Assembly: GCF_027924905.1 (NCBI RefSeq)
Contig: NZ_AP027055.1
Coordinates: forward strand, 1,178,001 to 1,242,000
Length of the DNA stretch: 64,000 nucleotides
Direction: 5' to 3'
Source of the DNA: Limnohabitans sp. INBF002
GTDB taxonomy: Bacteria; Pseudomonadota; Gammaproteobacteria; Burkholderiales; Burkholderiaceae_C
How positions within the stretch are numbered: the first letter of the stretch is position 1; every line of letters begins with the position of its first letter. Both the position numbers and the translations under genes were made by a program. The notes beneath the pieces are model-generated. The model saw only the letters and a list, made by a program, of their open reading frames with translations. It was not told the DNA's origin and did not search any database. This document shows, in pieces, positions 1 through 64,000 of the stretch.

Positions 1-554
1 GGTGTGTGGAACCTTCGGTGAATGCCGCTGCGCCAGCATCTGGCGTGGTCGCGAGTCAGCCCTTGTCTGGTTTTCCATCGGATGCCGAACGCAACGAAGA
101 ACGCGTCCGCTTGACACGTGAACGCCAAGCACTCGAAGACAAATACAGGCAAGAGATGAAGCTGTGCTATCAAAACTTTGATGTCACCAGCTGCCGCCTG
201 CAAGCGCGCGATCGACGCATTGAAGCCGACACTGCTTTGCGCAAACAAGAGCTGCGTTTCAACGCGCAAGAGCGTCAAATTCATGCCGAAGAGGCCCGCC
301 GCAGTTTGGCTGACCGCAACAGTGAAGCTTCGCAAAAGAATGCGCAAGCGGAACGTGCGGCATCCATTGCCGCGTCGAAAGAACGCGCAGACGCCAACGC
401 GCAAAAGCAAATCGACCATGCCTTGCAAGGTACCAAGCGTGGTGACTATGAGCAAAAGCAGCGCGAAGCTGCGCAACGTCGTGCTGACGCTGAAAAGAAA
501 CTCCGCGAACGCAACAAAGAACCAGCAGCACCGCTGCCTGTGCCAGGCCAATGA
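1..554 (+). CDS. Hypothetical charged coiled-coil protein, 5' partial
   Basis: The frame is open at the left edge, so the true start may lie upstream; the first start visible is a GTG at position 6. From about residue 27 the protein is dominated by Arg, Glu, Gln and Ala and should form a long charged helix or coiled coil. Its only two cysteines lie in KLCYQNFDVTSCR. No catalytic motif or membrane segment is visible; a signal peptide could lie outside the window. Its TGA overlaps the ATG of the helicase gene (ATGA), so the two are probably co-translated. I do not recognise the family. Confidence 0.6.
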   Translation, partial: CVEPSVNAAAPASGVVASQPLSGFPSDAERNEERVRLTRERQALEDKYRQEMKLCYQNFDVTSCRLQARDRRIEADTALRKQELRFNAQERQIHAEEARRSLADRNSEASQKNAQAERAASIAASKERADANAQKQIDHALQGTKRGDYEQKQREAAQRRADAEKKLRERNKEPAAPLPVPGQ

Positions 555-2734
555 GCCACCCCTTGCGTGATATGGTGCAAGAAGCGTTTGCACCTTTAGG
601 CGTGCTGGCTCGCGCCACCGATCACTTCAGTCCACGCCAAGGCCAGACCGACATGGCCCTGGCCGTGGCCGATGTGGTGGCGCAAGGCGGCAGCTTGGTG
701 GTGGAGGCTGGCACAGGGGTGGGTAAAACCTTTGCGTACCTGGTACCTGCGTTATTGAGTGGTGAGCGCGTGTTGCTCTCGACCGCGACAAAGGCCTTGC
801 AAGACCAGCTGTACGCACGCGATTTGCCGCGCTTGGTACAAGCGCTTAATTTGCCCATTCGCTTGGCCTTGCTCAAAGGTCGCTCCAGCTACTTGTGCAC
901 GCATCGCATGGAAATGGCGCGGCGTGACACTCAGATACCGGATCGCCATACCGTGCACTTGTTGTCGCGTGTGGAAACGTGGTCGCTCAGCACCCGCACG
1001 GGTGACTTGGCCGAGCTGCCCGGCTTGGACGAACGCTCGCCCTTGATCCCACTTATCACCTCTAACCGCGAGAACTGTTTGGGCTCGCAATGCCCCAAGT
1101 TCAAAACCTGTCACGTCAATGCGGCGCGTCGCGAAGCGTTGGGTGCCGATGTGGTGGTCATCAACCACCATTTGTTTTTTGCCGACATGGCGGTGCGCGA
1201 AACAGGCATGGCTGAATTGCTACCCAGTGTGCGTGTGGTCATCTTTGACGAAGCGCATCAGCTCAACGAAGTGGGGGTGAACTTCTTAGGCCATCAACTT
1301 GGCACCGCCCAGCTGCTGGATGTGACCCGCGACATGCTGGCCACCGGTTTGCAATTGGCACGCGGTTTGGCCGACTGGCAAGGCGTGTGTTCTGGTTTGG
1401 AACGCGCCGCACGAGAGTTGCGCCTCATCGGTGGCAAGCGACCTGGCGCTGTGAAATTGCGCTGGACCGAAGATGCGCCAGAGGGCATTCACCCCGGTGT
1501 GTGGGAGCAGTCCTTGCAAGATGTGGGCGCAGCCTGCGTGCAGGCGCTGCAAGCCTTAGACACCGTGAGTGAAATTGCGCCAGACTTCATGCGTTTGCAT
1601 GACCGCGTGGCCGAGATTGCCAAGCGTGTGGACGCATTCTTGAACCCGTGTGCGCCCGATGCCGTGCGTTGGATGGATGTGAGCGCCTCACAAATGCGTT
1701 TGATGGAAGCGCCTCTCGACATCGCGCAAACCGTGCGCGAGCGTTTGATGAAACAAGCCTCAGCGATCGCGAACGATGAAAACTCGGATGAGCCGCCGCC
1801 TTGGCATGATGAGCCATCTCTGGAAGAAACTTTTGCGGCGCAGCGCGATGCCGATGCCTCTACGCACGAGGACGATGCAGACGCATCGCCTTTTGACAGC
1901 GCTTTTCCGATGCGACCCGTCGAGGACGCACGTCCACGCAGTTGGGTCTTCACGTCCGCCACGTTGGGGGATGACCCGCGCTTGCGTTGGTTCACCGAGC
2001 CTTGTGGCTTAGAGTCGGCCACGGTCTTGCGTGTGAGCAGCCCGTTTGATTACCCTGCGCAAGCCTCTCTTTATGTGCCGCGTGACATCGTGCGCCCGAA
2101 TGACCCCGCGCACAGCGCGCAAGTGGCAGCCCTTGCCAGCGATGCCGTGCGCCGCTTGGGTGGTCGCACTTTGGTGCTCACCACCACGCTGCGTGCCTTG
2201 CGTGCGATTGGCGATGTGATGAAGCAGCAGCTTGAAGGCTCAGGCATCGAGGTGTTGGTGCAGGGCGAATGGCCCAAGCGCCATTTGATGGAGCGTTTTC
2301 GCGAAGGTGCGAAAGTCGGTGAGGGCGGTTGCGTGTTGGTGGCCTCGGCGACCTTCTGGGAAGGTTTTGATGTGCCCGGTGACGCGTTGCAGCTTGTGGT
2401 CATCGACAAGCTGCCGTTTCCGCCCCCCAATGACCCCTTGGTCGAAGCGCGCAGCAAGCGCCTAGAAGCGCAAGGCCGCAGCCCGTTCAACGATTACTTT
2501 GTGCCAGAGGCCGTGGTGGCTTTGAAGCAAGGGGCTGGGCGCTTGATTCGTACCGAATCAGACCAAGGCGTCTTGGTGTTGTGTGACAACCGCTTGGTGA
2601 CCACCGGCTATGGCCGTAGGTTGATTGCGGCTTTGCCGCCAATGCGTCCACTGCAAACGGCGCAAGACTTGGCTCAAGCTTTAGATGCGTTGAGCCAAGA
2701 CCTTATTTCCAAAACTTCCACCACGACTTTTTAG
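551..2734 (+). CDS. yoaA: ATP-dependent DNA helicase, DinG/YoaA (XPD-like) family
   Basis: A superfamily 2 iron-sulfur helicase of 727 aa, expected to unwind DNA 5'-3' during repair. Walker A is AGTGVGKT (residues 53-60) and the DEAH box follows at about 233-236. Four cysteines between them (C116, C176, C181, C187) have the spacing of the [4Fe-4S] cluster of this family. A strongly acidic stretch at roughly 400-440 looks like a lineage-specific linker. The C-terminal helicase half carries FWEGFDVPGD and the arginine-rich GAGRLIRTESD. The lack of the long DinG N-terminal region makes YoaA more likely than DinG sensu stricto. The 3' end overlaps convergent bamD by 32 bp. Confidence 0.88.
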   Translation: MSHPLRDMVQEAFAPLGVLARATDHFSPRQGQTDMALAVADVVAQGGSLVVEAGTGVGKTFAYLVPALLSGERVLLSTATKALQDQLYARDLPRLVQALNLPIRLALLKGRSSYLCTHRMEMARRDTQIPDRHTVHLLSRVETWSLSTRTGDLAELPGLDERSPLIPLITSNRENCLGSQCPKFKTCHVNAARREALGADVVVINHHLFFADMAVRETGMAELLPSVRVVIFDEAHQLNEVGVNFLGHQLGTAQLLDVTRDMLATGLQLARGLADWQGVCSGLERAARELRLIGGKRPGAVKLRWTEDAPEGIHPGVWEQSLQDVGAACVQALQALDTVSEIAPDFMRLHDRVAEIAKRVDAFLNPCAPDAVRWMDVSASQMRLMEAPLDIAQTVRERLMKQASAIANDENSDEPPPWHDEPSLEETFAAQRDADASTHEDDADASPFDSAFPMRPVEDARPRSWVFTSATLGDDPRLRWFTEPCGLESATVLRVSSPFDYPAQASLYVPRDIVRPNDPAHSAQVAALASDAVRRLGGRTLVLTTTLRALRAIGDVMKQQLEGSGIEVLVQGEWPKRHLMERFREGAKVGEGGCVLVASATFWEGFDVPGDALQLVVIDKLPFPPPNDPLVEARSKRLEAQGRSPFNDYFVPEAVVALKQGAGRLIRTESDQGVLVLCDNRLVTTGYGRRLIAALPPMRPLQTAQDLAQALDALSQDLISKTSTTTF

Positions 2735-3515
2735 TCACGGCGCGTTCTGGGTACAGCAACGCGGAGTTAGGGTAGGTGGTTTCCAACACGCGTTTGGTGT
2801 CGTCACGCAACTGGTTCAAGCCCAGCTTGTCGTAGGACTGCACCATGATGAACAATGCTTCTTCAACCGCCGGCACATCGCGGTATTCCTGTACCGTGGT
2901 TTGTGCCCGGTTGATGGCGGCAACATAAGCGCCGCGTTGGTAGTAAAAACGTGCCACGTGAACATCTGAACGTGCCAGCGAGTTTTTGATGAATGCCATG
3001 CGCAAGCGTGCGTCAGCAGCGTACTTTGAGTCAGGAAAGCGAACCGCCAGTTCACGGAAAGCTTCAAACGATTCTTTCGCTTGCTTGGGGTCACGCTCAG
3101 CCAAATCTTGTTCAGCCCACGAAGACAGCAAGCCCAAGTTGTCGTTGAAGTTCACCAAACCTTTGAGGTACAGCGCATAGTCCAACGCGGGGCTGGCAGG
3201 GTGGAGTTTGATGAAGCGATCGAGTGTGGCCACGGCCTGCACAGGCTCGTTGGTTTTGTATTGCGCCCAGGCTTTGTCGAGCTGTGCTTGTTGTGCCAGC
3301 GGCGTGCCTGCTGCGCGGCCTTCGAGCTTTTCGTACATGCCAATGGCTTTGTCATAGCCACCCGCAGCCATTTCGTCTTTGGCTTCGTTGTAGAGCTTGT
3401 CATTGCTCCAATCTTTGGTGGGGTCGTAGTTGCTGTCGGCGCATCCTGTGAAAAGAATAGCCGTAGACAGGCCGATGGCCATCCACACAGTCGATAATTT
3501 GAGTCGTAACACCAC
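2703..3515 (-). CDS. bamD: Outer membrane assembly lipoprotein BamD
   Basis: Essential lipoprotein of the BAM complex that folds beta-barrel proteins into the outer membrane. The 270-aa product begins with a lipoprotein signal peptide ending in LFTGC (lipidated C25), followed by tetratricopeptide-type helices typical of BamD/ComL. Length matches the family. The start is a GTG at 3515, with AAGAGG about 9 nt upstream on the minus strand. It is divergent from rluD, a common arrangement in betaproteobacteria, and its last 32 bp overlap the end of the helicase gene on the other strand. Confidence 0.93.
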   Translation of the reverse strand: MVLRLKLSTVWMAIGLSTAILFTGCADSNYDPTKDWSNDKLYNEAKDEMAAGGYDKAIGMYEKLEGRAAGTPLAQQAQLDKAWAQYKTNEPVQAVATLDRFIKLHPASPALDYALYLKGLVNFNDNLGLLSSWAEQDLAERDPKQAKESFEAFRELAVRFPDSKYAADARLRMAFIKNSLARSDVHVARFYYQRGAYVAAINRAQTTVQEYRDVPAVEEALFIMVQSYDKLGLNQLRDDTKRVLETTYPNSALLYPERAVTKKSWWKFWK

Positions 3516-3581
3516 AGGTCAACCTCTTGAAGCAAAGTAAATCCATTCTATCGGCTCAGCCGCCATCTACAGCGCCCTTGC

Positions 3582-3587
3582 AGGAGG
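3582..3587 (+). promoter_or_regulatory. Ribosome binding site AGGAGG deciding the rluD start
   Basis: A perfect AGGAGG sits 5 nt before an in-frame TTG (3593). The ATG triplets directly after it (3588, 3600, 3606) are all in the wrong frame, so the TTG is the only start this site can serve for rluD. Confidence 0.6.
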
Positions 3588-3592
3588 ATGTT

Positions 3593-4570
3593 TTGCTCGA
3601 TGAGCATGTCGACCTCATCGACGGCCCCGAGGTGGAAACCCGCGAACTCGTCATTCCCAGTGATTTGCACGGCGAACGCCTTGACCGTGCTTTGGCTGTG
3701 TTGCTGCCCGAGTTCTCTCGCAGCTTCTCTCAGCAGTTGCTCAGTGAGGGGTGTGTGAGCTGTGTCTTGCCCACGCCTCGTGTGATGACCAAGGCCTCGG
3801 CCAAGGTGCGCATGGGCGAGCGTTACCAGCTCATCTTGAAACCCACACCGCAAAGCCAAGCCTTCAAGCCCGAAGACATTCCGTTGGATGTGATTTACGA
3901 AGACGAAGACCTGCGCGTGTTGTTCAAACCCGCCGGTTTGGTGGTGCACCCCGCGCCCGGCAACTGGAGTGGCACGCTGCTCAATGGTTTGTTGGCCTTG
4001 GACCCGCAAGCGGTCATGCTGCCCCGTGCAGGCATCGTGCACCGCTTAGACAAAGACACCAGTGGTTTGATGATCGTGGCGCGCACACGCCGCGCCATGG
4101 ATGCCTTGGTGGCCATGATTGCTGAGCGCGAAGTTCACCGCGAATATTTGGCCGTGGCGTATCGCAAATGGAGTGGCACACCGGTGCGCGACATCGTGGC
4201 TGCGATTGGTCGCGACTACCGCAACCGCTTACGCATGGCCGTGGTTGACCTCGAGCGCTTGCCCGGCAAAGAAGCCCACACCACGTTTGAGTGCCTGAGC
4301 AGCCAAGAGGAAGCCTGTTTGGTGCAGTGCACCTTGCACACGGGGCGCACACATCAAATTCGTGTGCACATGGCGCACTTTGGTCACCCACTGGTGGGCG
4401 ACTCGCTCTACGCTGGCCCCATGACCTTGGGCATTGACCGCCAAGCTTTGCACGCATTCCGGTTGAGCTTTGACCACCCCATCACGGGCGCACCGCTCAA
4501 GTTCGAAGCACCGCTGCCTGACGATATGGTCAATTTGCTGGCGGGTTTGGGCCTGAAGCGCCCCGAATAA
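3593..4570 (+). CDS. rluD: 23S rRNA pseudouridine(1911/1915/1917) synthase RluD
   Basis: Converts uridines of 23S rRNA helix 69 to pseudouridine. An S4 RNA-binding domain at the N terminus is followed by the RluA-type catalytic domain with motif HRLDKDTSGL, whose Asp is the nucleophile. I chose the TTG at 3593 because a perfect AGGAGG lies 5 nt before it, giving 325 aa, the usual RluD size; a TTG at 3527 in the same frame would add 22 residues. The longer start would leave only 11 bp to the divergent bamD start, which argues for the shorter one. Confidence 0.9.
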   Translation: MLDEHVDLIDGPEVETRELVIPSDLHGERLDRALAVLLPEFSRSFSQQLLSEGCVSCVLPTPRVMTKASAKVRMGERYQLILKPTPQSQAFKPEDIPLDVIYEDEDLRVLFKPAGLVVHPAPGNWSGTLLNGLLALDPQAVMLPRAGIVHRLDKDTSGLMIVARTRRAMDALVAMIAEREVHREYLAVAYRKWSGTPVRDIVAAIGRDYRNRLRMAVVDLERLPGKEAHTTFECLSSQEEACLVQCTLHTGRTHQIRVHMAHFGHPLVGDSLYAGPMTLGIDRQALHAFRLSFDHPITGAPLKFEAPLPDDMVNLLAGLGLKRPE

Positions 4571-4589
4571 GCTTTTTAGCCATCTCCGT

Positions 4590-4658
4590 TACAATATGGG
4601 TTCACGCTTGTGAAAGCGGTGAGCCCTTTGGCTCTGACTCGTGCGATGCCCCGCATTG
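4590..4658 (+). promoter_or_regulatory. Candidate promoter and structured leader upstream of scpB
   Basis: A TACAAT box at 4590-4595 would place transcription start near 4602. Three hairpins follow directly: TTCAC/GTGAA at 4601-4614 with loop GCTT, GAGCC/GGCTC at 4621-4634 with loop CTTT, and GCGATGC/GCATTGC (one G-U pair) at 4643-4659 with loop CCC. No convincing -35 box is seen. The gap between rluD and scpB is 153 bp and has no other gene. This could be a structured 5' leader or a small RNA. Confidence 0.35.
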
Positions 4659-4723
4659 CCCTTACCGCCTCGAGATAAATTTTCGTAGGCCTTTTCCTCG
4701 ACCCTTGACCCGGAACTCTCACG

Positions 4724-5416
4724 ATGAACACCGTGGATGCCAAGCGCGTACTTGAGACCGCCCTGATTTGTTCGCACCAACCGATTCAGATTCGCGATTT
4801 GCGCGTGCTGTTCTCTGACGCCTTGGGTGCAGACACCATTCGCACCTTGCTGGAAGAAATGCAGCTCGATTGGGCGCAGCGCGGCGTTGAGCTGGTGCAA
4901 GTGGCCACCGGTTGGCGCTTCCAAAGCCGCCCAGAAATGCGCGAGTATTTGGACCGTCTGAACCCCGAGAAGCCTCCTAAATACTCACGCGCTGTGATGG
5001 AAACCTTGGCCATCATTGCCTACCGCCAGCCTGTGACCCGTGGTGACATGGAAGACGTGCGTGGTGTGACCATCAACTCGTTGGTCCTCAAACAACTCGA
5101 AGACCGCGGCTGGGTTGAAGTCATTGGCCACCGCGAAACCGTGGGCCGTCCTTCTTTGTACGCCACCACGCGTCAGTTTTTGGACGACCTGGGCTTGGCC
5201 TCGCTCGACCAACTGCCCGTGTATGACAGCGCCCAAGCGCAAGCCAACGCCTTTGCCCGCTTGGGTGAAGACGATCCATCGTTGCAAATGGACATGGCCC
5301 TTGAGTCTGACGAAACCGCCGAAGTCGCAACGCCAGCCGAAGGCGAGGCCCCTATTTTTGAACTTTCCTCACCCAGAGACCCCGCCCCAACCGGCGACGA
5401 CACGCATGAACACTAA
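4724..5416 (+). CDS. scpB: Segregation and condensation protein B
   Basis: ScpB is the winged-helix kleisin partner that works with SMC and ScpA in chromosome condensation and segregation. The 230-aa product has the conserved [19 protein letters not shown] core and the following [19 protein letters not shown] segment, then an acidic variable tail. The ATG start follows a 153-bp leader. Its last 11 bp overlap the start of rluB; the scpB-rluB pairing is conserved in many bacteria. scpA is not in this neighbourhood. Confidence 0.93.
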
Positions 5417-6725
5417 ACACCACGACCTGGGTGGCAAGCCAACCGAAGCACACGACGAATTCTTGGACGACGACACCGCGTTTGATTTCGACGATGTGGT
5501 CTCAGGCGAGTTCGATGCCGAACTCATCCGCGCCGAAGCAGCGCCTGAAAAACGTGTGCTTTTGCCACAACCCGAATCGCCCAAGCTGCACAAAGTCTTG
5601 GCCCAATCGGGCTTGGGCTCACGCATCGAGATGGAGCGCCTGATTGCCGAAGGCCATGTGGCAGTGAACAACGAAGTGGCCCACGTGGGCCAACGCGTGC
5701 AGTTTGGTGACCAAATCAAGGTCAATGGCCGTCAGCTCAAGGTGCGCATTGCACCGCCGCCACCGCGCGTCATCGCGTACCACAAGCCTGCGGGCGAAGT
5801 GGTGACCACCGATGACCCACAAAACCGTCCCACCGTGTTCCGCCGCTTGCCCCGCCTGTACCAAGGCAAATGGCAATCTGTGGGCCGTTTGGACTTGAAC
5901 ACCGAAGGCTTGTTGCTGTTCACCAGCTCGGGCGAATTGGCCAACCAGCTGATGCACCCGCGATTTGGCTTGCAACGCGAATACGCAGTGCGCTCGCTGG
6001 GCAAGCTCAGCAAAGACCAAAAAGAACAACTCATCACTGGCATTCAACTCGACGACGGTCCCGCCCAATTTGGCTCGATCGAAGAGGGCGGCGGCGAGGG
6101 CTCCAACTGCTGGTACCGCGTCACCATTTCCGAAGGTCGCAACCGCGAAGTGCGCCGCATGTTCGAGGCAGTCGGCCACGCCGTGAGCCGTTTGATTCGC
6201 ATCCGCTACGGCGCCATGGTGTTGCCACGCGGCTTGAAGCGTGGCGCCTTTGTGGAGTTGGGCGAGCGCGACATTCGCGCCTTGATGGAAGCTGCCGGCG
6301 CCGAAGCGCCGATGCAAAGCGGCCCATCACGCCATGACCGCAGCGAGCGTGCCAACAGCCGCCGTCGCGGCAACAGCATTGGCCCACGTCCATCCACACC
6401 CCGCGCGGCTGAAGAGCGCAGTGGCCCCGAGCGTTTGGTTCGCACCGAGCGCCGCCGCGGTGGCAAAGCCCCAGAGCGCGCACCACAGCCAGATCCGATG
6501 CAAACCTCGGTGGGCTACATCGGTGCAGACAGTTATGCCGAGGAGCGCCAACGCAAAAAAGACGGCCAAAAAGCCTTCAAAGCAGGCTTGGTCGGTGGTC
6601 CACGTCCGTCAAGCAGTGCTGCGCCACGACGCGGCGGTTCTGCAGGCGGTAGCTTCGGCGGTGGCCGCTCAGGTGGCGGTAATGGTGGCGGTGCGGGTGG
6701 CAACCGTGGTCGAAGCGGTCGATAA
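5406..6725 (+). CDS. rluB: 23S rRNA pseudouridine(2605) synthase RluB with low-complexity tail
   Basis: RsuA/RluB-family enzyme that isomerises U2605 of 23S rRNA. An acidic N-terminal extension (about 60 aa) precedes an S4 domain and the catalytic domain with [13 protein letters not shown]. The last ~130 residues are low complexity, rich in Arg, Ser, Pro and Gly, ending in a GGGRSGGG-type tail likely to be disordered and RNA-binding. The ATG at 5406 overlaps scpB by 11 bp. The same frame is open further upstream inside scpB, but that extension would translate scpB out of frame and is rejected. Confidence 0.9.
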
Positions 6726-6760
6726 ATCGCACCAAAGATGCACCAAAAACGCTTACCCGC

Positions 6761-6778
6761 TCAAGGGAAATCCCTTGA
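6761..6778. promoter_or_regulatory. Perfect palindrome upstream of ndk
   Basis: TCAAGGGA-AA-TCCCTTGA is a perfect 8-bp inverted repeat with a 2-bp centre. A TAAAAT box lies just downstream at 6785-6790, so a protein bound here would cover the region where a -35 element should be. It may be an operator; alternatively a weak rluB terminator stem. Confidence 0.35.
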
Positions 6779-6850
6779 AACGGTTAAAATAGCGGGCTAC
6801 GCAGATCGCGCATAAAAGTTTCAATAACAGTCAATACAGGGAAATTCCAA

Positions 6851-7273
6851 ATGACCGAACGTACTCTCTCCATCATCAAGCCAGACGCAGTTGCTAAGAA
6901 CGTCATCGGCCAAATCTACGCACGCTTCGAAGCTGCTGGCTTGAAAGTTGTGGCTGCTCGCATGGCCCACCTGTCACGCGGCGAAGCTGAACAGTTCTAC
7001 GCTGTGCACAAAGCACGTCCTTTCTTCAAAGATTTGGTTGACTTCATGGTCTCTGGCCCTGTCATGATCCAAGTGCTCGAAGGCGAAGGCGCTATCTTGA
7101 AAAACCGTGACTTGATGGGTGCAACCAACCCTAAAGACGCAGCGCCTGGCACCATCCGTGCTGACTTCGCTGACAGCATCGATGCCAACGCTGTGCACGG
7201 TTCTGACGCCGCTGAGACAGCCGCTGTTGAAATCGGCTTCTTCTTCGCCGGCATGAACGTTTACGGTCACTAA
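6851..7273 (+). CDS. ndk: Nucleoside diphosphate kinase
   Basis: Transfers the gamma-phosphate between nucleoside tri- and diphosphates, balancing NTP and dNTP pools. The 140-aa product matches the family length and has the catalytic-histidine motif NAVHGSD (H116). The leader holds a GGGA-type ribosome site a few bases before the ATG. It opens the conserved ndk-rlmN-pilW cluster. Confidence 0.97.
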
Positions 7274-7282
7274 GAGGCAATT

Positions 7283-7306
7283 GGCGTGGCTGGTCACAGC
7301 AACGCC
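7283..7306 (+). terminator. Hairpin between ndk and rlmN
   Basis: GGCGT and GCTG pair with CAGC and ACGCC around a GTCA loop, with one internal G-A mismatch. An A7 run and the rlmN ATG follow, with no T-run, so it is more likely an intercistronic processing or attenuation stem than a full terminator. Confidence 0.35.
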
Positions 7307-7317
7307 GACGCAAAAAA

Positions 7318-8448
7318 ATGACGGCCAACCTGCTTGATTTTGATCTCGACGGTTTGGCCGTTTTTTGTGAGCGCTTGGGCGAGAAACGCTTCCGCGCCAC
7401 ACAGCTGTTCCGGTGGATCCACCAAAAAGGCGCACAAGACTTTGATCAGATGTCTGATCTCGCCAAGTCGCTGCGCGAGAAGCTGAAAACCTGCGCTCAG
7501 GTTCAGCCCTTAACCCCCATTTCTAGACACGATTCCGCCGACGGCACCATCAAGTGGCTGTTCGACGTGGGCGACGGCAACGCCGTCGAAACCGTGTTCA
7601 TTCCTGAAGACGACCGAGGCACCTTGTGCATCTCGTCGCAAGCCGGTTGTGCTGTGGGTTGCCGTTTTTGCTCCACGGGCCACCAAGGCTTCAGCCGCAA
7701 CCTCACCACCGGCGAAATTTTGTCGCAGCTGTGGTTTGCCGAGCACACGCTGCGCAAGCAGTTCAACACGACAGAGCGCGTCATCTCCAACGTGGTGATG
7801 ATGGGCATGGGCGAGCCGTTGCAAAACTACAGCGCCTTGGTGCCCGCGCTGCGTTCGATGTTGGACGATCATGGCTATGGCTTGTCACGCCGCCGTGTGA
7901 CGGTGTCCACCTCGGGCGTGGTGCCCATGATGGACCGATTAGGTGAAGACTGCCCCGTGGCCTTGGCCGTGTCGCTGCATGCGCCCACCGACGCTTTGCG
8001 CGACAACTTGGTGCCGCTCAACCGCAAATACCCCTTGCATGAACTGATGGACGCCTGCCGCCGCTATTTGGCGCACGCGCCCCGCGACTTCATCACCTTT
8101 GAATATTGCATGTTGGATGGCGTGAACGACCAGCCCGAACACGCGCAAGCTTTGATCGATTTGGTCAAACCCAAGCGCGGGCAGGGTGAACCGGTGCCTT
8201 GCAAGTTCAACCTGATTCCGTTCAACCCATTTCCTGCTTCTGGCCTCACGCGTTCGAGCGCGGCCACGGTCAAAGCATTTGCTGCGCAACTCAGCGAAGC
8301 CGGCATCATCACCACCGTGCGCAAGACACGTGGTGACGACATCGATGCCGCTTGCGGCCAGCTCGCGGGTGACGTGAAAGACCGCACCAAGGTGGATGCA
8401 CGCATGGCCAAGCAACGCGTGATTCCGCTCACGCAGGTGTCGTCATGA
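7318..8448 (+). CDS. rlmN: Dual-specificity RNA methyltransferase RlmN
   Basis: Radical SAM enzyme that methylates C2 of A2503 in 23S rRNA and A37 of some tRNAs. The radical SAM motif CAVGCRFC (C111, C115, C118) is present, as is the C-terminal cysteine in DIDAACGQ that resolves the methylated intermediate. Length (376 aa) is normal. It starts 45 bp after ndk, and its TGA overlaps the ATG of the next gene by 4 nt, implying coupled translation with pilW. Confidence 0.96.
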
Positions 8449-8984
8449 ACTTGTGGCGTGTCGTGACTTTTGTGGTCGTGTTGATCGCGACAACATGTGG
8501 CTTGGCTGCTTGCAGCGCTGCTGCGCCGCAACTAGACACGCTCACACACGCCGAGCCCGATGGCACGCGCCAACGCGCGATGCGCCGCCTGAGTTTGGCC
8601 AGTGCGTATTACGAACAAAACCAAAACGACGTGGCACAGCAAGAGGTGCGCGCTGCTTTGCAAATTGACCCCAACTATGCCGATGCCTACAGCTTGCTGG
8701 GCTTGATTCACCAGCGCGCAAAAGCGCCTGCTTTGGCGCAACAAAGTTTTGAGCAGGCCTTGCAATTGGCGTCTCAACCGCCTGTGCGTTCACCCCAGCT
8801 AGCCGCCATTCAACACAACTACGGTTGGTTCTTGTGCGAACAAAACCGTTTCGCAGAAGCGCAAACGCAGTTTGACCGTGCGCTGCTGCAGCCTGGTTAT
8901 GCCAGCGCAGACAAAACAAACAAAGCCATTGAATTTTGCAAAACGCGTGCAGCACAAACTGACACGCGCTCACGCAATAATTAA
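8445..8984 (+). CDS. pilW: Type IV pilus biogenesis/stability lipoprotein PilW (PilF)
   Basis: Tetratricopeptide lipoprotein that helps the PilQ secretin reach and assemble in the outer membrane. A lipoprotein signal ends at LAAC (C23), followed by TPR-like helices ([34 protein letters not shown]). At 179 aa it is shorter than typical 230-260 aa homologues and lacks the later TPRs. Position between rlmN and a RodZ-like gene is conserved in betaproteobacteria and supports the name. Confidence 0.85.
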
Positions 8985-9014
8985 ATAACCCCCCTCATTC
9001 TTTTTTGAAGCCTG

Positions 9015-9668
9015 ATGACTGAAGAAACAACCACATCGACCAACCCGAGCACGACTGCTGGGGCCTTGTTGCGTCAACTCCGTGAAGACGCAGGGTTCAA
9101 GCTCGATGTGTTGGCGCAAGCCTTGCGCGTGTCGCCTGCCAAGCTAGAAGCCTTGGAGTCCGATCGCCTGGATGAACTGCCAGACGCCATGTTTGCCCGG
9201 GCCTTGACCTTGGCGGTGTGCCGTCAGTTGAAAACAGATGCCGCCCCCGTGTTGGCCTTGCTGCCTAGCCAAGATGTGTCGCGCTTGGCACCTAAGAACG
9301 AACGTGGTTTGGACTTTCCTTTGGATCGCCCCTCGTTTTTGCCGCAATCCAGTTTTTTGGCGGTGACCCGCTTGTTCACGCCAATGCGTTGGGCTGCCTT
9401 GGCCGTTTTGGTCTTGGCTTTGGTTTTGGGCTTGTGGCCTGAAATTCAATCGTTGTTGGTTTTCAAAGACGACTCTGCGGCGGGAACGGTGGTGGTGCCT
9501 GTGGCCTCGCCGGTCGTGGCGCTGCCTTCCGCAGAAGAAGTGGTGCCTGTGACCGAGGTCAAATCCAGCAACATGGTGGTCACCACGGTTCATTCAACGG
9601 CGGTGGCCGCACAAAACGCCAGTGCTGCAGCGCCCACCAGTGCACCAGGAGCGCCCGATGCCCGCTGA
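9015..9668 (+). CDS. RodZ-like helix-turn-helix membrane protein
   Basis: RodZ links the MreB cytoskeleton to the membrane to maintain rod shape. An N-terminal Cro/CI-type HTH (about residues 15-80: [20 protein letters not shown]) is followed by a single membrane helix at roughly 126-142. Only ~75 residues remain outside the membrane, rich in Val, Ala, Ser and Thr, so the usual beta-rich C-terminal domain (DUF4115) is absent and the 217-aa protein is short. The stop overlaps ispG by 11 bp. The genomic position matches rodZ. Confidence 0.75.
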
Positions 9669-10917
9669 CACCCATTTGCAAGGCATTGCCTTGTCGCAAC
9701 CCAAGGCGCGTCATAGCTTGCAAGCTCGTGTGGCATGGGGTGACCATGTGGTGACGGTGGGTGGCGACGCCCCCGTGCGCGTGCAGTCCATGACCAACAC
9801 CGACACGGTGGACGCGATTGGCACCGCCATCCAAATCAAAGAATTGGCCTTAGCTGGCTCGGAGCTGGTGCGCATCACGGTGAATACACCCGAAGCCGCA
9901 GCCGCTGTGCCTTATGTGCGTGAGCAGCTCGACAAAATGGGCATCAACGTGCCCTTGATTGGCGACTTTCACTACAACGGCCACCGTTTGTTGACCGAGT
10001 TTCCCGACTGCGCGCAAGCTTTGTCGAAGTACCGCATCAACCCCGGAAACGTGGGCAAGGGCGACAAGCACGACAAGCAGTTTGGCCAAATGATTGAAGC
10101 GGCGATGCGTTACAACAAAGCCGTGCGCATTGGTGTGAACTGGGGCAGCCTCGACCAAGAACTGCTGGCTAAGTTGATGGACGAAAACGCTTTGCGTGCC
10201 AAGCCTTTCGAGGCCAAGCAAGTGATGTACGAGGCCTTGATTACCTCCGCCATCGACTCTGCCAAGTTGGCCCAGAGCATGGGCATGTCGGCGAACCAAA
10301 TTTTGCTCAGCTGCAAAGTGAGCGGCGTGCAAGACTTGATCGCGGTGTATCGCGAGCTGGCCCAGCGCTGCAACTACCCCTTGCATTTGGGCCTGACCGA
10401 AGCCGGCATGGGCACCAAGGGCACGGTGGCGTCGGCCACGGCTTTGTCTATTCTTTTGCAAGAAGGCATTGGCGACACCATCCGTGTCTCGCTCACGCCG
10501 CAGCCCGGCGAGGCGCGTACGCAAGAGGTGGTGATTGCCTCTGAAATTCTGCAAGCTTTGGGCCTGCGAACCTTTGTGCCTAGCGTCACCGCTTGCCCCG
10601 GTTGCGGGCGTACCACCAGCACCACGTTCCAAGAAATGGCCAAGTCGATTGACGACTTTTTGCGCGCCCAAATGCCTGTGTGGCGCACCCAATACCCTGG
10701 CGTGGAAAACCTCAAAGTGGCCGTGATGGGTTGCATCGTCAATGGCCCTGGCGAGAGCAAGCACGCCGACATTGGCATCAGCTTGCCCGGCAGCGGTGAA
10801 GCACCTGCAGCGCCCGTGTTCATCGACGGCGAAAAAGCCATGACCTTGCGCGGCGACAACATCGCGCAAGAGTTCCACCAAATTGTTGAAACTTACATTG
10901 AAAAACGCTTCGGCTAA
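9658..10917 (+). CDS. ispG: 4-hydroxy-3-methylbut-2-en-1-yl diphosphate synthase IspG
   Basis: [4Fe-4S] enzyme of the methylerythritol phosphate pathway that turns MEcPP into HMBPP. The cluster ligands lie in [13 protein letters not shown] and the later [11 protein letters not shown] motif. I place the start at the ATG at 9658, which has AGGAG about 7 nt upstream and gives 419 aa. The frame is also open from 9622, but that would overlap the preceding gene by 47 bp. It overlaps the RodZ-like gene by 11 bp. Confidence 0.95.
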
Positions 10918-10951
10918 GCCTCAAGCGTGCTGAAGACTTCTGGATCGAAAC

Positions 10952-12325
10952 GTGACTTCTGAACTCACTCCAAACCACACGGCCGAGCCCGTGAAATCAA
11001 GCAAGCCCGTCAAGGCCCAAGCCCTCACTGCCGTCAAAGGCATGAACGACTTGTTGCCTCCAGCCTCCGCCCAATGGGAATGGCTGGAAGACAAAGTGCG
11101 CGGCTTGATGGCACGCCATGCCTACCGCAATCTGCGCACGCCCATCGTCGAACCCACCGCTTTGTTTGTGCGTGGCTTGGGCGAGGTGACCGACATTGTG
11201 GAAAAGGAGATGTACTCCTTTGAAGACCGTTTGAACGGCGAGCAACTCACGCTGCGCCCCGAAGCCACAGCAGGCGTGGTGCGTGCGGTGGTCGAGCACA
11301 ACATGCTCTACGACGGTGGCAAGCGCCTGTACTACATGGGCCCGATGTTCCGCCACGAGCGTCCCCAACGTGGCCGCTACCGCCAGTTCCACCAAATCGG
11401 CGCGGAGGCTTTGGGCTTTCCTGGCGCAGAGGTGGATGCCGAACTCATTTTGTTGGCCGCCACGCTCTGGCAAGAGCTGGGTTTGCAAGACGTGCGTTTG
11501 GAGCTCAACAGCTTGGGTCAGCCCAATGAACGCGCCGCGCACCGCACGGCCTTGATTGCGCACTTAGAAGCCCACGCCGATGTGCTGGATGAAGAAGCCA
11601 AGCGCCGCTTGCACAGCAACCCGCTGCGCATCTTGGACACCAAGAACCCAGCCATGCAAGCTGTGGTGGAAGCCGCGCCAAAGTTGATCGACTTTTTGGG
11701 CGAAGCCTCGCTGGCTCACTTCAACGCGGTCAAAGCCATTTTGGATGCCAGCGGTGTGGCCTACCGCATCAACCCGCGCTTGGTGCGTGGCATGGACTAC
11801 TACAACCTCACCGTGTTTGAGTTTGTGACCGACCGCTTGGGCTCGCAAGGCACCATCTGTGGCGGCGGCCGTTACGACTACCTGATCGAGCAAGTGGGTG
11901 GCAAGCCTGCACCCGCCGTGGGCTGGGCCTTGGGCGTCGAACGTGTGTTGGAGTTGCTCAAAGAGCAGGGCACGTTGCCAGAGGCCGTGGGACCTGATGT
12001 GTACGCCATCGTTCCCGATGCGGCGGCTTTGCCTATCGTGTTCAAAACCATCCAAACCCTGCGTGCGCAAGGCATGTCCGTGCAAATGCATGCGGGGGCA
12101 GGTGAAGGCATGGGCAGCATGAAATCGCAGTTCAAAAAGGCCGATGCCAGCGGCGCGCAATTTGCCCTCATCTTTGGTGGCGACGAGTTGGCCCGGGGCG
12201 AAGTCACCCTCAAGTCGCTGCGCGATGGCGCAGGTGCCCAAGAGGCCGTGCCCTTGGTGGACGTGACGACTCGCGTGGCCGATAAACTGGCGCAGAGCCT
12301 GGCCCAGAACCAAACCACGGTTTAA
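10952..12325 (+). CDS. hisS: Histidyl-tRNA synthetase
   Basis: Class II aminoacyl-tRNA synthetase charging tRNA-His. Motif 2 ([17 protein letters not shown]), the histidine-A loop [12 protein letters not shown], and motif 3 region ([11 protein letters not shown]) are all present, followed by the anticodon-binding domain. It starts at a GTG 34 bp after ispG. The first ~30 residues are a non-conserved extension before KGMNDLLPP. The ispG-hisS-yfgM-bamB order is conserved across proteobacteria. Confidence 0.97.
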
Positions 12326-12375
12326 ACAGACCGAGCCCTACAATTCGTTTACTTTTTAGTCAGACACACTACACC

Positions 12376-13047
12376 ATGGCATCTCATCTCGACCTCGAAG
12401 AACAAGAACAACTCGATGAGCTCAAGCACTTTTGGAAGCGCTGGGGCGACCTCATCACGTGGGTGCTGATTGCCGTTTTAGGTGGCTATGCCGCCTGGAT
12501 GGGTTGGCAGTCTTATTCGGCCAAGCAAGCCGTGCAATCTGCCGCTTTGTATGACACGGTGGAGCGTGCGGCCCTGAGCAATGACATGGCCTTGCTCGAC
12601 CGTTCTGTGACGGACATCAAAGATAAATTTGCCAGTACCACGTACGCACAACAAGCGGCCATGTTGGCCGCGCGCTTGTACCAAGACAAAGACCGCAAAG
12701 CCGATGCCAAAGCGCAACTCACATGGGTGATCGACAAAGCCAGCGACGAAGGCTACCAAGCCTTGGCCCGCCTGCGCTTGGCTGCCTTGTTGATCGATGA
12801 CAAAGCCTACGACGAGGCGCGCAAGCAACTCACTGCCAAAGCACCTGAAGCCTTCGCCCCCTTGATGGCCGACCGCTTGGGCGACTTGGCCATGTTGCAA
12901 GCGCAACCCGCTGAAGCCGTTCAACACTACAAAAATGCGTGGAAAGGCTTTGAGCCCAATGCCGAGTACCGCCGTTTGGTGGCGGTGAAGTTGGCGGCCT
13001 TGGGTGCTGACCCTGAAGAAACACCTGCTGTGGAGAGCAAAAAGTGA
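12376..13047 (+). CDS. yfgM: YfgM-type ancillary SecYEG translocon protein (TPR)
   Basis: Inner-membrane protein that in E. coli associates with SecYEG and periplasmic chaperones. A short cytoplasmic N terminus (HLDLEEQEQLDELKHFWKRW) precedes one membrane helix at about residues 25-43, then TPR-like helices rich in Ala. The 223-aa length is typical. It overlaps bamB by 4 nt (GTGA), in the conserved hisS-yfgM-bamB-der order. Confidence 0.9.
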   Translation: MASHLDLEEQEQLDELKHFWKRWGDLITWVLIAVLGGYAAWMGWQSYSAKQAVQSAALYDTVERAALSNDMALLDRSVTDIKDKFASTTYAQQAAMLAARLYQDKDRKADAKAQLTWVIDKASDEGYQALARLRLAALLIDDKAYDEARKQLTAKAPEAFAPLMADRLGDLAMLQAQPAEAVQHYKNAWKGFEPNAEYRRLVAVKLAALGADPEETPAVESKK

Positions 13048-14180
13048 ACACAACAACGCCTAGCTGGACCCACCTGTTGCGCTTGAGCCTAGCGGGCGTG
13101 TGCGTGGCCTTGGCCGCTTGCTCTGGACCCTCGCGCCCCAAACCTACCGAAATTCCGGGCGTGCCTGTGTTGCAAGACGTGCGCACCAGCTGGACAGCGA
13201 ATGTGGGCAAGGTGGATTTCCCCTTGGTCGTGTCAGCCCGTGAAGACCGCATTGCTTTGGCCAATAGCCAAGGTGTGGTGGCGGTGCTGGACGCAGCGAC
13301 AGGCAAAGACATTTGGCGCCTGAAGCTGGACCAAGCCATCGCCGCAGGCGTGGGCAGCGATGGCCAACAAGTAGCCGTGGTGACGCGTAGCAATGAATTG
13401 GTCGTTTTGCGAGATGGCCAAGTGCAGTGGCGCAAGCGCTTGCCCGCGCAGTCGTTCACCGCACCTTTGGTCGCTGGTGCGCGCGTATTTGTGTTGACCG
13501 CCGACCGTTCTGTCATTGCCTTTGACGGTGCAACAGGCCATCAAATTTGGACACAGCAACGCCCGGGTGAGCCCTTGGTGCTCAAGCAAGCCGGCGTGAT
13601 GCTGGCATTTAAAAACACGTTGTTGGTCGGTTTGTCTGGCCGTTTGTCAGGTCTTGACCCGAACACTGGCGTGATTCGCTGGGAATCTGCCATTGCCACA
13701 CCACGTGGCACCAATGATGTGGAACGCTTGGTTGACTTGGTCAGCCCCTTTGACCGCGTCGGTGATGTGGTGTGTGTGCGTGCCTTCCAGGCTGCAGTTG
13801 GGTGTGTGAACGCCGAACGCGGACAGGGCGTGTGGACACGCCCCTCGGCGGGTGAAATGGGGGTGAGCGGCAACGACACAGTGCTGATTGCACCTTTGTC
13901 CAACGGCGTGGTGCAGGCATGGAGCCGAAGCACCGGTGAACGCCTGTGGGAAACAGAGCGTCTGAAATACCGCATCTTGAGCGCACCTCTGGTCACGCCG
14001 CGTGGCGTGTTGCTGGCGGATAACGGTGGATGGTTGTACCTTCTGTCGTTGGCCGATGGCGCGTTGCTCAACCGCATCAAGCTCGACACCGAAGAATTGG
14101 CAACCGCCCCTGTGTTTGCAGGTGGGCGCTATGTGGTGGTCACACGCGAAGGTCGCGTGACTGGCCTCCAAATCCCGTAA
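13044..14180 (+). CDS. bamB: Outer membrane assembly lipoprotein BamB
   Basis: Beta-propeller scaffold lipoprotein of the BAM complex. The signal peptide ends in LAAC (C26). The rest contains repeated PQQ/WD-like blades (for example LDAATGKDIWRLKLD, FDGATGHQIWTQ, LDPNTGVIRWESA, and GWLYLLSLADGALL). The GTG start overlaps the yfgM stop. Together with bamD at 2703 the window holds two BAM components in different operons. Confidence 0.95.
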   Translation: MNTTTPSWTHLLRLSLAGVCVALAACSGPSRPKPTEIPGVPVLQDVRTSWTANVGKVDFPLVVSAREDRIALANSQGVVAVLDAATGKDIWRLKLDQAIAAGVGSDGQQVAVVTRSNELVVLRDGQVQWRKRLPAQSFTAPLVAGARVFVLTADRSVIAFDGATGHQIWTQQRPGEPLVLKQAGVMLAFKNTLLVGLSGRLSGLDPNTGVIRWESAIATPRGTNDVERLVDLVSPFDRVGDVVCVRAFQAAVGCVNAERGQGVWTRPSAGEMGVSGNDTVLIAPLSNGVVQAWSRSTGERLWETERLKYRILSAPLVTPRGVLLADNGGWLYLLSLADGALLNRIKLDTEELATAPVFAGGRYVVVTREGRVTGLQIP

Positions 14181-14203
14181 TTGGGAAGTTAAAGGACTAA
14201 GTT

Positions 14204-15544
14204 TTGAAACCCGTATTGGCCCTGGTGGGCCGCCCCAACGTCGGCAAGTCCACGTTGTTTAACCGCTTGACCAAATCGCGTGACGCCATCGTGGCCGACT
14301 TCGCGGGTCTGACGCGCGACCGTCACTACGGTAATGCCCGTTTTGACAAGCACGAATTCATCGTCATCGACACCGGTGGTTTTGAACCCACTGCTGACAA
14401 TGGCATCTACAAAGAGATGGCCCGTCAAACCCAGCAAGCCGTGGCCGAAGCCGACGTGGTGGTGTTTGTGGTGGATGCCCGTGGCGGTATTTCGGCCCAA
14501 GACCACGACATCGCCAACTACCTGCGTCGCTTGGGCAAGCCCACGATTTTGGTGGCCAACAAAGCCGAGGGCATGAAAGAGGGCGCTCAGTTGGTGGAGT
14601 TCTACGAGCTGGGCTTGGGCGAAGTGTTGCCCGTGTCTGCCTCGCATGGCCAAGGCATTCGCGACATGATGGCGCAAGCCTTGGCGCCGCTGAATTTGGC
14701 CGACCCAGACGAAGAAGACGCCAATGCCGACGACGGCATCATCAAGTTGGCCGTGGCCGGTCGCCCCAACGTGGGCAAATCCACCCTCATCAACACTTGG
14801 TTGGGCGAAGAGCGCTTGGTGGCGTTTGACATGCCTGGCACCACGCGTGACGCCATCAGCGTGCCGTTCGAGCGCAACGGCCAGATGTTTGAACTCATCG
14901 ACACGGCTGGTTTGCGTCGCAAAGGCAAGGTGTTTGAAGCCATCGAGAAGTTCTCGGTGGTCAAAACCCTGCAAGCCATTGAATCGGCCAATGTGGTACT
15001 GCTCTTGCTCGACGCCACCCAAGGCGTGACCGACCAAGACGCACACATCGCCGGCTACATCTTGGAAAGCGGCCGTGCTGTGGTGGTGGCTGTGAACAAA
15101 TGGGATGCCGTGGATTCCTACCAGCGCGAACTGTTGATGCGCTCGATTGAGACGCGTTTGCCGTTCTTGAAGTTTGCGGCCATGCACTTCATCTCGGCCA
15201 AGAAACGCCAAGGCTTGGGCCCACTGTGGGGCGCCATCGCGCAGGCCCATAAGGCCGCCATGTGCAAGATGCCAACGCCTTTGCTGACCCGTTTGTTGCT
15301 GGAAGCCGTGCAGTTTCAGTCGCCTCAGCGCGGCGGTATGTACCGTCCCAAGCTGCGTTATGCCCACCAAGGTGGCATGAACCCGCCCATCATCGTGATT
15401 CACGGCAACTCGCTGGAGCATGTGACCGAAACCTACAAACGGTTCTTGGAAGGGCGCTTCCGCAAGGCCTTTAATTTGGAAGGTACCCCCTTGCGAATTG
15501 AGATGAAGACCTCAAGTAACCCTTACGCAGGCAAAGACGACTGA
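14204..15544 (+). CDS. der: Ribosome biogenesis GTPase Der (EngA)
   Basis: Double-GTPase needed for 50S subunit maturation. Two G domains are visible: [12 protein letters not shown] near the N terminus and [12 protein letters not shown] near residue 186, each with its own DTGG/DTAG and NKxD motif, then a KH-like C-terminal domain ([14 protein letters not shown]). Start is a TTG with AAAGGA upstream. The 446-aa length is normal. Directly follows bamB, as in most proteobacteria. Confidence 0.97.
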
Positions 15545-15569
15545 GCCACAAAGCCTTCGGGCTCTGTGG
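15543..15569 (+). terminator. Hairpin at the end of der / leader of hfq
   Basis: CCACA-A-AGCC pairs with GGCT-C-TGTGG around TTCG, nine pairs with one mismatch. There is no T-run, so it may partly terminate der or shape the hfq leader; Hfq is known to autoregulate through its leader in other bacteria. Confidence 0.35.
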
Positions 15570-15611
15570 TAACGTGGGATTTCTTTCAACTACACAGACA
15601 CGGAAAATATC

Positions 15612-15878
15612 GTGAACACCGACAACTCAAAGAACAAAGGCCAACTGTTGCAAGACCCATTTTTGAACATCCTGCGCCGCGAGCATGTGCCCGTATCCAT
15701 TTATTTGGTCAACGGCATCAAGCTGCAAGGCCAAATTGAATCGTTTGACCAATACGTCGTGTTGCTGCGCAACACCGTGACGCAAATGGTCTACAAGCAC
15801 GCCATCTCGACCATCGTGCCGGGCCGTGCTGTCAACTTCAACCCCACCGACGGCACAGGCAGTTCGCCTGAAGTCTGA
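15612..15878 (+). CDS. hfq: RNA chaperone Hfq
   Basis: Sm-like hexameric RNA chaperone that pairs small RNAs with mRNAs. The core has [20 protein letters not shown] and [12 protein letters not shown], the Sm1 and Sm2 motifs including the KH distal/proximal-site residues. The short C-terminal tail (about 10 residues) is typical of betaproteobacteria. It begins with GTG. A strong terminator follows, so hfq is expected to give a short transcript separate from hflX. Confidence 0.97.
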
Positions 15879-15893
15879 GCTTGAATGCTCTGC

Positions 15894-15921
15894 AAAAAGG
15901 GCTGTTTCAGCCCTTTTTTTA
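15894..15921 (+). terminator. Rho-independent terminator after hfq
   Basis: AAAAGGGCTG pairs perfectly with CAGCCCTTTT around a TTT loop and runs into a T7 tract. It separates hfq from hflX 40 bp further on. Confidence 0.9.
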
Positions 15922-15960
15922 CGTCTCACTTTTTACGTTTCACCTTTTTAGATAGATCGC

Positions 15961-17124
15961 TTGAACGACACACCTCAAAAAACCGCCGGCGCCACCATTT
16001 TGGTGGGGGTCGATTTCGGCTTGCCACATTTCGATGGCGAGCTAGAAGAACTCGGCCTGTTGGCCGAAACCGCGGGCTTAAAGCCTGTGGCGCGCGTCAC
16101 CTGTAAACGCAAAGCGCCTGATGCCGCGCTGTTTGTGGGCAGTGGCAAAGCCGATGAAATCAAAGAGCTGGCCCTCATGCACGGCGCCACCGAGATTTTG
16201 TTTGACCAATCGCTCAGCCCCGCGCAGCAGCGCAACCTAGAACGCCACATGGGCGTGGCGGTGAACGACCGCACCTTGCTGATTTTGGAAATCTTCGCCC
16301 AACGCGCGCGCAGCCACGAAGGCAAGTTGCAAGTCGAGCTGGCCAAGCTGCAATACCTCAGCACGCGCTTGGTGCGACGTTGGTCGCACTTGGAGCGTCA
16401 AAGCGGCGGTATCGGCATGCGCGGTGGCCCCGGTGAAACCCAGATTGAGCTGGACCGCCGCATGATCAATGACTCGATCAAACGCACCAAAGAGCGTTTG
16501 GACAAGGTCAAAAAGCAGCGCAGCACCCAGCGCCGCCAGCGCAACCGCCGTGACGCCTTCACCATTTCGCTGGTGGGCTACACCAACGCGGGCAAATCGA
16601 CGCTGTTCAATGCCTTGGTCAAAGCGCGTGCCTACGCCGCCGATCAGCTGTTTGCCACGCTCGACACGACCACACGTCAGCTGTATTTGGGCAATGCCGA
16701 TGGCACGGGCCGCTCGGTGTCGTTGTCAGACACGGTGGGCTTCATCCGTGACTTGCCGCACGGTTTGATCGATGCCTTCCAAGCTACCTTGCAAGAGGCG
16801 TCCGATGCCACGCTGTTGATGCATGTGGTGGATGCGTCCAACCCGAATTACCCCGAACAAATGGACGAGGTGCGAAAGGTCTTGGCCGAGATTGGCGCCG
16901 CCGGTGTGCCGCAGGTCTTGGTGTTCAACAAGCTCGACGCCATGAGCCCCGAGACGCGCCCGATGCAGCTGCAAGACCATTACACGGTCGATGGTCAGAG
17001 CGTGCCGCGTTTCTTTGTGAGCGCCCAAACAGGCGAGGGCTTGGCCGCTTTGCGTGAGTTTTTGGCACAGGAAGCACTGGCGACGATGCCCGAAGACCAT
17101 GCAAATACGCAGGAATTGGAATGA
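15961..17124 (+). CDS. hflX: Ribosome-associated GTPase HflX
   Basis: GTPase that splits stalled or heat-damaged 70S ribosomes. The N-terminal HflX domain is followed by a coiled helix and a G domain with LVGYTNAGKSTLFN (G1), SDTVGFIRDLP (G3) and FNKLD (G4). A glycine-rich GGIGMRGGPGETQ loop is characteristic. The TTG start follows the hfq terminator. Length 387 aa is usual. Position before hflK-hflC is conserved. Confidence 0.96.
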   Translation: MNDTPQKTAGATILVGVDFGLPHFDGELEELGLLAETAGLKPVARVTCKRKAPDAALFVGSGKADEIKELALMHGATEILFDQSLSPAQQRNLERHMGVAVNDRTLLILEIFAQRARSHEGKLQVELAKLQYLSTRLVRRWSHLERQSGGIGMRGGPGETQIELDRRMINDSIKRTKERLDKVKKQRSTQRRQRNRRDAFTISLVGYTNAGKSTLFNALVKARAYAADQLFATLDTTTRQLYLGNADGTGRSVSLSDTVGFIRDLPHGLIDAFQATLQEASDATLLMHVVDASNPNYPEQMDEVRKVLAEIGAAGVPQVLVFNKLDAMSPETRPMQLQDHYTVDGQSVPRFFVSAQTGEGLAALREFLAQEALATMPEDHANTQELE

Positions 17125-17171
17125 GGCCTGAATCCTTAGGCACAATCGAATACTTCAGAGAAAAAACAACG

Positions 17172-18548
17172 ATGCGCATGAACTTCAACACCCACACGGT
17201 CAGCCCCAAATCTTGGCGCACGCGACTGCTCGGCATGTTCAACCTCAACGATGGCCGCTGGGGCCGCGACAAAGACGGCAACCCCACGTTTGACCCCAAC
17301 GGCAGTCAAGCCATCCCACCTTCCAGCGAAGAGAAAAAGCCACAAGAAGAATCCAAACGTCCACCTGCAGGTGCAGGTGGCCCGCCCGATTTGGATGAAC
17401 TGTGGCGCGACTTCAATGCCAAGCTCGCGGGTTTGTTTGGCAATAAAAAGGGTGGCTCAGAACCGCCTAGCAACAACGGTGGACCAACTGGCCCCGATTT
17501 CAAAGTTGCGCGTTTTGGCATTGGCGTGATCGGCGCGGTCGTGCTGGCCATTTGGTTGTCGACAGGCTTCTTCATCGTGCAAGAAGGTCAACAAGCGGTG
17601 ATTACCCAGTTTGGTCGTTACCACGCCACCGTGGGTGCCGGTTTCAACTGGCGTTTGCCTTACCCATTCCAGCGCCAAGAATTGGTGTTTGTGACGCAAA
17701 TTCGCTCAGTCGATGTGGGCCGTGACAACATTGTCAAATCCACGGGCTTGCGCGAGTCGGCCATGTTGACCGAAGACGAAAACATCCTCGAAATCAAATT
17801 TGCCGTGCAATACCGTTTGACTGACGCACGCGCTTATTTGTTTGAAACCAAGAACCCCACCGACACCGTGGTGCAAGCTGCCGAAACAGCGGTGCGCGAA
17901 GTGGTCGGCAAGATGAAGATGGACGCAGCCATGTCCGAAGAGCGTGACCAAATTGGTCCACGCATTCGCACCATCATGCAAGCCATCTTGGACCAATACA
18001 AAGTGGGTGTCGAAGTGGTCGGCATCAACTTGCAACAAGGTGGCGTGCGCCCCCCCGAGCAAGTGCAAGCTGCATTTGACGACGTGCTTAAAGCGGGTCA
18101 AGAACGCGAACGCGCCAAGAACGAAGCCGAAGCCTATGCCAACGACGTGGTCCCACGTGCTGTGGGTGCAGCTTCGCGTTTGAAGCAAGAAGCTGATGGT
18201 TACAAAGCCCGCATCGTGGCGCAAGCTGAAGGCGATGCACAACGCTTCAAGTCCTTGGTGGGCGAGTACCAAAAGGCACCGCAAGTCATGCGCGACCGTT
18301 TGTACATCGACGCCATGCAGCAGATTTACAGCAACACCACCAAGGTGTTGGTGGACACCAAGCAAGGTTCGAACTTGCTCTACCTGCCGCTGGACAAAAT
18401 CATTCAACAAAGCAGTCAAGCGAATGGTGCATCGCCTGCGGCTCCCGCTGACGCGACGCACAACACGGCAAACACGACCACCAACCCAGCGCCTGCGGCC
18501 GATGCCCGCGCACGCGATGGCCGCTCACGCGACCGTGACGGCCGTTGA
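17172..18548 (+). CDS. hflK: FtsH protease modulator HflK
   Basis: SPFH/prohibitin-family membrane protein that with HflC forms a cage around FtsH and controls its access to membrane substrates. A proline-rich cytoplasmic N terminus is followed by one membrane helix at about residues 114-135, the SPFH domain and a long helical stretch rich in Ala and Glu. I prefer the ATG at 17172 (MRMNFNTHT); the frame is open from an ATG at 17121 overlapping hflX, which cannot be excluded. The last ~50 residues are low complexity. Confidence 0.93.
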   Translation: MRMNFNTHTVSPKSWRTRLLGMFNLNDGRWGRDKDGNPTFDPNGSQAIPPSSEEKKPQEESKRPPAGAGGPPDLDELWRDFNAKLAGLFGNKKGGSEPPSNNGGPTGPDFKVARFGIGVIGAVVLAIWLSTGFFIVQEGQQAVITQFGRYHATVGAGFNWRLPYPFQRQELVFVTQIRSVDVGRDNIVKSTGLRESAMLTEDENILEIKFAVQYRLTDARAYLFETKNPTDTVVQAAETAVREVVGKMKMDAAMSEERDQIGPRIRTIMQAILDQYKVGVEVVGINLQQGGVRPPEQVQAAFDDVLKAGQERERAKNEAEAYANDVVPRAVGAASRLKQEADGYKARIVAQAEGDAQRFKSLVGEYQKAPQVMRDRLYIDAMQQIYSNTTKVLVDTKQGSNLLYLPLDKIIQQSSQANGASPAAPADATHNTANTTTNPAPAADARARDGRSRDRDGR

Positions 18549-18562
18549 TAGGGGACACGAAC

Positions 18563-19471
18563 ATGCAAACGAACAAAATCGGTTTTTATATTTCCTCCGC
18601 CTTCGTGGCTTTGGCGCTGCTCAGCTCCACCCTGTTTGTGGTGGACCAACGCCAGTTTGGCGTGGTGTATTCCTTCGGCCAAATCAAGAGCGTCATCACT
18701 GAGCCTGGCTTGAACATCAAGCTGCCGCCACCGTTCCAAAACGTGAGCTACATCGACAAGCGTTTGCTCACGCTGGATAACGCTGACACCGAGCCCATGC
18801 TCACCGCTGAAAAGCAACGCGTGGTGATTGACTGGTATGCCCGTTGGCGCATCACGGACCCATCGCAATACATCCGTAACGTGGGTCTGGACGAAAACGC
18901 AGGCGCGGTGCAACTCGCCCGTGTGGTGCGCAACGCGTTCCAAGAAGAAATCAACAAGCGCACCGTGAAAGAGCTGCTCTCACTCAAACGCGAAGAGCTC
19001 TTGAGCGACGTCAAGCGCGAGGTGCTGGCGGCTGTCAAAGGTGCCAAGCCTTGGGGGGTGGACGTGATTGACGTGCGCATCACTCGCGCCGACTACGTGG
19101 ATGCGATCACCGAATCGGTGTACCGCCGCATGGAAGCCGAGCGCAAGCGCGTGGCCAATGAGCTGCGTTCCACCGGCGCTGCTGAAGGCGAAAAAATCCG
19201 CGCAGACGCTGACCGCCAACGCGAAGTGACCGTGGCCAATGCCTACCGTGAAGCGCAAAAAATCAAAGGCGAGGGCGATGCCGAAGCCGCGCGTTTGTAT
19301 GCCGATTCGTTTGGCCGCGACGCCAACTTCGCCCAGTTCTACCGCAGCTTAGAAGCCTACAAAACCACGTTCAGCAAAAAGAGCGATGTGATGGTGGTCG
19401 ATCCATCCAGCGACTTCTTCAAAGCCCTGCGTGGCAGCGGTGGCGGCAGCGCCCCAGCGCCTAAGAAGTAA
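18563..19471 (+). CDS. hflC: FtsH protease modulator HflC
   Basis: Partner of HflK in the HflKC complex. One N-terminal membrane helix (about residues 5-25) precedes the SPFH domain (FVVDQRQFGVVYSFGQIK) and a long helical region (GEGDAEAARLYADSFGRD). ATG at 18563 has GGGGA upstream. A TTG at 18545 overlapping the hflK stop would add 6 residues and is less likely. Length about 302 aa is typical. Confidence 0.95.
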   Translation: MQTNKIGFYISSAFVALALLSSTLFVVDQRQFGVVYSFGQIKSVITEPGLNIKLPPPFQNVSYIDKRLLTLDNADTEPMLTAEKQRVVIDWYARWRITDPSQYIRNVGLDENAGAVQLARVVRNAFQEEINKRTVKELLSLKREELLSDVKREVLAAVKGAKPWGVDVIDVRITRADYVDAITESVYRRMEAERKRVANELRSTGAAEGEKIRADADRQREVTVANAYREAQKIKGEGDAEAARLYADSFGRDANFAQFYRSLEAYKTTFSKKSDVMVVDPSSDFFKALRGSGGGSAPAPKK

Positions 19472-19483
19472 CAGGCCCCTCGT

Positions 19484-19678
19484 ATGAGCTTAGACGGCGA
19501 TACGCTGTGGGTCGCGTTCGGGTTGATGCTCATTTTTGAAGGCATCTTCCCGTTCGTGTCGCCTCACGGTTGGCGCGACAAAATGGCCCAACTCATGGTG
19601 TTGGAAGACGGTCAAATCCGCTTTTTCGGCCTGGTCTGCGTTGTGGTCGGTCTTTTGATGCTCTGGTGGCTGGGTTGA
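19484..19678 (+). CDS. DUF2065 (YjeT-like) small membrane protein
   Basis: A 64-aa protein with two hydrophobic helices (about residues 6-24 and 46-62) and the conserved GLMLIFEGIFPF and WRDKMAQL segments of the DUF2065 family. It lies 12 bp after hflC, exactly where this small gene of unknown function is normally found in proteobacteria, suggesting a link to HflKC/FtsH membrane quality control. Confidence 0.88.
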   Translation: MSLDGDTLWVAFGLMLIFEGIFPFVSPHGWRDKMAQLMVLEDGQIRFFGLVCVVVGLLMLWWLG

Positions 19679-19727
19679 GGGCGTTTAGCCCTGTAAAATC
19701 TCGGTTTTAACAGCCTCCCTTAATTAC

Positions 19728-20894
19728 ATGTCTGCTTGGGTTCTGCCGGATCACATCGCCGATGTTCTGCCTTCTGAGGCCCGGCACATCGAAGAGCTGC
19801 GTCGTTTGTATCTCGACACAGCTAGAGGCTACGGCTACGAGTTGGTCATGCCGCCGCTGCTCGAATACCTCGAATCGTTGTTGTCCGGTACCGGCCGCGC
19901 ACTCGATTTGCAAACCTTCAAACTGGTCGACCAACTCTCAGGTCGCACCTTGGGTTTGCGCGCTGACACCACGCCGCAAGTCGCCCGCATTGATGCTCAT
20001 TTGCTCAACCGTGCTGGCGTGACACGCCTGTGCTACTGCGGCCCTGTGCTGCACACACGCCCAGACCGTCCCTTTGCCACCCGCGAGCCTTTGCAGTTTG
20101 GCGCTGAGATCTATGGCCATGCAGGCATCGAGGCCGACCTCGAAGTGCTGCACTTGGCCTTGGACACGCTCAAAGCTGTTGCCATTCCTCAATTCACCGT
20201 CGACTTGAGCGACGCGCGCATCGTGCCAGCCTTGTTGAACGGCGTGACCTTGACAGCTGACGCACGCGATGCCTTGCACAGCGCCTTAGCTGCCAAAGAC
20301 ACCTCGGGCGTTCAAGCCCTTTCCAAAGATTTGCCCGCCAATGTGCGCACCGCTTTGGTCGCCCTGGCTGGCATGTATGGCGACGCGTCTGTGTTGGCCC
20401 ATGCTGAAAAAGCCTTTGCCGCATGGCCCGTGGTTCTACAAGCCTTGGCTGAGTTGCGCCAAATTGCGGCTGACTTGAGCGGTGTGGCCGTCACATTTGA
20501 CTTGGCCGATTTGCGCGGTTACGCCTATTACAGCGGCGTGCGCTTTGCCATCTTTGTGCCTGGCGCCAGCGACGCCTTGGTGCGCGGTGGCCGCTACGAC
20601 GAAGTGGGTGCGGTGTTTGGCCGTAAGCGTCCCGCCGTAGGATTCAGTTTGGACCTGAAAGAGTTGGTCAGCGTGGTGCCCGAGCGCGCCCTCAAAGCCG
20701 CCATTCGTGCGCCTTGGGGAACCGCCCAAGGTTTGCGCGAAGCCATTGCCGCCTTGCGTGCCAATGGCGAAACCGTGGTCTGCGTGTTGCCAGGCCACGA
20801 GAGTGAAGTCGATGAATTTGACTGCGATCGTGAACTGATCGAAGTCGCCGGCCAATGGGCAGTGCAAGCTGTTCCTGCCGTTCAAGCCCTTTAA
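19728..20894 (+). CDS. hisZ: ATP phosphoribosyltransferase regulatory subunit HisZ
   Basis: HisRS-like paralogue that has lost aminoacylation and acts as the regulatory subunit of short-form HisG in histidine synthesis. The class II core is recognisable ([36 protein letters not shown]) but there is no anticodon-binding domain. Length 388 aa fits. hisG is not nearby. A GGGC/GCCC hairpin and TGTAAAAT lie in the short gap before it, possibly its own promoter. Confidence 0.95.
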
Positions 20895-20902
20895 TTTTTT
20901 AA

Positions 20903-22270
<1,368 letters not shown>

Positions 22271-22312
22271 CTCGGCGTTTTGATTTCAGTTTTATTTTGA
22301 AGGACCATTGAT

Positions 22313-22837
22313 ATGTTGACCGAAGACGGCAAACACCTGTACGTTTCGTACGACGAGTACCACAACCTGATTGAAAAACTCGCCATCAAGATTCACCAAT
22401 CTGGCTGGGAATTCGACACCATCTTGTGTCTGGCCCGTGGCGGCATGCGCCCAGGTGACATCTTGTCGCGCATCTTCGACAAGCCTTTGGCCATCATGTC
22501 CACCAGCTCGTACCGCGCTGACGCTGGCACGGTGCAAGGCCACTTGGACATCGCTCGTTTCATCACCACACCCAAAGGCGAAATCGCTGGCAAGGTGTTG
22601 TTGGTGGACGACTTGGCTGACACCGGTCACACCTTGAAGGCTGTGGTCGACCAACTCAAAAACAACTACGCGCCCATCACCGAGCTGCGTACGTCTGTGA
22701 TCTGGACCAAAGGCGTGTCGTCTTTCAAGCCAGACTACTCGGTGGACTATTTGCCCACCAACCCATGGATTCACCAACCGTTCGAGCCGTATGACAACAT
22801 GCGCCCAGCGGCTTTGTTGGAGAAGTGGAAGGTTTAA
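22313..22837 (+). CDS. Purine phosphoribosyltransferase (hypoxanthine/xanthine type)
   Basis: Type I PRTase fold of 174 aa. The PRPP-binding motif VLLVDDLADTGHTL and an N-terminal ILCLARGGMRPGD are clear. Family context (directly after purA) suggests purine salvage, converting hypoxanthine, xanthine or guanine to nucleotides, but the exact base cannot be told from sequence. A strong terminator follows, ending the purA transcript. Confidence 0.85.
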   Translation: MLTEDGKHLYVSYDEYHNLIEKLAIKIHQSGWEFDTILCLARGGMRPGDILSRIFDKPLAIMSTSSYRADAGTVQGHLDIARFITTPKGEIAGKVLLVDDLADTGHTLKAVVDQLKNNYAPITELRTSVIWTKGVSSFKPDYSVDYLPTNPWIHQPFEPYDNMRPAALLEKWKV

Positions 22838-22853
22838 TCTTTCGCGCTTCAAG

Positions 22854-22884
22854 AAAAAACTCCGCCTTCGTGCGGAGTTTTTTT
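22854..22884 (+). terminator. Rho-independent terminator after the phosphoribosyltransferase
   Basis: AAAAACTCCGC pairs with GCGGAGTTTTT around CTTCGT and ends in a T-run, closing the purA operon. Confidence 0.92.
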
Positions 22885-22937
22885 ATTCCCGTCACGCTTT
22901 TGATTTTCGGGTGACTCCGCGTAGGTAATATGTGCGC

Positions 22938-24149
22938 ATGTCTCGCAGCACCCACCTCATTCACCACGCCTACCTTCCTCCCGCAGAATTTGAAGCGCCG
23001 CAAGTTGGCGTGTTCAAAGCCTCGACGGTGATCTTCCCCAACGTGGCCGCCATGCGCACGCGCGAGTGGATGGACAAGTCGGCTTACACCTACGGCTTGC
23101 ACGGCACGCCCACCACGTTCACGTTGGAAGAGCGTTTGGCCACGCTCGAAGGCGGCACGCATTGCATCCTCACGCCCAGCGGTTTGGCGGCGATTGCGCA
23201 TGTGGATTTTGCGCTGCTCAAAACTGGCGACGAGGTGTTGATTCCCGACAACGCCTACGCGCCCAATAAGTCATTGGCCGAGGGCGAGTTGGCGCAGTTT
23301 GGCATCACGCATCAGGTGTACGACCCGTTGGCTGTGAACGACTTGGCCGCACGCATCACACCGCGCACACGCTTGGTGTGGCTGGAAGCGGCGGGCTCGG
23401 TGACGATGGAGTTTCCCGACCTCGTGGCTTTGGTGCAGTTGTGCAAAGCCCGTGGTGTGCTGTGCGCGCTCGACAACACCTGGGGCGCAGGCTTGGCCTT
23501 CAATGCGTTTGATTTGACGCCAGGGCAGGGCGAGCTTGGGGTGGACTTGACCATCCATGCGCTCACCAAATACCCCAGCGGTGGTGGCGATGTGTTGATG
23601 GGCAGCATCGTCACGCGCAGCGATGAACTGGCGCGTGTGCTCAAACTCAGCCACATGCGTTTGGGTACTGGCGTGGGCGCGAACGATGCCGAGATGGTGT
23701 TGCGCTCATTGCCCAGCATGCCGCTGCGCTACAAAGCGCAAGACACGGCCGCACGCACACTGGCCGCGTGGTGTGCTTCGCAGCCTGCATTCAGCCAAGT
23801 GCTGCATCCTGCGCTGCCCAGTTCGCCCGGTCATGCACATTGGCAGCAACTGTGTGTGACACCGCAAGAGCCTGAGGGTTTGGCTGCGGGTATTTTCAGC
23901 GTGGTGATGGATGAGCGTTTCACGTCCAAACAAGTGGATGCGTTTTGCGATGCCTTGCAGCTGTTCAAAATTGGTTACAGCTGGGGCGGCCCCATGAGTT
24001 TGGTGATGCCTTACAACATGGCGTCTAGCCGCATACGCTCGGTGTCGCATACGCAACGCGGGCGCGTGGTGCGTTTTTGCATTGGGCTAGAGAATGTGAT
24101 CGATTTACAAAATGACATGGCGCGAGCTCTGAAAGTCGCCCACCTATAA
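22938..24149 (+). CDS. metC: Cystathionine beta-lyase
   Basis: PLP-dependent Cys/Met metabolism enzyme that splits cystathionine to homocysteine. The pyridoxal lysine sits in HALTKYPSGGGD, and the N-terminal YTYGLHGTPTTFTLEERLA is characteristic of the family. ATG at 22938 is preferred over the GTG two codons earlier. Follows a terminator, so it has its own promoter. A related gamma-synthase/lyase activity is possible, but the pattern fits MetC best. Confidence 0.88.
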   Translation: MSRSTHLIHHAYLPPAEFEAPQVGVFKASTVIFPNVAAMRTREWMDKSAYTYGLHGTPTTFTLEERLATLEGGTHCILTPSGLAAIAHVDFALLKTGDEVLIPDNAYAPNKSLAEGELAQFGITHQVYDPLAVNDLAARITPRTRLVWLEAAGSVTMEFPDLVALVQLCKARGVLCALDNTWGAGLAFNAFDLTPGQGELGVDLTIHALTKYPSGGGDVLMGSIVTRSDELARVLKLSHMRLGTGVGANDAEMVLRSLPSMPLRYKAQDTAARTLAAWCASQPAFSQVLHPALPSSPGHAHWQQLCVTPQEPEGLAAGIFSVVMDERFTSKQVDAFCDALQLFKIGYSWGGPMSLVMPYNMASSRIRSVSHTQRGRVVRFCIGLENVIDLQNDMARALKVAHL

Positions 24150-24176
24150 AACCAAGCCCGCCAGAAGGGGAGACAC

Positions 24177-24965
24177 ATGCAGCAATTGGTTCCAGACGAG
24201 GCACATGACCGCATTGACATCAACCCGATTGGCTTCAGCGATCCGTTGCGTTGGCTTTGGCGGGGCTTGCGAGACATGGCCTCGCAGCCTTTGATTTCGC
24301 TGTTTTACGGCGTCTGCTTTTGGCTCATGGCCTTGATTCTGTTGGCCGTGTTCAAAAGCAATCCCGAGTACACCTTGTCGGCTGTGTCGGGTTGTTTGCT
24401 GATTGGCCCCTTCTTGGCCATGGGGCTGTATGACGTGAGCATGCACATGGAGCGCGGTGAACCACCGAGCATGGGCAGTTCGCTCACCTGTTGGGAGTCA
24501 CACATCCGCAGCATGAGCATGCTCATCATGGTGATGGTGGTGATGGAGCTGCTGTGGGGGCGCGCGTCGTTGGTGGTGTTTGCGGTGTTTTTCAATACGG
24601 GCGGCATGCCCACCACCGCCACGGTGTTAGAGGCGGTGTTCAACCCACAAAACTGGGAATTCATTGCCGCCTACATTTGTGTGGGTGGCTTCTTTGCCGG
24701 GCTGGTGTTTGCCAGCATGATGGTGTCCATCCCCATGATTTTGGACCGTGACACCGATGCCATCACCGCCTGCATCACCAGCTTACGTGTGTTTGTGGAT
24801 CACACCGCCGTGTCAGTGTTTTGGGGCTTTCTCATCACCGTTTTGGTGGTGTTGGCCATGTTGCCGTCAGCGGCGGGTTTGCTGGTGGTGGGGCCTTGGT
24901 TGGGTTTTGCCAGCTGGCATGCCTACCGCGCTGCCGTGCGTGTGACGGCGCCGCAGGCCGATTGA
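24177..24965 (+). CDS. DUF2189 family integral membrane protein
   Basis: 262-aa protein with about five to six hydrophobic helices and the LRWLWRGLRDM start and GLYDVSMHMERG loop of DUF2189. Function is unknown; some relatives sit near respiratory genes. A clear AGGGGAG ribosome site lies before the ATG, 27 bp after metC. It is convergent with mnmH, only 4 bp apart. Confidence 0.8.
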   Translation: MQQLVPDEAHDRIDINPIGFSDPLRWLWRGLRDMASQPLISLFYGVCFWLMALILLAVFKSNPEYTLSAVSGCLLIGPFLAMGLYDVSMHMERGEPPSMGSSLTCWESHIRSMSMLIMVMVVMELLWGRASLVVFAVFFNTGGMPTTATVLEAVFNPQNWEFIAAYICVGGFFAGLVFASMMVSIPMILDRDTDAITACITSLRVFVDHTAVSVFWGFLITVLVVLAMLPSAAGLLVVGPWLGFASWHAYRAAVRVTAPQAD

Positions 24966-24969
24966 TACC

Positions 24970-26055
24970 CTAAACCCCTTGCGATTGGCACAAGGCTTGT
25001 GCCACTTTGCGCAGGCTCTCTGCATGGCGGTTGTCTGCGACACAAGCTGTGGCTTGATTCGTCTGTGTGAAGTTGCGCACCATCGACGAGGCGTAGGTGG
25101 GGTCGTAGTGCAAGACCAACAGCTCGCGCACCACGTTGTCGATGTGGCCTGTGTGAATTTGTTCTTTCCACGCATCGACCACGGCTTTGCCGCGAATGGC
25201 CACCAGCGCATCTAAGCGACGGCAAAACAAGTCTTTGTCATCGACGAAGAAGTTGTAGTCTTCCATCAGCAAGGCCACGCGTTCATCGAGGCTGAGTTGC
25301 AGCTCAAAGCAAGGGCTGTCGCGCATGGCCAGCATCAAGGATTCGGGGATGGACAGGTTGCCCACCTTGCGGCTTTCAGACTCCACAAACACTGGACGCG
25401 CAGGGTCAAAGCTGCGCAGGGCCTGCCACACCAAAGTGTCAAACCGTTTTTGGCTGGGTTGAGGCTGGCCTGGGATGTGGCCCAGCACCGAACTGCGGTG
25501 ACTGGCGAGGTCTTCTAGATCGAGCACCTGCGCACCTTCGGCGGCGAGTGCGTAGAGCAAGCGCGTTTTGCCTGAGCCTGTGGGGCCAGAGATGACTTTG
25601 AACTGCAGCGGCGCCACGCGCTTAGGAATGTCTTCCACGATGGCCGCGCGAAACGCTTTGTAACCGCCTTCAATCAAGTTGATCTTGAAGCCAATTTGCC
25701 CCAGCACCAACGACAGCGAGCCGCTGCGTTTGCCGCCACGCCAGCAGTAAATCAGGGGTTGCCAGTGTTTAGGCAACGCCAACACTTCGCGTTGGATGTG
25801 GCGTGCAATATTGGCAGCCACCATCGCCGCGCCGTGCTTTTGCGCCTCAAACGCATTGACCTGTTTGTACATGGTGCCAACGAAGATGCGCTCTTCGTTG
25901 TTGAGCGAGGGCCAGTTGACGGCACCGGGTAAATGGTCGAGTGCGTACTCGTCCTCGCTGCGTGCGTCGATGATGGTGCTGAACCCGCCGGGTGCCCCGA
26001 GGGGAATGGCCATGCGGGCGATGGCGTCTTGCGCCGAGATGAAGGTAACGCTCAC
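24970..26055 (-). CDS. mnmH: tRNA 2-selenouridine synthase
   Basis: Replaces sulfur by selenium at U34 of certain tRNAs, via a geranylated intermediate. The N-terminal rhodanese domain has its active cysteine in LIYCWRGGKRSG (C104); the C-terminal domain has a P-loop GPTGSGKT (157-164). 361 aa fits MnmH/SelU. Its partner selD is not in this window. The stop is 3 bp before the arylesterase stop region, with the start 4 bp downstream of that gene, so tesA-like and mnmH are one minus-strand operon. Confidence 0.93.
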   Translation of the reverse strand: MSVTFISAQDAIARMAIPLGAPGGFSTIIDARSEDEYALDHLPGAVNWPSLNNEERIFVGTMYKQVNAFEAQKHGAAMVAANIARHIQREVLALPKHWQPLIYCWRGGKRSGSLSLVLGQIGFKINLIEGGYKAFRAAIVEDIPKRVAPLQFKVISGPTGSGKTRLLYALAAEGAQVLDLEDLASHRSSVLGHIPGQPQPSQKRFDTLVWQALRSFDPARPVFVESESRKVGNLSIPESLMLAMRDSPCFELQLSLDERVALLMEDYNFFVDDKDLFCRRLDALVAIRGKAVVDAWKEQIHTGHIDNVVRELLVLHYDPTYASSMVRNFTQTNQATACVADNRHAESLRKVAQALCQSQGV

Positions 26056-26058
26056 GGT

Positions 26059-26844
26059 TTATAAATTCTTTTTAATTTCGGGCCACACATTGGCCAACAT
26101 GCGCGGGTGCGCTTCGGCTTTGGGATGGATGCGGTCGGGTTGGAATTGCGCGGTGGCGTCGGGCGCATCGGCAATGCCTTTGAGGAAAAACGGCACTAGG
26201 CCTGTGCGGTATTTCTTAGCGATGTTGGCAAACATCACCGTGAACTTGGCGCTGTAATCGGGCCCGTAGTTGGGGGGGATTTGCATGCCCACCAACACCA
26301 CGCGTGCGTTGACAGCGCGGCAGGCTTGAATCATGGCTTCGAGGTTGTTTTGTGTGCTGTTGAGGTCAAGGCCGCGCAGGGCGTCGTTGCCACCGAGTTC
26401 AATCACCACTTGCACAGGGCGTACTTGGTCCAGCATGGCGGGCAGGCGAGAGCGGCCACCTGCGGTCGTGTCGCCGCTGATGCTGGCGTTGACCACGCGC
26501 ACATCGGGGCGCTCGGCTTGCAGTTTGTCAGCCAACAACGCCACCCAGCCTTTGCCGCGTGGAATACCGTATTCGGCACTGAGCGAATCGCCCAACACCA
26601 AAATGGTGGCTGCAGGCATGGTGCCCGGCGCAGGGGCAGAGCCGGGCGGTGGCACGTTGTTTTGCGGTGGTTGGCCACGGCGGCGGTGCGGGCCGGTGGA
26701 GGTGATTTCGCCCTCCATGCCTTGGCCGGTGGACGTGATGACGCTTTGCTGGGCCGAGGCGACGCTTGTGCCCAATGCCCCCAGCAGTGCAGCGCCCAGT
26801 GCGCCCAAGTTAAAGTCACGTCTTAACCACCCATTGCGCTTCAT
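26059..26844 (-). CDS. tesA: SGNH/GDSL arylesterase (TesA-like)
   Basis: Periplasmic esterase/lysophospholipase of the TesA family. The serine nucleophile lies in LGDSLSAEYG (S87); GGND is block III and DRIHP supplies the catalytic Asp and His (D237, H240). The N terminus carries RRDFNLGALGAALLGALG, which resembles a twin-arginine export signal, followed by a proline-rich linker. The ATG at 26844 shares bases with the start codon of the divergent ABC gene. The tesA/ABC-ATPase divergence is the same as in E. coli tesA-ybbA. Confidence 0.88.
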   Translation of the reverse strand: MKRNGWLRRDFNLGALGAALLGALGTSVASAQQSVITSTGQGMEGEITSTGPHRRRGQPPQNNVPPPGSAPAPGTMPAATILVLGDSLSAEYGIPRGKGWVALLADKLQAERPDVRVVNASISGDTTAGGRSRLPAMLDQVRPVQVVIELGGNDALRGLDLNSTQNNLEAMIQACRAVNARVVLVGMQIPPNYGPDYSAKFTVMFANIAKKYRTGLVPFFLKGIADAPDATAQFQPDRIHPKAEAHPRMLANVWPEIKKNL

Positions 26845-27541
26845 GACCCAGCCTTCATTTGAAAAATCTTCCACATCGCCTTTGATGGTCGTTTCGCACT
26901 TGTCGAAATCGGTGCAAGACGCCAGCGGCACACTGCACATTCTCCGCGATATCGACTTCCACCTAGCGCCCCAGCAATCGCTGGCCATTGTGGGCGCTTC
27001 GGGCTCGGGCAAAAGCACCTTGCTGTCCATCATGGCCGGTTTGGACACTCCCACGCAGGGCACGGTGTGGCTGGGCGGTGTGGACATGTTTGCGATGGAC
27101 GAAGACGCACGTGCGGCACTGCGTGCCCGTCAAGTGGGCTTTGTGTTTCAAAGCTTTCAGCTCTTGGGCAATATGACGGCGCTTGAAAACGTCATGCTGC
27201 CGCTGGAGTTGGCAGGCTTGCCTAACCCCCGTGCAGCCGCCAAAGACATGCTGGTGCGTGTGGGCTTGGGCGAGCGTTTGGGCCATTACCCCAAAGTGCT
27301 GTCGGGTGGTGAACAGCAACGCGTGGCCTTGGCCCGCGCCTTTGTGGTCAAACCCACGCTGCTACTGGCCGACGAACCCACAGGCAGCTTGGACCATGCC
27401 AGCGGTGAGCGCATCATGGATTTGATGTTTGAATTGAACAAAGAGCTGGGCACCACCTTGGTGTTGGTGACGCATGATTTGAAGCTGGCTGCCAAGTGCG
27501 ACCAAGCCATCACGATAGAAGCGGGACAGGTCAAGGGATAA
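26843..27541 (+). CDS. ybbA: ABC transporter ATP-binding protein, YbbA/LolD-like
   Basis: ATPase of the MacB/LolD type. Walker A GASGSGKST, signature LSGGEQQRVALARA and Walker B LLLADEPTGSLD are intact. The ATG at 26843 overlaps the divergent tesA start (CATG); a second ATG at 26885 is possible. No permease gene follows: rlmB is next, 10 bp away, so the membrane partner must be encoded elsewhere. The E. coli homologue pairs with YbbP. Confidence 0.88.
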   Translation: MTQPSFEKSSTSPLMVVSHLSKSVQDASGTLHILRDIDFHLAPQQSLAIVGASGSGKSTLLSIMAGLDTPTQGTVWLGGVDMFAMDEDARAALRARQVGFVFQSFQLLGNMTALENVMLPLELAGLPNPRAAAKDMLVRVGLGERLGHYPKVLSGGEQQRVALARAFVVKPTLLLADEPTGSLDHASGERIMDLMFELNKELGTTLVLVTHDLKLAAKCDQAITIEAGQVKG

Positions 27542-27550
27542 TCAACCCAT

Positions 27551-28300
27551 ATGTCTTCAGCCCCTAAAGTTCTCTTCGGCTTTCACGCCGTTGGCGTGCG
27601 CGTCAAAACAGCGCCGCAATCCGTCATCGAAATCTACTTTGACCCCACGCGCCGCGATGCGCGCATGCGTCAATTTGTCGATCGTGCCACTGAAGCGGGT
27701 ATCCGTTTGATCGAAGCCGATGGCCCCCGTTTGGCCAAACTCTCAGGCGGTCACGGCCACCAAGGCGTGGCTGCACGTGTGAGCGAAATCAAGATGGTGC
27801 ACTCATTAGACGAGTTGCTCGAAGGCATTGAGAAGGTTGAATCACCTTTGATTTTGGTGCTCGATGGCGTGACCGATCCACACAACCTAGGCGCTTGTTT
27901 GCGCGTGGCCGATGGTGCAGGTGCCCATGCGGTGATTGCCCCCAAAGACCACGCCGTGGGCATCAACGCCACCGTGGCCAAAGTGGCCAGTGGTGCGGCG
28001 GAGACGGTGCCGTATTTCATGGTGACGAATTTGGCGCGCACCTTGAACGAACTCAAAGAACGCAACATTTGGATCATCGGCACCAGTGACGATGCGCCCA
28101 AAACTTTGTACCAAGTGGATCTCAAAGGTCCAACGGCTTTGGTGTTGGGGGCCGAGGGTGACGGCATGCGTCAGCTCACACGCAAGACGTGTGACGAGCT
28201 CATCAGCATTCCGATGTGTGGCGGCGTTGAGAGCTTGAACGTGTCGGTGGCCAGCGGGGTTTGCTTGTACGAAGCACGTCGTCAGCGGACTGCTGTTTGA
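27551..28300 (+). CDS. rlmB: 23S rRNA (guanosine(2251)-2'-O)-methyltransferase RlmB
   Basis: SPOUT methyltransferase modifying G2251 of 23S rRNA. An N-terminal substrate-binding domain (VLFGFHAVGVRV) leads to the knotted domain with LDGVTDPHNLGACLR, the N-rich motif 1, and LGAEGDGMRQLTR and SLNVSVASGV, motifs 2 and 3. 249 aa is typical. It ends before fold-back element A, which probably acts as its terminator. Confidence 0.95.
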   Translation: MSSAPKVLFGFHAVGVRVKTAPQSVIEIYFDPTRRDARMRQFVDRATEAGIRLIEADGPRLAKLSGGHGHQGVAARVSEIKMVHSLDELLEGIEKVESPLILVLDGVTDPHNLGACLRVADGAGAHAVIAPKDHAVGINATVAKVASGAAETVPYFMVTNLARTLNELKERNIWIIGTSDDAPKTLYQVDLKGPTALVLGAEGDGMRQLTRKTCDELISIPMCGGVESLNVSVASGVCLYEARRQRTAV

Positions 28301-28316
28301 TTTTTAGCTGAGCTCG

Positions 28317-28394
28317 CTTCGGCTGCTCGGTATGGGCCTAGCCCTCATGCTGGGGTACCAGAAATCGGTCTCGATCCATACCGAGCAGCCGAAG
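28317..28394. repeat. Fold-back element A (conserved loop, variable arms)
   Basis: Two perfect 19-bp complementary arms (28317-28335 and 28376-28394) enclose a 40-bp loop. The loop contains the shared core at 28343-28367: CCTCATGCTGG, then G, then GTACCAGAAATCG, matching copies B and C at 24 of 25 positions. The arm sequence is unrelated to those of B and C. Total length is 78 bp against 80 bp in B and C, so the unpaired inner bases may be decayed arm. It sits between convergent rlmB and chrA, followed by a T9 run on the plus strand. Confidence 0.85.
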
Positions 28395-28416
28395 ACTGCG
28401 GCCTGCGTTTTTTTTT
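28376..28416 (+). terminator. Terminator-like right arm and T9 run after rlmB
   Basis: The right arm of element A is followed by a GC-rich stretch and nine T residues (28408-28416). The long stem plus T-run should end rlmB transcription. The T-run reaches into the last codon of the opposite-strand ChrA gene. Confidence 0.55.
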
Positions 28417-29011
28417 AGATCCAATCTAGGGCGCCTAGTAAGGCGCCGAAACCTAGCAGTAGCAACAGGTGCGTTTTGGTTTTCCACACGATGAGTGTGG
28501 TGGCACCTGCTAAGACCCACAAGGGCCAATCACGTGCGGGGTTTTCGTGGTTGCCTGTGAGCAGCCAACCCGTGGCGATGAGCAGTGCAATCACGAGGGG
28601 GGCCATGCCGCTTTTGAAGGCTTTGACGGCCAGCATGTCGCGGTTTCGATGTGCCCATTGCGTGGCGACAAAGGTGAGGGTGCAGGATGGAATCATGATG
28701 CCGACCATGGTGATGAGCACACCCCACAAGGCCAAGACCACTGCTGGCCAGCCTGCTGATAAGCCACCACCTGCGTTAAGGCCCACGTTCCAACCCATCA
28801 AGGCGACAAACATCACGTTGGGGCCGGGTGCGCCTTGGGCCAAGGCGATGGACGAGGTGAATTGCGTGTCGGTCAGCCAATGCGTTTCATCCACCAAGTA
28901 GCGGTGAATGTCGGGTGCGGTGGTGATAGCTCCCCCGACTGCCAAAAGCGACAGCGAAATGAAGTGCAAAAAGAGCGAGCCCCAATCGGCAAGGGTCAAG
29001 GTGATGCTCAT
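28415..29011 (-). CDS. chrA: Chromate transporter ChrA family, second subunit
   Basis: 198-aa membrane protein with about six helices and the ChrA signature ALAQGAPGPNVMFVALMGW. It is a half-size (short-chain) ChrA and overlaps its partner half by 4 bp; the two probably form a heterodimer that exports chromate or another anion. ATG at 29011 preferred. It ends next to fold-back element A. Some short ChrA pairs are of unproven substrate. Confidence 0.82.
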   Translation of the reverse strand: MSITLTLADWGSLFLHFISLSLLAVGGAITTAPDIHRYLVDETHWLTDTQFTSSIALAQGAPGPNVMFVALMGWNVGLNAGGGLSAGWPAVVLALWGVLITMVGIMIPSCTLTFVATQWAHRNRDMLAVKAFKSGMAPLVIALLIATGWLLTGNHENPARDWPLWVLAGATTLIVWKTKTHLLLLLGFGALLGALDWI

Positions 29012-29607
29012 GCCACACCTCGTTGTTTGATGCAATGCGCCGCCCACACGCTGGCCAATGGCCCTAGGCTGAGCAGTACCCAAGCTAATGGCAAGCGCAG
29101 CAAGCCGATGGCGATGAAGGTGAGGGTGCCTATGCCAATGCAGGTCAGCATCCCCATGGGGTTGTTTTTCAAAGCACCCATGAGCTTGATGCCCACTGCC
29201 GCAATCAGGCCTGCCGATACGGCACCCATGCCCCGCAGCATGCCTTGTGCCATGGGGGTGTCTGCAACGCCGGCAACTGCAGCAGCCAGCAAAAGCACCA
29301 ACGCGGTGGGGGCTAGCAGCAAGCCACTGAGTGCAGCCAGTGCACCGCTGATGCCAAAGTGACGCCCACCAATCATGAGTGCGAGGTTCACCACGTTTGG
29401 GCCAGGCAAGATTTGCGCAACGGCCCAGTCTTCGACAAATTCATCAAGCGTGAGCCATTGCTTTTTATCGACCAACTCACGTTGCACAACGGCCAGTACA
29501 CCGCCAAAACCTTGCAAGGCCAATAGCGTGAAAGAGATGAATAGATCAGTTTTGCTGTGCGGCGCGTTGGGGGCTGCACTGTGGTGCCGCGTGTGGGTGT
29601 CGCTCAT
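29008..29607 (-). CDS. chrA: Chromate transporter ChrA family, first subunit
   Basis: 199-aa half-size ChrA with the motif [19 protein letters not shown] and several hydrophobic helices; N-terminal [16 protein letters not shown] is the conserved start. Together with the next gene it makes up one full-length ChrA. Its start overlaps the SDR stop by 4 bp, so SDR and both ChrA halves form one minus-strand operon. Confidence 0.84.
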
Positions 29608-30371
29608 ATCGTCAGGCCACCAGCTACCTCAATGACCGTGCCGTTGATGTACGAGGCTTCGTCGCTTGCTAAAAATGCATAGACGTTGGCAATGTCTTCG
29701 GGTTGGCCCAAGCGCTTGAGCGGTACACGCTCCGTCATCTCGTGGATGACTTTCTCAGGGATGGTGGACAAGATGGGGGTTTGAATAAAGCCGGGTGCCA
29801 CGGCGTTCACGCGAATGCCTTTGGGGCCGAGTTCACGGCTCCATGTTTTAGTAAAACCAATCACGCCAAATTTCGTTGCGGCGTAGTTGGTTTGGCCGAA
29901 GTTGCCGTAGATGCCCACCACCGATGACGCATTCAAAATCACGCCGTTGCCTTGAGCCACCATGGCGTCGGTTACCGCTTGTGCGCAATGGAACACACCG
30001 CGCAGGTTGACGTCGATCACACGGTCAAACTGTTCCAGTGTCATTTTTTGCAAACGCGCATCCTGCGTGATGCCCGCGTTGTTGACCAACACATCGATGC
30101 GGCCGAACTTGTCGAGAACCGCTTTGACCGTGGCATCCACCATGTCGCGCTGCGTCACATCCACCACAAAGCCAAGGGCCTGCGCACCCAAGGCTTGGCA
30201 TTGCTTCACGGCCTCATCTACCGCTGCTTGTTTGACATCGCACACGATGACGATGGCGCCTTCTTGTGCAAATTTGAGGGCGGTGGCTAAGCCAATGCCT
30301 TGTGCAGCGCCTGTGATGAGGCTGACCTTGCCTAACAGTCGCTGCGTTTGCGAGTTGTGGTTTGTATTCAT
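29604..30371 (-). CDS. Short-chain dehydrogenase/reductase, FabG-like
   Basis: NAD(P)-dependent SDR of 255 aa. Cofactor motif [12 protein letters not shown], catalytic YAATK with Ser in NASSVVG, and the PG motif are intact. It resembles 3-oxoacyl-ACP/acetoacetyl-CoA reductases, but position divergent from a sugar ABC operon would also fit a sugar dehydrogenase; sequence alone does not settle it. It shares the control region 30372-30498 with the ABC operon. Confidence 0.8.
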
Positions 30372-30390
30372 GCCTCGAGTTTAAACATCG

Positions 30391-30478
30391 TGTTGAAACT
30401 TAGGGATATACCTAGTAAATCAACTTGATTGATTAAGTAAGAATAAATCAACTTGAGTGATTAATTCAAGTTTCAACA
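30391..30478. promoter_or_regulatory. Control region with nested repeats before the glucose ABC operon
   Basis: Two direct copies of a 22-bp sequence starting AAATCAACTTGA lie at 30417-30438 and 30445-30466 (20 of 22 identical, 28 bp apart). The first contains the palindrome AATCAA-C-TTGATT. They are flanked by an 11-bp inverted repeat, TGTTGAAACTT (30391-30401) and AAGTTTCAACA (30468-30478). A related 22-mer occurs before frcB at 54842. This looks like a repressor-binding array between two divergent genes. Confidence 0.6.
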
Positions 30479-30498
30479 CATTTTCAAGCGAGACAAAT

Positions 30499-31746
30499 AT
30501 GAAATTGAATCAACTGTTTTTGGCCTGCGCTGCAGCTTTGTCAGTGTCTGCAGCGGTGGCTGGCGAAGTCGAAGTCCTGCATTACTGGACATCAGGTGGC
30601 GAAGCTAAATCAGCCGCTGAGCTGAAAAAGATCATGGCAGCCAAAGGCCATGCTTGGAAAGATTTCGCAGTGGCAGGTGGCGGCGGTGACAACGCGATGA
30701 CCGTGTTGAAGAGCCGTGTGGTGGCAGGCAACCCACCTTCAGCCGCACAAATCAAAGGCCCCGCCATTCAAGAGTGGGCGCAAGAGGGCGTGTTGGCCAA
30801 CTTGGATAGCGTGGCGCAAGCCGAGAAGTGGGACAGCTTGTTGCCACAAGTGGTCGCCAATGTCATGAAATACAAAGGCAACTACGTGGCAGCGCCCGTC
30901 AACGTGCACCGCGTGAACTGGGTGTGGGCCAATCCTGAGGTTTTGAAGAAAGCCGGCGTGTCTGCCATGCCGACCAGCTACGACGAGTTCTTTGTTGCAG
31001 CCGACAAAATCAAAAAAGCAGGCCTCATTGCTGTGGCCCACGGCGGCCAAAACTGGCAAGACTTCACCACCTTTGAGTCGGTGGTGTTGGGCGTCGGTGG
31101 TGCCAAGTTTTACCAAGATGCCTTGGTCAAGCTTGATCCCAAAGCCTTGAACAGCCCGACCATGAAAAAGTCGCTCGAGACATTCCGCAAGATCAAGGGT
31201 TACACCGATGCCGCATCGCCTGGCCGCGATTGGAACTTGGCTACGGCCATGGTCATGCAAGGCAAAGCCGGTTTTCAGTTCATGGGTGACTGGGCCAAGG
31301 GCGAGTTTGTGGCCGCAGGTAAAAAGCCAGGCAAAGACTTCTGGTGTGCGGCGGCCCCCGGTACAGCCAAGTCATACACCTTCAACGTCGATTCATTTGC
31401 GATGTTCAAGCTCAAAGATGCAAGCGCACAAAAAGCCCAAGGCGATTTGGCAGCCGCGATCATGAGCACCGATTTCCAAGAAGTGTTCAACCTCAACAAG
31501 GGCTCTATCCCTGTGCGCTTGAACATGTCGATGGCCAAGTTTGACGACTGTGCCAAGCTCTCTAGCAAAGATTTCGTGGACACCGCCAAGACCGGCGGCT
31601 TGGTCCCCTCCGTGGCCCACGGCATGGCGATTTCGCCAGCGACCGAAGGCGCGATCAAAGATTTGGTGAGCCAGTTCTGGAACGACGACAAGATCAGCAT
31701 TGACGAAGGTCAAAAGCGTCTCGTTGCCGCCGCAGCCACCAAATAA
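30499..31746 (+). CDS. gtsA: Glucose/mannose-type ABC transporter substrate-binding protein
   Basis: Periplasmic sugar-binding protein of the MalE-like (family 1) class. A Sec signal peptide ends near SAAVAGEV; the mature protein begins VEVLHYWTSGGEAKSA, very similar to the glucose/mannose receptors of pseudomonads and relatives. ATG at 30499 gives 415 aa. It leads the operon SBP-porin-permease-permease-ATPase. Substrate is inferred from family resemblance and the adjacent Entner-Doudoroff genes. Confidence 0.85.
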   Translation: MKLNQLFLACAAALSVSAAVAGEVEVLHYWTSGGEAKSAAELKKIMAAKGHAWKDFAVAGGGGDNAMTVLKSRVVAGNPPSAAQIKGPAIQEWAQEGVLANLDSVAQAEKWDSLLPQVVANVMKYKGNYVAAPVNVHRVNWVWANPEVLKKAGVSAMPTSYDEFFVAADKIKKAGLIAVAHGGQNWQDFTTFESVVLGVGGAKFYQDALVKLDPKALNSPTMKKSLETFRKIKGYTDAASPGRDWNLATAMVMQGKAGFQFMGDWAKGEFVAAGKKPGKDFWCAAAPGTAKSYTFNVDSFAMFKLKDASAQKAQGDLAAAIMSTDFQEVFNLNKGSIPVRLNMSMAKFDDCAKLSSKDFVDTAKTGGLVPSVAHGMAISPATEGAIKDLVSQFWNDDKISIDEGQKRLVAAAATK

Positions 31747-31790
31747 GCAGCAGCTCGACTGTTGAAACATAAACCTTGGAGATACAAACA

Positions 31791-33017
31791 ATGAAGATGA
31801 AATTAACTTGCGTGGCTGCTGCTTTGTGCTGCTTGAGCACAGCCGCTTTGGCCGCTGATGTGGGCGGTGTGGAAGTCACTGGCTACAGCCGTGGCGGTGG
31901 TGTGTACAGCTACAACAAAGACCAACAGGTCAAAGGTGGCTTGACGCTCGGCGGTGACCTGCAAAAGTACCGTTTGGGTAACGAGGGTGACTACGGTGTT
32001 GAAGTCAACATCGCCAAAACCTTTGACGTCGAAGGCGTGAAATACAAACTCGACTACATGCCCACCAAGTGGAACAGTGGCAACGTCGGCACAGAACAAG
32101 CCTTTGTGGAGATGAGCGGTTTGAGCTTTGCACCTGAAGCCAAAATTTGGGCAGGTCAACGCCGTCTTCGTATTCAGGATGTGCACATCGTGGACCACTT
32201 CTTGATGGACTACGGCGTGAACCAAGGTTCTGGTTTTACTGATTTGTCCGTCGGTGGAATGAAATTGGGCGCAGCCTTGCAAACAGGCGATACCTTTGAT
32301 TCAAAAATGATTGCGGGTACTTCAGCAAACAAGCTGAACTTGGATTTGTCTGAAATCAACACCAACCCCGGCGGTAAAGCCCGCGTATTGCTGACCTCAG
32401 TTAGCACCTCAGGCTTGAAGAGCAGCGGTGGTTCTGGTTTCACTGTGAGCCACAACCAATCTGACTTTGTTGTGAAGGGCTTGACCAATAGCTTGTTCTT
32501 GCAAACCTCTAGTGGCTACGCCAATATCAATGGTCGATTTGGCGCTTTCTACGATACAAGTGGTGCAAACCCAGTTGCGATTTATGGCAAGAAAACAAAC
32601 CGCATTGCTGACTCGATCAACTGGCAATCTGGTGCGTTCGGAGGCCAAGCGATCGTGGGTTACCAAACGACCAAGTCAGATGACCCAGCTGTCACTTACA
32701 CCATCAAAGATACCTCTCTGGGTGGTCGCGTGTCTTACGCTGTTTCAAAGAACTTCAAATGGTTGGTGGAAGCAGGCACCACATCACGCAAGTTCAGCGA
32801 CAACCAAGCCTCACAGCGCTTGAACAAGCTGACGATCGCTCCCACATTGGCTTTGTCTCCAGACTTCTGGTCACGTCCTGAGTTACGTTTTTACGTGACG
32901 AAAGCCAACTGGAACCAAGCAGCAGCTGACGCGAACAACAACGCGACCACAGGCTTCGGTGCCAACGGCCGCACCTCACAAACACTCGCTGGCGTTCAGT
33001 ACGAAGTGTGGTGGTAA
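31791..33017 (+). CDS. LamB-like carbohydrate porin
   Basis: Outer-membrane sugar channel. A signal peptide (LCCLSTAALAA) precedes a beta-rich barrel with LamB hallmarks: KYRLGNEGDYGVEV and IWAGQRRLRIQDVHIVDHF, and a C-terminal aromatic residue (EVWW) recognised by the BAM machinery. ATG at 31791 follows TTGGAG. About 408 aa. Its place between the binding protein and the permeases argues that it admits the same sugar. Confidence 0.85.
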   Translation: MKMKLTCVAAALCCLSTAALAADVGGVEVTGYSRGGGVYSYNKDQQVKGGLTLGGDLQKYRLGNEGDYGVEVNIAKTFDVEGVKYKLDYMPTKWNSGNVGTEQAFVEMSGLSFAPEAKIWAGQRRLRIQDVHIVDHFLMDYGVNQGSGFTDLSVGGMKLGAALQTGDTFDSKMIAGTSANKLNLDLSEINTNPGGKARVLLTSVSTSGLKSSGGSGFTVSHNQSDFVVKGLTNSLFLQTSSGYANINGRFGAFYDTSGANPVAIYGKKTNRIADSINWQSGAFGGQAIVGYQTTKSDDPAVTYTIKDTSLGGRVSYAVSKNFKWLVEAGTTSRKFSDNQASQRLNKLTIAPTLALSPDFWSRPELRFYVTKANWNQAAADANNNATTGFGANGRTSQTLAGVQYEVWW

Positions 33018-33038
33018 GCAAGGCTTGAACGAGGGATT

Positions 33039-33066
33039 GGGAAAGGGGGGACCCTTTCCCTTTTTT
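33039..33066 (+). terminator. Strong terminator between porin and permease genes
   Basis: GGGAAAGGG pairs perfectly with CCCTTTCCC around GGGA, followed by T6 and another T-rich stretch. It lies inside what is otherwise one transport operon and should lower permease expression relative to the binding protein and porin. Confidence 0.85.
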
Positions 33067-33088
33067 GTTTTTTTAAAAAGGCACTCAG

Positions 33089-33970
33089 ATGCAAAAGCAT
33101 CGCTTAGAAGCGTTGATTCCCAAAATGGTGGTTGCTCCCGGCTTGGTGCTGGGTTTTGCATTCATCTACGGGTTCATGATTTGGAACGGCGTGTTGTCGG
33201 TCACCGTCTCGCGCATGTTGCCCAACTACGAGTTCGCAGGTTTGGCGCAGTACGCCAAGTTGTGGGAGATGGACCGCTGGTGGGTCGCCCTGAAAAACCT
33301 GGCTATTTTCGGCATCGGCTATGTCGCTGGTGCCATGGCTTTGGGCGTCTTTTTGGCTGTTTTGTTAGACCAAAAAGTGCGCGCTGAAGGCTTCATTCGC
33401 ACCGTGTATTTGTACCCCATGGCTTTGTCATTTGTGGTCACGGGTACGGCGTGGAAGTGGTTGCTCAACCCCAGCATGGGCCTAGAAAAACTCATGCATG
33501 ACTGGGGCTGGAGCAGCTTCAGTTTCAGTTGGTTGGTCGAGAGCGACATGGCCATTTACTGCGTGGTGATTGCCGGTGTGTGGCAGTCGGCGGGTTTTGC
33601 CATGGCCTTGTTTTTGGCAGGCTTGCGCGGCATTGACGACAGCATCATCAAAGCGGCGCAGATTGATGGCGCGTCGCTGCCCCGTATTTATTGGCGCATC
33701 GTGTTGCCTGCGTTGCGCCCTGTGTTTTTCTCGACCTTGATGGTGCTGTCGCATCTGGCCATCAAGAGTTTTGACCTCATCATGGCGCTCACATCGGGCG
33801 GTCCGGGTTACGCCACCGATGTGCCCGCCACCTTCATGTACGCCATGAGTTTCACGCGTGGGCAAATAGGCTTGGGCGCCGCCAGCGCCACCATGATGTT
33901 GGCCACCGTGGCTGCCTTGGTCGTGCCTTATCTCTACAGCGAATTGCGGAGCAAAAACCATGAGCACTAA
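33089..33970 (+). CDS. gtsB: Sugar ABC transporter permease (MalF-like)
   Basis: Inner-membrane permease with about six helices and the EAA loop (IIKAAQIDGASLPRIYWRIVLP) that contacts the ATPase. 293 aa. It overlaps the second permease by 11 bp. It follows the internal terminator and a new ribosome site. Confidence 0.9.
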   Translation: MQKHRLEALIPKMVVAPGLVLGFAFIYGFMIWNGVLSVTVSRMLPNYEFAGLAQYAKLWEMDRWWVALKNLAIFGIGYVAGAMALGVFLAVLLDQKVRAEGFIRTVYLYPMALSFVVTGTAWKWLLNPSMGLEKLMHDWGWSSFSFSWLVESDMAIYCVVIAGVWQSAGFAMALFLAGLRGIDDSIIKAAQIDGASLPRIYWRIVLPALRPVFFSTLMVLSHLAIKSFDLIMALTSGGPGYATDVPATFMYAMSFTRGQIGLGAASATMMLATVAALVVPYLYSELRSKNHEH

Positions 33971-34829
33971 GTTCTTTTCTGCGCAAACGCTGTGGCGTGC
34001 GTTGCTCTATGTCACCTTGTTGGTGGGCGCTGTGTTCTTCTTGGCACCGCTCTACGTGATGCTGGTGACCTCGCTCAAAGACGCTGAAGAAATTCGTCAA
34101 AACAGCTTGGTCAGCTTGCCCGGCGCCTTGAACTTTGAGGCCTGGCGTTTGGCATGGGACTCGGCCTGTACCGGTGCGCAGTGTTCAGGCCTAGAGCCCT
34201 TCTTTTGGAACTCGGTGTGGATGGCAGTGCCTGCGGTGTTGATCTCCACCACCTGGGGCTCGCTCAATGGCTACGTGCTGAGTTTGTGGAAATTTCGCGG
34301 CAGCGAAACCTTGTTTGCTTTGCTGCTGTTTGGCGTGTTCATGCCGTTTCAAGTCGTGCTGTTGCCCATGAGCCAAGTGCTCGGTTGGTTAGGCATGTCC
34401 AGCTCCATCGGCGGTTTGATCTTAGTGCACTTGTTGGCGGGCTTGCCCAGCACCACCTTGTTTTTTCGCAACTACTACGCGGGCATTCCTAAAGATTTGA
34501 TGAACGCCGCGCGCATGGATGGCGCGGGTTTTTGGATGATCTTTTTCCGCATCATCGTGCCCATGTCCACGCCGATTGTGATGGTCACTTTGATTTGGCA
34601 ATTCACCCAAATCTGGAATGACTTTTTGTTTGGCGTGGCCTTCAGCGGCGCCGACTCCAAGCCCATCACCGTGGGTTTGAACAATTTGGCCAACACCACC
34701 AGCAGCGTCAAAGCCTACAACGTGGACATGGCGGCTGCGTTGATTGCGGGCTTGCCCACCATGCTGGTGTATGTACTGGCAGGACGATATTTTGTGCGCG
34801 GCCTCACCGCCGGCGCTGTCAAAGGTTAA
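33960..34829 (+). CDS. gtsC: Sugar ABC transporter permease (MalG-like)
   Basis: Second permease of the importer, about six helices, with EAA loop DLMNAARMDGAGFWMIFFRI. The larger periplasmic segment between the first two helices contains two cysteines (CTGAQCSGLEPFF) that could form a disulfide. 289 aa, typical. Confidence 0.9.
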   Translation: MSTKFFSAQTLWRALLYVTLLVGAVFFLAPLYVMLVTSLKDAEEIRQNSLVSLPGALNFEAWRLAWDSACTGAQCSGLEPFFWNSVWMAVPAVLISTTWGSLNGYVLSLWKFRGSETLFALLLFGVFMPFQVVLLPMSQVLGWLGMSSSIGGLILVHLLAGLPSTTLFFRNYYAGIPKDLMNAARMDGAGFWMIFFRIIVPMSTPIVMVTLIWQFTQIWNDFLFGVAFSGADSKPITVGLNNLANTTSSVKAYNVDMAAALIAGLPTMLVYVLAGRYFVRGLTAGAVKG

Positions 34830-34840
34830 AAGGAACGACG

Positions 34841-35905
34841 ATGTCTTCAGCATTAGAAATTCGCGGCATTCGCAAGTGTTTTGGCAAGGGTGACAACACG
34901 GTGGAGGTGCTCAAACGCATCGACATCGACGTGGCCCCCGGTGAGTTCTTGATCTTGGTCGGCCCCTCGGGCTGCGGCAAGTCCACCTTGCTCAACATCA
35001 TTGCGGGTTTGGAAGAGCCCACCGAAGGCAGCATTGCCATTGGCAACAAAAACGTGGTGGGCGTGCCGCCCGCGCAGCGCGACATTGCGATGGTGTTTCA
35101 AAGCTACGCGCTATACCCCACGATGAGCGTGGCCGAGAACATTGGCTTCGCCCTCGAAATCCGCAAAGTGCCCAAGGCCGAGCGTCAAGCGCGCATTGCC
35201 GAAGTGGCGGCCATGTTGCAAATTGAGCATTTGCTAGACCGTCGTCCTTCGCAACTCTCAGGCGGCCAACGTCAACGCGTGGCCATGGGCCGTGCTTTGG
35301 CGCGCAACCCACAGCTGTTTTTGTTTGATGAGCCGCTGTCTAACCTCGATGCCAAGTTGCGCGTGGAGATGCGTGCCGAAATCAAACGCTTGCACCAGCT
35401 CAGCGGCATCACCAGCGTCTATGTGACGCATGACCAAGTTGAAGCCATGACCTTGGGCAGCCGCATCGCGGTGATGAAGGGCGGTGTGTTGCAACAGCTC
35501 GGAACCCCTGATGAGATTTACAACCGTCCTGCCAACACCTATGTGGCGACCTTCATTGGTTCACCCACGATGAACTTGGTCGAGGGCAGGGCATCGGGCG
35601 AAGGGCAGTTCACAGTGGCAGGTGCACAACTGGCTTTGGCCGTGCCTGACAACGCCAGCAAACCTAGCTTGCTGGGTTTGCGGCCAGAACACATCCGTTT
35701 GAATGATGCCGCGCCTTGGCGTGGTGTGGTGAATTTGGTCGAGCCCACAGGTGCCGACACCTATGTGGTGGTGGACACGGCGGCTGGCAAAGTCACGGTG
35801 CGCGCTGCGCCGCAAACGCAGGTGCGCCCTGGTGACGCTGTGGGCTTAGAGATTCAAGTCGAATATGTGACTTGGTTTGACCAAGCCTCGGGCTTGCGTT
35901 TGTAA
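34841..35905 (+). CDS. gtsD: Sugar ABC transporter ATP-binding protein (UgpC/MsmK-like)
   Basis: ATPase of the carbohydrate importer. Walker A GPSGCGKST, signature LSGGQRQRVAMGRA and Walker B FLFDEPLSNLD are present, and the C-terminal TOBE/regulatory domain (LLGLRPEHIRL) is the MalK-type arm. 354 aa. The stop is 3 bp from the stop of the convergent LacI gene. Confidence 0.92.
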   Translation: MSSALEIRGIRKCFGKGDNTVEVLKRIDIDVAPGEFLILVGPSGCGKSTLLNIIAGLEEPTEGSIAIGNKNVVGVPPAQRDIAMVFQSYALYPTMSVAENIGFALEIRKVPKAERQARIAEVAAMLQIEHLLDRRPSQLSGGQRQRVAMGRALARNPQLFLFDEPLSNLDAKLRVEMRAEIKRLHQLSGITSVYVTHDQVEAMTLGSRIAVMKGGVLQQLGTPDEIYNRPANTYVATFIGSPTMNLVEGRASGEGQFTVAGAQLALAVPDNASKPSLLGLRPEHIRLNDAAPWRGVVNLVEPTGADTYVVVDTAAGKVTVRAAPQTQVRPGDAVGLEIQVEYVTWFDQASGLRL

Positions 35906-35908
35906 AGT

Positions 35909-36934
35909 TCAGGTGCTGCCGCGCACCATCAGTTCGTAGCCTACGTCCACGCTGGGCGTAGGCACATCCTCTTCACGCATCAGGTTCAGCAGCATCTTGG
36001 CTGCGGCTTCACCAATTGCGGCCCGTGGCGTGCGGATGGTGGTCAGGCCTGGGCCAACGAGATCGCTGCCTGTGAGGTCGTTGAAACCTGCAATCGCGAG
36101 CTGCTGAGGGACTTTGATTTTCAAGCGTTGAGCTGCCAACAACGCGCCTTGGGCCAAGTCATCGTTACAGAAGAAGATGGCGTCAATGCTGGGGTCTTGG
36201 GCCATGATGTGTTGCAGCATCTCACCACCCAAAGCCATGGATGACGGCGATTTGTTGGTGTAGCTCAAGGCCTTGTCATACAGCTTGGCCGCCTTGAGCG
36301 TTTTGCGCCAACCGTCCAAGCGCTGCATGGTGCGTGGGTCGAGTTGGGCCGCTGCAAAGGCAATGCGTTGGCGTCCACGTTGCAGCAAATGCTCGGTCAA
36401 CGTCATGGCCGCTTGTGTTTGTGAGAACCCCACACTGTTGACATCAGGCGATTGGGCGAGCTCCATCATGTGCACACACGGAATGCCACTTTTTTCAATC
36501 AGCTCACGTGCCGCATCGCTGCGGTCTAGGCCTGTGACCAAGATACCTGCAGGGCGGTGCTGCAATTGTTCGCGTATGAGTTGTTCTTCTTCGCGCGTGT
36601 CGTAGTGGGTGATGCCAATCAAGGTTTGGTAGCCCGCATGGCGCAGTGTTTTTTGGATGGACTCCAACACGTCCACAAACAAGTTGTTGGACAGCATCGG
36701 AATCAACACCGCCACGTGGTCGCTGTGGCGCGAGGCGAGGGCGCGTGCGGCGGGATCGGGGGTGTAGCCCAGTTTCAAAGCGGCGGCTTTGACGCGGTCG
36801 GTCAAATCAGAGGCCACCGCACGTTCACCGCGTAACGCACGCGACACGGTGATGGGGCTGACCTTGGCCAAAGCGGCCACATCCGCCAGCGTGACGCGGC
36901 CTGTGGCGCGAGAACGGGTTTTGGTGGGCTTCAT
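35909..36934 (-). CDS. gntR: LacI-family regulator, probable gluconate repressor (GntR-like)
   Basis: 341-aa repressor. The N-terminal HTH and hinge (VTLADVAALAKVSPITVSRALRGERAV) is followed by a periplasmic-binding-type effector domain. It is divergent from gntK and a TRAP transporter, with palindromic operators GATAGCGCTATC between the genes, so it probably represses both itself and the gluconate genes until gluconate or 6-phosphogluconate binds. The effector is inference. The name is the LacI-type GntR, unrelated to the GntR superfamily. Confidence 0.85.
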   Translation of the reverse strand: MKPTKTRSRATGRVTLADVAALAKVSPITVSRALRGERAVASDLTDRVKAAALKLGYTPDPAARALASRHSDHVAVLIPMLSNNLFVDVLESIQKTLRHAGYQTLIGITHYDTREEEQLIREQLQHRPAGILVTGLDRSDAARELIEKSGIPCVHMMELAQSPDVNSVGFSQTQAAMTLTEHLLQRGRQRIAFAAAQLDPRTMQRLDGWRKTLKAAKLYDKALSYTNKSPSSMALGGEMLQHIMAQDPSIDAIFFCNDDLAQGALLAAQRLKIKVPQQLAIAGFNDLTGSDLVGPGLTTIRTPRAAIGEAAAKMLLNLMREEDVPTPSVDVGYELMVRGST

Positions 36935-36980
36935 GTGGCTCAGGGTTTTTGCTAGGTTGGGAACTGTATGGTTTGTTTAT

Positions 36981-36992
36981 GATAGCGCTATC
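36981..36992. promoter_or_regulatory. Operator 1 of the gluconate module
   Basis: GATAGCGCTATC is a perfect 12-bp palindrome with the central CG expected for LacI-family repressors. It lies 47 bp before the regulator's start codon and thus suits autoregulation. Confidence 0.8.
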
Positions 36993-37048
36993 CAAGAGTG
37001 AACGATGTGATGGTTATCACGGAGTTTGCTCTACTTTTTATCAAAATG

Positions 37049-37062
37049 GGATAGCGCTATCC
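37049..37062. promoter_or_regulatory. Operator 2 of the gluconate module
   Basis: GGATAGCGCTATCC is a 14-bp perfect palindrome sharing the core of operator 1, centred 69 bp from it and ending 5 bp before the gntK ATG. A repressor here would block the ribosome-site region or the promoter of gntK. Confidence 0.82.
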
Positions 37063-37067
37063 AATCT

Positions 37068-37586
37068 ATGAATGAATCTGAGTTGATGAGTCCTGTGGTC
37101 ATCATGGGTGTGGCCGGTTGCGGCAAGTCCAGCTTTGCGGCAGCCTTGTCGCAAGCTTTGGGCTGGCAGTTGATTGAAGGGGACGAGTTTCATCCGCCTG
37201 AAAACGTCAACAAAATGCGCGCTGGCATTCCATTGACCGACGATGACCGTGCAGGTTGGCTGGATGTGTTGGCCAACGCGCTGGTGCAACGTGGCCCGCA
37301 TGCGGTGCTCACGTGTTCGGCCCTGAAGAAAGCCTACCGTGACCGTTTGCGCCAAAGCGTGCCAGCCTTGCGTTTTGTACACCTGGACCTCACGCGTGAG
37401 CAATCCATCGCGCGTGTGACGCAACGACCCGGCCACTACTTTCAGCCCGCGTTGGTGGACAGCCAATTTGCGGCCCTAGAAAAACCAGTGGACGAAGCCG
37501 GTGTGTTCACCGCAGACGCCACGCAAAGTATTGAAACGATCCAGGCACAGGTGTGTGCTTGGTTGCAAGCCAAGGAGTGTGTATGA
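37068..37586 (+). CDS. gntK: Gluconokinase
   Basis: Phosphorylates gluconate to 6-phosphogluconate, the substrate of Edd in the operon 12 kb away. P-loop GVAGCGKSS and the conserved GDEFHPPENVNKM and SALKKAYRDRLR segments are typical. ATG at 37068 gives 172 aa; an ATG at 37086 is an alternative. A start further upstream (37026) would read through operator 2 and is rejected. Overlaps the TRAP small subunit by 4 bp. Confidence 0.92.
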   Translation: MNESELMSPVVIMGVAGCGKSSFAAALSQALGWQLIEGDEFHPPENVNKMRAGIPLTDDDRAGWLDVLANALVQRGPHAVLTCSALKKAYRDRLRQSVPALRFVHLDLTREQSIARVTQRPGHYFQPALVDSQFAALEKPVDEAGVFTADATQSIETIQAQVCAWLQAKECV

Positions 37587-38083
37587 GTACCAATCAAACC
37601 ACCTCACGCAGTCAGTCCATCGCGCACGTGATGATGGCCGCGTGTTTGGGTGTCATGGCGGTGGCCGTGTTTTTCAACGTGGTGTTGCGCTACGGTTTTG
37701 GCAGCGGCATTGCGGCGAGTGAAGAGCTCTCGCGTTTGTTGTTTGTGTGGATGGTGTTCATTGGTGCCACCGCAGCTTATCCAGCTGGTGAGCACATGGC
37801 CTTCACCAGCTTCGTCGCCGGTTTACGCCATCACCCCAAAACGCTCCAAGCCTTGACGATATTGATTCGTGCCTTGGTGATTCTGAGCTGCCTGATGTTG
37901 GGCCGTGGCGCTTGGCAGCAGGTGGAAGTGGGTTTGTCTAGCAACTCGGTGGTGTTGGGTTACCCCAATTGGTTGCTACCGTTGCCTGTGTTGTTGTCCT
38001 CATTGGCGATTGGCTTGATGGCACTCAAAGAATTGATTCAGAACAAAGCTATGGATTTTGACCACGGCGTGGACGTGGAGTAA
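37583..38083 (+). CDS. dctQ: TRAP transporter small permease (DctQ)
   Basis: Four-helix small membrane subunit of a tripartite ATP-independent transporter; SEELSRLLFVWMVFIGA is the family motif. The ATG overlaps the gntK stop (ATGA), and AAGGAG lies upstream. Co-translation with gntK makes gluconate the likely substrate. Confidence 0.9.
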   Translation: MSTNQTTSRSQSIAHVMMAACLGVMAVAVFFNVVLRYGFGSGIAASEELSRLLFVWMVFIGATAAYPAGEHMAFTSFVAGLRHHPKTLQALTILIRALVILSCLMLGRGAWQQVEVGLSSNSVVLGYPNWLLPLPVLLSSLAIGLMALKELIQNKAMDFDHGVDVE

Positions 38084-38088
38084 ACAGC

Positions 38089-39381
38089 ATGACACCAGAA
38101 GCACAAGCATTCATAGTTTTCTCGGCGGGCATGTTGTTGCTCATGGGCATTGGCCTGAACATGGCATTTGCCTTGGTTCTCACAGGTGCAGGCATGGCGT
38201 GGACCCTTGATTTTTGGGACACCCAGTTGCTGGCCCAAAACTTGGTCGCGGGCGTGGACAGCTTTCCATTGTTGGCCGTGCCGTTTTTCATTTTGGCGGG
38301 TGAGTTGATGAACTCAGGTGGCATCAGCCGCCGCATCATCGACATGGCACAAGCTTGGGTGGGTCACATCCGTGGTGGTTTGGGTTTTGTGGCGATTGGC
38401 GCTGCGGTGCTCATGGCCAGCATGAGCGGTTCTGCCTTGGCCGACACTGCCGCGTTGGCCACCATTTTGTTGCCCATGATGAAGCGTCAGGGCTACCCCA
38501 TGCACACCTCGGCAGGCTTGATTGCTTCGGGCGGCATCATTGCCCCCATCATTCCGCCATCCATGCCGTTTGTGATTTATGGCGTGACCACCAACACCTC
38601 CATCTCTTCTTTGTTTTTGTCTGGCATCGTGCCCGGACTGATCATGGGCATTGGTTTGATCGTGGCGTGGAAGCTTCAACTGCGCGACATGGATTTGCCT
38701 CAGGGTAAAAAGCTCCCCTTGATCGAGCGTTTGCACGCCACACGCAAAGCCTTCTGGGCCATGCTCATGCCGCTCATCATCATTGGTGGCATGAAGACGG
38801 GTATCTTCACGCCTACCGAAGCAGCCGTGGTCGCGGCGTTTTACGCCTTGGTGGTGGCTTTGGTGATTCACCGGGAAATGAAGCTGATTGAAATCCACGA
38901 GGTGTTGGTGCGTGCTGCCAAGACCACGGCTGTGGTGATGTTCTTGTGCGCAGGCGCACAAGTGGCCAGCTACATGATCACTTTGGCTGATTTGCCAACG
39001 GTGCTCACCGGATGGCTAGGCCCCTTGGTGGAAAGCCCTCGCGTATTGATGGCAGTGATGATGGTGACGTTGGTGCTGATTGGTACCGCTCTTGACCTCA
39101 CGCCTACGATTTTGATTTTTGCGCCCGTGATGTTGCCCATCGCGGTGAAGGCTGGCATTGACCCCGTGTATTTCGGGTTGATGTTTGTGCTCAATGGCGC
39201 GATTGGTTTGATCACACCGCCGGTCGGCACTGTGCTCAATGTGGTGGCCGGTGTGGGACGTTTGTCCATGCACCAAGTCATCAAAGGGGTGAACCCGTTT
39301 TTGGTGACTTACCTCATCATCTTGACTGCGTTTGTTTTGTTCCCAGAAATCGTGACCGCCCCTGTGGCGTGGATGCGATAA
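38089..39381 (+). CDS. dctM: TRAP transporter large permease (DctM)
   Basis: 430-aa permease with about twelve helices. ALADTAALATILLPMM and the GLITPPVGTVLNVV segment are hallmarks of DctM. It uses a sodium gradient to import the substrate delivered by DctP. 5 bp after dctQ. Confidence 0.92.
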   Translation: MTPEAQAFIVFSAGMLLLMGIGLNMAFALVLTGAGMAWTLDFWDTQLLAQNLVAGVDSFPLLAVPFFILAGELMNSGGISRRIIDMAQAWVGHIRGGLGFVAIGAAVLMASMSGSALADTAALATILLPMMKRQGYPMHTSAGLIASGGIIAPIIPPSMPFVIYGVTTNTSISSLFLSGIVPGLIMGIGLIVAWKLQLRDMDLPQGKKLPLIERLHATRKAFWAMLMPLIIIGGMKTGIFTPTEAAVVAAFYALVVALVIHREMKLIEIHEVLVRAAKTTAVVMFLCAGAQVASYMITLADLPTVLTGWLGPLVESPRVLMAVMMVTLVLIGTALDLTPTILIFAPVMLPIAVKAGIDPVYFGLMFVLNGAIGLITPPVGTVLNVVAGVGRLSMHQVIKGVNPFLVTYLIILTAFVLFPEIVTAPVAWMR

Positions 39382-39404
39382 GTTTTAACCCAAGGAGACT
39401 TCCC

Positions 39405-40424
39405 ATGACTTTTCTTCGTCGAACCCTGATTGCTGCAGCCACCGTGGCCGTGGCCAGCGCCTCGTTTTCTGCCTTTGCGCAAGACATCAAGCCACGCTTG
39501 ATTCGCTTTGGCTACGGCTTGAACGAGCAAAGCAACCAAGGCCGTGCAGCCAAAGTGTTTGCTGAGCAAGTGGAAAAAGCCTCTGGCGGCAAAATGAAAG
39601 TGCGCGCCATTGGTGCTGCCGCATTGGGCCCAGACACACAAATGCAACAAGCTTTGATTGGCGGCGCACAAGAGATGATGGTGGGCTCTACCGCCACCTT
39701 GGTGGGCATCACCAAAGAGATGGCTTTGTGGGACACCCCGTTCTTGTTCAACAACGTCAAAGAAGCCGATGCCGTGTTGGACGGCCCCATTGGCCAAAAA
39801 GTGATGGACAAGTTGCAAGACAAAGGCTTGGTCGGTTTGGCTTATTGGGAAAATGGTTTTCGTAACCTGACCAACAGCAAGCGCCCCGTGACTAAGCTGG
39901 AAGACTTGAACGACGTCAAGCTGCGTGTGATGCAAAACAATGTGTACCTCGACAGCTTCAAGCTCTTGGGCGCCAACGCCGTGCCCATGCCTTTCTCAGA
40001 GTTGTTCAGCGCCTTGGAAACCAAAACGGTTGATGGCCAAGAGAACCCGTACAACACCATTTTGTCGAGCAAGTTCTACGAAGTGCAAAAGTACTTGAGC
40101 GTGACCAACCACGTGTACAGCCCCTGGATCGTCACGGTGAGCAAAAAGTGGTGGGATGGCTTGAGCAAGACCGAACAAAAAATCTTGCTCGATGCCGCAC
40201 GCGTGAGCCGCGACTTCGAACGTAAAGACACCCGTGACGAAGCTGCCAAAGCTTTGGGTGATTTGAAAGCCAAGGGCATGCAAATCAACGAGTTGTCGGT
40301 GGCTGAAGTCAACCGCATGCGTGACAAGCTCACGCACGTCAACGCAGGCATTGCCACCAACGTGGGCATGGACTTGTGGAATGACACACAGAAAGAACTG
40401 ACACGTTTGCGTGCCAAGAAGTAA
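39405..40424 (+). CDS. dctP: TRAP transporter substrate-binding protein (DctP)
   Basis: Periplasmic receptor of the TRAP system. A signal peptide (LIAAATVAVASASFSAFAQ) is followed by the DctP fold; LRVMQNNVYLDSFKLLGANA contains the conserved substrate-carboxylate Arg and the NP(Y) loop follows in DGQENPYNTIL. AAGGAG precedes the ATG at 39405. Ends the module; a terminator follows. Substrate inferred as gluconate from gntK. Confidence 0.9.
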   Translation: MTFLRRTLIAAATVAVASASFSAFAQDIKPRLIRFGYGLNEQSNQGRAAKVFAEQVEKASGGKMKVRAIGAAALGPDTQMQQALIGGAQEMMVGSTATLVGITKEMALWDTPFLFNNVKEADAVLDGPIGQKVMDKLQDKGLVGLAYWENGFRNLTNSKRPVTKLEDLNDVKLRVMQNNVYLDSFKLLGANAVPMPFSELFSALETKTVDGQENPYNTILSSKFYEVQKYLSVTNHVYSPWIVTVSKKWWDGLSKTEQKILLDAARVSRDFERKDTRDEAAKALGDLKAKGMQINELSVAEVNRMRDKLTHVNAGIATNVGMDLWNDTQKELTRLRAKK

Positions 40425-40440
40425 TTTCTAACACCCCATG

Positions 40441-40468
40441 AGAAAAGCCACCCTCGGGTGGCTTTTCT
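40441..40468 (+). terminator. Rho-independent terminator after the TRAP operon
   Basis: AGAAAAGCCACC pairs with GGTGGCTTTTCT around CTCG and runs into TTTG. A perfect stem, ending the gntK-dctQMP transcript. Confidence 0.9.
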
Positions 40469-40502
40469 TTTGTTTGAGTTGTTTCGCATCTATTGCGATT
40501 GA

Positions 40503-41324
40503 TCAGAACTCAGCTTTGTTGATCTGCGATGCGCGCATGTTGCCGTTTTTCACCTTGTAGAGAGTAATTGAATAGCCCGATGCTCTTTCCTCGTCTACCC
40601 TGAAATTGAATGTCGAACTTGCCTTGGAATATGCTGTGTCGTTGCCAAAGTAGTCTTCATATCCGTACCACCTATGGCCAGATGCATATTTCAAGTGATA
40701 ACGACCTTGCGGAACCATAGTGGACAAATCTCTGCCGCCTTCTACAAATATGCCCAACACGTTTGTGCCGGTTGTGGCATCAACGAATTTGACAAAGTAG
40801 CTTGAGCCAGTGGAAGTCTTAATCTCAAAAGGAACAACACTCGCCTGGGGCGGGCCATACCACTTCATCGCACCATGGGCAGGTTTAGCCAAAACTGGTG
40901 GTGCGTCTGTGAAATCCGAATCTGCCAGAGCATTGGGTGTTGTCTGGGGATGTGCTGCAGCCGGTGCGATCTTTGCGGGGGCGGCTACCGCCTTGTCTTT
41001 GATGGAGGGATAAAGGTCGTAGCAAGCCAAGGACGCAACCTGGCTGTTGGTATGAATCGCGCACTCTTCAGCATTTGCGTACCCAAATATGCGACTGTAA
41101 ATTGGAGGGCTGAGTATGAACGCGAGACTGATCGCTGTCGCTAAGAGCACCCATAGGCTTTTACGCTTCTGTGCCTCAGCACGCTTCACAGCTTCCAGAT
41201 TGTGGTTTATCTGATCGAGCACTTCAGCCGCTAGAACAAGCTCGTACTGTTCAAAGAATTCTTTGAAAGTAATGTCCCCGTCGTCGAATTGCTTCAACAG
41301 CTCGCGTTTATTCATAGTTTTCAT
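40503..41324 (-). CDS. Hypothetical single-pass membrane protein, possible accessory gene
   Basis: 273 aa, family not recognised. A charged helical N terminus (residues 1-55) leads to one membrane helix at about 57-75, an Ala/Pro-rich linker (about 112-160) and a C-terminal region (160-262) rich in Gly, Tyr and Ser with alternating hydrophobics (SSYFVKFVDATTGTN, GRYHLKYASGHRWYGYE), suggesting a beta-sandwich. Both codon use and the flanking bases are richer in A and T than in neighbouring genes. It stands alone between two operons, without a clear ribosome site. Possibly acquired by transfer. Confidence 0.6.
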   Translation of the reverse strand: MKTMNKRELLKQFDDGDITFKEFFEQYELVLAAEVLDQINHNLEAVKRAEAQKRKSLWVLLATAISLAFILSPPIYSRIFGYANAEECAIHTNSQVASLACYDLYPSIKDKAVAAPAKIAPAAAHPQTTPNALADSDFTDAPPVLAKPAHGAMKWYGPPQASVVPFEIKTSTGSSYFVKFVDATTGTNVLGIFVEGGRDLSTMVPQGRYHLKYASGHRWYGYEDYFGNDTAYSKASSTFNFRVDEERASGYSITLYKVKNGNMRASQINKAEF

Positions 41325-41485
41325 GAGAGTTAAGTTGGGTCCGAGTAATTTTCGTTAGAAGCGCGCGTATTGCCTCTATCCAGTTTTTAGGGTAATCCTA
41401 AATAATTCTAATGGTGGATATTTCCCGAAAGACCTCTACTGGCCGCGTTTCTTCTGCTAGCCGATTTAAGTACCAACCCACCGAT

Positions 41486-41510
41486 AAGTCGCACATATCA
41501 TGTGCGACTT
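41486..41510 (-). terminator. Hairpin downstream of ppc
   Basis: AAGTCGCACAT pairs perfectly with ATGTGCGACTT (11 bp, loop ATC) 21 bp after the ppc stop. No T-run follows on the minus strand, so it is a putative terminator or mRNA 3' stabiliser. The rest of the 207-bp gap (41325-41531) holds only a small TTAGG/CCTAA stem at 41387-41401. Confidence 0.5.
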
Positions 41511-41531
41511 CTACCAATCACCGCTTGTCAC

Positions 41532-44411
41532 TTAGCCTGTGTTGCGCAACCCTGCCGCAATGCCGTTGATCGAGATGTGAATGCCGCGTTGGGCTTTCTC
41601 ATCACGGTCTTGCGGGCGCTTGCCTTCGCGGTAGCGGCGAATCAATTCGACTTGCAAATGGTGCAGCGGGTCGATGTAGGGGAAGCGATGGCGCATGGAG
41701 CGTTCCAGCGCGGCGTTGTTCACCAAACGTTGCTTGTCACCGGTGATGAGCTTCAAAGCATCTGATGTGCGGTGCCATTCGGCTTCAATCAAACCAAAAA
41801 TCTTCTTGCGCAAACGGGTGTCGCTCACCAACTCGGCGTAGCGCGACGCCAAGCCCAAATCGCTCTTGGACAACACCATGTCGAGGTTGGACAAGAGCGA
41901 ACGGAAGAACGGCCATTGGCGCTGCATTTTTTGCAACAAGGCCAGCGCGTCTTTGGGTTTGAGTGTGGGGTGTTGGTGGATGAACTGGTCCACAGCCGAA
42001 CCAAATCCCAACCAGCCGGGCAAGGTCAAACGGCATTGGCCCCAACTAAAGCCCCAAGGAATCGCGCGCAAGTCTTCGATGCGCGGCGATGCATTGCCGC
42101 TCTTGGGACGCGCCGCAGGGCGTGAGCCAATGTTGAGCTCGGCAATTTCACGCAAGGGCGTGGAGGCAAAGAAGTATTCAGTAAAGCCCGGTGTCTCGTA
42201 CACGAGGCCACGGTAAGCGGCCATGCTGGCGTGTGAGAGCCACTGCGCCGCATCCAAGAAAGCTTGCGGTGCTGGCTTGGTGGTTTGCAGCATCGTGGCT
42301 TCCAAAGTAGCCGCCACGAGGGTTTCTAAATTGCGACGGCCAATTTCGGGGTTGGCGTATTTGGAGCCAATCACTTCGCCTTGTTCGGTGAGGCGAATTT
42401 GCCCGCGCACCGTGCCTGGGGGCTGCGCCAAAATCGCTTGGTAGCTGGGGCCGCCGCCACGACCCACGGTGCCGCCACGGCCGTGGAACATGCGCAGCGT
42501 GATGTCGTGTTGTTTGAACAAGCCATCAAACAACGTGACCAAAGCAATCTCGGCGCGGTACAGCTCCCAGTTGCTGGTGAAGATGCCGCCGTCTTTGTTG
42601 CTGTCCGAGTAGCCCAACATGATGTCTTGCTCGCCGCCGCTGCGCTTGACCAAGTTGGCCACGCCGTCAATCGCGTAGAAGCCACCCATGATGTCAGCGG
42701 CACAGCGCAAGTCTTCGATGGTTTCAAACAAAGGCACCACGATCAAATCGCAGGTCGATGTTTTGCTGCCCAACGTGCCACGCATCAAACCGGTTTCTTT
42801 TTGCAGCAACAACACTTCGAGCAAATCGCTCACGGTCTCGGTGTGGCTGATGATGTAGTGGCGAATGGCATCTTTGCCAAAGGTCTCCAGCATCTCGCGT
42901 GCTGTTTCAAAAATTGCCAGCTCTTTGAGCGCGAGTTCTGAGTAGTTGGCACCCATCACACGCAGAGGGCGTGCATCGTGCAGCAGTTTGTTCAACGCTT
43001 CGACGCGTTGTGTTTCATTGAGCTTGGCGTAGTGTTTCTCCACACCTGCCGTAGCCAGCAACTCGGCCACCACCAACTCGTGTTGGTCAGAGCTTTGACG
43101 CAAGTCCACGGTCGCCAGGTGAAAGCCAAACACCTCCACCGCACGCATGAGCGGTGTGAGGCGCTGGGCCATCAAGGCGCTGCCGTGTTGGTGATGGAGT
43201 GAGTCCGCAATCACACACAAATCAGCCAGCAACTCTTGCGCTGACAGATAGGGGTTTTGTGGCGCTACCGCATGACGCGCAGCATCACCACCGGTCAGGT
43301 CTTTGAGCGTGGCGGCCAAGCGTGCATACATGCCGGTGAGGGCGCGGCGATACGGTTCGTCTTGGCGGTGCGCGTTGGTGTCGGGTGAGCGGTCAGCCAA
43401 GGCATGCATCTCAGGCGTGACATCAACCAACATGGCCGACATCGACAACTCAGTGCCCAAGTAATGCAGCTCGGTCAGGTAGTGGCGCAAGGCCACATCA
43501 CACTGGCGACGCAAGGCGAAGCGCAGTGTGTCGGCGTTGACATTGGGGTTGCCATCGCGGTCACCACCAATCCATTGGCCCATGCGTAAAAAGCTGTGCA
43601 CATGGGCTTGGCCCAGCTCGGCTTCGAGGTCGGCGTAGAGCTTTGGAATTTCGCTCAAGAACGTGGATTCGTAATAGCTCAATGCATTTTCAATTTCGTC
43701 TGACACGGTGAGCTTGGTGAAACGCAGCAAGCGGGTTTGCCACAGCTGCAACACACGTGCGCGCAATTGCATTTCGTTGGCGGCGAGTTCGCGCAGCGCC
43801 AAAGCATCAGGGGCTTTTGCAGAAGCGTGCAGGGCTGAGCGAGATTTGATGTCGTCACGCAAACCCAAGAGTTGCGCAATGCCACGCTCGGCATCCAAGA
43901 TGCTTTTGCGTTGCACTTCGGTGGGGTGGGCTGTGAGCACAGGCGACACATGGCTGTGCGCCAATGTCTGCACGATGCTCTTAGGTGCAATGCCTGCTGC
44001 TTTGAGGCGACTGAGCGCCATGTGCAAGCTGCCTTCTTGCGTATCGCCTGCGCGTTCGTGAATGGCGCGGCGGCGAATGTGGTGGCGGTCCTCAGCCAAG
44101 TTGGCCAAGTGGCTGAAGTAGGTGAACGCGCGAATCACGCTAACCGTGGCTTCGGCGCTGAGCGAGGCCAAGAGTTTTTTCAATGCTTTGTCAGCGTTGG
44201 CATCCGAGTCGCGGCGAAACGCCACCGAGAGTTTGCGCACTTGCTCGACCAACTCATAGGCTTCTTTGCCTTCTTGTTCGCGAATCACATCGCCCAAGAT
44301 GCGGCCTAACAGTCGAATGTCTTCAACCAAGGGACGTTCGTTCTCTTTGGCTTGCTGTGTGGCTCTGGCTGCTGCAGTGGGTTTGGCTTTGGCTGAAGTT
44401 TTGTCAGTCAT
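41532..44411 (-). CDS. ppc: Phosphoenolpyruvate carboxylase
   Basis: Carboxylates PEP to oxaloacetate, refilling the TCA cycle. The catalytic histidine lies in [13 protein letters not shown], with [11 protein letters not shown] and [14 protein letters not shown] as the other active-site loops, and a C-terminal RNTG that binds inhibitors. 959 aa, slightly longer than E. coli Ppc because of a short Lys/Ala-rich N terminus. Preceded by a 390-bp intergenic region with two fold-back elements, after glk on the same strand. Confidence 0.96.
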
Positions 44412-44470
44412 GTGTTGCTCGTTTTGTGAAATGTGAATTCTTTGCTGTCTTGTTTTTGTGTGCTGTGCTC

Positions 44471-44550
44471 GCTTGGCTACAGGGGAATGCGCAGGTTCCT
44501 CATGCTGGAGTACCAGAAATCGTCACCTGCGCATTCCCCTGCAGCCAAGC
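44471..44550. repeat. Fold-back element B (conserved loop, variable arms)
   Basis: Two 26-bp complementary arms (44471-44496 and 44525-44550, one mismatch) enclose a 28-bp loop at 44497-44524. The loop is identical, base for base, to that of element C read on the opposite strand and shares the core of A. The arms are unrelated to those of A or C. Total 80 bp. Inside the core, CTGG and CCAG can form a small stem. Confidence 0.88.
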
Positions 44551-44656
44551 TGCGAAGTCGCGAACTTGAAAGAGCAAGGGTGTGCAAGTGCACAGAAATG
44601 GGTGAAGCACGAAATGTCGAATGCAAATGCAGTGACTTTCTCTTCGATAACCAGAA

Positions 44657-44736
44657 GTGACGTAGCTGGCGGAGCGGCAGTTGACGATTTCTGGTACTCC
44701 AGCATGAGGAAACTGCCGCTCCGTCAGCTGCGTCAC
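44657..44736. repeat. Fold-back element C (conserved loop, variable arms)
   Basis: Two 26-bp complementary arms (44657-44682 and 44711-44736, two mismatches) enclose a 28-bp loop at 44683-44710. On the minus strand the loop is identical to that of element B, 28 of 28 bases. Arm length and total length (80 bp) also equal B, yet the arm sequence is different. It lies 106 bp from B, inverted. Confidence 0.88.
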
Positions 44737-44801
44737 CGCAGCCGGAGACGGTTCTCCAGCCGTAGCCGGAGAAAACCCTACAACAGCGACAGAAGAAAAA
44801 G

Positions 44802-45812
44802 TTACTGCCATTGCGTCAACGACAAAGCCTGCGACGCACCCTGCAGTGCCGGCGACACAGGGCTGTGAATCACCCACGTCGGTACCTCTTGCAAATACTT
44901 CTTGAACCGACCTTTGGCCTCAAAACGTTCGCGAAATGGTGACGCATCAAAGCGCTCACCCAAGCGCGGCACGATGCCGCCGCCGATGTAGATACCTCCG
45001 CGTGCACCCAGCGTTAAAGCCAAGTCACCCGCGACCGAACCTAAGAAACCGCAGAACATATCCAACGCTTCGTTGGCTGTGGAGGTCGCTACTTCTTGTG
45101 CGCGCTCAATCACTTCGGCGGGCGTCGTAATTTCTCGGCCTTGACCGTCTTTCAAATCACACAGCGCGTGATACAGGTCTACCAAGCCCGCGCCAGAAAT
45201 CACGCGCTCGGCAGACACATGGCCGTAGCGTTTTTGCAGTTGTTGAATGGCTGCAAACTCGTGTGCGGTGGTCGCGGTCAAACTCACGTGGCCGCCTTCG
45301 CCGGCGATGGGCATCCACTTGTTTTGATAGCCCACCGGAAACAAACCCGACACGCCCAAACCGGTGCCTGGGCCAATCAAACCAATGGCTGCATCAGCTG
45401 CAGCGGTGCCGCTGCCGACTTGGCGCTTTTGTGCATCGGGCAACAGCGTGAGCGACAAAGCGAGTGCAGTGAAGTCGTTGAGCAGCAGAAAGCGTGACAC
45501 GCTCAAGCCTTCGCGCAAGGCATTCACTGAAAACTTCCAGTGGTGGTTGGTCATGGCCACTTGGTCGCCTGTGACGGGGTTGGCAATGCCGAAAGCAGCG
45601 CAGGGTGGGGCGCTTAAGCCTTGCGCATTGAGATACGTTTGTGCCGCTGCCAACAACGATTCGTGTTCGGCACAGGGCAGCACTTGCACGTGGGTGATGG
45701 GTGCGTCTTCAAGCGCTTGCCAACCAAAGCGGGCATTGGTGCCACCGATGTCTCCTAGCAAGCGTGGATACGCCTGCGCATGGGCCACGGCGGGGTCGCG
45801 TGACTCAAACAT
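44802..45812 (-). CDS. glk: Glucokinase
   Basis: ATP-dependent glucokinase of the bacterial Glk family (336 aa). The ATP site is LLGDIGGTNARFGW, and GPGTGLGVSGLF and GEGGHVSLTA belong to the sugar site. It is the last gene of the hexR operon, 3 bp after pgi. It provides glucose 6-phosphate for zwf. Confidence 0.94.
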   Translation of the reverse strand: MFESRDPAVAHAQAYPRLLGDIGGTNARFGWQALEDAPITHVQVLPCAEHESLLAAAQTYLNAQGLSAPPCAAFGIANPVTGDQVAMTNHHWKFSVNALREGLSVSRFLLLNDFTALALSLTLLPDAQKRQVGSGTAAADAAIGLIGPGTGLGVSGLFPVGYQNKWMPIAGEGGHVSLTATTAHEFAAIQQLQKRYGHVSAERVISGAGLVDLYHALCDLKDGQGREITTPAEVIERAQEVATSTANEALDMFCGFLGSVAGDLALTLGARGGIYIGGGIVPRLGERFDASPFRERFEAKGRFKKYLQEVPTWVIHSPVSPALQGASQALSLTQWQ

Positions 45813-45815
45813 GCA

Positions 45816-47423
45816 TCAGGCTTTCAGACGAGCTGCTTCGGCGGCTTCGATGTCCTTGGCCATTTTTTTGCCCAACTCCACGCCCCATTGGTCGTAAGCG
45901 TGGATGCCCCAGATGGCGGCTTGGCAGAACACTTTGTGTTCGTACAAGGCCATGAGCGCGCCCATGCTGCGTGGCGTGAGCGCATCCACCCAAATGGTGG
46001 TGCTGGGCACGTTGCCGGGGTAGCTGCGGTGTGGGGCCAAGCGTTGGACTTCTGCTTCGTCCATGCCGCTGTCGCGCAACTCGCGCATGGTTTCTTCGGG
46101 CGTACGACCAATTGCCAAAGCTTGCGCTTGCGCTTGCATGTTGAGCAACACCACGCGGTGGTGTTCAGCAGCAAACGGCAAGGGGCTGCGTTCGGTGCGC
46201 AAACCAATGAAGTCCATCGGCACCAAGTGTTTGCCTTGGTGGATGAGCTGGAAGTACGCGTGTTGGCCGTCAATGCCTAAGCCGCCCCACAACACGGGCG
46301 CAGTGGCCACTTCAACGGGGCTGCCATCGACGTGTGTGCCTTTGCCGTTGGACTCCATGTCCATTTGCTGCAAAAACGACGCGAACTTGCCCAAGGGCGA
46401 GGCATAGGGTGCAATGTTGTGGGTGGTGGCGCCCAGGAAATTGCGGTTCCAAATGCCAAACAAGGCCATGAGCAAGGGCAGGTTTTGGTCAGACGGTGCT
46501 GTCATGAAGTGCTCGTCCATCGCACGTGCGCCTAAGAGCATGTCTTGGAAGGCAAACGCGCCGATGGAAATGGCCAAAGGCAAACCAATGGCAGACCACA
46601 CCGAGTAACGGCCACCGACCCAATCCCAAAAACCAAAGGTGTGTTCAGGGGTGAAGCCTTGCGCGGCAGAAATGTGTGGGTTGGCTGTCACCGCAATCAG
46701 GTGCTTACCCAGTTGGTCAGCGGGGCAGCCGCCGTCGGTCAACCAGCGCTTGGCAGACGCAGCCAAGGTCATGGTTTCTTGCGTGGTGAAGGTTTTGCTT
46801 TGCACCACAAACGCGGTGCGCGCAGGGTTGAGGTAAGCCAGTGCGGTGTACAGGCTCCAAGCATCCACGTTGGATACATAGTGCACGCGCACTTTGTTTT
46901 TGAAACTGTCACGCGTCAAGTGGCTGAGCGCTTCGGTGGTCATGCGAGGCCCCAAGTCAGAGCCGCCAATGCCGAGGTTCACCACATCGGTGATGGACTC
47001 GCCGCCAAAGCCTTTCATGTGGCCTTCACGTACTTTCTCGGCAAAGGTACACACGCGGTGCAACTCATTCGCGACTTGCTTGGAAATTTCATGACCCCAA
47101 GGCGGGTTGGGCACATGGCTGCCACGCAGGGCGACGTGCAACACCGCGCGTTGTTCGGTGGCGTTGATGGGTTCGCCTTTGAACATGGCTTGTGCTTGTG
47201 GCATGACTTGCGATTCGTTTGCCAACGCCAAAAGCTGTTGCATGACTTCACGTGTGACGCGTTGGCGTTCGTAGTCGATGCTGATGCCAGCGCCACTGGC
47301 GTGCAAGGCCGTGTTGCGTTCTGCACTTTTGAGCAACTCGCGCAAATGCGGTTGTGGGCCTTGGGCCAAGGCTTGCAGGGCTTGCCAAGCTTGGCGCTTG
47401 TGGGGAGGGACGAATGGAGTCAT
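45816..47423 (-). CDS. pgi: Glucose-6-phosphate isomerase
   Basis: Interconverts glucose and fructose 6-phosphates. Conserved IGIGGSDLGP and GGRYSVWSAIGLP motifs are present, as is the C-terminal QWGVELGKKMA. 535 aa. 75 bp after eda; no terminator seen in the gap. Together with the fructose genes further right it lets fructose 6-phosphate enter the Entner-Doudoroff route. Confidence 0.95.
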   Translation of the reverse strand: MTPFVPPHKRQAWQALQALAQGPQPHLRELLKSAERNTALHASGAGISIDYERQRVTREVMQQLLALANESQVMPQAQAMFKGEPINATEQRAVLHVALRGSHVPNPPWGHEISKQVANELHRVCTFAEKVREGHMKGFGGESITDVVNLGIGGSDLGPRMTTEALSHLTRDSFKNKVRVHYVSNVDAWSLYTALAYLNPARTAFVVQSKTFTTQETMTLAASAKRWLTDGGCPADQLGKHLIAVTANPHISAAQGFTPEHTFGFWDWVGGRYSVWSAIGLPLAISIGAFAFQDMLLGARAMDEHFMTAPSDQNLPLLMALFGIWNRNFLGATTHNIAPYASPLGKFASFLQQMDMESNGKGTHVDGSPVEVATAPVLWGGLGIDGQHAYFQLIHQGKHLVPMDFIGLRTERSPLPFAAEHHRVVLLNMQAQAQALAIGRTPEETMRELRDSGMDEAEVQRLAPHRSYPGNVPSTTIWVDALTPRSMGALMALYEHKVFCQAAIWGIHAYDQWGVELGKKMAKDIEAAEAARLKA

Positions 47424-47498
47424 GTGTGGATTTTCGTCAAATTTAGTGGGTTTCTTGGCGCAACCAGATGAAACTTTTGATGGCGTGCTTGAATTAAC

Positions 47499-48140
47499 TT
47501 AAACAGCGGCTGCGTCTGTGGCTTCGCGGGCCAAGCGGGTGATTTCGGCCCAATCGCCGCGTTCCACCACATCTACCGGCGTGAGCCATGAGCCACCGAC
47601 CATGGCCACATTGGGTTGCTTCAAGAACTCACCCATGTTGGTCAGCGACACACCGCCCGTGGGGCAAAAACGCATATCGCCCAAGGGGCCGCCCAAGGCT
47701 TTGAGCATGGCCAAGCCACCGGCTTGTGCTGCGGGAAACAGTTTGACCAAACCAAAACCATAGTCACGGGCGGCCATCACTTCACCAGGCGTCATCACGC
47801 CGGGCATGAAGGGCAGCTTGCATTGAATCGCCGCTTGCACGAGCGCATCGGTCATGCCAGGTGAGAGCGCAAAGCTGGCTCCTGCGGCTTGCACGCGGGC
47901 CATTTCTTCGGCGCGTGTGACAGTGCCTGCACCCACGTGCATTTGCGGCACGTGTTTGGCGACTTGTTCAATCGCGGGCAAACCTGCGGCATGGCGCAAG
48001 GTGATTTCCATCACGTCCACACCGCCTTCGAGCAGGGCGTGGGCCATGGGCACGGCTTGGTCTGGGTGAGTGATGACGATGACAGGCACCACGCGTGAAG
48101 TGAACGCGGGACGGGTGAAAGCGGGGTTGAGTTGGGTCAT
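47499..48140 (-). CDS. eda: KDPG aldolase (2-dehydro-3-deoxyphosphogluconate aldolase)
   Basis: Splits KDPG into pyruvate and glyceraldehyde 3-phosphate, the last step of the Entner-Doudoroff pathway. The catalytic Glu sits in VDVMEITLRH, and the Schiff-base Lys in LVKLFPAAQAGG. 213 aa, typical. 12 bp after edd. Confidence 0.95.
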   Translation of the reverse strand: MTQLNPAFTRPAFTSRVVPVIVITHPDQAVPMAHALLEGGVDVMEITLRHAAGLPAIEQVAKHVPQMHVGAGTVTRAEEMARVQAAGASFALSPGMTDALVQAAIQCKLPFMPGVMTPGEVMAARDYGFGLVKLFPAAQAGGLAMLKALGGPLGDMRFCPTGGVSLTNMGEFLKQPNVAMVGGSWLTPVDVVERGDWAEITRLAREATDAAAV

Positions 48141-48152
48141 ATCAAGTGAGCT

Positions 48153-49976
48153 TCAGATGTTTGTGAACAAAGGCGAAGCGCCTTCTTCGGCCAGTGCAGC
48201 ATTGGCGCGAAACAGCGCAAAGATGTCACGGCCTGTGCCGTGTTGGTTGCCAGACAAATCAGGGGTGGGGGCGGTGCGTGTGGCAAGTTCAGCATCGCTC
48301 ACCTCAAGCTGCAACGTTTGGGTGTCGCAGTCGAGCGCAATCATGTCGCCGTCTTGCACTTTGCCGATCAAGCCGCCGTTCACAGATTCGGGGCTGAGGT
48401 GAATCGCCGCGGGCACTTTGCCCGATGCACCCGACATGCGGCCATCGGTGACCAAGGCCACTTTGAAGCCCTTGTCTTGCAACACACCCAACACAGGCGT
48501 GAGGCGATGCAACTCAGGCATGCCGTTGGCTTGTGGGCCTTGGTTGCGCACCACGGCCACAAAGTCACGTTCGAGCTTGCCTTCTTTGAACAACACACCG
48601 AGTTGTTTTTGGTCGGTCAGCACGATGGCAGGCGCACGCACTTGGCGGTGCTCTGGCTTCACAGCCGACACTTTCACCACAGCACGGCCTAAGTTGCCTT
48701 GCAACAAACGCAAGCCACCATCGGCGCTGAAGGGTTGGCTCACTGGGCGCAACACGGCTTCGTCGGCTGATTTGGTTGGCACATCGCGCCAATCGAGTTG
48801 GCCATTGTTCAACCAAGGCTCAACGGTGTAGCGATGCAGGCCTTGACCCATGATGGTGTGCACATCGTCGTGCAACAAACCTGCGCTGAGCAACTGTGCC
48901 ATGAGGTAGCCCATGCCGCCTGCGGCTTGGAAGTGGTTCACATCGGCGTTGCCGTTGGGGTAGACGCGCGCGAGCAAGGGTACGCAGGCCGAGAGCTCCG
49001 CAAAGTCATCCCAGTTCACCAGAATACCTGCCGCGCGTGCCATGGCCACGATGTGCAGCGTGTGGTTGGTCGAACCGCCAGTGGCCAACAAACCCACGAT
49101 GCCGTTGACGATGACCTTGGCGTTGATTTGGTAGCCCACGCCTGTTTCTTTGTCTTGCGACAAAGCCACGGCACGTTTGACGGCGTCCACCGTCAGGGCT
49201 TCACGCAAAGGTGTGCCTGGGTTCACGAACGATGAACCAGGCAAGTGCAAGCCCATGATTTCCATGAGCATTTGGTTGGAGTTGGCCGTGCCGTAAAACG
49301 TGCAGGTGCCTGCGCTGTGGTACGCCGCTTGTTCGGCTTCCAGCAACACCTCGCGGCTGACCAAGCCTTGTGCGTATTGCTGACGCACTTTGGCTTTGTC
49401 GTCGTTCGACAAACCCGACGTCATGGGACCAGCCGGAACAAACACCGCAGGCAAATGGCCAAACTGCAACGCACCGATGAACAGGCCAGGCACGATCTTG
49501 TCGCACACGCCCAAGAACAACGCGGCATCAAACACGTTGTGCGACAAACCCACGGCCGTGGCCAAAGCAATCACATCACGCGAGAACAGCGACAGCTCCA
49601 TACCGTCTTCGCCTTGCGTCACGCCATCGCACATGGCGGGCACGCCACCTGCCACTTGGGCTGTGGCACCTGCAGCACGTGCGGCCGCACGAATTTTTTC
49701 TGGGTAGTGTTCATACGGCTGATGGGCCGAGAGCATGTCGTTGTACGCCGTGATGACGCCCACATTGGGCTGACGCTCTTGGCGCAACACCAGTTTGTCG
49801 TTGGCAGGCATGGCTGCATAAGCGTGTGCGGCATTGGCGCAGCCCATGCCACCGCGGTAAGGACCGGGCTTTTTGGCTTTGGCCAACACGTCTAAATAGG
49901 CTTGGCGTGTTTTGGCGCTGCGTTGCTCAATGCGAGCGGTCACGGCGGCGAGGGTGGCGTGTAAAGGTACGGTCAT
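48153..49976 (-). CDS. edd: 6-Phosphogluconate dehydratase
   Basis: IlvD/Edd-family iron-sulfur dehydratase converting 6-phosphogluconate to KDPG. Cluster-type cysteines occur in [20 protein letters not shown] (split over the motif) and [14 protein letters not shown] at 49976 (MTVPLHATL) gives 607 aa; the open frame runs 31 codons further up into pgl but that extension is not conserved-looking. 8 bp after pgl. Confidence 0.95.
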
Positions 49977-49984
49977 AAAAACTT

Positions 49985-50728
49985 TCAGTTGGCAAGCCAA
50001 AGCGCCACAGGCGTTTGGGTTTGTTGCAACACACATGAAATCGGTAGGGCAGGTGTGGTTTGCTTCCACGCTTGCTGCAAGGTACTGAGTTTGTCGGTGC
50101 CAAAAAGCGGCAACACGATGTGTCGTGCCGACAGAATTTGCGCCAAGGTTTGCGTGATACGCGCATAGGGCGCATTGGCGGGGGGATGTGCCAATTCAAT
50201 GGCCACGCAGGTTTGGGTGTTGCGCAGGTCCAGCGCATCCGTCAAATTGGGGGCATCCGGAAACAAGGACGCCGTGTGACCATCTGCGCCCATGCCCAAC
50301 ACCAGCACATCAGCAACGCCTGCAGCGGTCAATGCCAAGCTGGCTGCTTTGGCAAGCGTGGCAGGTGTATCCAAAGGCGCTGCCGTGCTGGCCACCATGA
50401 ACACCAGTTGCGCTTTGGCGGCGAGGTCTTGCAGCAAATGGGTTTGCACCAACAGCGCATTGCTGTCGGGGTGACTGCGGGGCACGCAGCGCTCGTCCAC
50501 CAAGGTGATGCGCACGCGTGACCAATCGATGTCGATCACACGCAGGGCTTCAAACAAAGCAACAGGCGATTTACCACCTGACACACTGAGCACGGCAAAG
50601 CCACGCGCTTGAATGGCTGCGGCTAAACGCTGCGCGATGTCTTGTGCCAAGCGCACATTCAACTCGGCTGCACTGACGGTGTGAACCGTCAAGGTGCCGC
50701 GTGATTCAGGATGCCATGCGGAGGTCAT
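49985..50728 (-). CDS. pgl: 6-Phosphogluconolactonase
   Basis: Hydrolyses 6-phosphogluconolactone. The sugar-isomerase-like fold motifs [17 protein letters not shown] and [17 protein letters not shown], and [15 protein letters not shown], are the DevB/Pgl signature. The ATG at 50728 overlaps the zwf stop by one base (TGATG). Confidence 0.93.
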
Positions 50729-52194
50729 CAAGCTTCCTCAAACCACGACAGTTCTTCGCGCGCCATCAGGGCAGATGACGCCGCAGGGCCCCAGCTGCCA
50801 GCAGAGTAGGCGCGCGGTTTGTCGTCCAACGCGGCCCAGCCGTTGATGATGGGTTCGACCCAAATCCACGCCGCTTCCAATTCGTCGCGACGCATGAAAT
50901 GGGTGAGGCGGCCTTTGATGACGTCCATCAACAAGCGCTCGTACGCTTCGGCGCGGCGCTTGTCAGACGACTGTTGCAAGTCAAGGCCAAGCTTCACCGG
51001 ATGCAAGTTCATGCCCGTGCCTGGCTCTTTGACCATCATCTCCAGCTGAATCGATTCTTCAGGCTGCAAAGTGATGATGAGTCGGTTGGGCTCTTGCTGT
51101 GCAGTAGAACCAAAGATGGAAAACGGCTGGTCCGCAAACTCAATGATGATTTGCGATTCGCGGCGCTGCATGCGTTTGCCCGTGCGCAAGAAGAATGGCA
51201 CATTGGCCCAGCGGGCGTTGTTGATGTGCGCGCGCAAGGCCACGAAGGTTTCGGTGCGGCTGCTGGCGGGCACGTTGTCTTCTTCCAAATAGCCTTTGAC
51301 GGCAGCACCTTCAGAAGCACCTGCGGTGTATTGGCCGCGCACGGTGTCGCGCTTGATATCAGCCAAATCCATCTTGCGCAGCGAGCGCAACACTTTGAGC
51401 TTTTCATCACGCACATCGTCGGCACCCAAAGAAATGGGCGGCTCCATGGCCACGATGCACAGAAGCTGCAACAAGTGGTTTTGCACCATGTCGCGCATCG
51501 CACCTGCGCCGTCATAAAAACCTGCACGACTGCCCACGCCCACACTTTCGGCCACAGTGATTTGCACGCTCTTGATGTAAGGCGCACGCCACAGCGGCTC
51601 AAAAATGGCATTGCCAAAACGCAGCACCATCAGGTTTTGCACGGTTTCTTTGCCGAGGTAGTGGTCGATGCGGTAAATCTGCTGCTCGTCAAAGTAACGG
51701 GCCACTTGACTGTTGATGTCGCGAGCAGAGGCGAGGTCGGTGCCCAGTGGCTTTTCAAGCACCACGCGCGACTGCGCATCCACCAAACCTGCGCCCGACA
51801 AGTGTGCGCAAATTTGCGTGAACAAGCTCGGCGCCGTGGCCAAGTAATACACGCGCAGCGCGGGTGTGTCGCACAAGTCTTTGAGCTTTTGGAAGTCGTT
51901 GGCGTTGGTGACGTCCATGCTCACGTAGGCCAAGCGGTTCAAAAAGCTTTGCCAATCGTCTTTGGTGAAGGCGTCTTTTTCGATGAAGGCGGGTGAGTTT
52001 TTGTCGATGAAATCCAAATACTCTTGGCGCGTCCAATCTTGGCGGCCCACAGCAATGATGCGTGCCGACGCATCAAGCTTGTCATGCAAGTGCGCCATGT
52101 ACAGCGCAGGCAAGAGTTTGCGAAACGACAAGTCGCCAGCGCCGCCAAAAATCACGATGTCCAGCGTACCCGCTGGTGGGTTGGGGTGTGTCAT
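50728..52194 (-). CDS. zwf: Glucose-6-phosphate 1-dehydrogenase
   Basis: Oxidises glucose 6-phosphate to 6-phosphogluconolactone. The nucleotide-binding start is IFGGAGDLSFRKLLPALY and the active site is RIDHYLGKETVQN. 488 aa, normal. Its start overlaps the hexR stop by 4 bp and its stop overlaps pgl, so the three are tightly coupled. Confidence 0.96.
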   Translation of the reverse strand: MTHPNPPAGTLDIVIFGGAGDLSFRKLLPALYMAHLHDKLDASARIIAVGRQDWTRQEYLDFIDKNSPAFIEKDAFTKDDWQSFLNRLAYVSMDVTNANDFQKLKDLCDTPALRVYYLATAPSLFTQICAHLSGAGLVDAQSRVVLEKPLGTDLASARDINSQVARYFDEQQIYRIDHYLGKETVQNLMVLRFGNAIFEPLWRAPYIKSVQITVAESVGVGSRAGFYDGAGAMRDMVQNHLLQLLCIVAMEPPISLGADDVRDEKLKVLRSLRKMDLADIKRDTVRGQYTAGASEGAAVKGYLEEDNVPASSRTETFVALRAHINNARWANVPFFLRTGKRMQRRESQIIIEFADQPFSIFGSTAQQEPNRLIITLQPEESIQLEMMVKEPGTGMNLHPVKLGLDLQQSSDKRRAEAYERLLMDVIKGRLTHFMRRDELEAAWIWVEPIINGWAALDDKPRAYSAGSWGPAASSALMAREELSWFEEA

Positions 52195-53039
52195 GAGTAA
52201 CGTTTGTTAAGAAGGTTTTGTTTCATGTTGCGCAGCAAAGGTTGCAGCTGTGTGCTGCCTATGCGCAGTGCCACGGTGGTGGCCAACACGTCGACGATCA
52301 TCAGGTGCAGCAAGCGCGACACCATGGGGCTGAATTTTTCGTAGCTTTCGGGGTGGTCCGCTGCGAGGTGAATTTTTCCGGCGTTGGCCAGAGGTGAGCC
52401 AGAGGCGGTGACCACCACGGTGGTGGCCCCGTTCTTTTTGGCAATCTCGCATGAGTCGAGCAAATCGCGTGTGCGGCCAGAGTTAGAGAACACCACCAAG
52501 CAGTCGCCAGGGCCGAGCAAAGAAGCGCTCATGATTTGCATGTGGCCGTCGCTGTGCGAGATGGTGTGGAAACCCAGACGGAAAAATTTGTGCTGTGCGT
52601 CTTGCGCCACGATGCCTGAATTGCCCACACCAAAAAACTCAAGGCGTTTGCCTTTTTTGTGGGTGAGGGCGATGGCTTCGGCGGCTTTGTCGATGGCGGC
52701 GGATGACGCATCGTTGCGGTATTTCAAAAACGCGGTGACGGTGTTGTCAATGACTTTGACCAACACATCGTTGCTGTTGTCTTGTGCGCCCACGTTGCGG
52801 TGGATGAAGGGCACACCTTCGCTCAAGCTGCCAGCGAGCTTGAGCTTGAAATCACTCAAACCTTCGTAGCCCATGCTGCGGCAAAAGCGCACCACGGTCG
52901 GTTTGCTCACGCCTGCACGTTCGGCCAGTTCGGTGACGGGCAGGGTCGAAAAAGTGCGTGGGTCAGAGAGAAGAAGCTTGCCCACGCGCTGTTCGGCGGG
53001 GGCTAAGGACGAAAGGGTCGATTTGATACGTTCCAACAT
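52191..53039 (-). CDS. hexR: HexR transcriptional regulator (RpiR family)
   Basis: Represses Entner-Doudoroff genes and is released by KDPG in proteobacteria. The N-terminal HTH (VTELAERAGVSKPTVVRFCRSMGY) is followed by a SIS sugar-phosphate domain (FFGVGNSGIVAQDAQHKF, VFSNSGRTRD). 282 aa. First gene of the seven-gene operon, with its own candidate box just upstream. Confidence 0.92.
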   Translation of the reverse strand: MLERIKSTLSSLAPAEQRVGKLLLSDPRTFSTLPVTELAERAGVSKPTVVRFCRSMGYEGLSDFKLKLAGSLSEGVPFIHRNVGAQDNSNDVLVKVIDNTVTAFLKYRNDASSAAIDKAAEAIALTHKKGKRLEFFGVGNSGIVAQDAQHKFFRLGFHTISHSDGHMQIMSASLLGPGDCLVVFSNSGRTRDLLDSCEIAKKNGATTVVVTASGSPLANAGKIHLAADHPESYEKFSPMVSRLLHLMIVDVLATTVALRIGSTQLQPLLRNMKQNLLNKRYS

Positions 53040-53048
53040 GAACGCAAA

Positions 53049-53063
53049 TGTAACTTAGTTTCA
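53049..53063. promoter_or_regulatory. hexR: HexR-like box upstream of hexR
   Basis: TGTAACTTAGTTTCA matches 11 of 15 positions of the known HexR consensus TGTAATTAAATTACA, from memory. It lies 10-24 bp before the hexR start, so HexR would repress its own operon, giving KDPG-dependent control of zwf to glk. Confidence 0.5.
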
Positions 53064-53104
53064 TGTTTTTAGTCAACATGGTTACGGATCATTTTTCTGG
53101 ATGG

Positions 53105-54319
53105 TTACCCGAGTTCGTCTTGCTTCAAAAAGATGTCTTTGTCAGGGAAAAACTGAGCGTGCAAGGGTAGCAGTGCACCGCCCAAAGCGCGGGCATGGTT
53201 GCCCACACGGCCAGCCAAAATTTGGGGCTGATGAATGCCATCAAAACTGAATTGCGCCAAGCTGGCTTCGGTTTGTTGGATGAGGGCTTGCAAAAGCTTG
53301 GGGTTCAGCGAACCATCCATGATGATGGCGTCCAAATCCAGCAAGGCTGAGGCACTGGTGGCGCTCATGGCCAAGGCTTTGGCAGCTTGCGACAACCAAG
53401 GCTGAGTGAACGCGCTGAACTCGGGGTTCATGATGGCGTCTTGCTGCACCAGCAGTGGGTCGTGGCCGGCGGCCATCAAGGCTTGTTCCAACTGCCACCC
53501 CGAGGCGAGTTGTAGCAACTGTGCAGGTGTGTTGGCATTGGCGCGTGTGCCCAACGGTGGCAGGCCAATCGGCATAGAGCCAATCGCACCTGCGTTGCCG
53601 CGTGGGCCGTTGACGATGTGGCCATCCATCACCAATCCGCCCCCCACAAATGTGCCTACATAGACATACAAAAAGTTAGGCACATCACGCCCCAAGCCTT
53701 GCACCAACTCAGCCACGCAAGCGGCGGTGGTGTCTTTGGCAAATTCAACGGGCAGAGCAGACATGGCTTGCACTTCTTGCACCAAGTCGATGTGCTCCCA
53801 ATCCACCATGGCTTTTTGGGCTTTCTTGCCCATCAAGTCGCCCCATTGGTGCATGGCCAGCGGCGCACTCAGGCCAATGCCTATGGCGCGTTTCCAAGCT
53901 TCGGGGCCCATGCGCTTTTGCATGAGCTTCAAGCCTTCTTTGATTTTGGGCAGCACCTCGGTGGGCGAGGGGTAGGGGTAGTTGTGTTGCCACTGGTGGC
54001 GCATTTGGCCAAGGAAATCTGTCACCACCACCTCAAGGCTGCGGCGGCCCACTTGCAAGCCAATGCTGTAGGCGCCATCGGGGTTGATGGCGAGGGGCAC
54101 CGAGGGCTGACCAATCTTGCCGCGAATGCGGTCTTGCTTGATGAGCAATCCATCTTCCAACAAACGGTTGACGATGATGGAAACTGTTTGTGACGACAGC
54201 TGCGTGAGACGTGCCAAATCGGCTTTGGGAATGGCGCCTTCGTGACGAATGGCGCGCAGCACCGTGCGCTCGTTGAATTGGCGCATGCCGGTGTGGTTGG
54301 ACCCACGCATTGTTTTCAT
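53105..54319 (-). CDS. ROK-family transcriptional regulator (FrcR-like)
   Basis: 404-aa regulator. An N-terminal winged HTH (LARLTQLSSQTVSIIVNRLL) precedes a sugar-kinase-like ROK domain. The CxCGxxGC zinc motif and the ExGH motif seen in most ROK kinases/repressors are missing (GAIGSMPIG and NANTPAQLLQ replace them), so it should lack kinase activity. Its start overlaps the fucU-like stop by 4 bp. Divergent from frcBCAK as in rhizobial frcR; it probably controls that operon. Confidence 0.85.
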   Translation of the reverse strand: MKTMRGSNHTGMRQFNERTVLRAIRHEGAIPKADLARLTQLSSQTVSIIVNRLLEDGLLIKQDRIRGKIGQPSVPLAINPDGAYSIGLQVGRRSLEVVVTDFLGQMRHQWQHNYPYPSPTEVLPKIKEGLKLMQKRMGPEAWKRAIGIGLSAPLAMHQWGDLMGKKAQKAMVDWEHIDLVQEVQAMSALPVEFAKDTTAACVAELVQGLGRDVPNFLYVYVGTFVGGGLVMDGHIVNGPRGNAGAIGSMPIGLPPLGTRANANTPAQLLQLASGWQLEQALMAAGHDPLLVQQDAIMNPEFSAFTQPWLSQAAKALAMSATSASALLDLDAIIMDGSLNPKLLQALIQQTEASLAQFSFDGIHQPQILAGRVGNHARALGGALLPLHAQFFPDKDIFLKQDELG

Positions 54320-54756
54320 AAAAGAATCACGCCTTTGCAGAACATGGCATTGCCGTAAGCCGTGCCTTCGCCAGTTTGCACAATCAAACTGGCGCCTTTG
54401 ATTTTCTCGTAGAACGCATAGCGCTCCACGGCTTCGACTTGATTCGACCCAAAGCCCGTTTTATTGACCAAGCCAATCACGGCTTGTTGGGCTGGCGTGC
54501 GATGCGCGGCATCGCTGTGGCACACATGCATGAGGGCGACTGGTTGCGCCACATCGGTGGCAAGTGGAAGTACAGACAGCACTGCGTCGCTCACGCGTTC
54601 TAGGCTGAGGCCTGGGAGTCGAACCACAGGTTTTCCGTGTGCCAAATAATCAGCAGTGAAGTTGGCATCCACAACGGCAACCCATTCGCCATGGCCCATG
54701 GCACACAGGTGCATGAGCAACTCGGGGGTGAGGATGGGGTCAATTCCTTTGAGCAC
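54316..54756 (-). CDS. RbsD/FucU family sugar mutarotase
   Basis: 146 aa of the RbsD/FucU fold, which interconverts sugar anomers or ring forms (D-ribose pyranase or L-fucose mutarotase). MLKGIDPILTPELL and the His in CAMGHGEW, with YEKIKGASLIVQTGE near the end, are family features. Next to a fructose-type importer it may supply the furanose/pyranose form that the transporter or kinase uses. Coupled to the ROK gene by a 4-bp overlap. Confidence 0.82.
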   Translation of the reverse strand: MLKGIDPILTPELLMHLCAMGHGEWVAVVDANFTADYLAHGKPVVRLPGLSLERVSDAVLSVLPLATDVAQPVALMHVCHSDAAHRTPAQQAVIGLVNKTGFGSNQVEAVERYAFYEKIKGASLIVQTGEGTAYGNAMFCKGVILL

Positions 54757-54841
54757 GTATCTGTCCTTAATTTGTCAATATTGTCAGGCCTTGGAGGATG
54801 CCAAATTTTTAGCAACTCGTGTTTCAGGGTATGTACTAACT

Positions 54842-54878
54842 AAACTAACTTGATTTAGTAAGTCGAGTTGTCTTACAT
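54842..54878 (+). promoter_or_regulatory. frcB promoter with overlapping operator
   Basis: A 22-bp sequence at 54842-54863 matches the upstream copy of the glucose-ABC operator (30417-30438) at 18 of 22 positions. It covers a TTGATT -35 box (54850-54855) spaced 17 bp from a TTACAT -10 box (54873-54878). The arrangement fits repression by the divergent ROK regulator. Confidence 0.6.
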
Positions 54879-54934
54879 TTAAGTCGCGGCGCAAAAGTGC
54901 GTCGGCGATGATTACCAACAATGTGGAGACCTTG

Positions 54935-55933
54935 ATGAAATTGAACACACCTAAATTGATGTTGACAGCAATGGCCTTGGCAGCCAGCAGCGTTTATGCG
55001 GCTGAGCCCGTGATCGGCTTGATCACCAAAACAGAAATCAACCCCTTCTTTGTGAAAATGAAAGAGGGCGCACAAGCCGAAGCGAAAAAGCTTGGCGCCA
55101 AAGTGATGTCTGCCGCAGGCAAAACCGACGGCGACAACGCAGGTCAAATCACCGCCATGGAAAACATGATCGCCGCAGGCGCCAAAACCATTTTGATCAC
55201 GCCCAGCGATTCCAAAGCCATCGTGCCTGCCATCAAGAAAGCACAAGCACAAGGCGTGATGGTCATCGCCTTGGACAGCCCCACAGAACCTGCCAACGCG
55301 ACTGACGCGTTGTTTGCCACGGACAACTACAAAGCCGGTGTGTTCATTGGTCAATACGCCAAAGCCGCTTTGAATGGCAAGAAGCCCGTCATCGCCACCC
55401 TCGATTTGTTCCCAGGTCACCCTGTGGGCGCACAGCGCCACAACGGTTTCTTGCAAGGCTACGGCTTGACCTCACTCGACGCCAAAAGCAACGAGTTGGC
55501 TAAGCCTGCTGAAGTGGTGTGTATGGCCGACAGCTTTGGCGACCGTGCCAAGGGCCAAACCGGCATGGAAAACTGCTTGCAAAAGAACCCCAACATCAAC
55601 GTGGTCTACACCATCAACGAACCCGCAGCTGCCGGTGCTTACAACGCACTCAAGGCCGCAGGCAAAGAGAAAGACGTGTTGATCGTGTCTGTGGACGGCG
55701 GCTGCGCTGGCATCAAAGACGTGGGTGCTGGCGTGATTGCTGCCACCTCGCAACAGTACCCCTTGCGCATGGCCGCCATGGGCGTGGCTGCGGGTGTGGA
55801 ATACGCCAAGACAGGTAAAAAAGTCAGCGGCTACACCGACACCGGTGTGACACTGATTGCGGCCAAGTCCATGAAAGGTGTGGACAGCAAAGACGTGAAA
55901 ACTGGCACAGACCTGTGCTGGGGTAACAAGTAA
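54935..55933 (+). CDS. frcB: Fructose-type ABC transporter substrate-binding protein
   Basis: Periplasmic binding protein of the ribose/xylose/fructose class (family 2). A Sec signal ends near SSVYAAEP; the mature protein starts VIGLITKTEINPFFVKMKEG, close to rhizobial FrcB. ATG at 54935 with GGAG 6 nt upstream; 332 aa. First gene of frcBCA-kinase. Confidence 0.88.
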   Translation: MKLNTPKLMLTAMALAASSVYAAEPVIGLITKTEINPFFVKMKEGAQAEAKKLGAKVMSAAGKTDGDNAGQITAMENMIAAGAKTILITPSDSKAIVPAIKKAQAQGVMVIALDSPTEPANATDALFATDNYKAGVFIGQYAKAALNGKKPVIATLDLFPGHPVGAQRHNGFLQGYGLTSLDAKSNELAKPAEVVCMADSFGDRAKGQTGMENCLQKNPNINVVYTINEPAAAGAYNALKAAGKEKDVLIVSVDGGCAGIKDVGAGVIAATSQQYPLRMAAMGVAAGVEYAKTGKKVSGYTDTGVTLIAAKSMKGVDSKDVKTGTDLCWGNK

Positions 55934-55955
55934 AGCGTCAACATAGCTTGAAAGA

Positions 55956-55973
55956 GGGGGCCGTGTGGCCCCC
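55956..55973 (+). terminator. Intercistronic hairpin between frcB and frcC
   Basis: GGGGGCC pairs with GGCCCCC around GTGT; no long T-run follows. Such stems often stabilise the upstream binding-protein mRNA and lower downstream expression. Confidence 0.6.
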
Positions 55974-56000
55974 TGCGGTTTTAAAGAAAAAAGTCACTGT

Positions 56001-56960
56001 ATGAATTCCTTCAAAGACAAGCTTCCGCCCATGGGCACCTTGGGCCCGCTGATTGCGCTGGTGTTGGCCTGCGTGTTTTTCGCCAGCCAAAGCGACCGGT
56101 TTTTGAGCACCCAAAACTTCTCGCTCATCTTGGCGCAAGTCATGGTGGTGGGCGTGATTGCCATTGGTCAAACCCTCATCATCTTGACCGCAGGCATTGA
56201 CTTGTCATGTGGCATGGTCATGGCGCTGGGCGGCATTGTGATGACCAAATTTGCAGCAGATTACGGGCTTTCAACACCCGTCGCGATGGCGTGCGGCTTG
56301 GCTGTGACGACCGCCTTTGGTTACCTCAACGGCGTGTTGGTGACGCGCATCAAATTGCCTCCCTTCATCGTGACCTTGGGCACCTTGAACATTGCATTTG
56401 CCATCACGCAGCTTTACTCGGGCTCACAGACCGTGACCGACATTCCTGCGGGTATGAACTGGTTGGGCAGCACCTTCACATTCGGTGGTGCCACGGTGAG
56501 CTACGGCGTGGTGATGATGTTGGGCTTGTATCTCTTCACTTGGTTTGCGTTGCGTGAAACCGCCGCAGGCCGACATGTGTACGCCGTGGGCAACAGCCCA
56601 GAAGCGACACGTTTGACAGGCATTTCCACCGAGAAAGTGTTGTTGTGGGTGTATGTGTTGGCAGGGCTTTGCTATGGGCTGGCCGCCATGCTAGGTGTGG
56701 CGCGCACTGGCGCGGGTGACCCCAATGCAGGACAAACCGAAAACTTAGATGCCATCACCGCCGTGGTGTTGGGAGGCACCAGTTTGTTTGGTGGCCGTGG
56801 TGTGGTGCTGGGCACTTTGGTGGGCGCGCTGATTGTGGGTGTGTTCCGCAACGGTCTCACGCTCATGGGCGTGTCCTCGGTTTATCAAATTTTGGTCACA
56901 GGTATTTTGGTGATCTTGGCTGTTGCCACAGATCAACTCTCACGCAAGGGAGCACGCTGA
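56001..56960 (+). CDS. frcC: Fructose-type ABC transporter permease
   Basis: RbsC/FrcC-like permease with eight to ten helices and the conserved AGIDLSCGMVMALGG and VVLGGTSLFGGRG motifs. ATG at 56001 gives 319 aa. 67 bp after frcB, after the hairpin. Confidence 0.9.
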   Translation: MNSFKDKLPPMGTLGPLIALVLACVFFASQSDRFLSTQNFSLILAQVMVVGVIAIGQTLIILTAGIDLSCGMVMALGGIVMTKFAADYGLSTPVAMACGLAVTTAFGYLNGVLVTRIKLPPFIVTLGTLNIAFAITQLYSGSQTVTDIPAGMNWLGSTFTFGGATVSYGVVMMLGLYLFTWFALRETAAGRHVYAVGNSPEATRLTGISTEKVLLWVYVLAGLCYGLAAMLGVARTGAGDPNAGQTENLDAITAVVLGGTSLFGGRGVVLGTLVGALIVGVFRNGLTLMGVSSVYQILVTGILVILAVATDQLSRKGAR

Positions 56961-56962
56961 TC

Positions 56963-57757
56963 ATGAGCGGCACACAACACAACATCGTCATGCAGGCGAA
57001 GGGCTTGGTCAAACGTTATGGCCAAGTCACTGCTTTGGACGGCGCAGACTTTGAGCTGCGCGCAGGCGAAATCTTGGCGGTCATTGGTGACAACGGCGCG
57101 GGCAAGTCGTCACTCATCAAATGTTTGTCGGGCGCCACGGTGCCTGATGAAGGCATGATTTCTTTGGATGGCAACCCCATCCATTTCAAATCGCCCATCG
57201 ATGCACGCCGCGCAGGCATTGAAACCGTGTATCAAGATTTGGCAGTCGCACCTGCCATGAGCATTGCTGAGAATTTGTTTTTAGGCCGCGAAATTCGTCG
57301 CCCAGGCTTTGCGGGCAGCGTGCTTCGCATGCTCGACAAAAAGCGAATGCTGCAAGAAAGTATCGAGCGCATGAATGACTTGAAAGTGGGCATTCGTTCC
57401 ATGACGCAAGCGGTAGAAACTTTGTCTGGTGGCCAACGTCAATGCGTGGCCGTGTCACGCGCAGCAGCGTTTGCGCAGCATGTGGTCATCATGGATGAAC
57501 CCACGGCTGCGCTGGGCGTGAAAGAAGGCAATATGGTGCTTGAGCTGATTCGCCGCGTGCGCGACAAAGGCCTGCCTGTGGTGCTGATTTCGCACAACAT
57601 GCCCCATGTGTTTGAAATTGCAGACCGCATCCATGTGGCCCGCTTAGGAAAACGCGCGGCGGTGTTGAATCCGAAAAATATCAGCATGAGTGACACCGTG
57701 GCCGTGATGACGGGCGCGATGAAGCCCGAAGACATTCCAGCGGAGTGCTTGGCTTGA
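56963..57757 (+). CDS. frcA: Fructose-type ABC transporter ATP-binding protein
   Basis: Single-domain ATPase (264 aa), as in FrcA and unlike the double-domain RbsA. Walker A GDNGAGKSS and Walker B VVIMDEPTAALG are normal; the signature is LSGGQRQCVAVSRA, with Cys where Gly, Ala or Ser is usual. 2 bp after frcC. Confidence 0.9.
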   Translation: MSGTQHNIVMQAKGLVKRYGQVTALDGADFELRAGEILAVIGDNGAGKSSLIKCLSGATVPDEGMISLDGNPIHFKSPIDARRAGIETVYQDLAVAPAMSIAENLFLGREIRRPGFAGSVLRMLDKKRMLQESIERMNDLKVGIRSMTQAVETLSGGQRQCVAVSRAAAFAQHVVIMDEPTAALGVKEGNMVLELIRRVRDKGLPVVLISHNMPHVFEIADRIHVARLGKRAAVLNPKNISMSDTVAVMTGAMKPEDIPAECLA

Positions 57758-58716
57758 GCGCTGCATCACACACGCCACCTGCTCACATACCGGTCTGGGT
57801 GCTGGGTGAAGCCTTGATGGACTGCATCGCGCAGCCCGATGGCTCGCTGGTGCCGCACTTGGGTGGTAGCCCCTACAACTTGGCGTGCGCCACGGCGTTG
57901 CAAGGCGCGGCGGTGGGTTTCATTGCGCCGTTGTCGACGGATGCATTTGGTCAAGCCTTGCTCGACCATTTGCAGGCCAACCATGCACGCAGCTTGCTGC
58001 CGCGCTCGGCCTTGCCCACGTCGCTGGCCGTGGTGCAGGTGCATGAGGGGCAACCCAGTTACGGTTTTTACCGTGAAGGTGTGGCCGACCGTGACTACCA
58101 AGTGGCTGATGTGGTGGCTTTGTTAGAGGCTTCGCCGCCTGGCGTGCTGCACACTGGCTCGCTCATGGCCATGCCACCTGAGCATCACAAGGTCTTGCAA
58201 ATCGTTGCTGCGGCCAAACGTTTGGGGTGGACCATCAGCGTGGACGTGAACTTGCGCCCGCGCGTGGCCAGCGACGTACCCGCGTATTTGCAAGCGGTCC
58301 GCGAAGTGGCGGCACATGCCGACTGGCTCAAGGCCAGCGATGAAGATTTAGAGCTGCTGGGTTTTTCAAATGTGTCTTTGGCCAATGCTTCCAGCCTGGC
58401 TGCGCATTGGATGGCCCAAGGATGCGCACGTGTGGCGCTGACCTTTGGTGCGCAAGGCGCTTATTTGCAAGTGGGTGATGCACATGCACAAGGCGCGGCT
58501 CCTGCGGTGGATGTGAAAGACACCGTGGGCGCAGGCGACACGTTTTGGGGCAGCTGCTTGGCGGATTGGGTGCTGCACGACACCTTGAACAACAACAGCT
58601 TTGCCATGCAACGTGTGCCTGAAACCTTGCAACGCGCCTTGGTGGCTGCTGCCATCAACTGCAGCCGTGTGGGGTGTCAACCTCCAGACATAGCAACCTT
58701 GGACGCTGGGCTGTAA
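57754..58716 (+). CDS. frcK: PfkB-family sugar kinase, probable fructokinase
   Basis: 320-aa PfkB-type kinase. The N-terminal LGEALMDCIAQPDG and C-terminal anion-hole/base motif VKDTVGAGDTFWG are present. I place the start at TTG 57754, which has GGAG 8 nt before it and overlaps the frcA stop (TTGA); a GTG at 57745 is the alternative. Product fructose 6-phosphate would pass to pgi. No terminator is obvious afterwards. Confidence 0.85.
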   Translation: MSAASHTPPAHIPVWVLGEALMDCIAQPDGSLVPHLGGSPYNLACATALQGAAVGFIAPLSTDAFGQALLDHLQANHARSLLPRSALPTSLAVVQVHEGQPSYGFYREGVADRDYQVADVVALLEASPPGVLHTGSLMAMPPEHHKVLQIVAAAKRLGWTISVDVNLRPRVASDVPAYLQAVREVAAHADWLKASDEDLELLGFSNVSLANASSLAAHWMAQGCARVALTFGAQGAYLQVGDAHAQGAAPAVDVKDTVGAGDTFWGSCLADWVLHDTLNNNSFAMQRVPETLQRALVAAAINCSRVGCQPPDIATLDAGL

Positions 58717-58788
58717 ACCGCGTTCTCGTCTCGGCGAGAATGTGCAGATTGTTGATTCACCCCAACCCAGTTTCTGCACCTTCGGACC

Positions 58789-59613
58789 ATGTCCCAGCCC
58801 ATTGCCTCATCCACGACAGCGAGCCCATTTCAAGGCGCCATTGGCGTGTTTGATTCGGGTGTCGGTGGCCTGTCCGTCTTGCGTGCCATCCGAGCCGCTT
58901 TGCCGCATGAGCATTTGGTGTACGTGGCCGATTCCGGTCACGCCCCGTATGGCGACCAATCTGAAGCGCACATCACCCAACGCACGCTCACCGTGGGCAA
59001 CTGGCTGGCCGAGCAAGGCGTGAAGGGCATCACCATCGCTTGCAACACGGCCACGGTGGTGGCTGCCAAAACCTTGCGCGAGCAAACGCATTTGCCCGTG
59101 GTGGCGATTGAGCCTGCCATCAAACCCGCTGTGGCGCTCACGCACAGTGGCGTGGTGGGTGTGCTGGCCACACGCCAAACCGTGCAAAGTGCCGCGGTGG
59201 CAAGGCTGGTCGAGCTGTATGGCGCAGACAAACGCATTTTGCTGCAAGGCTGTCCTGGTTTGGTGGAGCAAGTGGAACGCGCCGATTTGCACAGTGCAGA
59301 GACAGAAAGCTTGTTGCGTCAGTTCATCACGCCGCTGCTAGAGCAGGGCGCAGACACTTTGGTGCTGGGCTGCACGCATTACCCGTTTTTACGCGACACC
59401 ATCCAGCGCGTGGCGGGTGAGGGCGTGACCCTGCTAGACCCCGCCGAGGCCGTGGCCCGTGAGCTGGCCCGCCGTTTGGCTGACAACGGCGGTTTGACCA
59501 CGCAAACAGCGCTGGGTTCTGTGCAGTTTTTCACCTCGGGCGATGTGGCGCAGGCACAAGCCGTGATGTCCCACCTGTGGGACGCTCCTCTGACGGTGCA
59601 GGCGCTGCCTTGA
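58789..59613 (+). CDS. murI: Glutamate racemase
   Basis: Makes D-glutamate for peptidoglycan. The two catalytic cysteines lie in IACNTATVVAAK and LGCTHYPFL, with GVFDSGVGGLSVL at the start. 274 aa. It follows the kinase by 72 bp, containing a small TTCTCG/CGAGAA stem. Confidence 0.96.
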   Translation: MSQPIASSTTASPFQGAIGVFDSGVGGLSVLRAIRAALPHEHLVYVADSGHAPYGDQSEAHITQRTLTVGNWLAEQGVKGITIACNTATVVAAKTLREQTHLPVVAIEPAIKPAVALTHSGVVGVLATRQTVQSAAVARLVELYGADKRILLQGCPGLVEQVERADLHSAETESLLRQFITPLLEQGADTLVLGCTHYPFLRDTIQRVAGEGVTLLDPAEAVARELARRLADNGGLTTQTALGSVQFFTSGDVAQAQAVMSHLWDAPLTVQALP

Positions 59614-59617
59614 AGCG

Positions 59618-59633
59618 AGGGGCGATAGCCCCT
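59618..59633 (+). terminator. Hairpin after murI
   Basis: AGGGGC pairs with GCCCCT around GATA, followed by AAAACC rather than a T-run. A weak or Rho-dependent terminator. Confidence 0.4.
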
Positions 59634-59676
59634 AAAACCCGAAGGGAAGGGGCTAACCCGTACACTTAGGCCCTTC

Positions 59677-62016
59677 ATGAATGCCTACGCCGACGTCTCC
59701 CTTTTCCCCCGCAACGCCAAGCCGCTGACCAGTTACCGCAAATACTGGGCGGCCCGTTTTGGCACGGCCCCGTTTTTGCCGATGTCGCGCGAGGAAATGA
59801 CACAACTCGGTTGGGACAGCTGCGACATCATCATCGTCACGGGCGACGCTTATGTAGACCACCCGAGCTTTGGCATGTCAGTCATTGGCCGCATGTTGGA
59901 GAACCAAGGGTTTCGTGTGGGCATCATTGCCCAGCCCGATTGGCAAAGTGCTGACCCGTTCAAAGCATTAGGCAAGCCGAACCTGTTTTTTGGCGTGACC
60001 GCCGGCAACATGGATTCGATGATCAACCGCTACACGGCGGATCGCAAAATTCGCAGTGACGATGCCTACACACCAGGTGATGTGGGTGGCAAGCGCCCCG
60101 ACCGCGCCGCGCTGGTGTACAGCCAACGCTGCAAAGAAGCCTACAACGATGTGCCCATCGTGTTGGGTGGTATTGAAGGCTCGTTGCGCCGCATTGCGCA
60201 TTACGACTATTGGTCCGACAAAGTGCGCCGCTCCATCGTGGTGGACAGCAAATGCGATTTGCTGCTGTACGGCAACGCCGAACGCGCGATTGTGGAAATC
60301 GCCCACCGCTTGGCCGCCAAAGAGCCGGTGCAAGACATCACCGACGTGCGCGGCACGGCCTTTGTGCGTCGCGAAACGCCTGAGGGTTGGTTTGAAATTG
60401 ACTCGTCCAGCATTGACGTGCCGGGCAGGGTCGAGGCCCACGTCAATCCGTATTTGATGGTGAGCGAGCAAGCCAAAGCGCAGGGTGAAACCTGTGCCCG
60501 TGAAGACGAGGCCAATGCGGTGGCGGATGCCGCCAATGCGCAGGTCGGTGCAAAGGCTGAAGCAGGGTTTACCGTTTCGCCACTGAACTTTGTACCGAAC
60601 CCAGCGTTCCAAGGCAAAGGCAAACTCAAAGTGCCACCACGCGAGCGCAGCGTAATTCGCCTGCCCGCGTACGAGCAAGTCAAGTCAGACCCCATCCTCT
60701 ATGCCCACGCCAACCGCGTGCTGCATTTAGAAACCAACCCCGGCAATGCCCGTGCGTTGGTGCAAGCCCACGGCGAAGGCCATACCGCACGTGACGTGTG
60801 GGTCAACCCACCGCCCATCCCGCTGACCACAGCTGAGATGGACCATGTGTTTGACTTGCCCTACGCACGCAGCCCGCACCCCGCGTATGCCGACGAAAAC
60901 GGTAGCCATGATGCAACCACCAAAATCCCCGCGTGGGAGATGATTCGCTTCAGCGTCAACATCATGCGCGGCTGCTTTGGGGGTTGCACGTTTTGCTCGA
61001 TCACCGAGCACGAAGGCCGCATCATCCAAAGCCGCAGTGAAGAGTCGGTCATTCGCGAGATTGAAGACATCCGCGACAAAGTGTCTGGCTTCACCGGCGT
61101 CATCTCCGACCTCGGCGGCCCCACTGCCAATATGTACCGCTTGGGTTGCAAAAGCCCTGAGATTGAAGCCGCGTGTCGCAAACCCAGTTGCGTGTACCCC
61201 GGCATTTGCCAAAACTTGGGCACTAACCACACGCCACTCATCAACATTTACCGCCGTGGACGTGCGCTCAAGGGCATCAAGAAAATCTTGATAGGCTCAG
61301 GCCTGCGTTACGACTTGGCCGTCAAGTCGCCCGAGTACGTGAAAGAGCTGGTGCAGCACCATGTGGGCGGCTACCTCAAGATTGCGCCTGAGCACACCGA
61401 AGGTGGCCCACTGTCGAAGATGATGAAGCCCGGCATCGGCTCGTATGACCGCTTCAAAACCATGTTCGACAAGTTCAGTGAAGAAGTGGGCAAGAAGCAA
61501 TTCCTCGTGCCGTACTTCATCGCAGCTCACCCCGGCACCAGCGACGAAGACATGATGAACTTGGCCTTGTGGCTCAAGCGTAATGGTTTCAGAGCCGACC
61601 AAGTGCAAACCTTCTACCCCAGCCCCATGGCCACCGCCACGGCCATGTACCACTCTGGCCGCAACCCCTTGGGCCGCATCACACGCAGCAGCGAAACGGT
61701 GGATGTGGTGCGCGGTGAGCGTCGCCGTCGCTTGCACAAAGCGTTTCTGCGCTACCACGATGCCAACAACTGGCCTTTGCTGCGCGAAGCCTTGAAAGCC
61801 ATGGGCCGCGCTGACCTGATTGGCAATGGCAAGCAGCATTTGATTCCTACGTTTCAGCCCTTGACCGATGGCGGCTATACCAGTGCGCGTCGCAAGAACA
61901 GCACGTCAACACCCACCAAGGGGCGTGTGCTCACACAGCACACAGGTTTGCCACCCCGCGTCAATGGCGCAGGCAAACCCAGCGCCAACGCGGCCAAACG
62001 TAAACCCAACCGTTGA
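59677..62016 (+). CDS. ygiQ: YgiQ family radical SAM protein
   Basis: 779-aa protein of the UPF0313/YgiQ family, function not established. An N-terminal B12-binding-like domain leads to the radical SAM core with [15 protein letters not shown] (the CxxxCxxC), and two further clusters of cysteines ([14 protein letters not shown]). A Lys/Pro-rich C terminus follows. A direct upstream GAAGGGAAGGGG could serve as ribosome site. Confidence 0.92.
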
Positions 62017-62023
62017 TGGGAGA

Positions 62024-62048
62024 CGTCTGAGCGAGAACCGCTCAGACG
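62024..62048. terminator. Bidirectional terminator between ygiQ and smpB
   Basis: CGTCTGAGCG pairs perfectly with CGCTCAGACG around AGAAC. Lying between two convergent genes, it can end both transcripts, though neither side has a long T-run. Confidence 0.65.
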
Positions 62049-62060
62049 GATGTGCGTTGT

Positions 62061-62537
62061 TTAACGCGTGCGTGACTTCATGGCACGCTCCACCTCACGC
62101 TTGCCTTCGCGGTCTTTGATGGTGTCGCGCTTGTCGTGCTCGGCCTTGCCTTTGGCCAGCGCGATTTCGCATTTGATCTTGCCGTTCTTCCAATGCAGAT
62201 TGACGGGTACCAGCGTGTGTCCCTTTTGCTCGACCTTGCCGATGAGACGTTTGATTTCGTCTTTCTTCATCAGCAGCTTCTTGGTGCGCACTTTGTCGGG
62301 TGTGACGTGGCTTGACGCCGTGTGCAGCGGGTTGATTTGGCAACCAATCAAATACAGCTCGCCATCGCGAATGACCACATAGCCGTCGGTGAGTTGCACC
62401 TTGCCTTCGCGGGCGGCCTTGACTTCCCAACCTTCCAGCACCATGCCTGCCTCGAACTTTTCTTCGAAGAAATAGTTGTACGCCGCCTTTTTGTTGTCAG
62501 CGATGCGCGTTTGAATTGCAGGTTTTTTGGTAGCCAT
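62061..62537 (-). CDS. smpB: SsrA-binding protein SmpB
   Basis: Binds tmRNA and delivers it to stalled ribosomes. [22 protein letters not shown] and the basic C-terminal tail are diagnostic. 158 aa. Divergent from ratA 47 bp away, a common proteobacterial arrangement. No tmRNA gene is seen in the window. Confidence 0.96.
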
Positions 62538-62584
62538 TGAGGTAATGTGGGGACGGTAGAGCTTCTTACAATGTGGACCATTCT

Positions 62585-63037
62585 ATGAAAACCGTACACA
62601 AGTCCGTTCTTATTTGGTTCAGCGCTGAAGAAATGTTTGCGCTGGTCACCGATGTGGCCCGTTATCCCGAGTTTTTGCCTTGGTGCGACCGCGCTGCAGT
62701 GCTTGAAAATCACGCCGATGGCGCAACGGCCCAAGTGGGCATGAGCTTTGGTGGCTTTCACAAAAGCTTCACCACGCGCAACGTGCACATCGAAGGCCGA
62801 CAAGTCAAGCTGGAACTCGTCGATGGCCCGTTCAAGCATTTGGACGGCACGTGGGATTTCCATCCGCTGCTCGACCCCAACACCCAAGCGCCGCAACGCG
62901 CTTGCCGCATTGAGCTGACTTTGAACTACGCGTTTGAGAGCATGTTTGGCGCTTTGGTCGGCCCTGTGTTCGACAAAATCGCGGCCACCTTGGTGGATGC
63001 CTTTGTGAAACGCGCAGAGCAGGTGTACGTCGCGTGA
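62585..63037 (+). CDS. ratA: RatA/PasT START-like protein
   Basis: START/coenzyme Q-binding-like domain of 150 aa (LVTDVARYPEFLPWCDRAAV; FDKIAATLVDAFVKRAEQVY). E. coli RatA blocks 70S assembly; homologues help in ubiquinone function. ATG at 62585. Overlaps rnfH by 4 bp (GTGA). Confidence 0.9.
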   Translation: MKTVHKSVLIWFSAEEMFALVTDVARYPEFLPWCDRAAVLENHADGATAQVGMSFGGFHKSFTTRNVHIEGRQVKLELVDGPFKHLDGTWDFHPLLDPNTQAPQRACRIELTLNYAFESMFGALVGPVFDKIAATLVDAFVKRAEQVYVA

Positions 63038-63393
63038 GTACGCTCGACACGCCCATTCACATCACCGTGATGTATTCGCCCGCACCCCGTGTGGTGCATG
63101 AGCGCCTGCTGTCACTCAGCGCTGGCGTGACGGTGATGCAAGCCTTGCAACAAAGCGGCTTGCTGGCTGAATGCCCAGAGATTGATTTAAGCCAACCCGA
63201 TGTTTTCACCGTGTGCATTTGGGGCAAGAAGACCACGCCTACCCATGTGCTGCGCGATTTAGACCGCATCGAAATTTTCCGTCCACTGACCGTTGACCCC
63301 AAAGTTGCGCGACGTGAGCGTTTCCAAAAACAAGGCACCAGCCGCGCAGGCTTGTTCTCTAAGCGCCGCGCGGGCGCAAAGCCCGGCTACTAA
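63034..63393 (+). CDS. rnfH: RnfH family protein (RatB)
   Basis: Ubiquitin-like beta-grasp protein of 119 aa. VMYSPAPRVVHERLLSLSAG and VCIWGKKTTPTHVLRDLDRIEI are the RnfH pattern. The C-terminal ~20 residues are basic. Coupled to ratA by a 4-bp overlap, as usual in proteobacteria. Its role is unclear. Confidence 0.9.
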   Translation: MSTLDTPIHITVMYSPAPRVVHERLLSLSAGVTVMQALQQSGLLAECPEIDLSQPDVFTVCIWGKKTTPTHVLRDLDRIEIFRPLTVDPKVARRERFQKQGTSRAGLFSKRRAGAKPGY

Positions 63394-63417
63394 GTAGCCA
63401 AACTCAGGCAAACAACC

Positions 63418-64000
63418 ATGACACATTCTCTCTGGCCCACCTGCGGCTATTCGTTGCTCACGCCCAATGAGGCCGGCCACTTGGTGGTCACGGACGACTT
63501 TTTGCGCTTTCTTTTAGAACGCCCTGAGCTGACCCCCATTGCCAGCTCATGCGCCGCCGAGGTGGCTTTGCACCACAGCTTGGTGGAGCAACCTCGCCGA
63601 GAAGTCACAGCGAAAGAACTGGCTGAGCTGCAAGACAAAGACGCCGCCGACAACTACGCCGTCTGGCTACGCTTTCGCCAGCGCATCACCACGCTCCCGA
63701 CCCTAGAAGCCAGCTACATCGCCTTGTTCAAAGGCGAGGGCGTGGATGTGCCGCCGCTGTTGGTGCAACACATCACCCACATCTTGCTGCGCCATGTGTT
63801 GGGCGAAGCGCCTACAGCGATGCAAGCACGTGCCGCCGAGATGCTGATGCATACCCAAAAAATCACCGTGCTTGAAGACGGCGCCGTGATGGCGGCAGAC
63901 GACGAGACGGTGGAGCGCCACGCCACACAAAGTGGTTTTGGTTTGATTGGCGAGCTGCTCCAGCAAGGCGGCATCAAACTGCGCAGCGTGGACTTGGATG
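63418..64000 (+). CDS. DUF6352-like hypothetical protein, 3' partial
   Basis: An ATG at 63418 starts a frame that stays open to the window edge (194 codons). The translation begins MTHSLWPTCGYSLLTPNE and includes LRRXX-free helical stretches such as ASYIALFKGEGVDVPPL and HITHILLRHVLG. Burkholderiales often have a gene of this kind after rnfH, which I recall as DUF6352, but the name is uncertain. No catalytic motif is seen. Confidence 0.65.
   Translation, partial: MTHSLWPTCGYSLLTPNEAGHLVVTDDFLRFLLERPELTPIASSCAAEVALHHSLVEQPRREVTAKELAELQDKDAADNYAVWLRFRQRITTLPTLEASYIALFKGEGVDVPPLLVQHITHILLRHVLGEAPTAMQARAAEMLMHTQKITVLEDGAVMAADDETVERHATQSGFGLIGELLQQGGIKLRSVDLD

Follow-up and report, generated by a model that had tools for sequence, protein, structure and literature searches.

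What sort of repeat keeps its loop constant while its arms differ at every locus? This question was raised by three intergenic hairpins in a stretch of 64,000 nucleotides from Limnohabitans sp. INBF002 (NZ_AP027055.1, positions 1,178,001 to 1,242,000; hereafter the window). Three intergenic elements with a common core, CCTCATGCTGGNGTACCAGAAATCG, had been described there, and this was confirmed: the core matched exactly three times in the window (28343-28367 and 44498-44522 on the plus strand, 44685-44709 on the minus strand) and never in 100 shuffles. Our results suggest that these hairpins belong to a family which probably dispersed in the distant past in the form of tiny mobile elements and has since been kept for its folded shape.

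Anatomy of the hairpins and the strand that folds

Hairpin A (28316..28395, 80 positions; covariance model match G000:1206316-1206395 in the host genome) carried the core on the plus strand and its folded, constrained strand (see below) on the minus strand. It was a single copy in the convergent gap between rlmB (27551..28300, plus strand), a 23S rRNA methyltransferase gene on its left, and a chromate-transporter-like gene on its right (28415..29083, minus strand; its sole model match was below the curated cut-off). Plus-strand T-runs were found on both sides of A. The one before it (28301..28305) is an A-run after A on the folded strand, and the one after it (28408..28416) means that the core strand could be an intrinsic terminator for rlmB. 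Hairpins B (44471..44550, core strand plus, folded strand minus; G000:1222471-1222550) and C (44657..44736, core strand minus, folded strand plus; G000:1222657-1222736), likewise recovered by the covariance model, were the left and right members of an inverted pair. Their spacer (44551..44656) varied in length and sequence between species. The pair lay upstream of ppc (phosphoenolpyruvate carboxylase, 41532..44411, minus strand) and downstream of glk (glucokinase, 44802..45812, minus strand), and both hairpins had orthologues in genomes G048 and G050.

The family was not restricted to these three copies. The host genome (2,594,181 bases) displayed the 21-base core 20 times at up to two mismatches, the reversed control giving none, and seven inverted pairs held 14 of the 20 (171-214 bp from core start to core start). 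Complementary arms were found in all 20: in 19, at least 18 of 29 positions paired in one fixed register with G.T counted as a pair, and the remaining copy paired at 21 of 24 after a one-base shift. An arm paired with its own partner at a median of 25/29 positions and with the partner of another copy at a median of 14 (largest 23, n=380). Arms thus differed from locus to locus, as the original prediction held; its wording that they have no similarity was too strong, since mean 5' arm identity was 0.47 versus 0.30 in shuffles, for a compared stretch that takes in a few conserved bases beside the loop.

The unit comprised 80 positions: an arm stem of 29 positions leads to a 5x5 internal loop, followed by an apical stem of 4 bp that is closed by a loop of 4 bases. 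If L numbers the positions from the 5' edge of the core and R those from its 3' edge, the 29 pairs of this register join L[i+1] to R[i]. The apical stem covaried at its first pair (C-G in 54 and G-C in 11 of 66 aligned hairpins), and the stem forms met were CTGG/CCAG, GTGG/CCAC and GCGG/CCGC. The internal loop was near-constant, reading 5'-C GAUUU [apical stem-loop] YAUGA G-3' on the folded strand, where a drawing with a tandem G.A step is possible. Close to the loop, two positions were unpaired in 44 and 36 of the 66 rows; if the folded strand is read, they commonly give a GA/GA step. When the host genome was searched at E<=1 with a covariance model built from these 66 hairpins, 27 matches were obtained at 26 places, one place being matched on both strands. 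At the additional places, which the model alone recovered, the bases of the internal loop were retained and enclosed another apical stem-loop.

Among 308 hairpins collected at up to two core mismatches (a set that left out two armless cores with three mismatches, L143:690 and L177:626), 295 displayed at least 18/29 pairs in one of two registers. The other 13 had fewer than 18 in both, some of them being one-base shifts. At L211:6819-7114, three close cores occurred, of which two point the same way and the third the other way, forming no simple inverted pair.

Covariation of the arms was assessed on 66 hand-picked hairpins out of 90 non-redundant ones. As all rows had been pre-filtered for at least 18/29 pairs, the percentage of paired cells, 88.9%, is biased upwards; the contrast with slid controls, in which 35-43% of cells paired, was still large, and shuffles gave 53.4%. 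Cells changed on both sides numbered 726 versus 209 in shuffles, and the covariation score reached 0.815, compared with 0.159 for shuffles and 0.117-0.151 for slid controls. In the same alignment, further pair types were not above shuffles (103 versus 105).

Mismatches in the arms were strongly asymmetric. On the core strand, the 90 non-redundant hairpins displayed 103 A.C and 12 G.T mismatches, and A.C likewise outnumbered G.T in each of four classes examined (193:27, 30:2, 10:1 and 64:5). The pairing filter took G.T, not A.C, as a pair and therefore works against this A.C excess. As an A.C mismatch corresponds to G.U (or G.T) on the opposite strand, the constrained fold lies on the complement of the core strand, 5'-C GAUUU CUGG UACN CCAG YAUGA G-3', which is not the strand originally given. 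RNA and single-stranded DNA are both compatible with this wobble signature. Both marks of a structured element, covariation for one fold and strand-specific wobble, were thus found.

Insertions, distribution and a candidate transposase

The linker of uvrA provided a comparison of occupied and empty sites among species of one genus (L366, G000:2294159-2296861, and L409-L438). In 30 loci, taken like those of rlmB from 44 genomes searched, the palindrome was present in frame in seven, in the opposite orientation in one, as a remnant in one and absent in 21; the covariance model recovered all eight intact palindromes. Element-free linkers matched an arm at 8-13 of 20 bases at best and contained no model match, which indicates that the arms arrive together with the element. 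This result, obtained at uvrA alone, speaks against two earlier suggestions, that the flank is copied as an inverted duplicate or that the element enters a pre-existing hairpin. Presence also varied in the rlmB gap: full hairpin A occurred in 3 of 30 loci (G000, G050 and G053) and shortened remnants in G048, G365 and G041, with no hairpin in G047 and G059, among others.

In G042, G011 and G356, the uvrA locus gave model matches outside the linker (L414:4302-4379, L427:3171-3248 and L428:3153-3230), so there may be more than one entry place in this gene. Weaker ones (L364 and L365, around G000:1497494 and 662552) fell in frames resembling an HrpA-like helicase and a formate dehydrogenase alpha subunit; the uvrA and formate-dehydrogenase-like copies encode a shared peptide, PGSSCGEPKSSPG.

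Within the genus of the window, cores were found in 12 of 61 genomes and covariance model matches in 22 of 61. In the family sample, cores at up to two mismatches occurred in 30 of 299 genomes, some lone two-mismatch matches being possibly due to chance. In the order sample, model matches (E<=1e-6) were confined to 4 of 300 genomes, all of the same family, weak members being missed since scoring covered 15 candidates per genome. The contig collection yielded at least 80 records (at least 119 stretches), including others labelled Limnohabitans, Rhodoferax or Polaromonas; among the matches listed, L108 was labelled Cryomorphaceae and the rest bore betaproteobacterial names. Two core matches in viral contigs were both armless and were taken as chance. 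Genome G124 of the family contained 61 copies with pairs 152-154 bp apart, and two arm types recurred among the 14 pairs listed. A further palindromic layer, the third, was formed by an inverted GGTAGCGCGCTACCGGTA-like repeat in the spacers of its pairs (L077-L104).

In other genera, the hairpin sat within inverted GGGGTCAGA repeats. Out of 48 left-hand GGGGTCAGATCAACATTAATTT-like repeats among the matches listed from the contig collection, 34 had an inverted partner enclosing a core, six a partner without recognised core (one holds a deletion-bearing core) and eight no partner. The same GGGGTCAGA was present in 24 of 30 loci of a RAYT-like Y1 gene in the genus of the window, inverted on both sides in 15, and fits the GGGGWSAS motif that TIRYT repeats share according to the available part of PMC3733652. 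This gene occurred in 47 of 61 genus genomes, usually once per genome, and the host protein scored 79.8 against a REP-associated tyrosine transposase model with a cut-off of 80. The presence of the gene, however, did not predict that of the copies, the figures being 47/61 as against 12/61 for cores and 22/61 for model matches. The long GGGGTCAGATCAACATTAATTT repeat (up to two mismatches) was found in 1 of 61 genus genomes and was absent from that of the window, whose hairpins displayed no GTAG, CGTC or GGGGWSAS ends in the flanks inspected. Given this lack of tracking and the rarity of the long repeat, we infer the link with a transposase, and we do so from the other genera and the 9-base motif. 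An autonomous version was sought between the inverted cores of three widely spaced pairs (L169, L132 and L119), and the enclosed frames, judged by eye, were not transposases; one, for instance, resembled a DNA methyltransferase and another a metallo-beta-lactamase.

Conservation at fixed loci and gene context

When flanks were matched with the hairpins masked, each of the 13 loci of the host genome proved to be occupied at the corresponding position in one or more of four related species, and the arm sequence particular to a locus was retained between species. The loop differed at 2.9% of sites (97.1% identity) and the arms at 10.2% (89.8%) in 112 orthologous comparisons. The flanking 100-nt stretches showed 70.7% identity, a value that compares only roughly with the ungapped identity of the arms, since gaps count as differences and gene ends may be included. 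Pair positions changed on both sides were still Watson-Crick in 118 cases and otherwise in 22; single-sided changes gave 185 A.C, 38 G.T and 101 other states, plus 38 with both or neither state Watson-Crick, all these counts being pairwise and not independent.

In site counts, made separately on 540 sites from 20 ortholog groups, a Watson-Crick pair alternated with A.C at 46 sites, with G.T at 11 and with other mismatches at 27. Two or more Watson-Crick types were recorded at 34 of the 540 sites, ten of which also had an A.C state and none a G.T state. Invariantly unpaired sites in these groups displayed no asymmetry (6 A.C, 5 G.T, 21 other). Arms at fixed loci therefore drift with compensating changes, and what is kept is pairing rather than sequence, which is at odds with the proposal that the arms carry specificity. 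Such constraint at fixed loci suggests a host role.

Gene context was derived from a greedy longest-ORF rule and compared with 259 background gaps from other genomes. All six single copies of the host genome lay in convergent gaps, versus 50/259 in the background (Fisher p about 7e-5), while its seven pairs were, under the same rough rule, convergent in two cases, tandem in two and divergent or unclear in three. With solos and pairs called inside ORFs or at contig edges left out (26 of 86 and 22 of 44, respectively), 60 usable solos of other genomes divided into 20 convergent, 33 tandem and 7 divergent, so that divergent gaps were rarer than in the background (67/259, p 0.018). The folded strand was sense in 15 and antisense in 18 of the 33 tandem-gap solos, and this lack of bias argues against an mRNA role at tandem gaps.

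Runs next to the hairpins were counted on 35 deduplicated hairpins from the genus of the window. An A-run of at least four followed the folded strand in 24 and a U-run in none, so that an intrinsic terminator on the folded strand was rejected for this genus; a T-run of at least four followed the core strand in nine. In the contig collection, a U-run followed the folded strand in 14 of 136 hairpins among the matches listed.

Relation to REP-type repeats and origin of the family

No match to Rfam was obtained in the window at the gathering score, and over 18 loci a single tRNA was the only one; the best sub-threshold match, to a microRNA hairpin model, reached 35.1 bits versus a required 100. 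A published description of the repeat was not found in the open-licence literature. The original view that no described class has these features was not supported: REPs, REPINs and TIRYT-associated palindromes have many of them in common with the present family, going by the accessible parts of PMC3733652 and PMC8266576.

Like REPs, BIMEs and REPINs as these sources portray them, the hairpins are short, mostly intergenic palindromes, often in inverted doublets, in convergent or tandem gaps and in some cases within uvrA; REPs themselves are reported in convergent gaps and within uvrA, and REPs that are transcribed in convergent gaps have been proposed to play a host role (PMC3733652, part available). 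TnpAREP binds the folded single-stranded REP DNA strand-specifically and contacts its loop or bulge (PMC8266576, part available), and in both systems a strand-specific hairpin has an irregular unpaired zone, which the enzyme reads in the REP/RAYT case. The doublet arrangement of BIMEs and REPINs recurred in the host genome (14 of 20 copies in seven inverted pairs) and in G124 (152-154 bp). REP stems, however, are given as 5-13 bp and REP units as 20-40 bp, as against 29 positions in the outer stem and 80 in the unit here. No conserved GTAG or CGTC was seen by eye at the hairpin foot in the flanks inspected (CGTC is present inside the core-strand loop, though not in all copies), and the long internal loop is nearly invariant across genera, unlike in REPs. 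Without such a tag and with a much longer stem, the unit falls outside the definition of a REP. The likeness to TIRYT terminal repeats lies in the inverted GGGGTCAGATCAACATTAATTT-like repeats bounding a solo class of other genera and in the inverted GGGGTCAGA repeats of the Y1 gene. The copies of the window differ by lacking such ends, and the constant-loop hairpin inside is not described for TIRYTs in the part of PMC3733652 available. In the subclass with most TIRYTs, the accessible text of PMC6006769 reports no REP-like sequences near the transposases. Rickettsia palindromic elements (RPEs), compared by description, are also palindromes inserted in frame, including in an excinuclease gene (PMC3733652, part available); they differ from the present family, which is mainly intergenic and has a constant loop.

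We put at about 0.55 the probability that the hairpins form a family akin to REPs and REPINs, made up of short, non-autonomous mobile palindromes which were spread by a Y1 enzyme via one folded strand and whose old copies have been kept as structured elements. A constant loop, variable self-complementary arms, a near-fixed length and a mobile origin, all anticipated in the original prediction, are supported by the data above. A Y1/HUH transposase that acts on single strands, as RAYTs and TIRYTs do, would recognise on one folded strand the irregular zone left unpaired, so that the loop would remain constant and the arms would need only to pair over a fixed length; the loop or bulge contacts of REP-type enzymes on one folded strand would explain a constant irregular zone with free arms. 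Inverted pairs would be doublets of the unit, comparable to those of BIMEs and REPINs. In the lineage of the window, movement would have stopped or become rare, and selection on the folded strand would preserve old copies, most likely in the form of RNA at the 3' ends of genes and preferentially between convergent genes. The RNA role is inferred. Against the reading as a whole stand the Y1 gene that does not track the copies, the missing tags and end repeats of the host hairpins, the report of no REP-like sequences near most TIRYT-subclass transposases, the invariantly unpaired sites without asymmetry, the further pair types at shuffle level and the lack of strand bias in tandem gaps. The core strand of hairpin A, not the folded one, also ends in a T-run, and pairs occur in tandem and divergent gaps as well. 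Tentatively, the C-GAUUU / YAUGA-G module of the folded strand, possibly with tandem sheared G.A pairs, could be an undescribed one that served as a transposase handle and then became a selected 3'-end RNA element, domesticated locus by locus with its arms free to covary.

Wobble of the G.U type with compensating changes at fixed loci, the conserved internal loop and the shortage of divergent gaps would suit a lineage-specific structured RNA element, such as a protein-binding or exonuclease-blocking 3'-end hairpin, spread independently of RAYTs and with the GGGGTCAGA-enclosed copies as secondary captures. We regard this as rather unlikely, as the in-frame uvrA copies, the model matches in other ORFs, the 61 copies in one genome and the patchy presence look mobile, and no orientation bias relative to tandem genes was seen. 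A purely selfish single-strand element, in which structure is selected in transposition only while neutral old copies have their arms kept alike by hairpin-templated correction, would agree with the strand-specific fold, the presence/absence and deletion differences and the REP analogy. It is made improbable by fixed copies whose loop and arm identities exceed those of the flanks, and by the 46:11 strand asymmetry at variable sites, since arm-templated correction should favour neither strand.

Two further readings retain little weight. Ordinary bidirectional intrinsic terminators sharing a loop by chance would account for the convergent gaps, the strong GC hairpins and the core-strand T-run after hairpin A, yet a common loop of 21 bases is not expected of unrelated terminators, T-runs and U-runs were as scarce in the genus as stated above, and copies lie inside uvrA; this origin is very improbable. 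The mechanisms first put forward (a loop that inserts and duplicates the flank, entry into a hairpin already present, or arms acting as guides) were meant to explain a constant loop on differing arms. They seem scarcely credible in view of the element-free uvrA linkers, with arm matches of at most 13/20 and no model match, and of arms that are inherited and covary at each locus.

Host use of REP-type repeats is an old question, for which this family offers a natural experiment. The same hairpin occurs at the same loci in related species, so that gains, losses and compensating changes can be read, and the strand signature marks the strand that folds. Domestication and selfish persistence thereby become directly testable, and one candidate recognition motif for RAYTs is provided.

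As to the repeats surrounding the hairpins of other genera, an 82-bp palindrome at L143:4059-4140 displayed GGGGTCAGA ends and similar arms around no constant loop, and is possibly a loop-less form.
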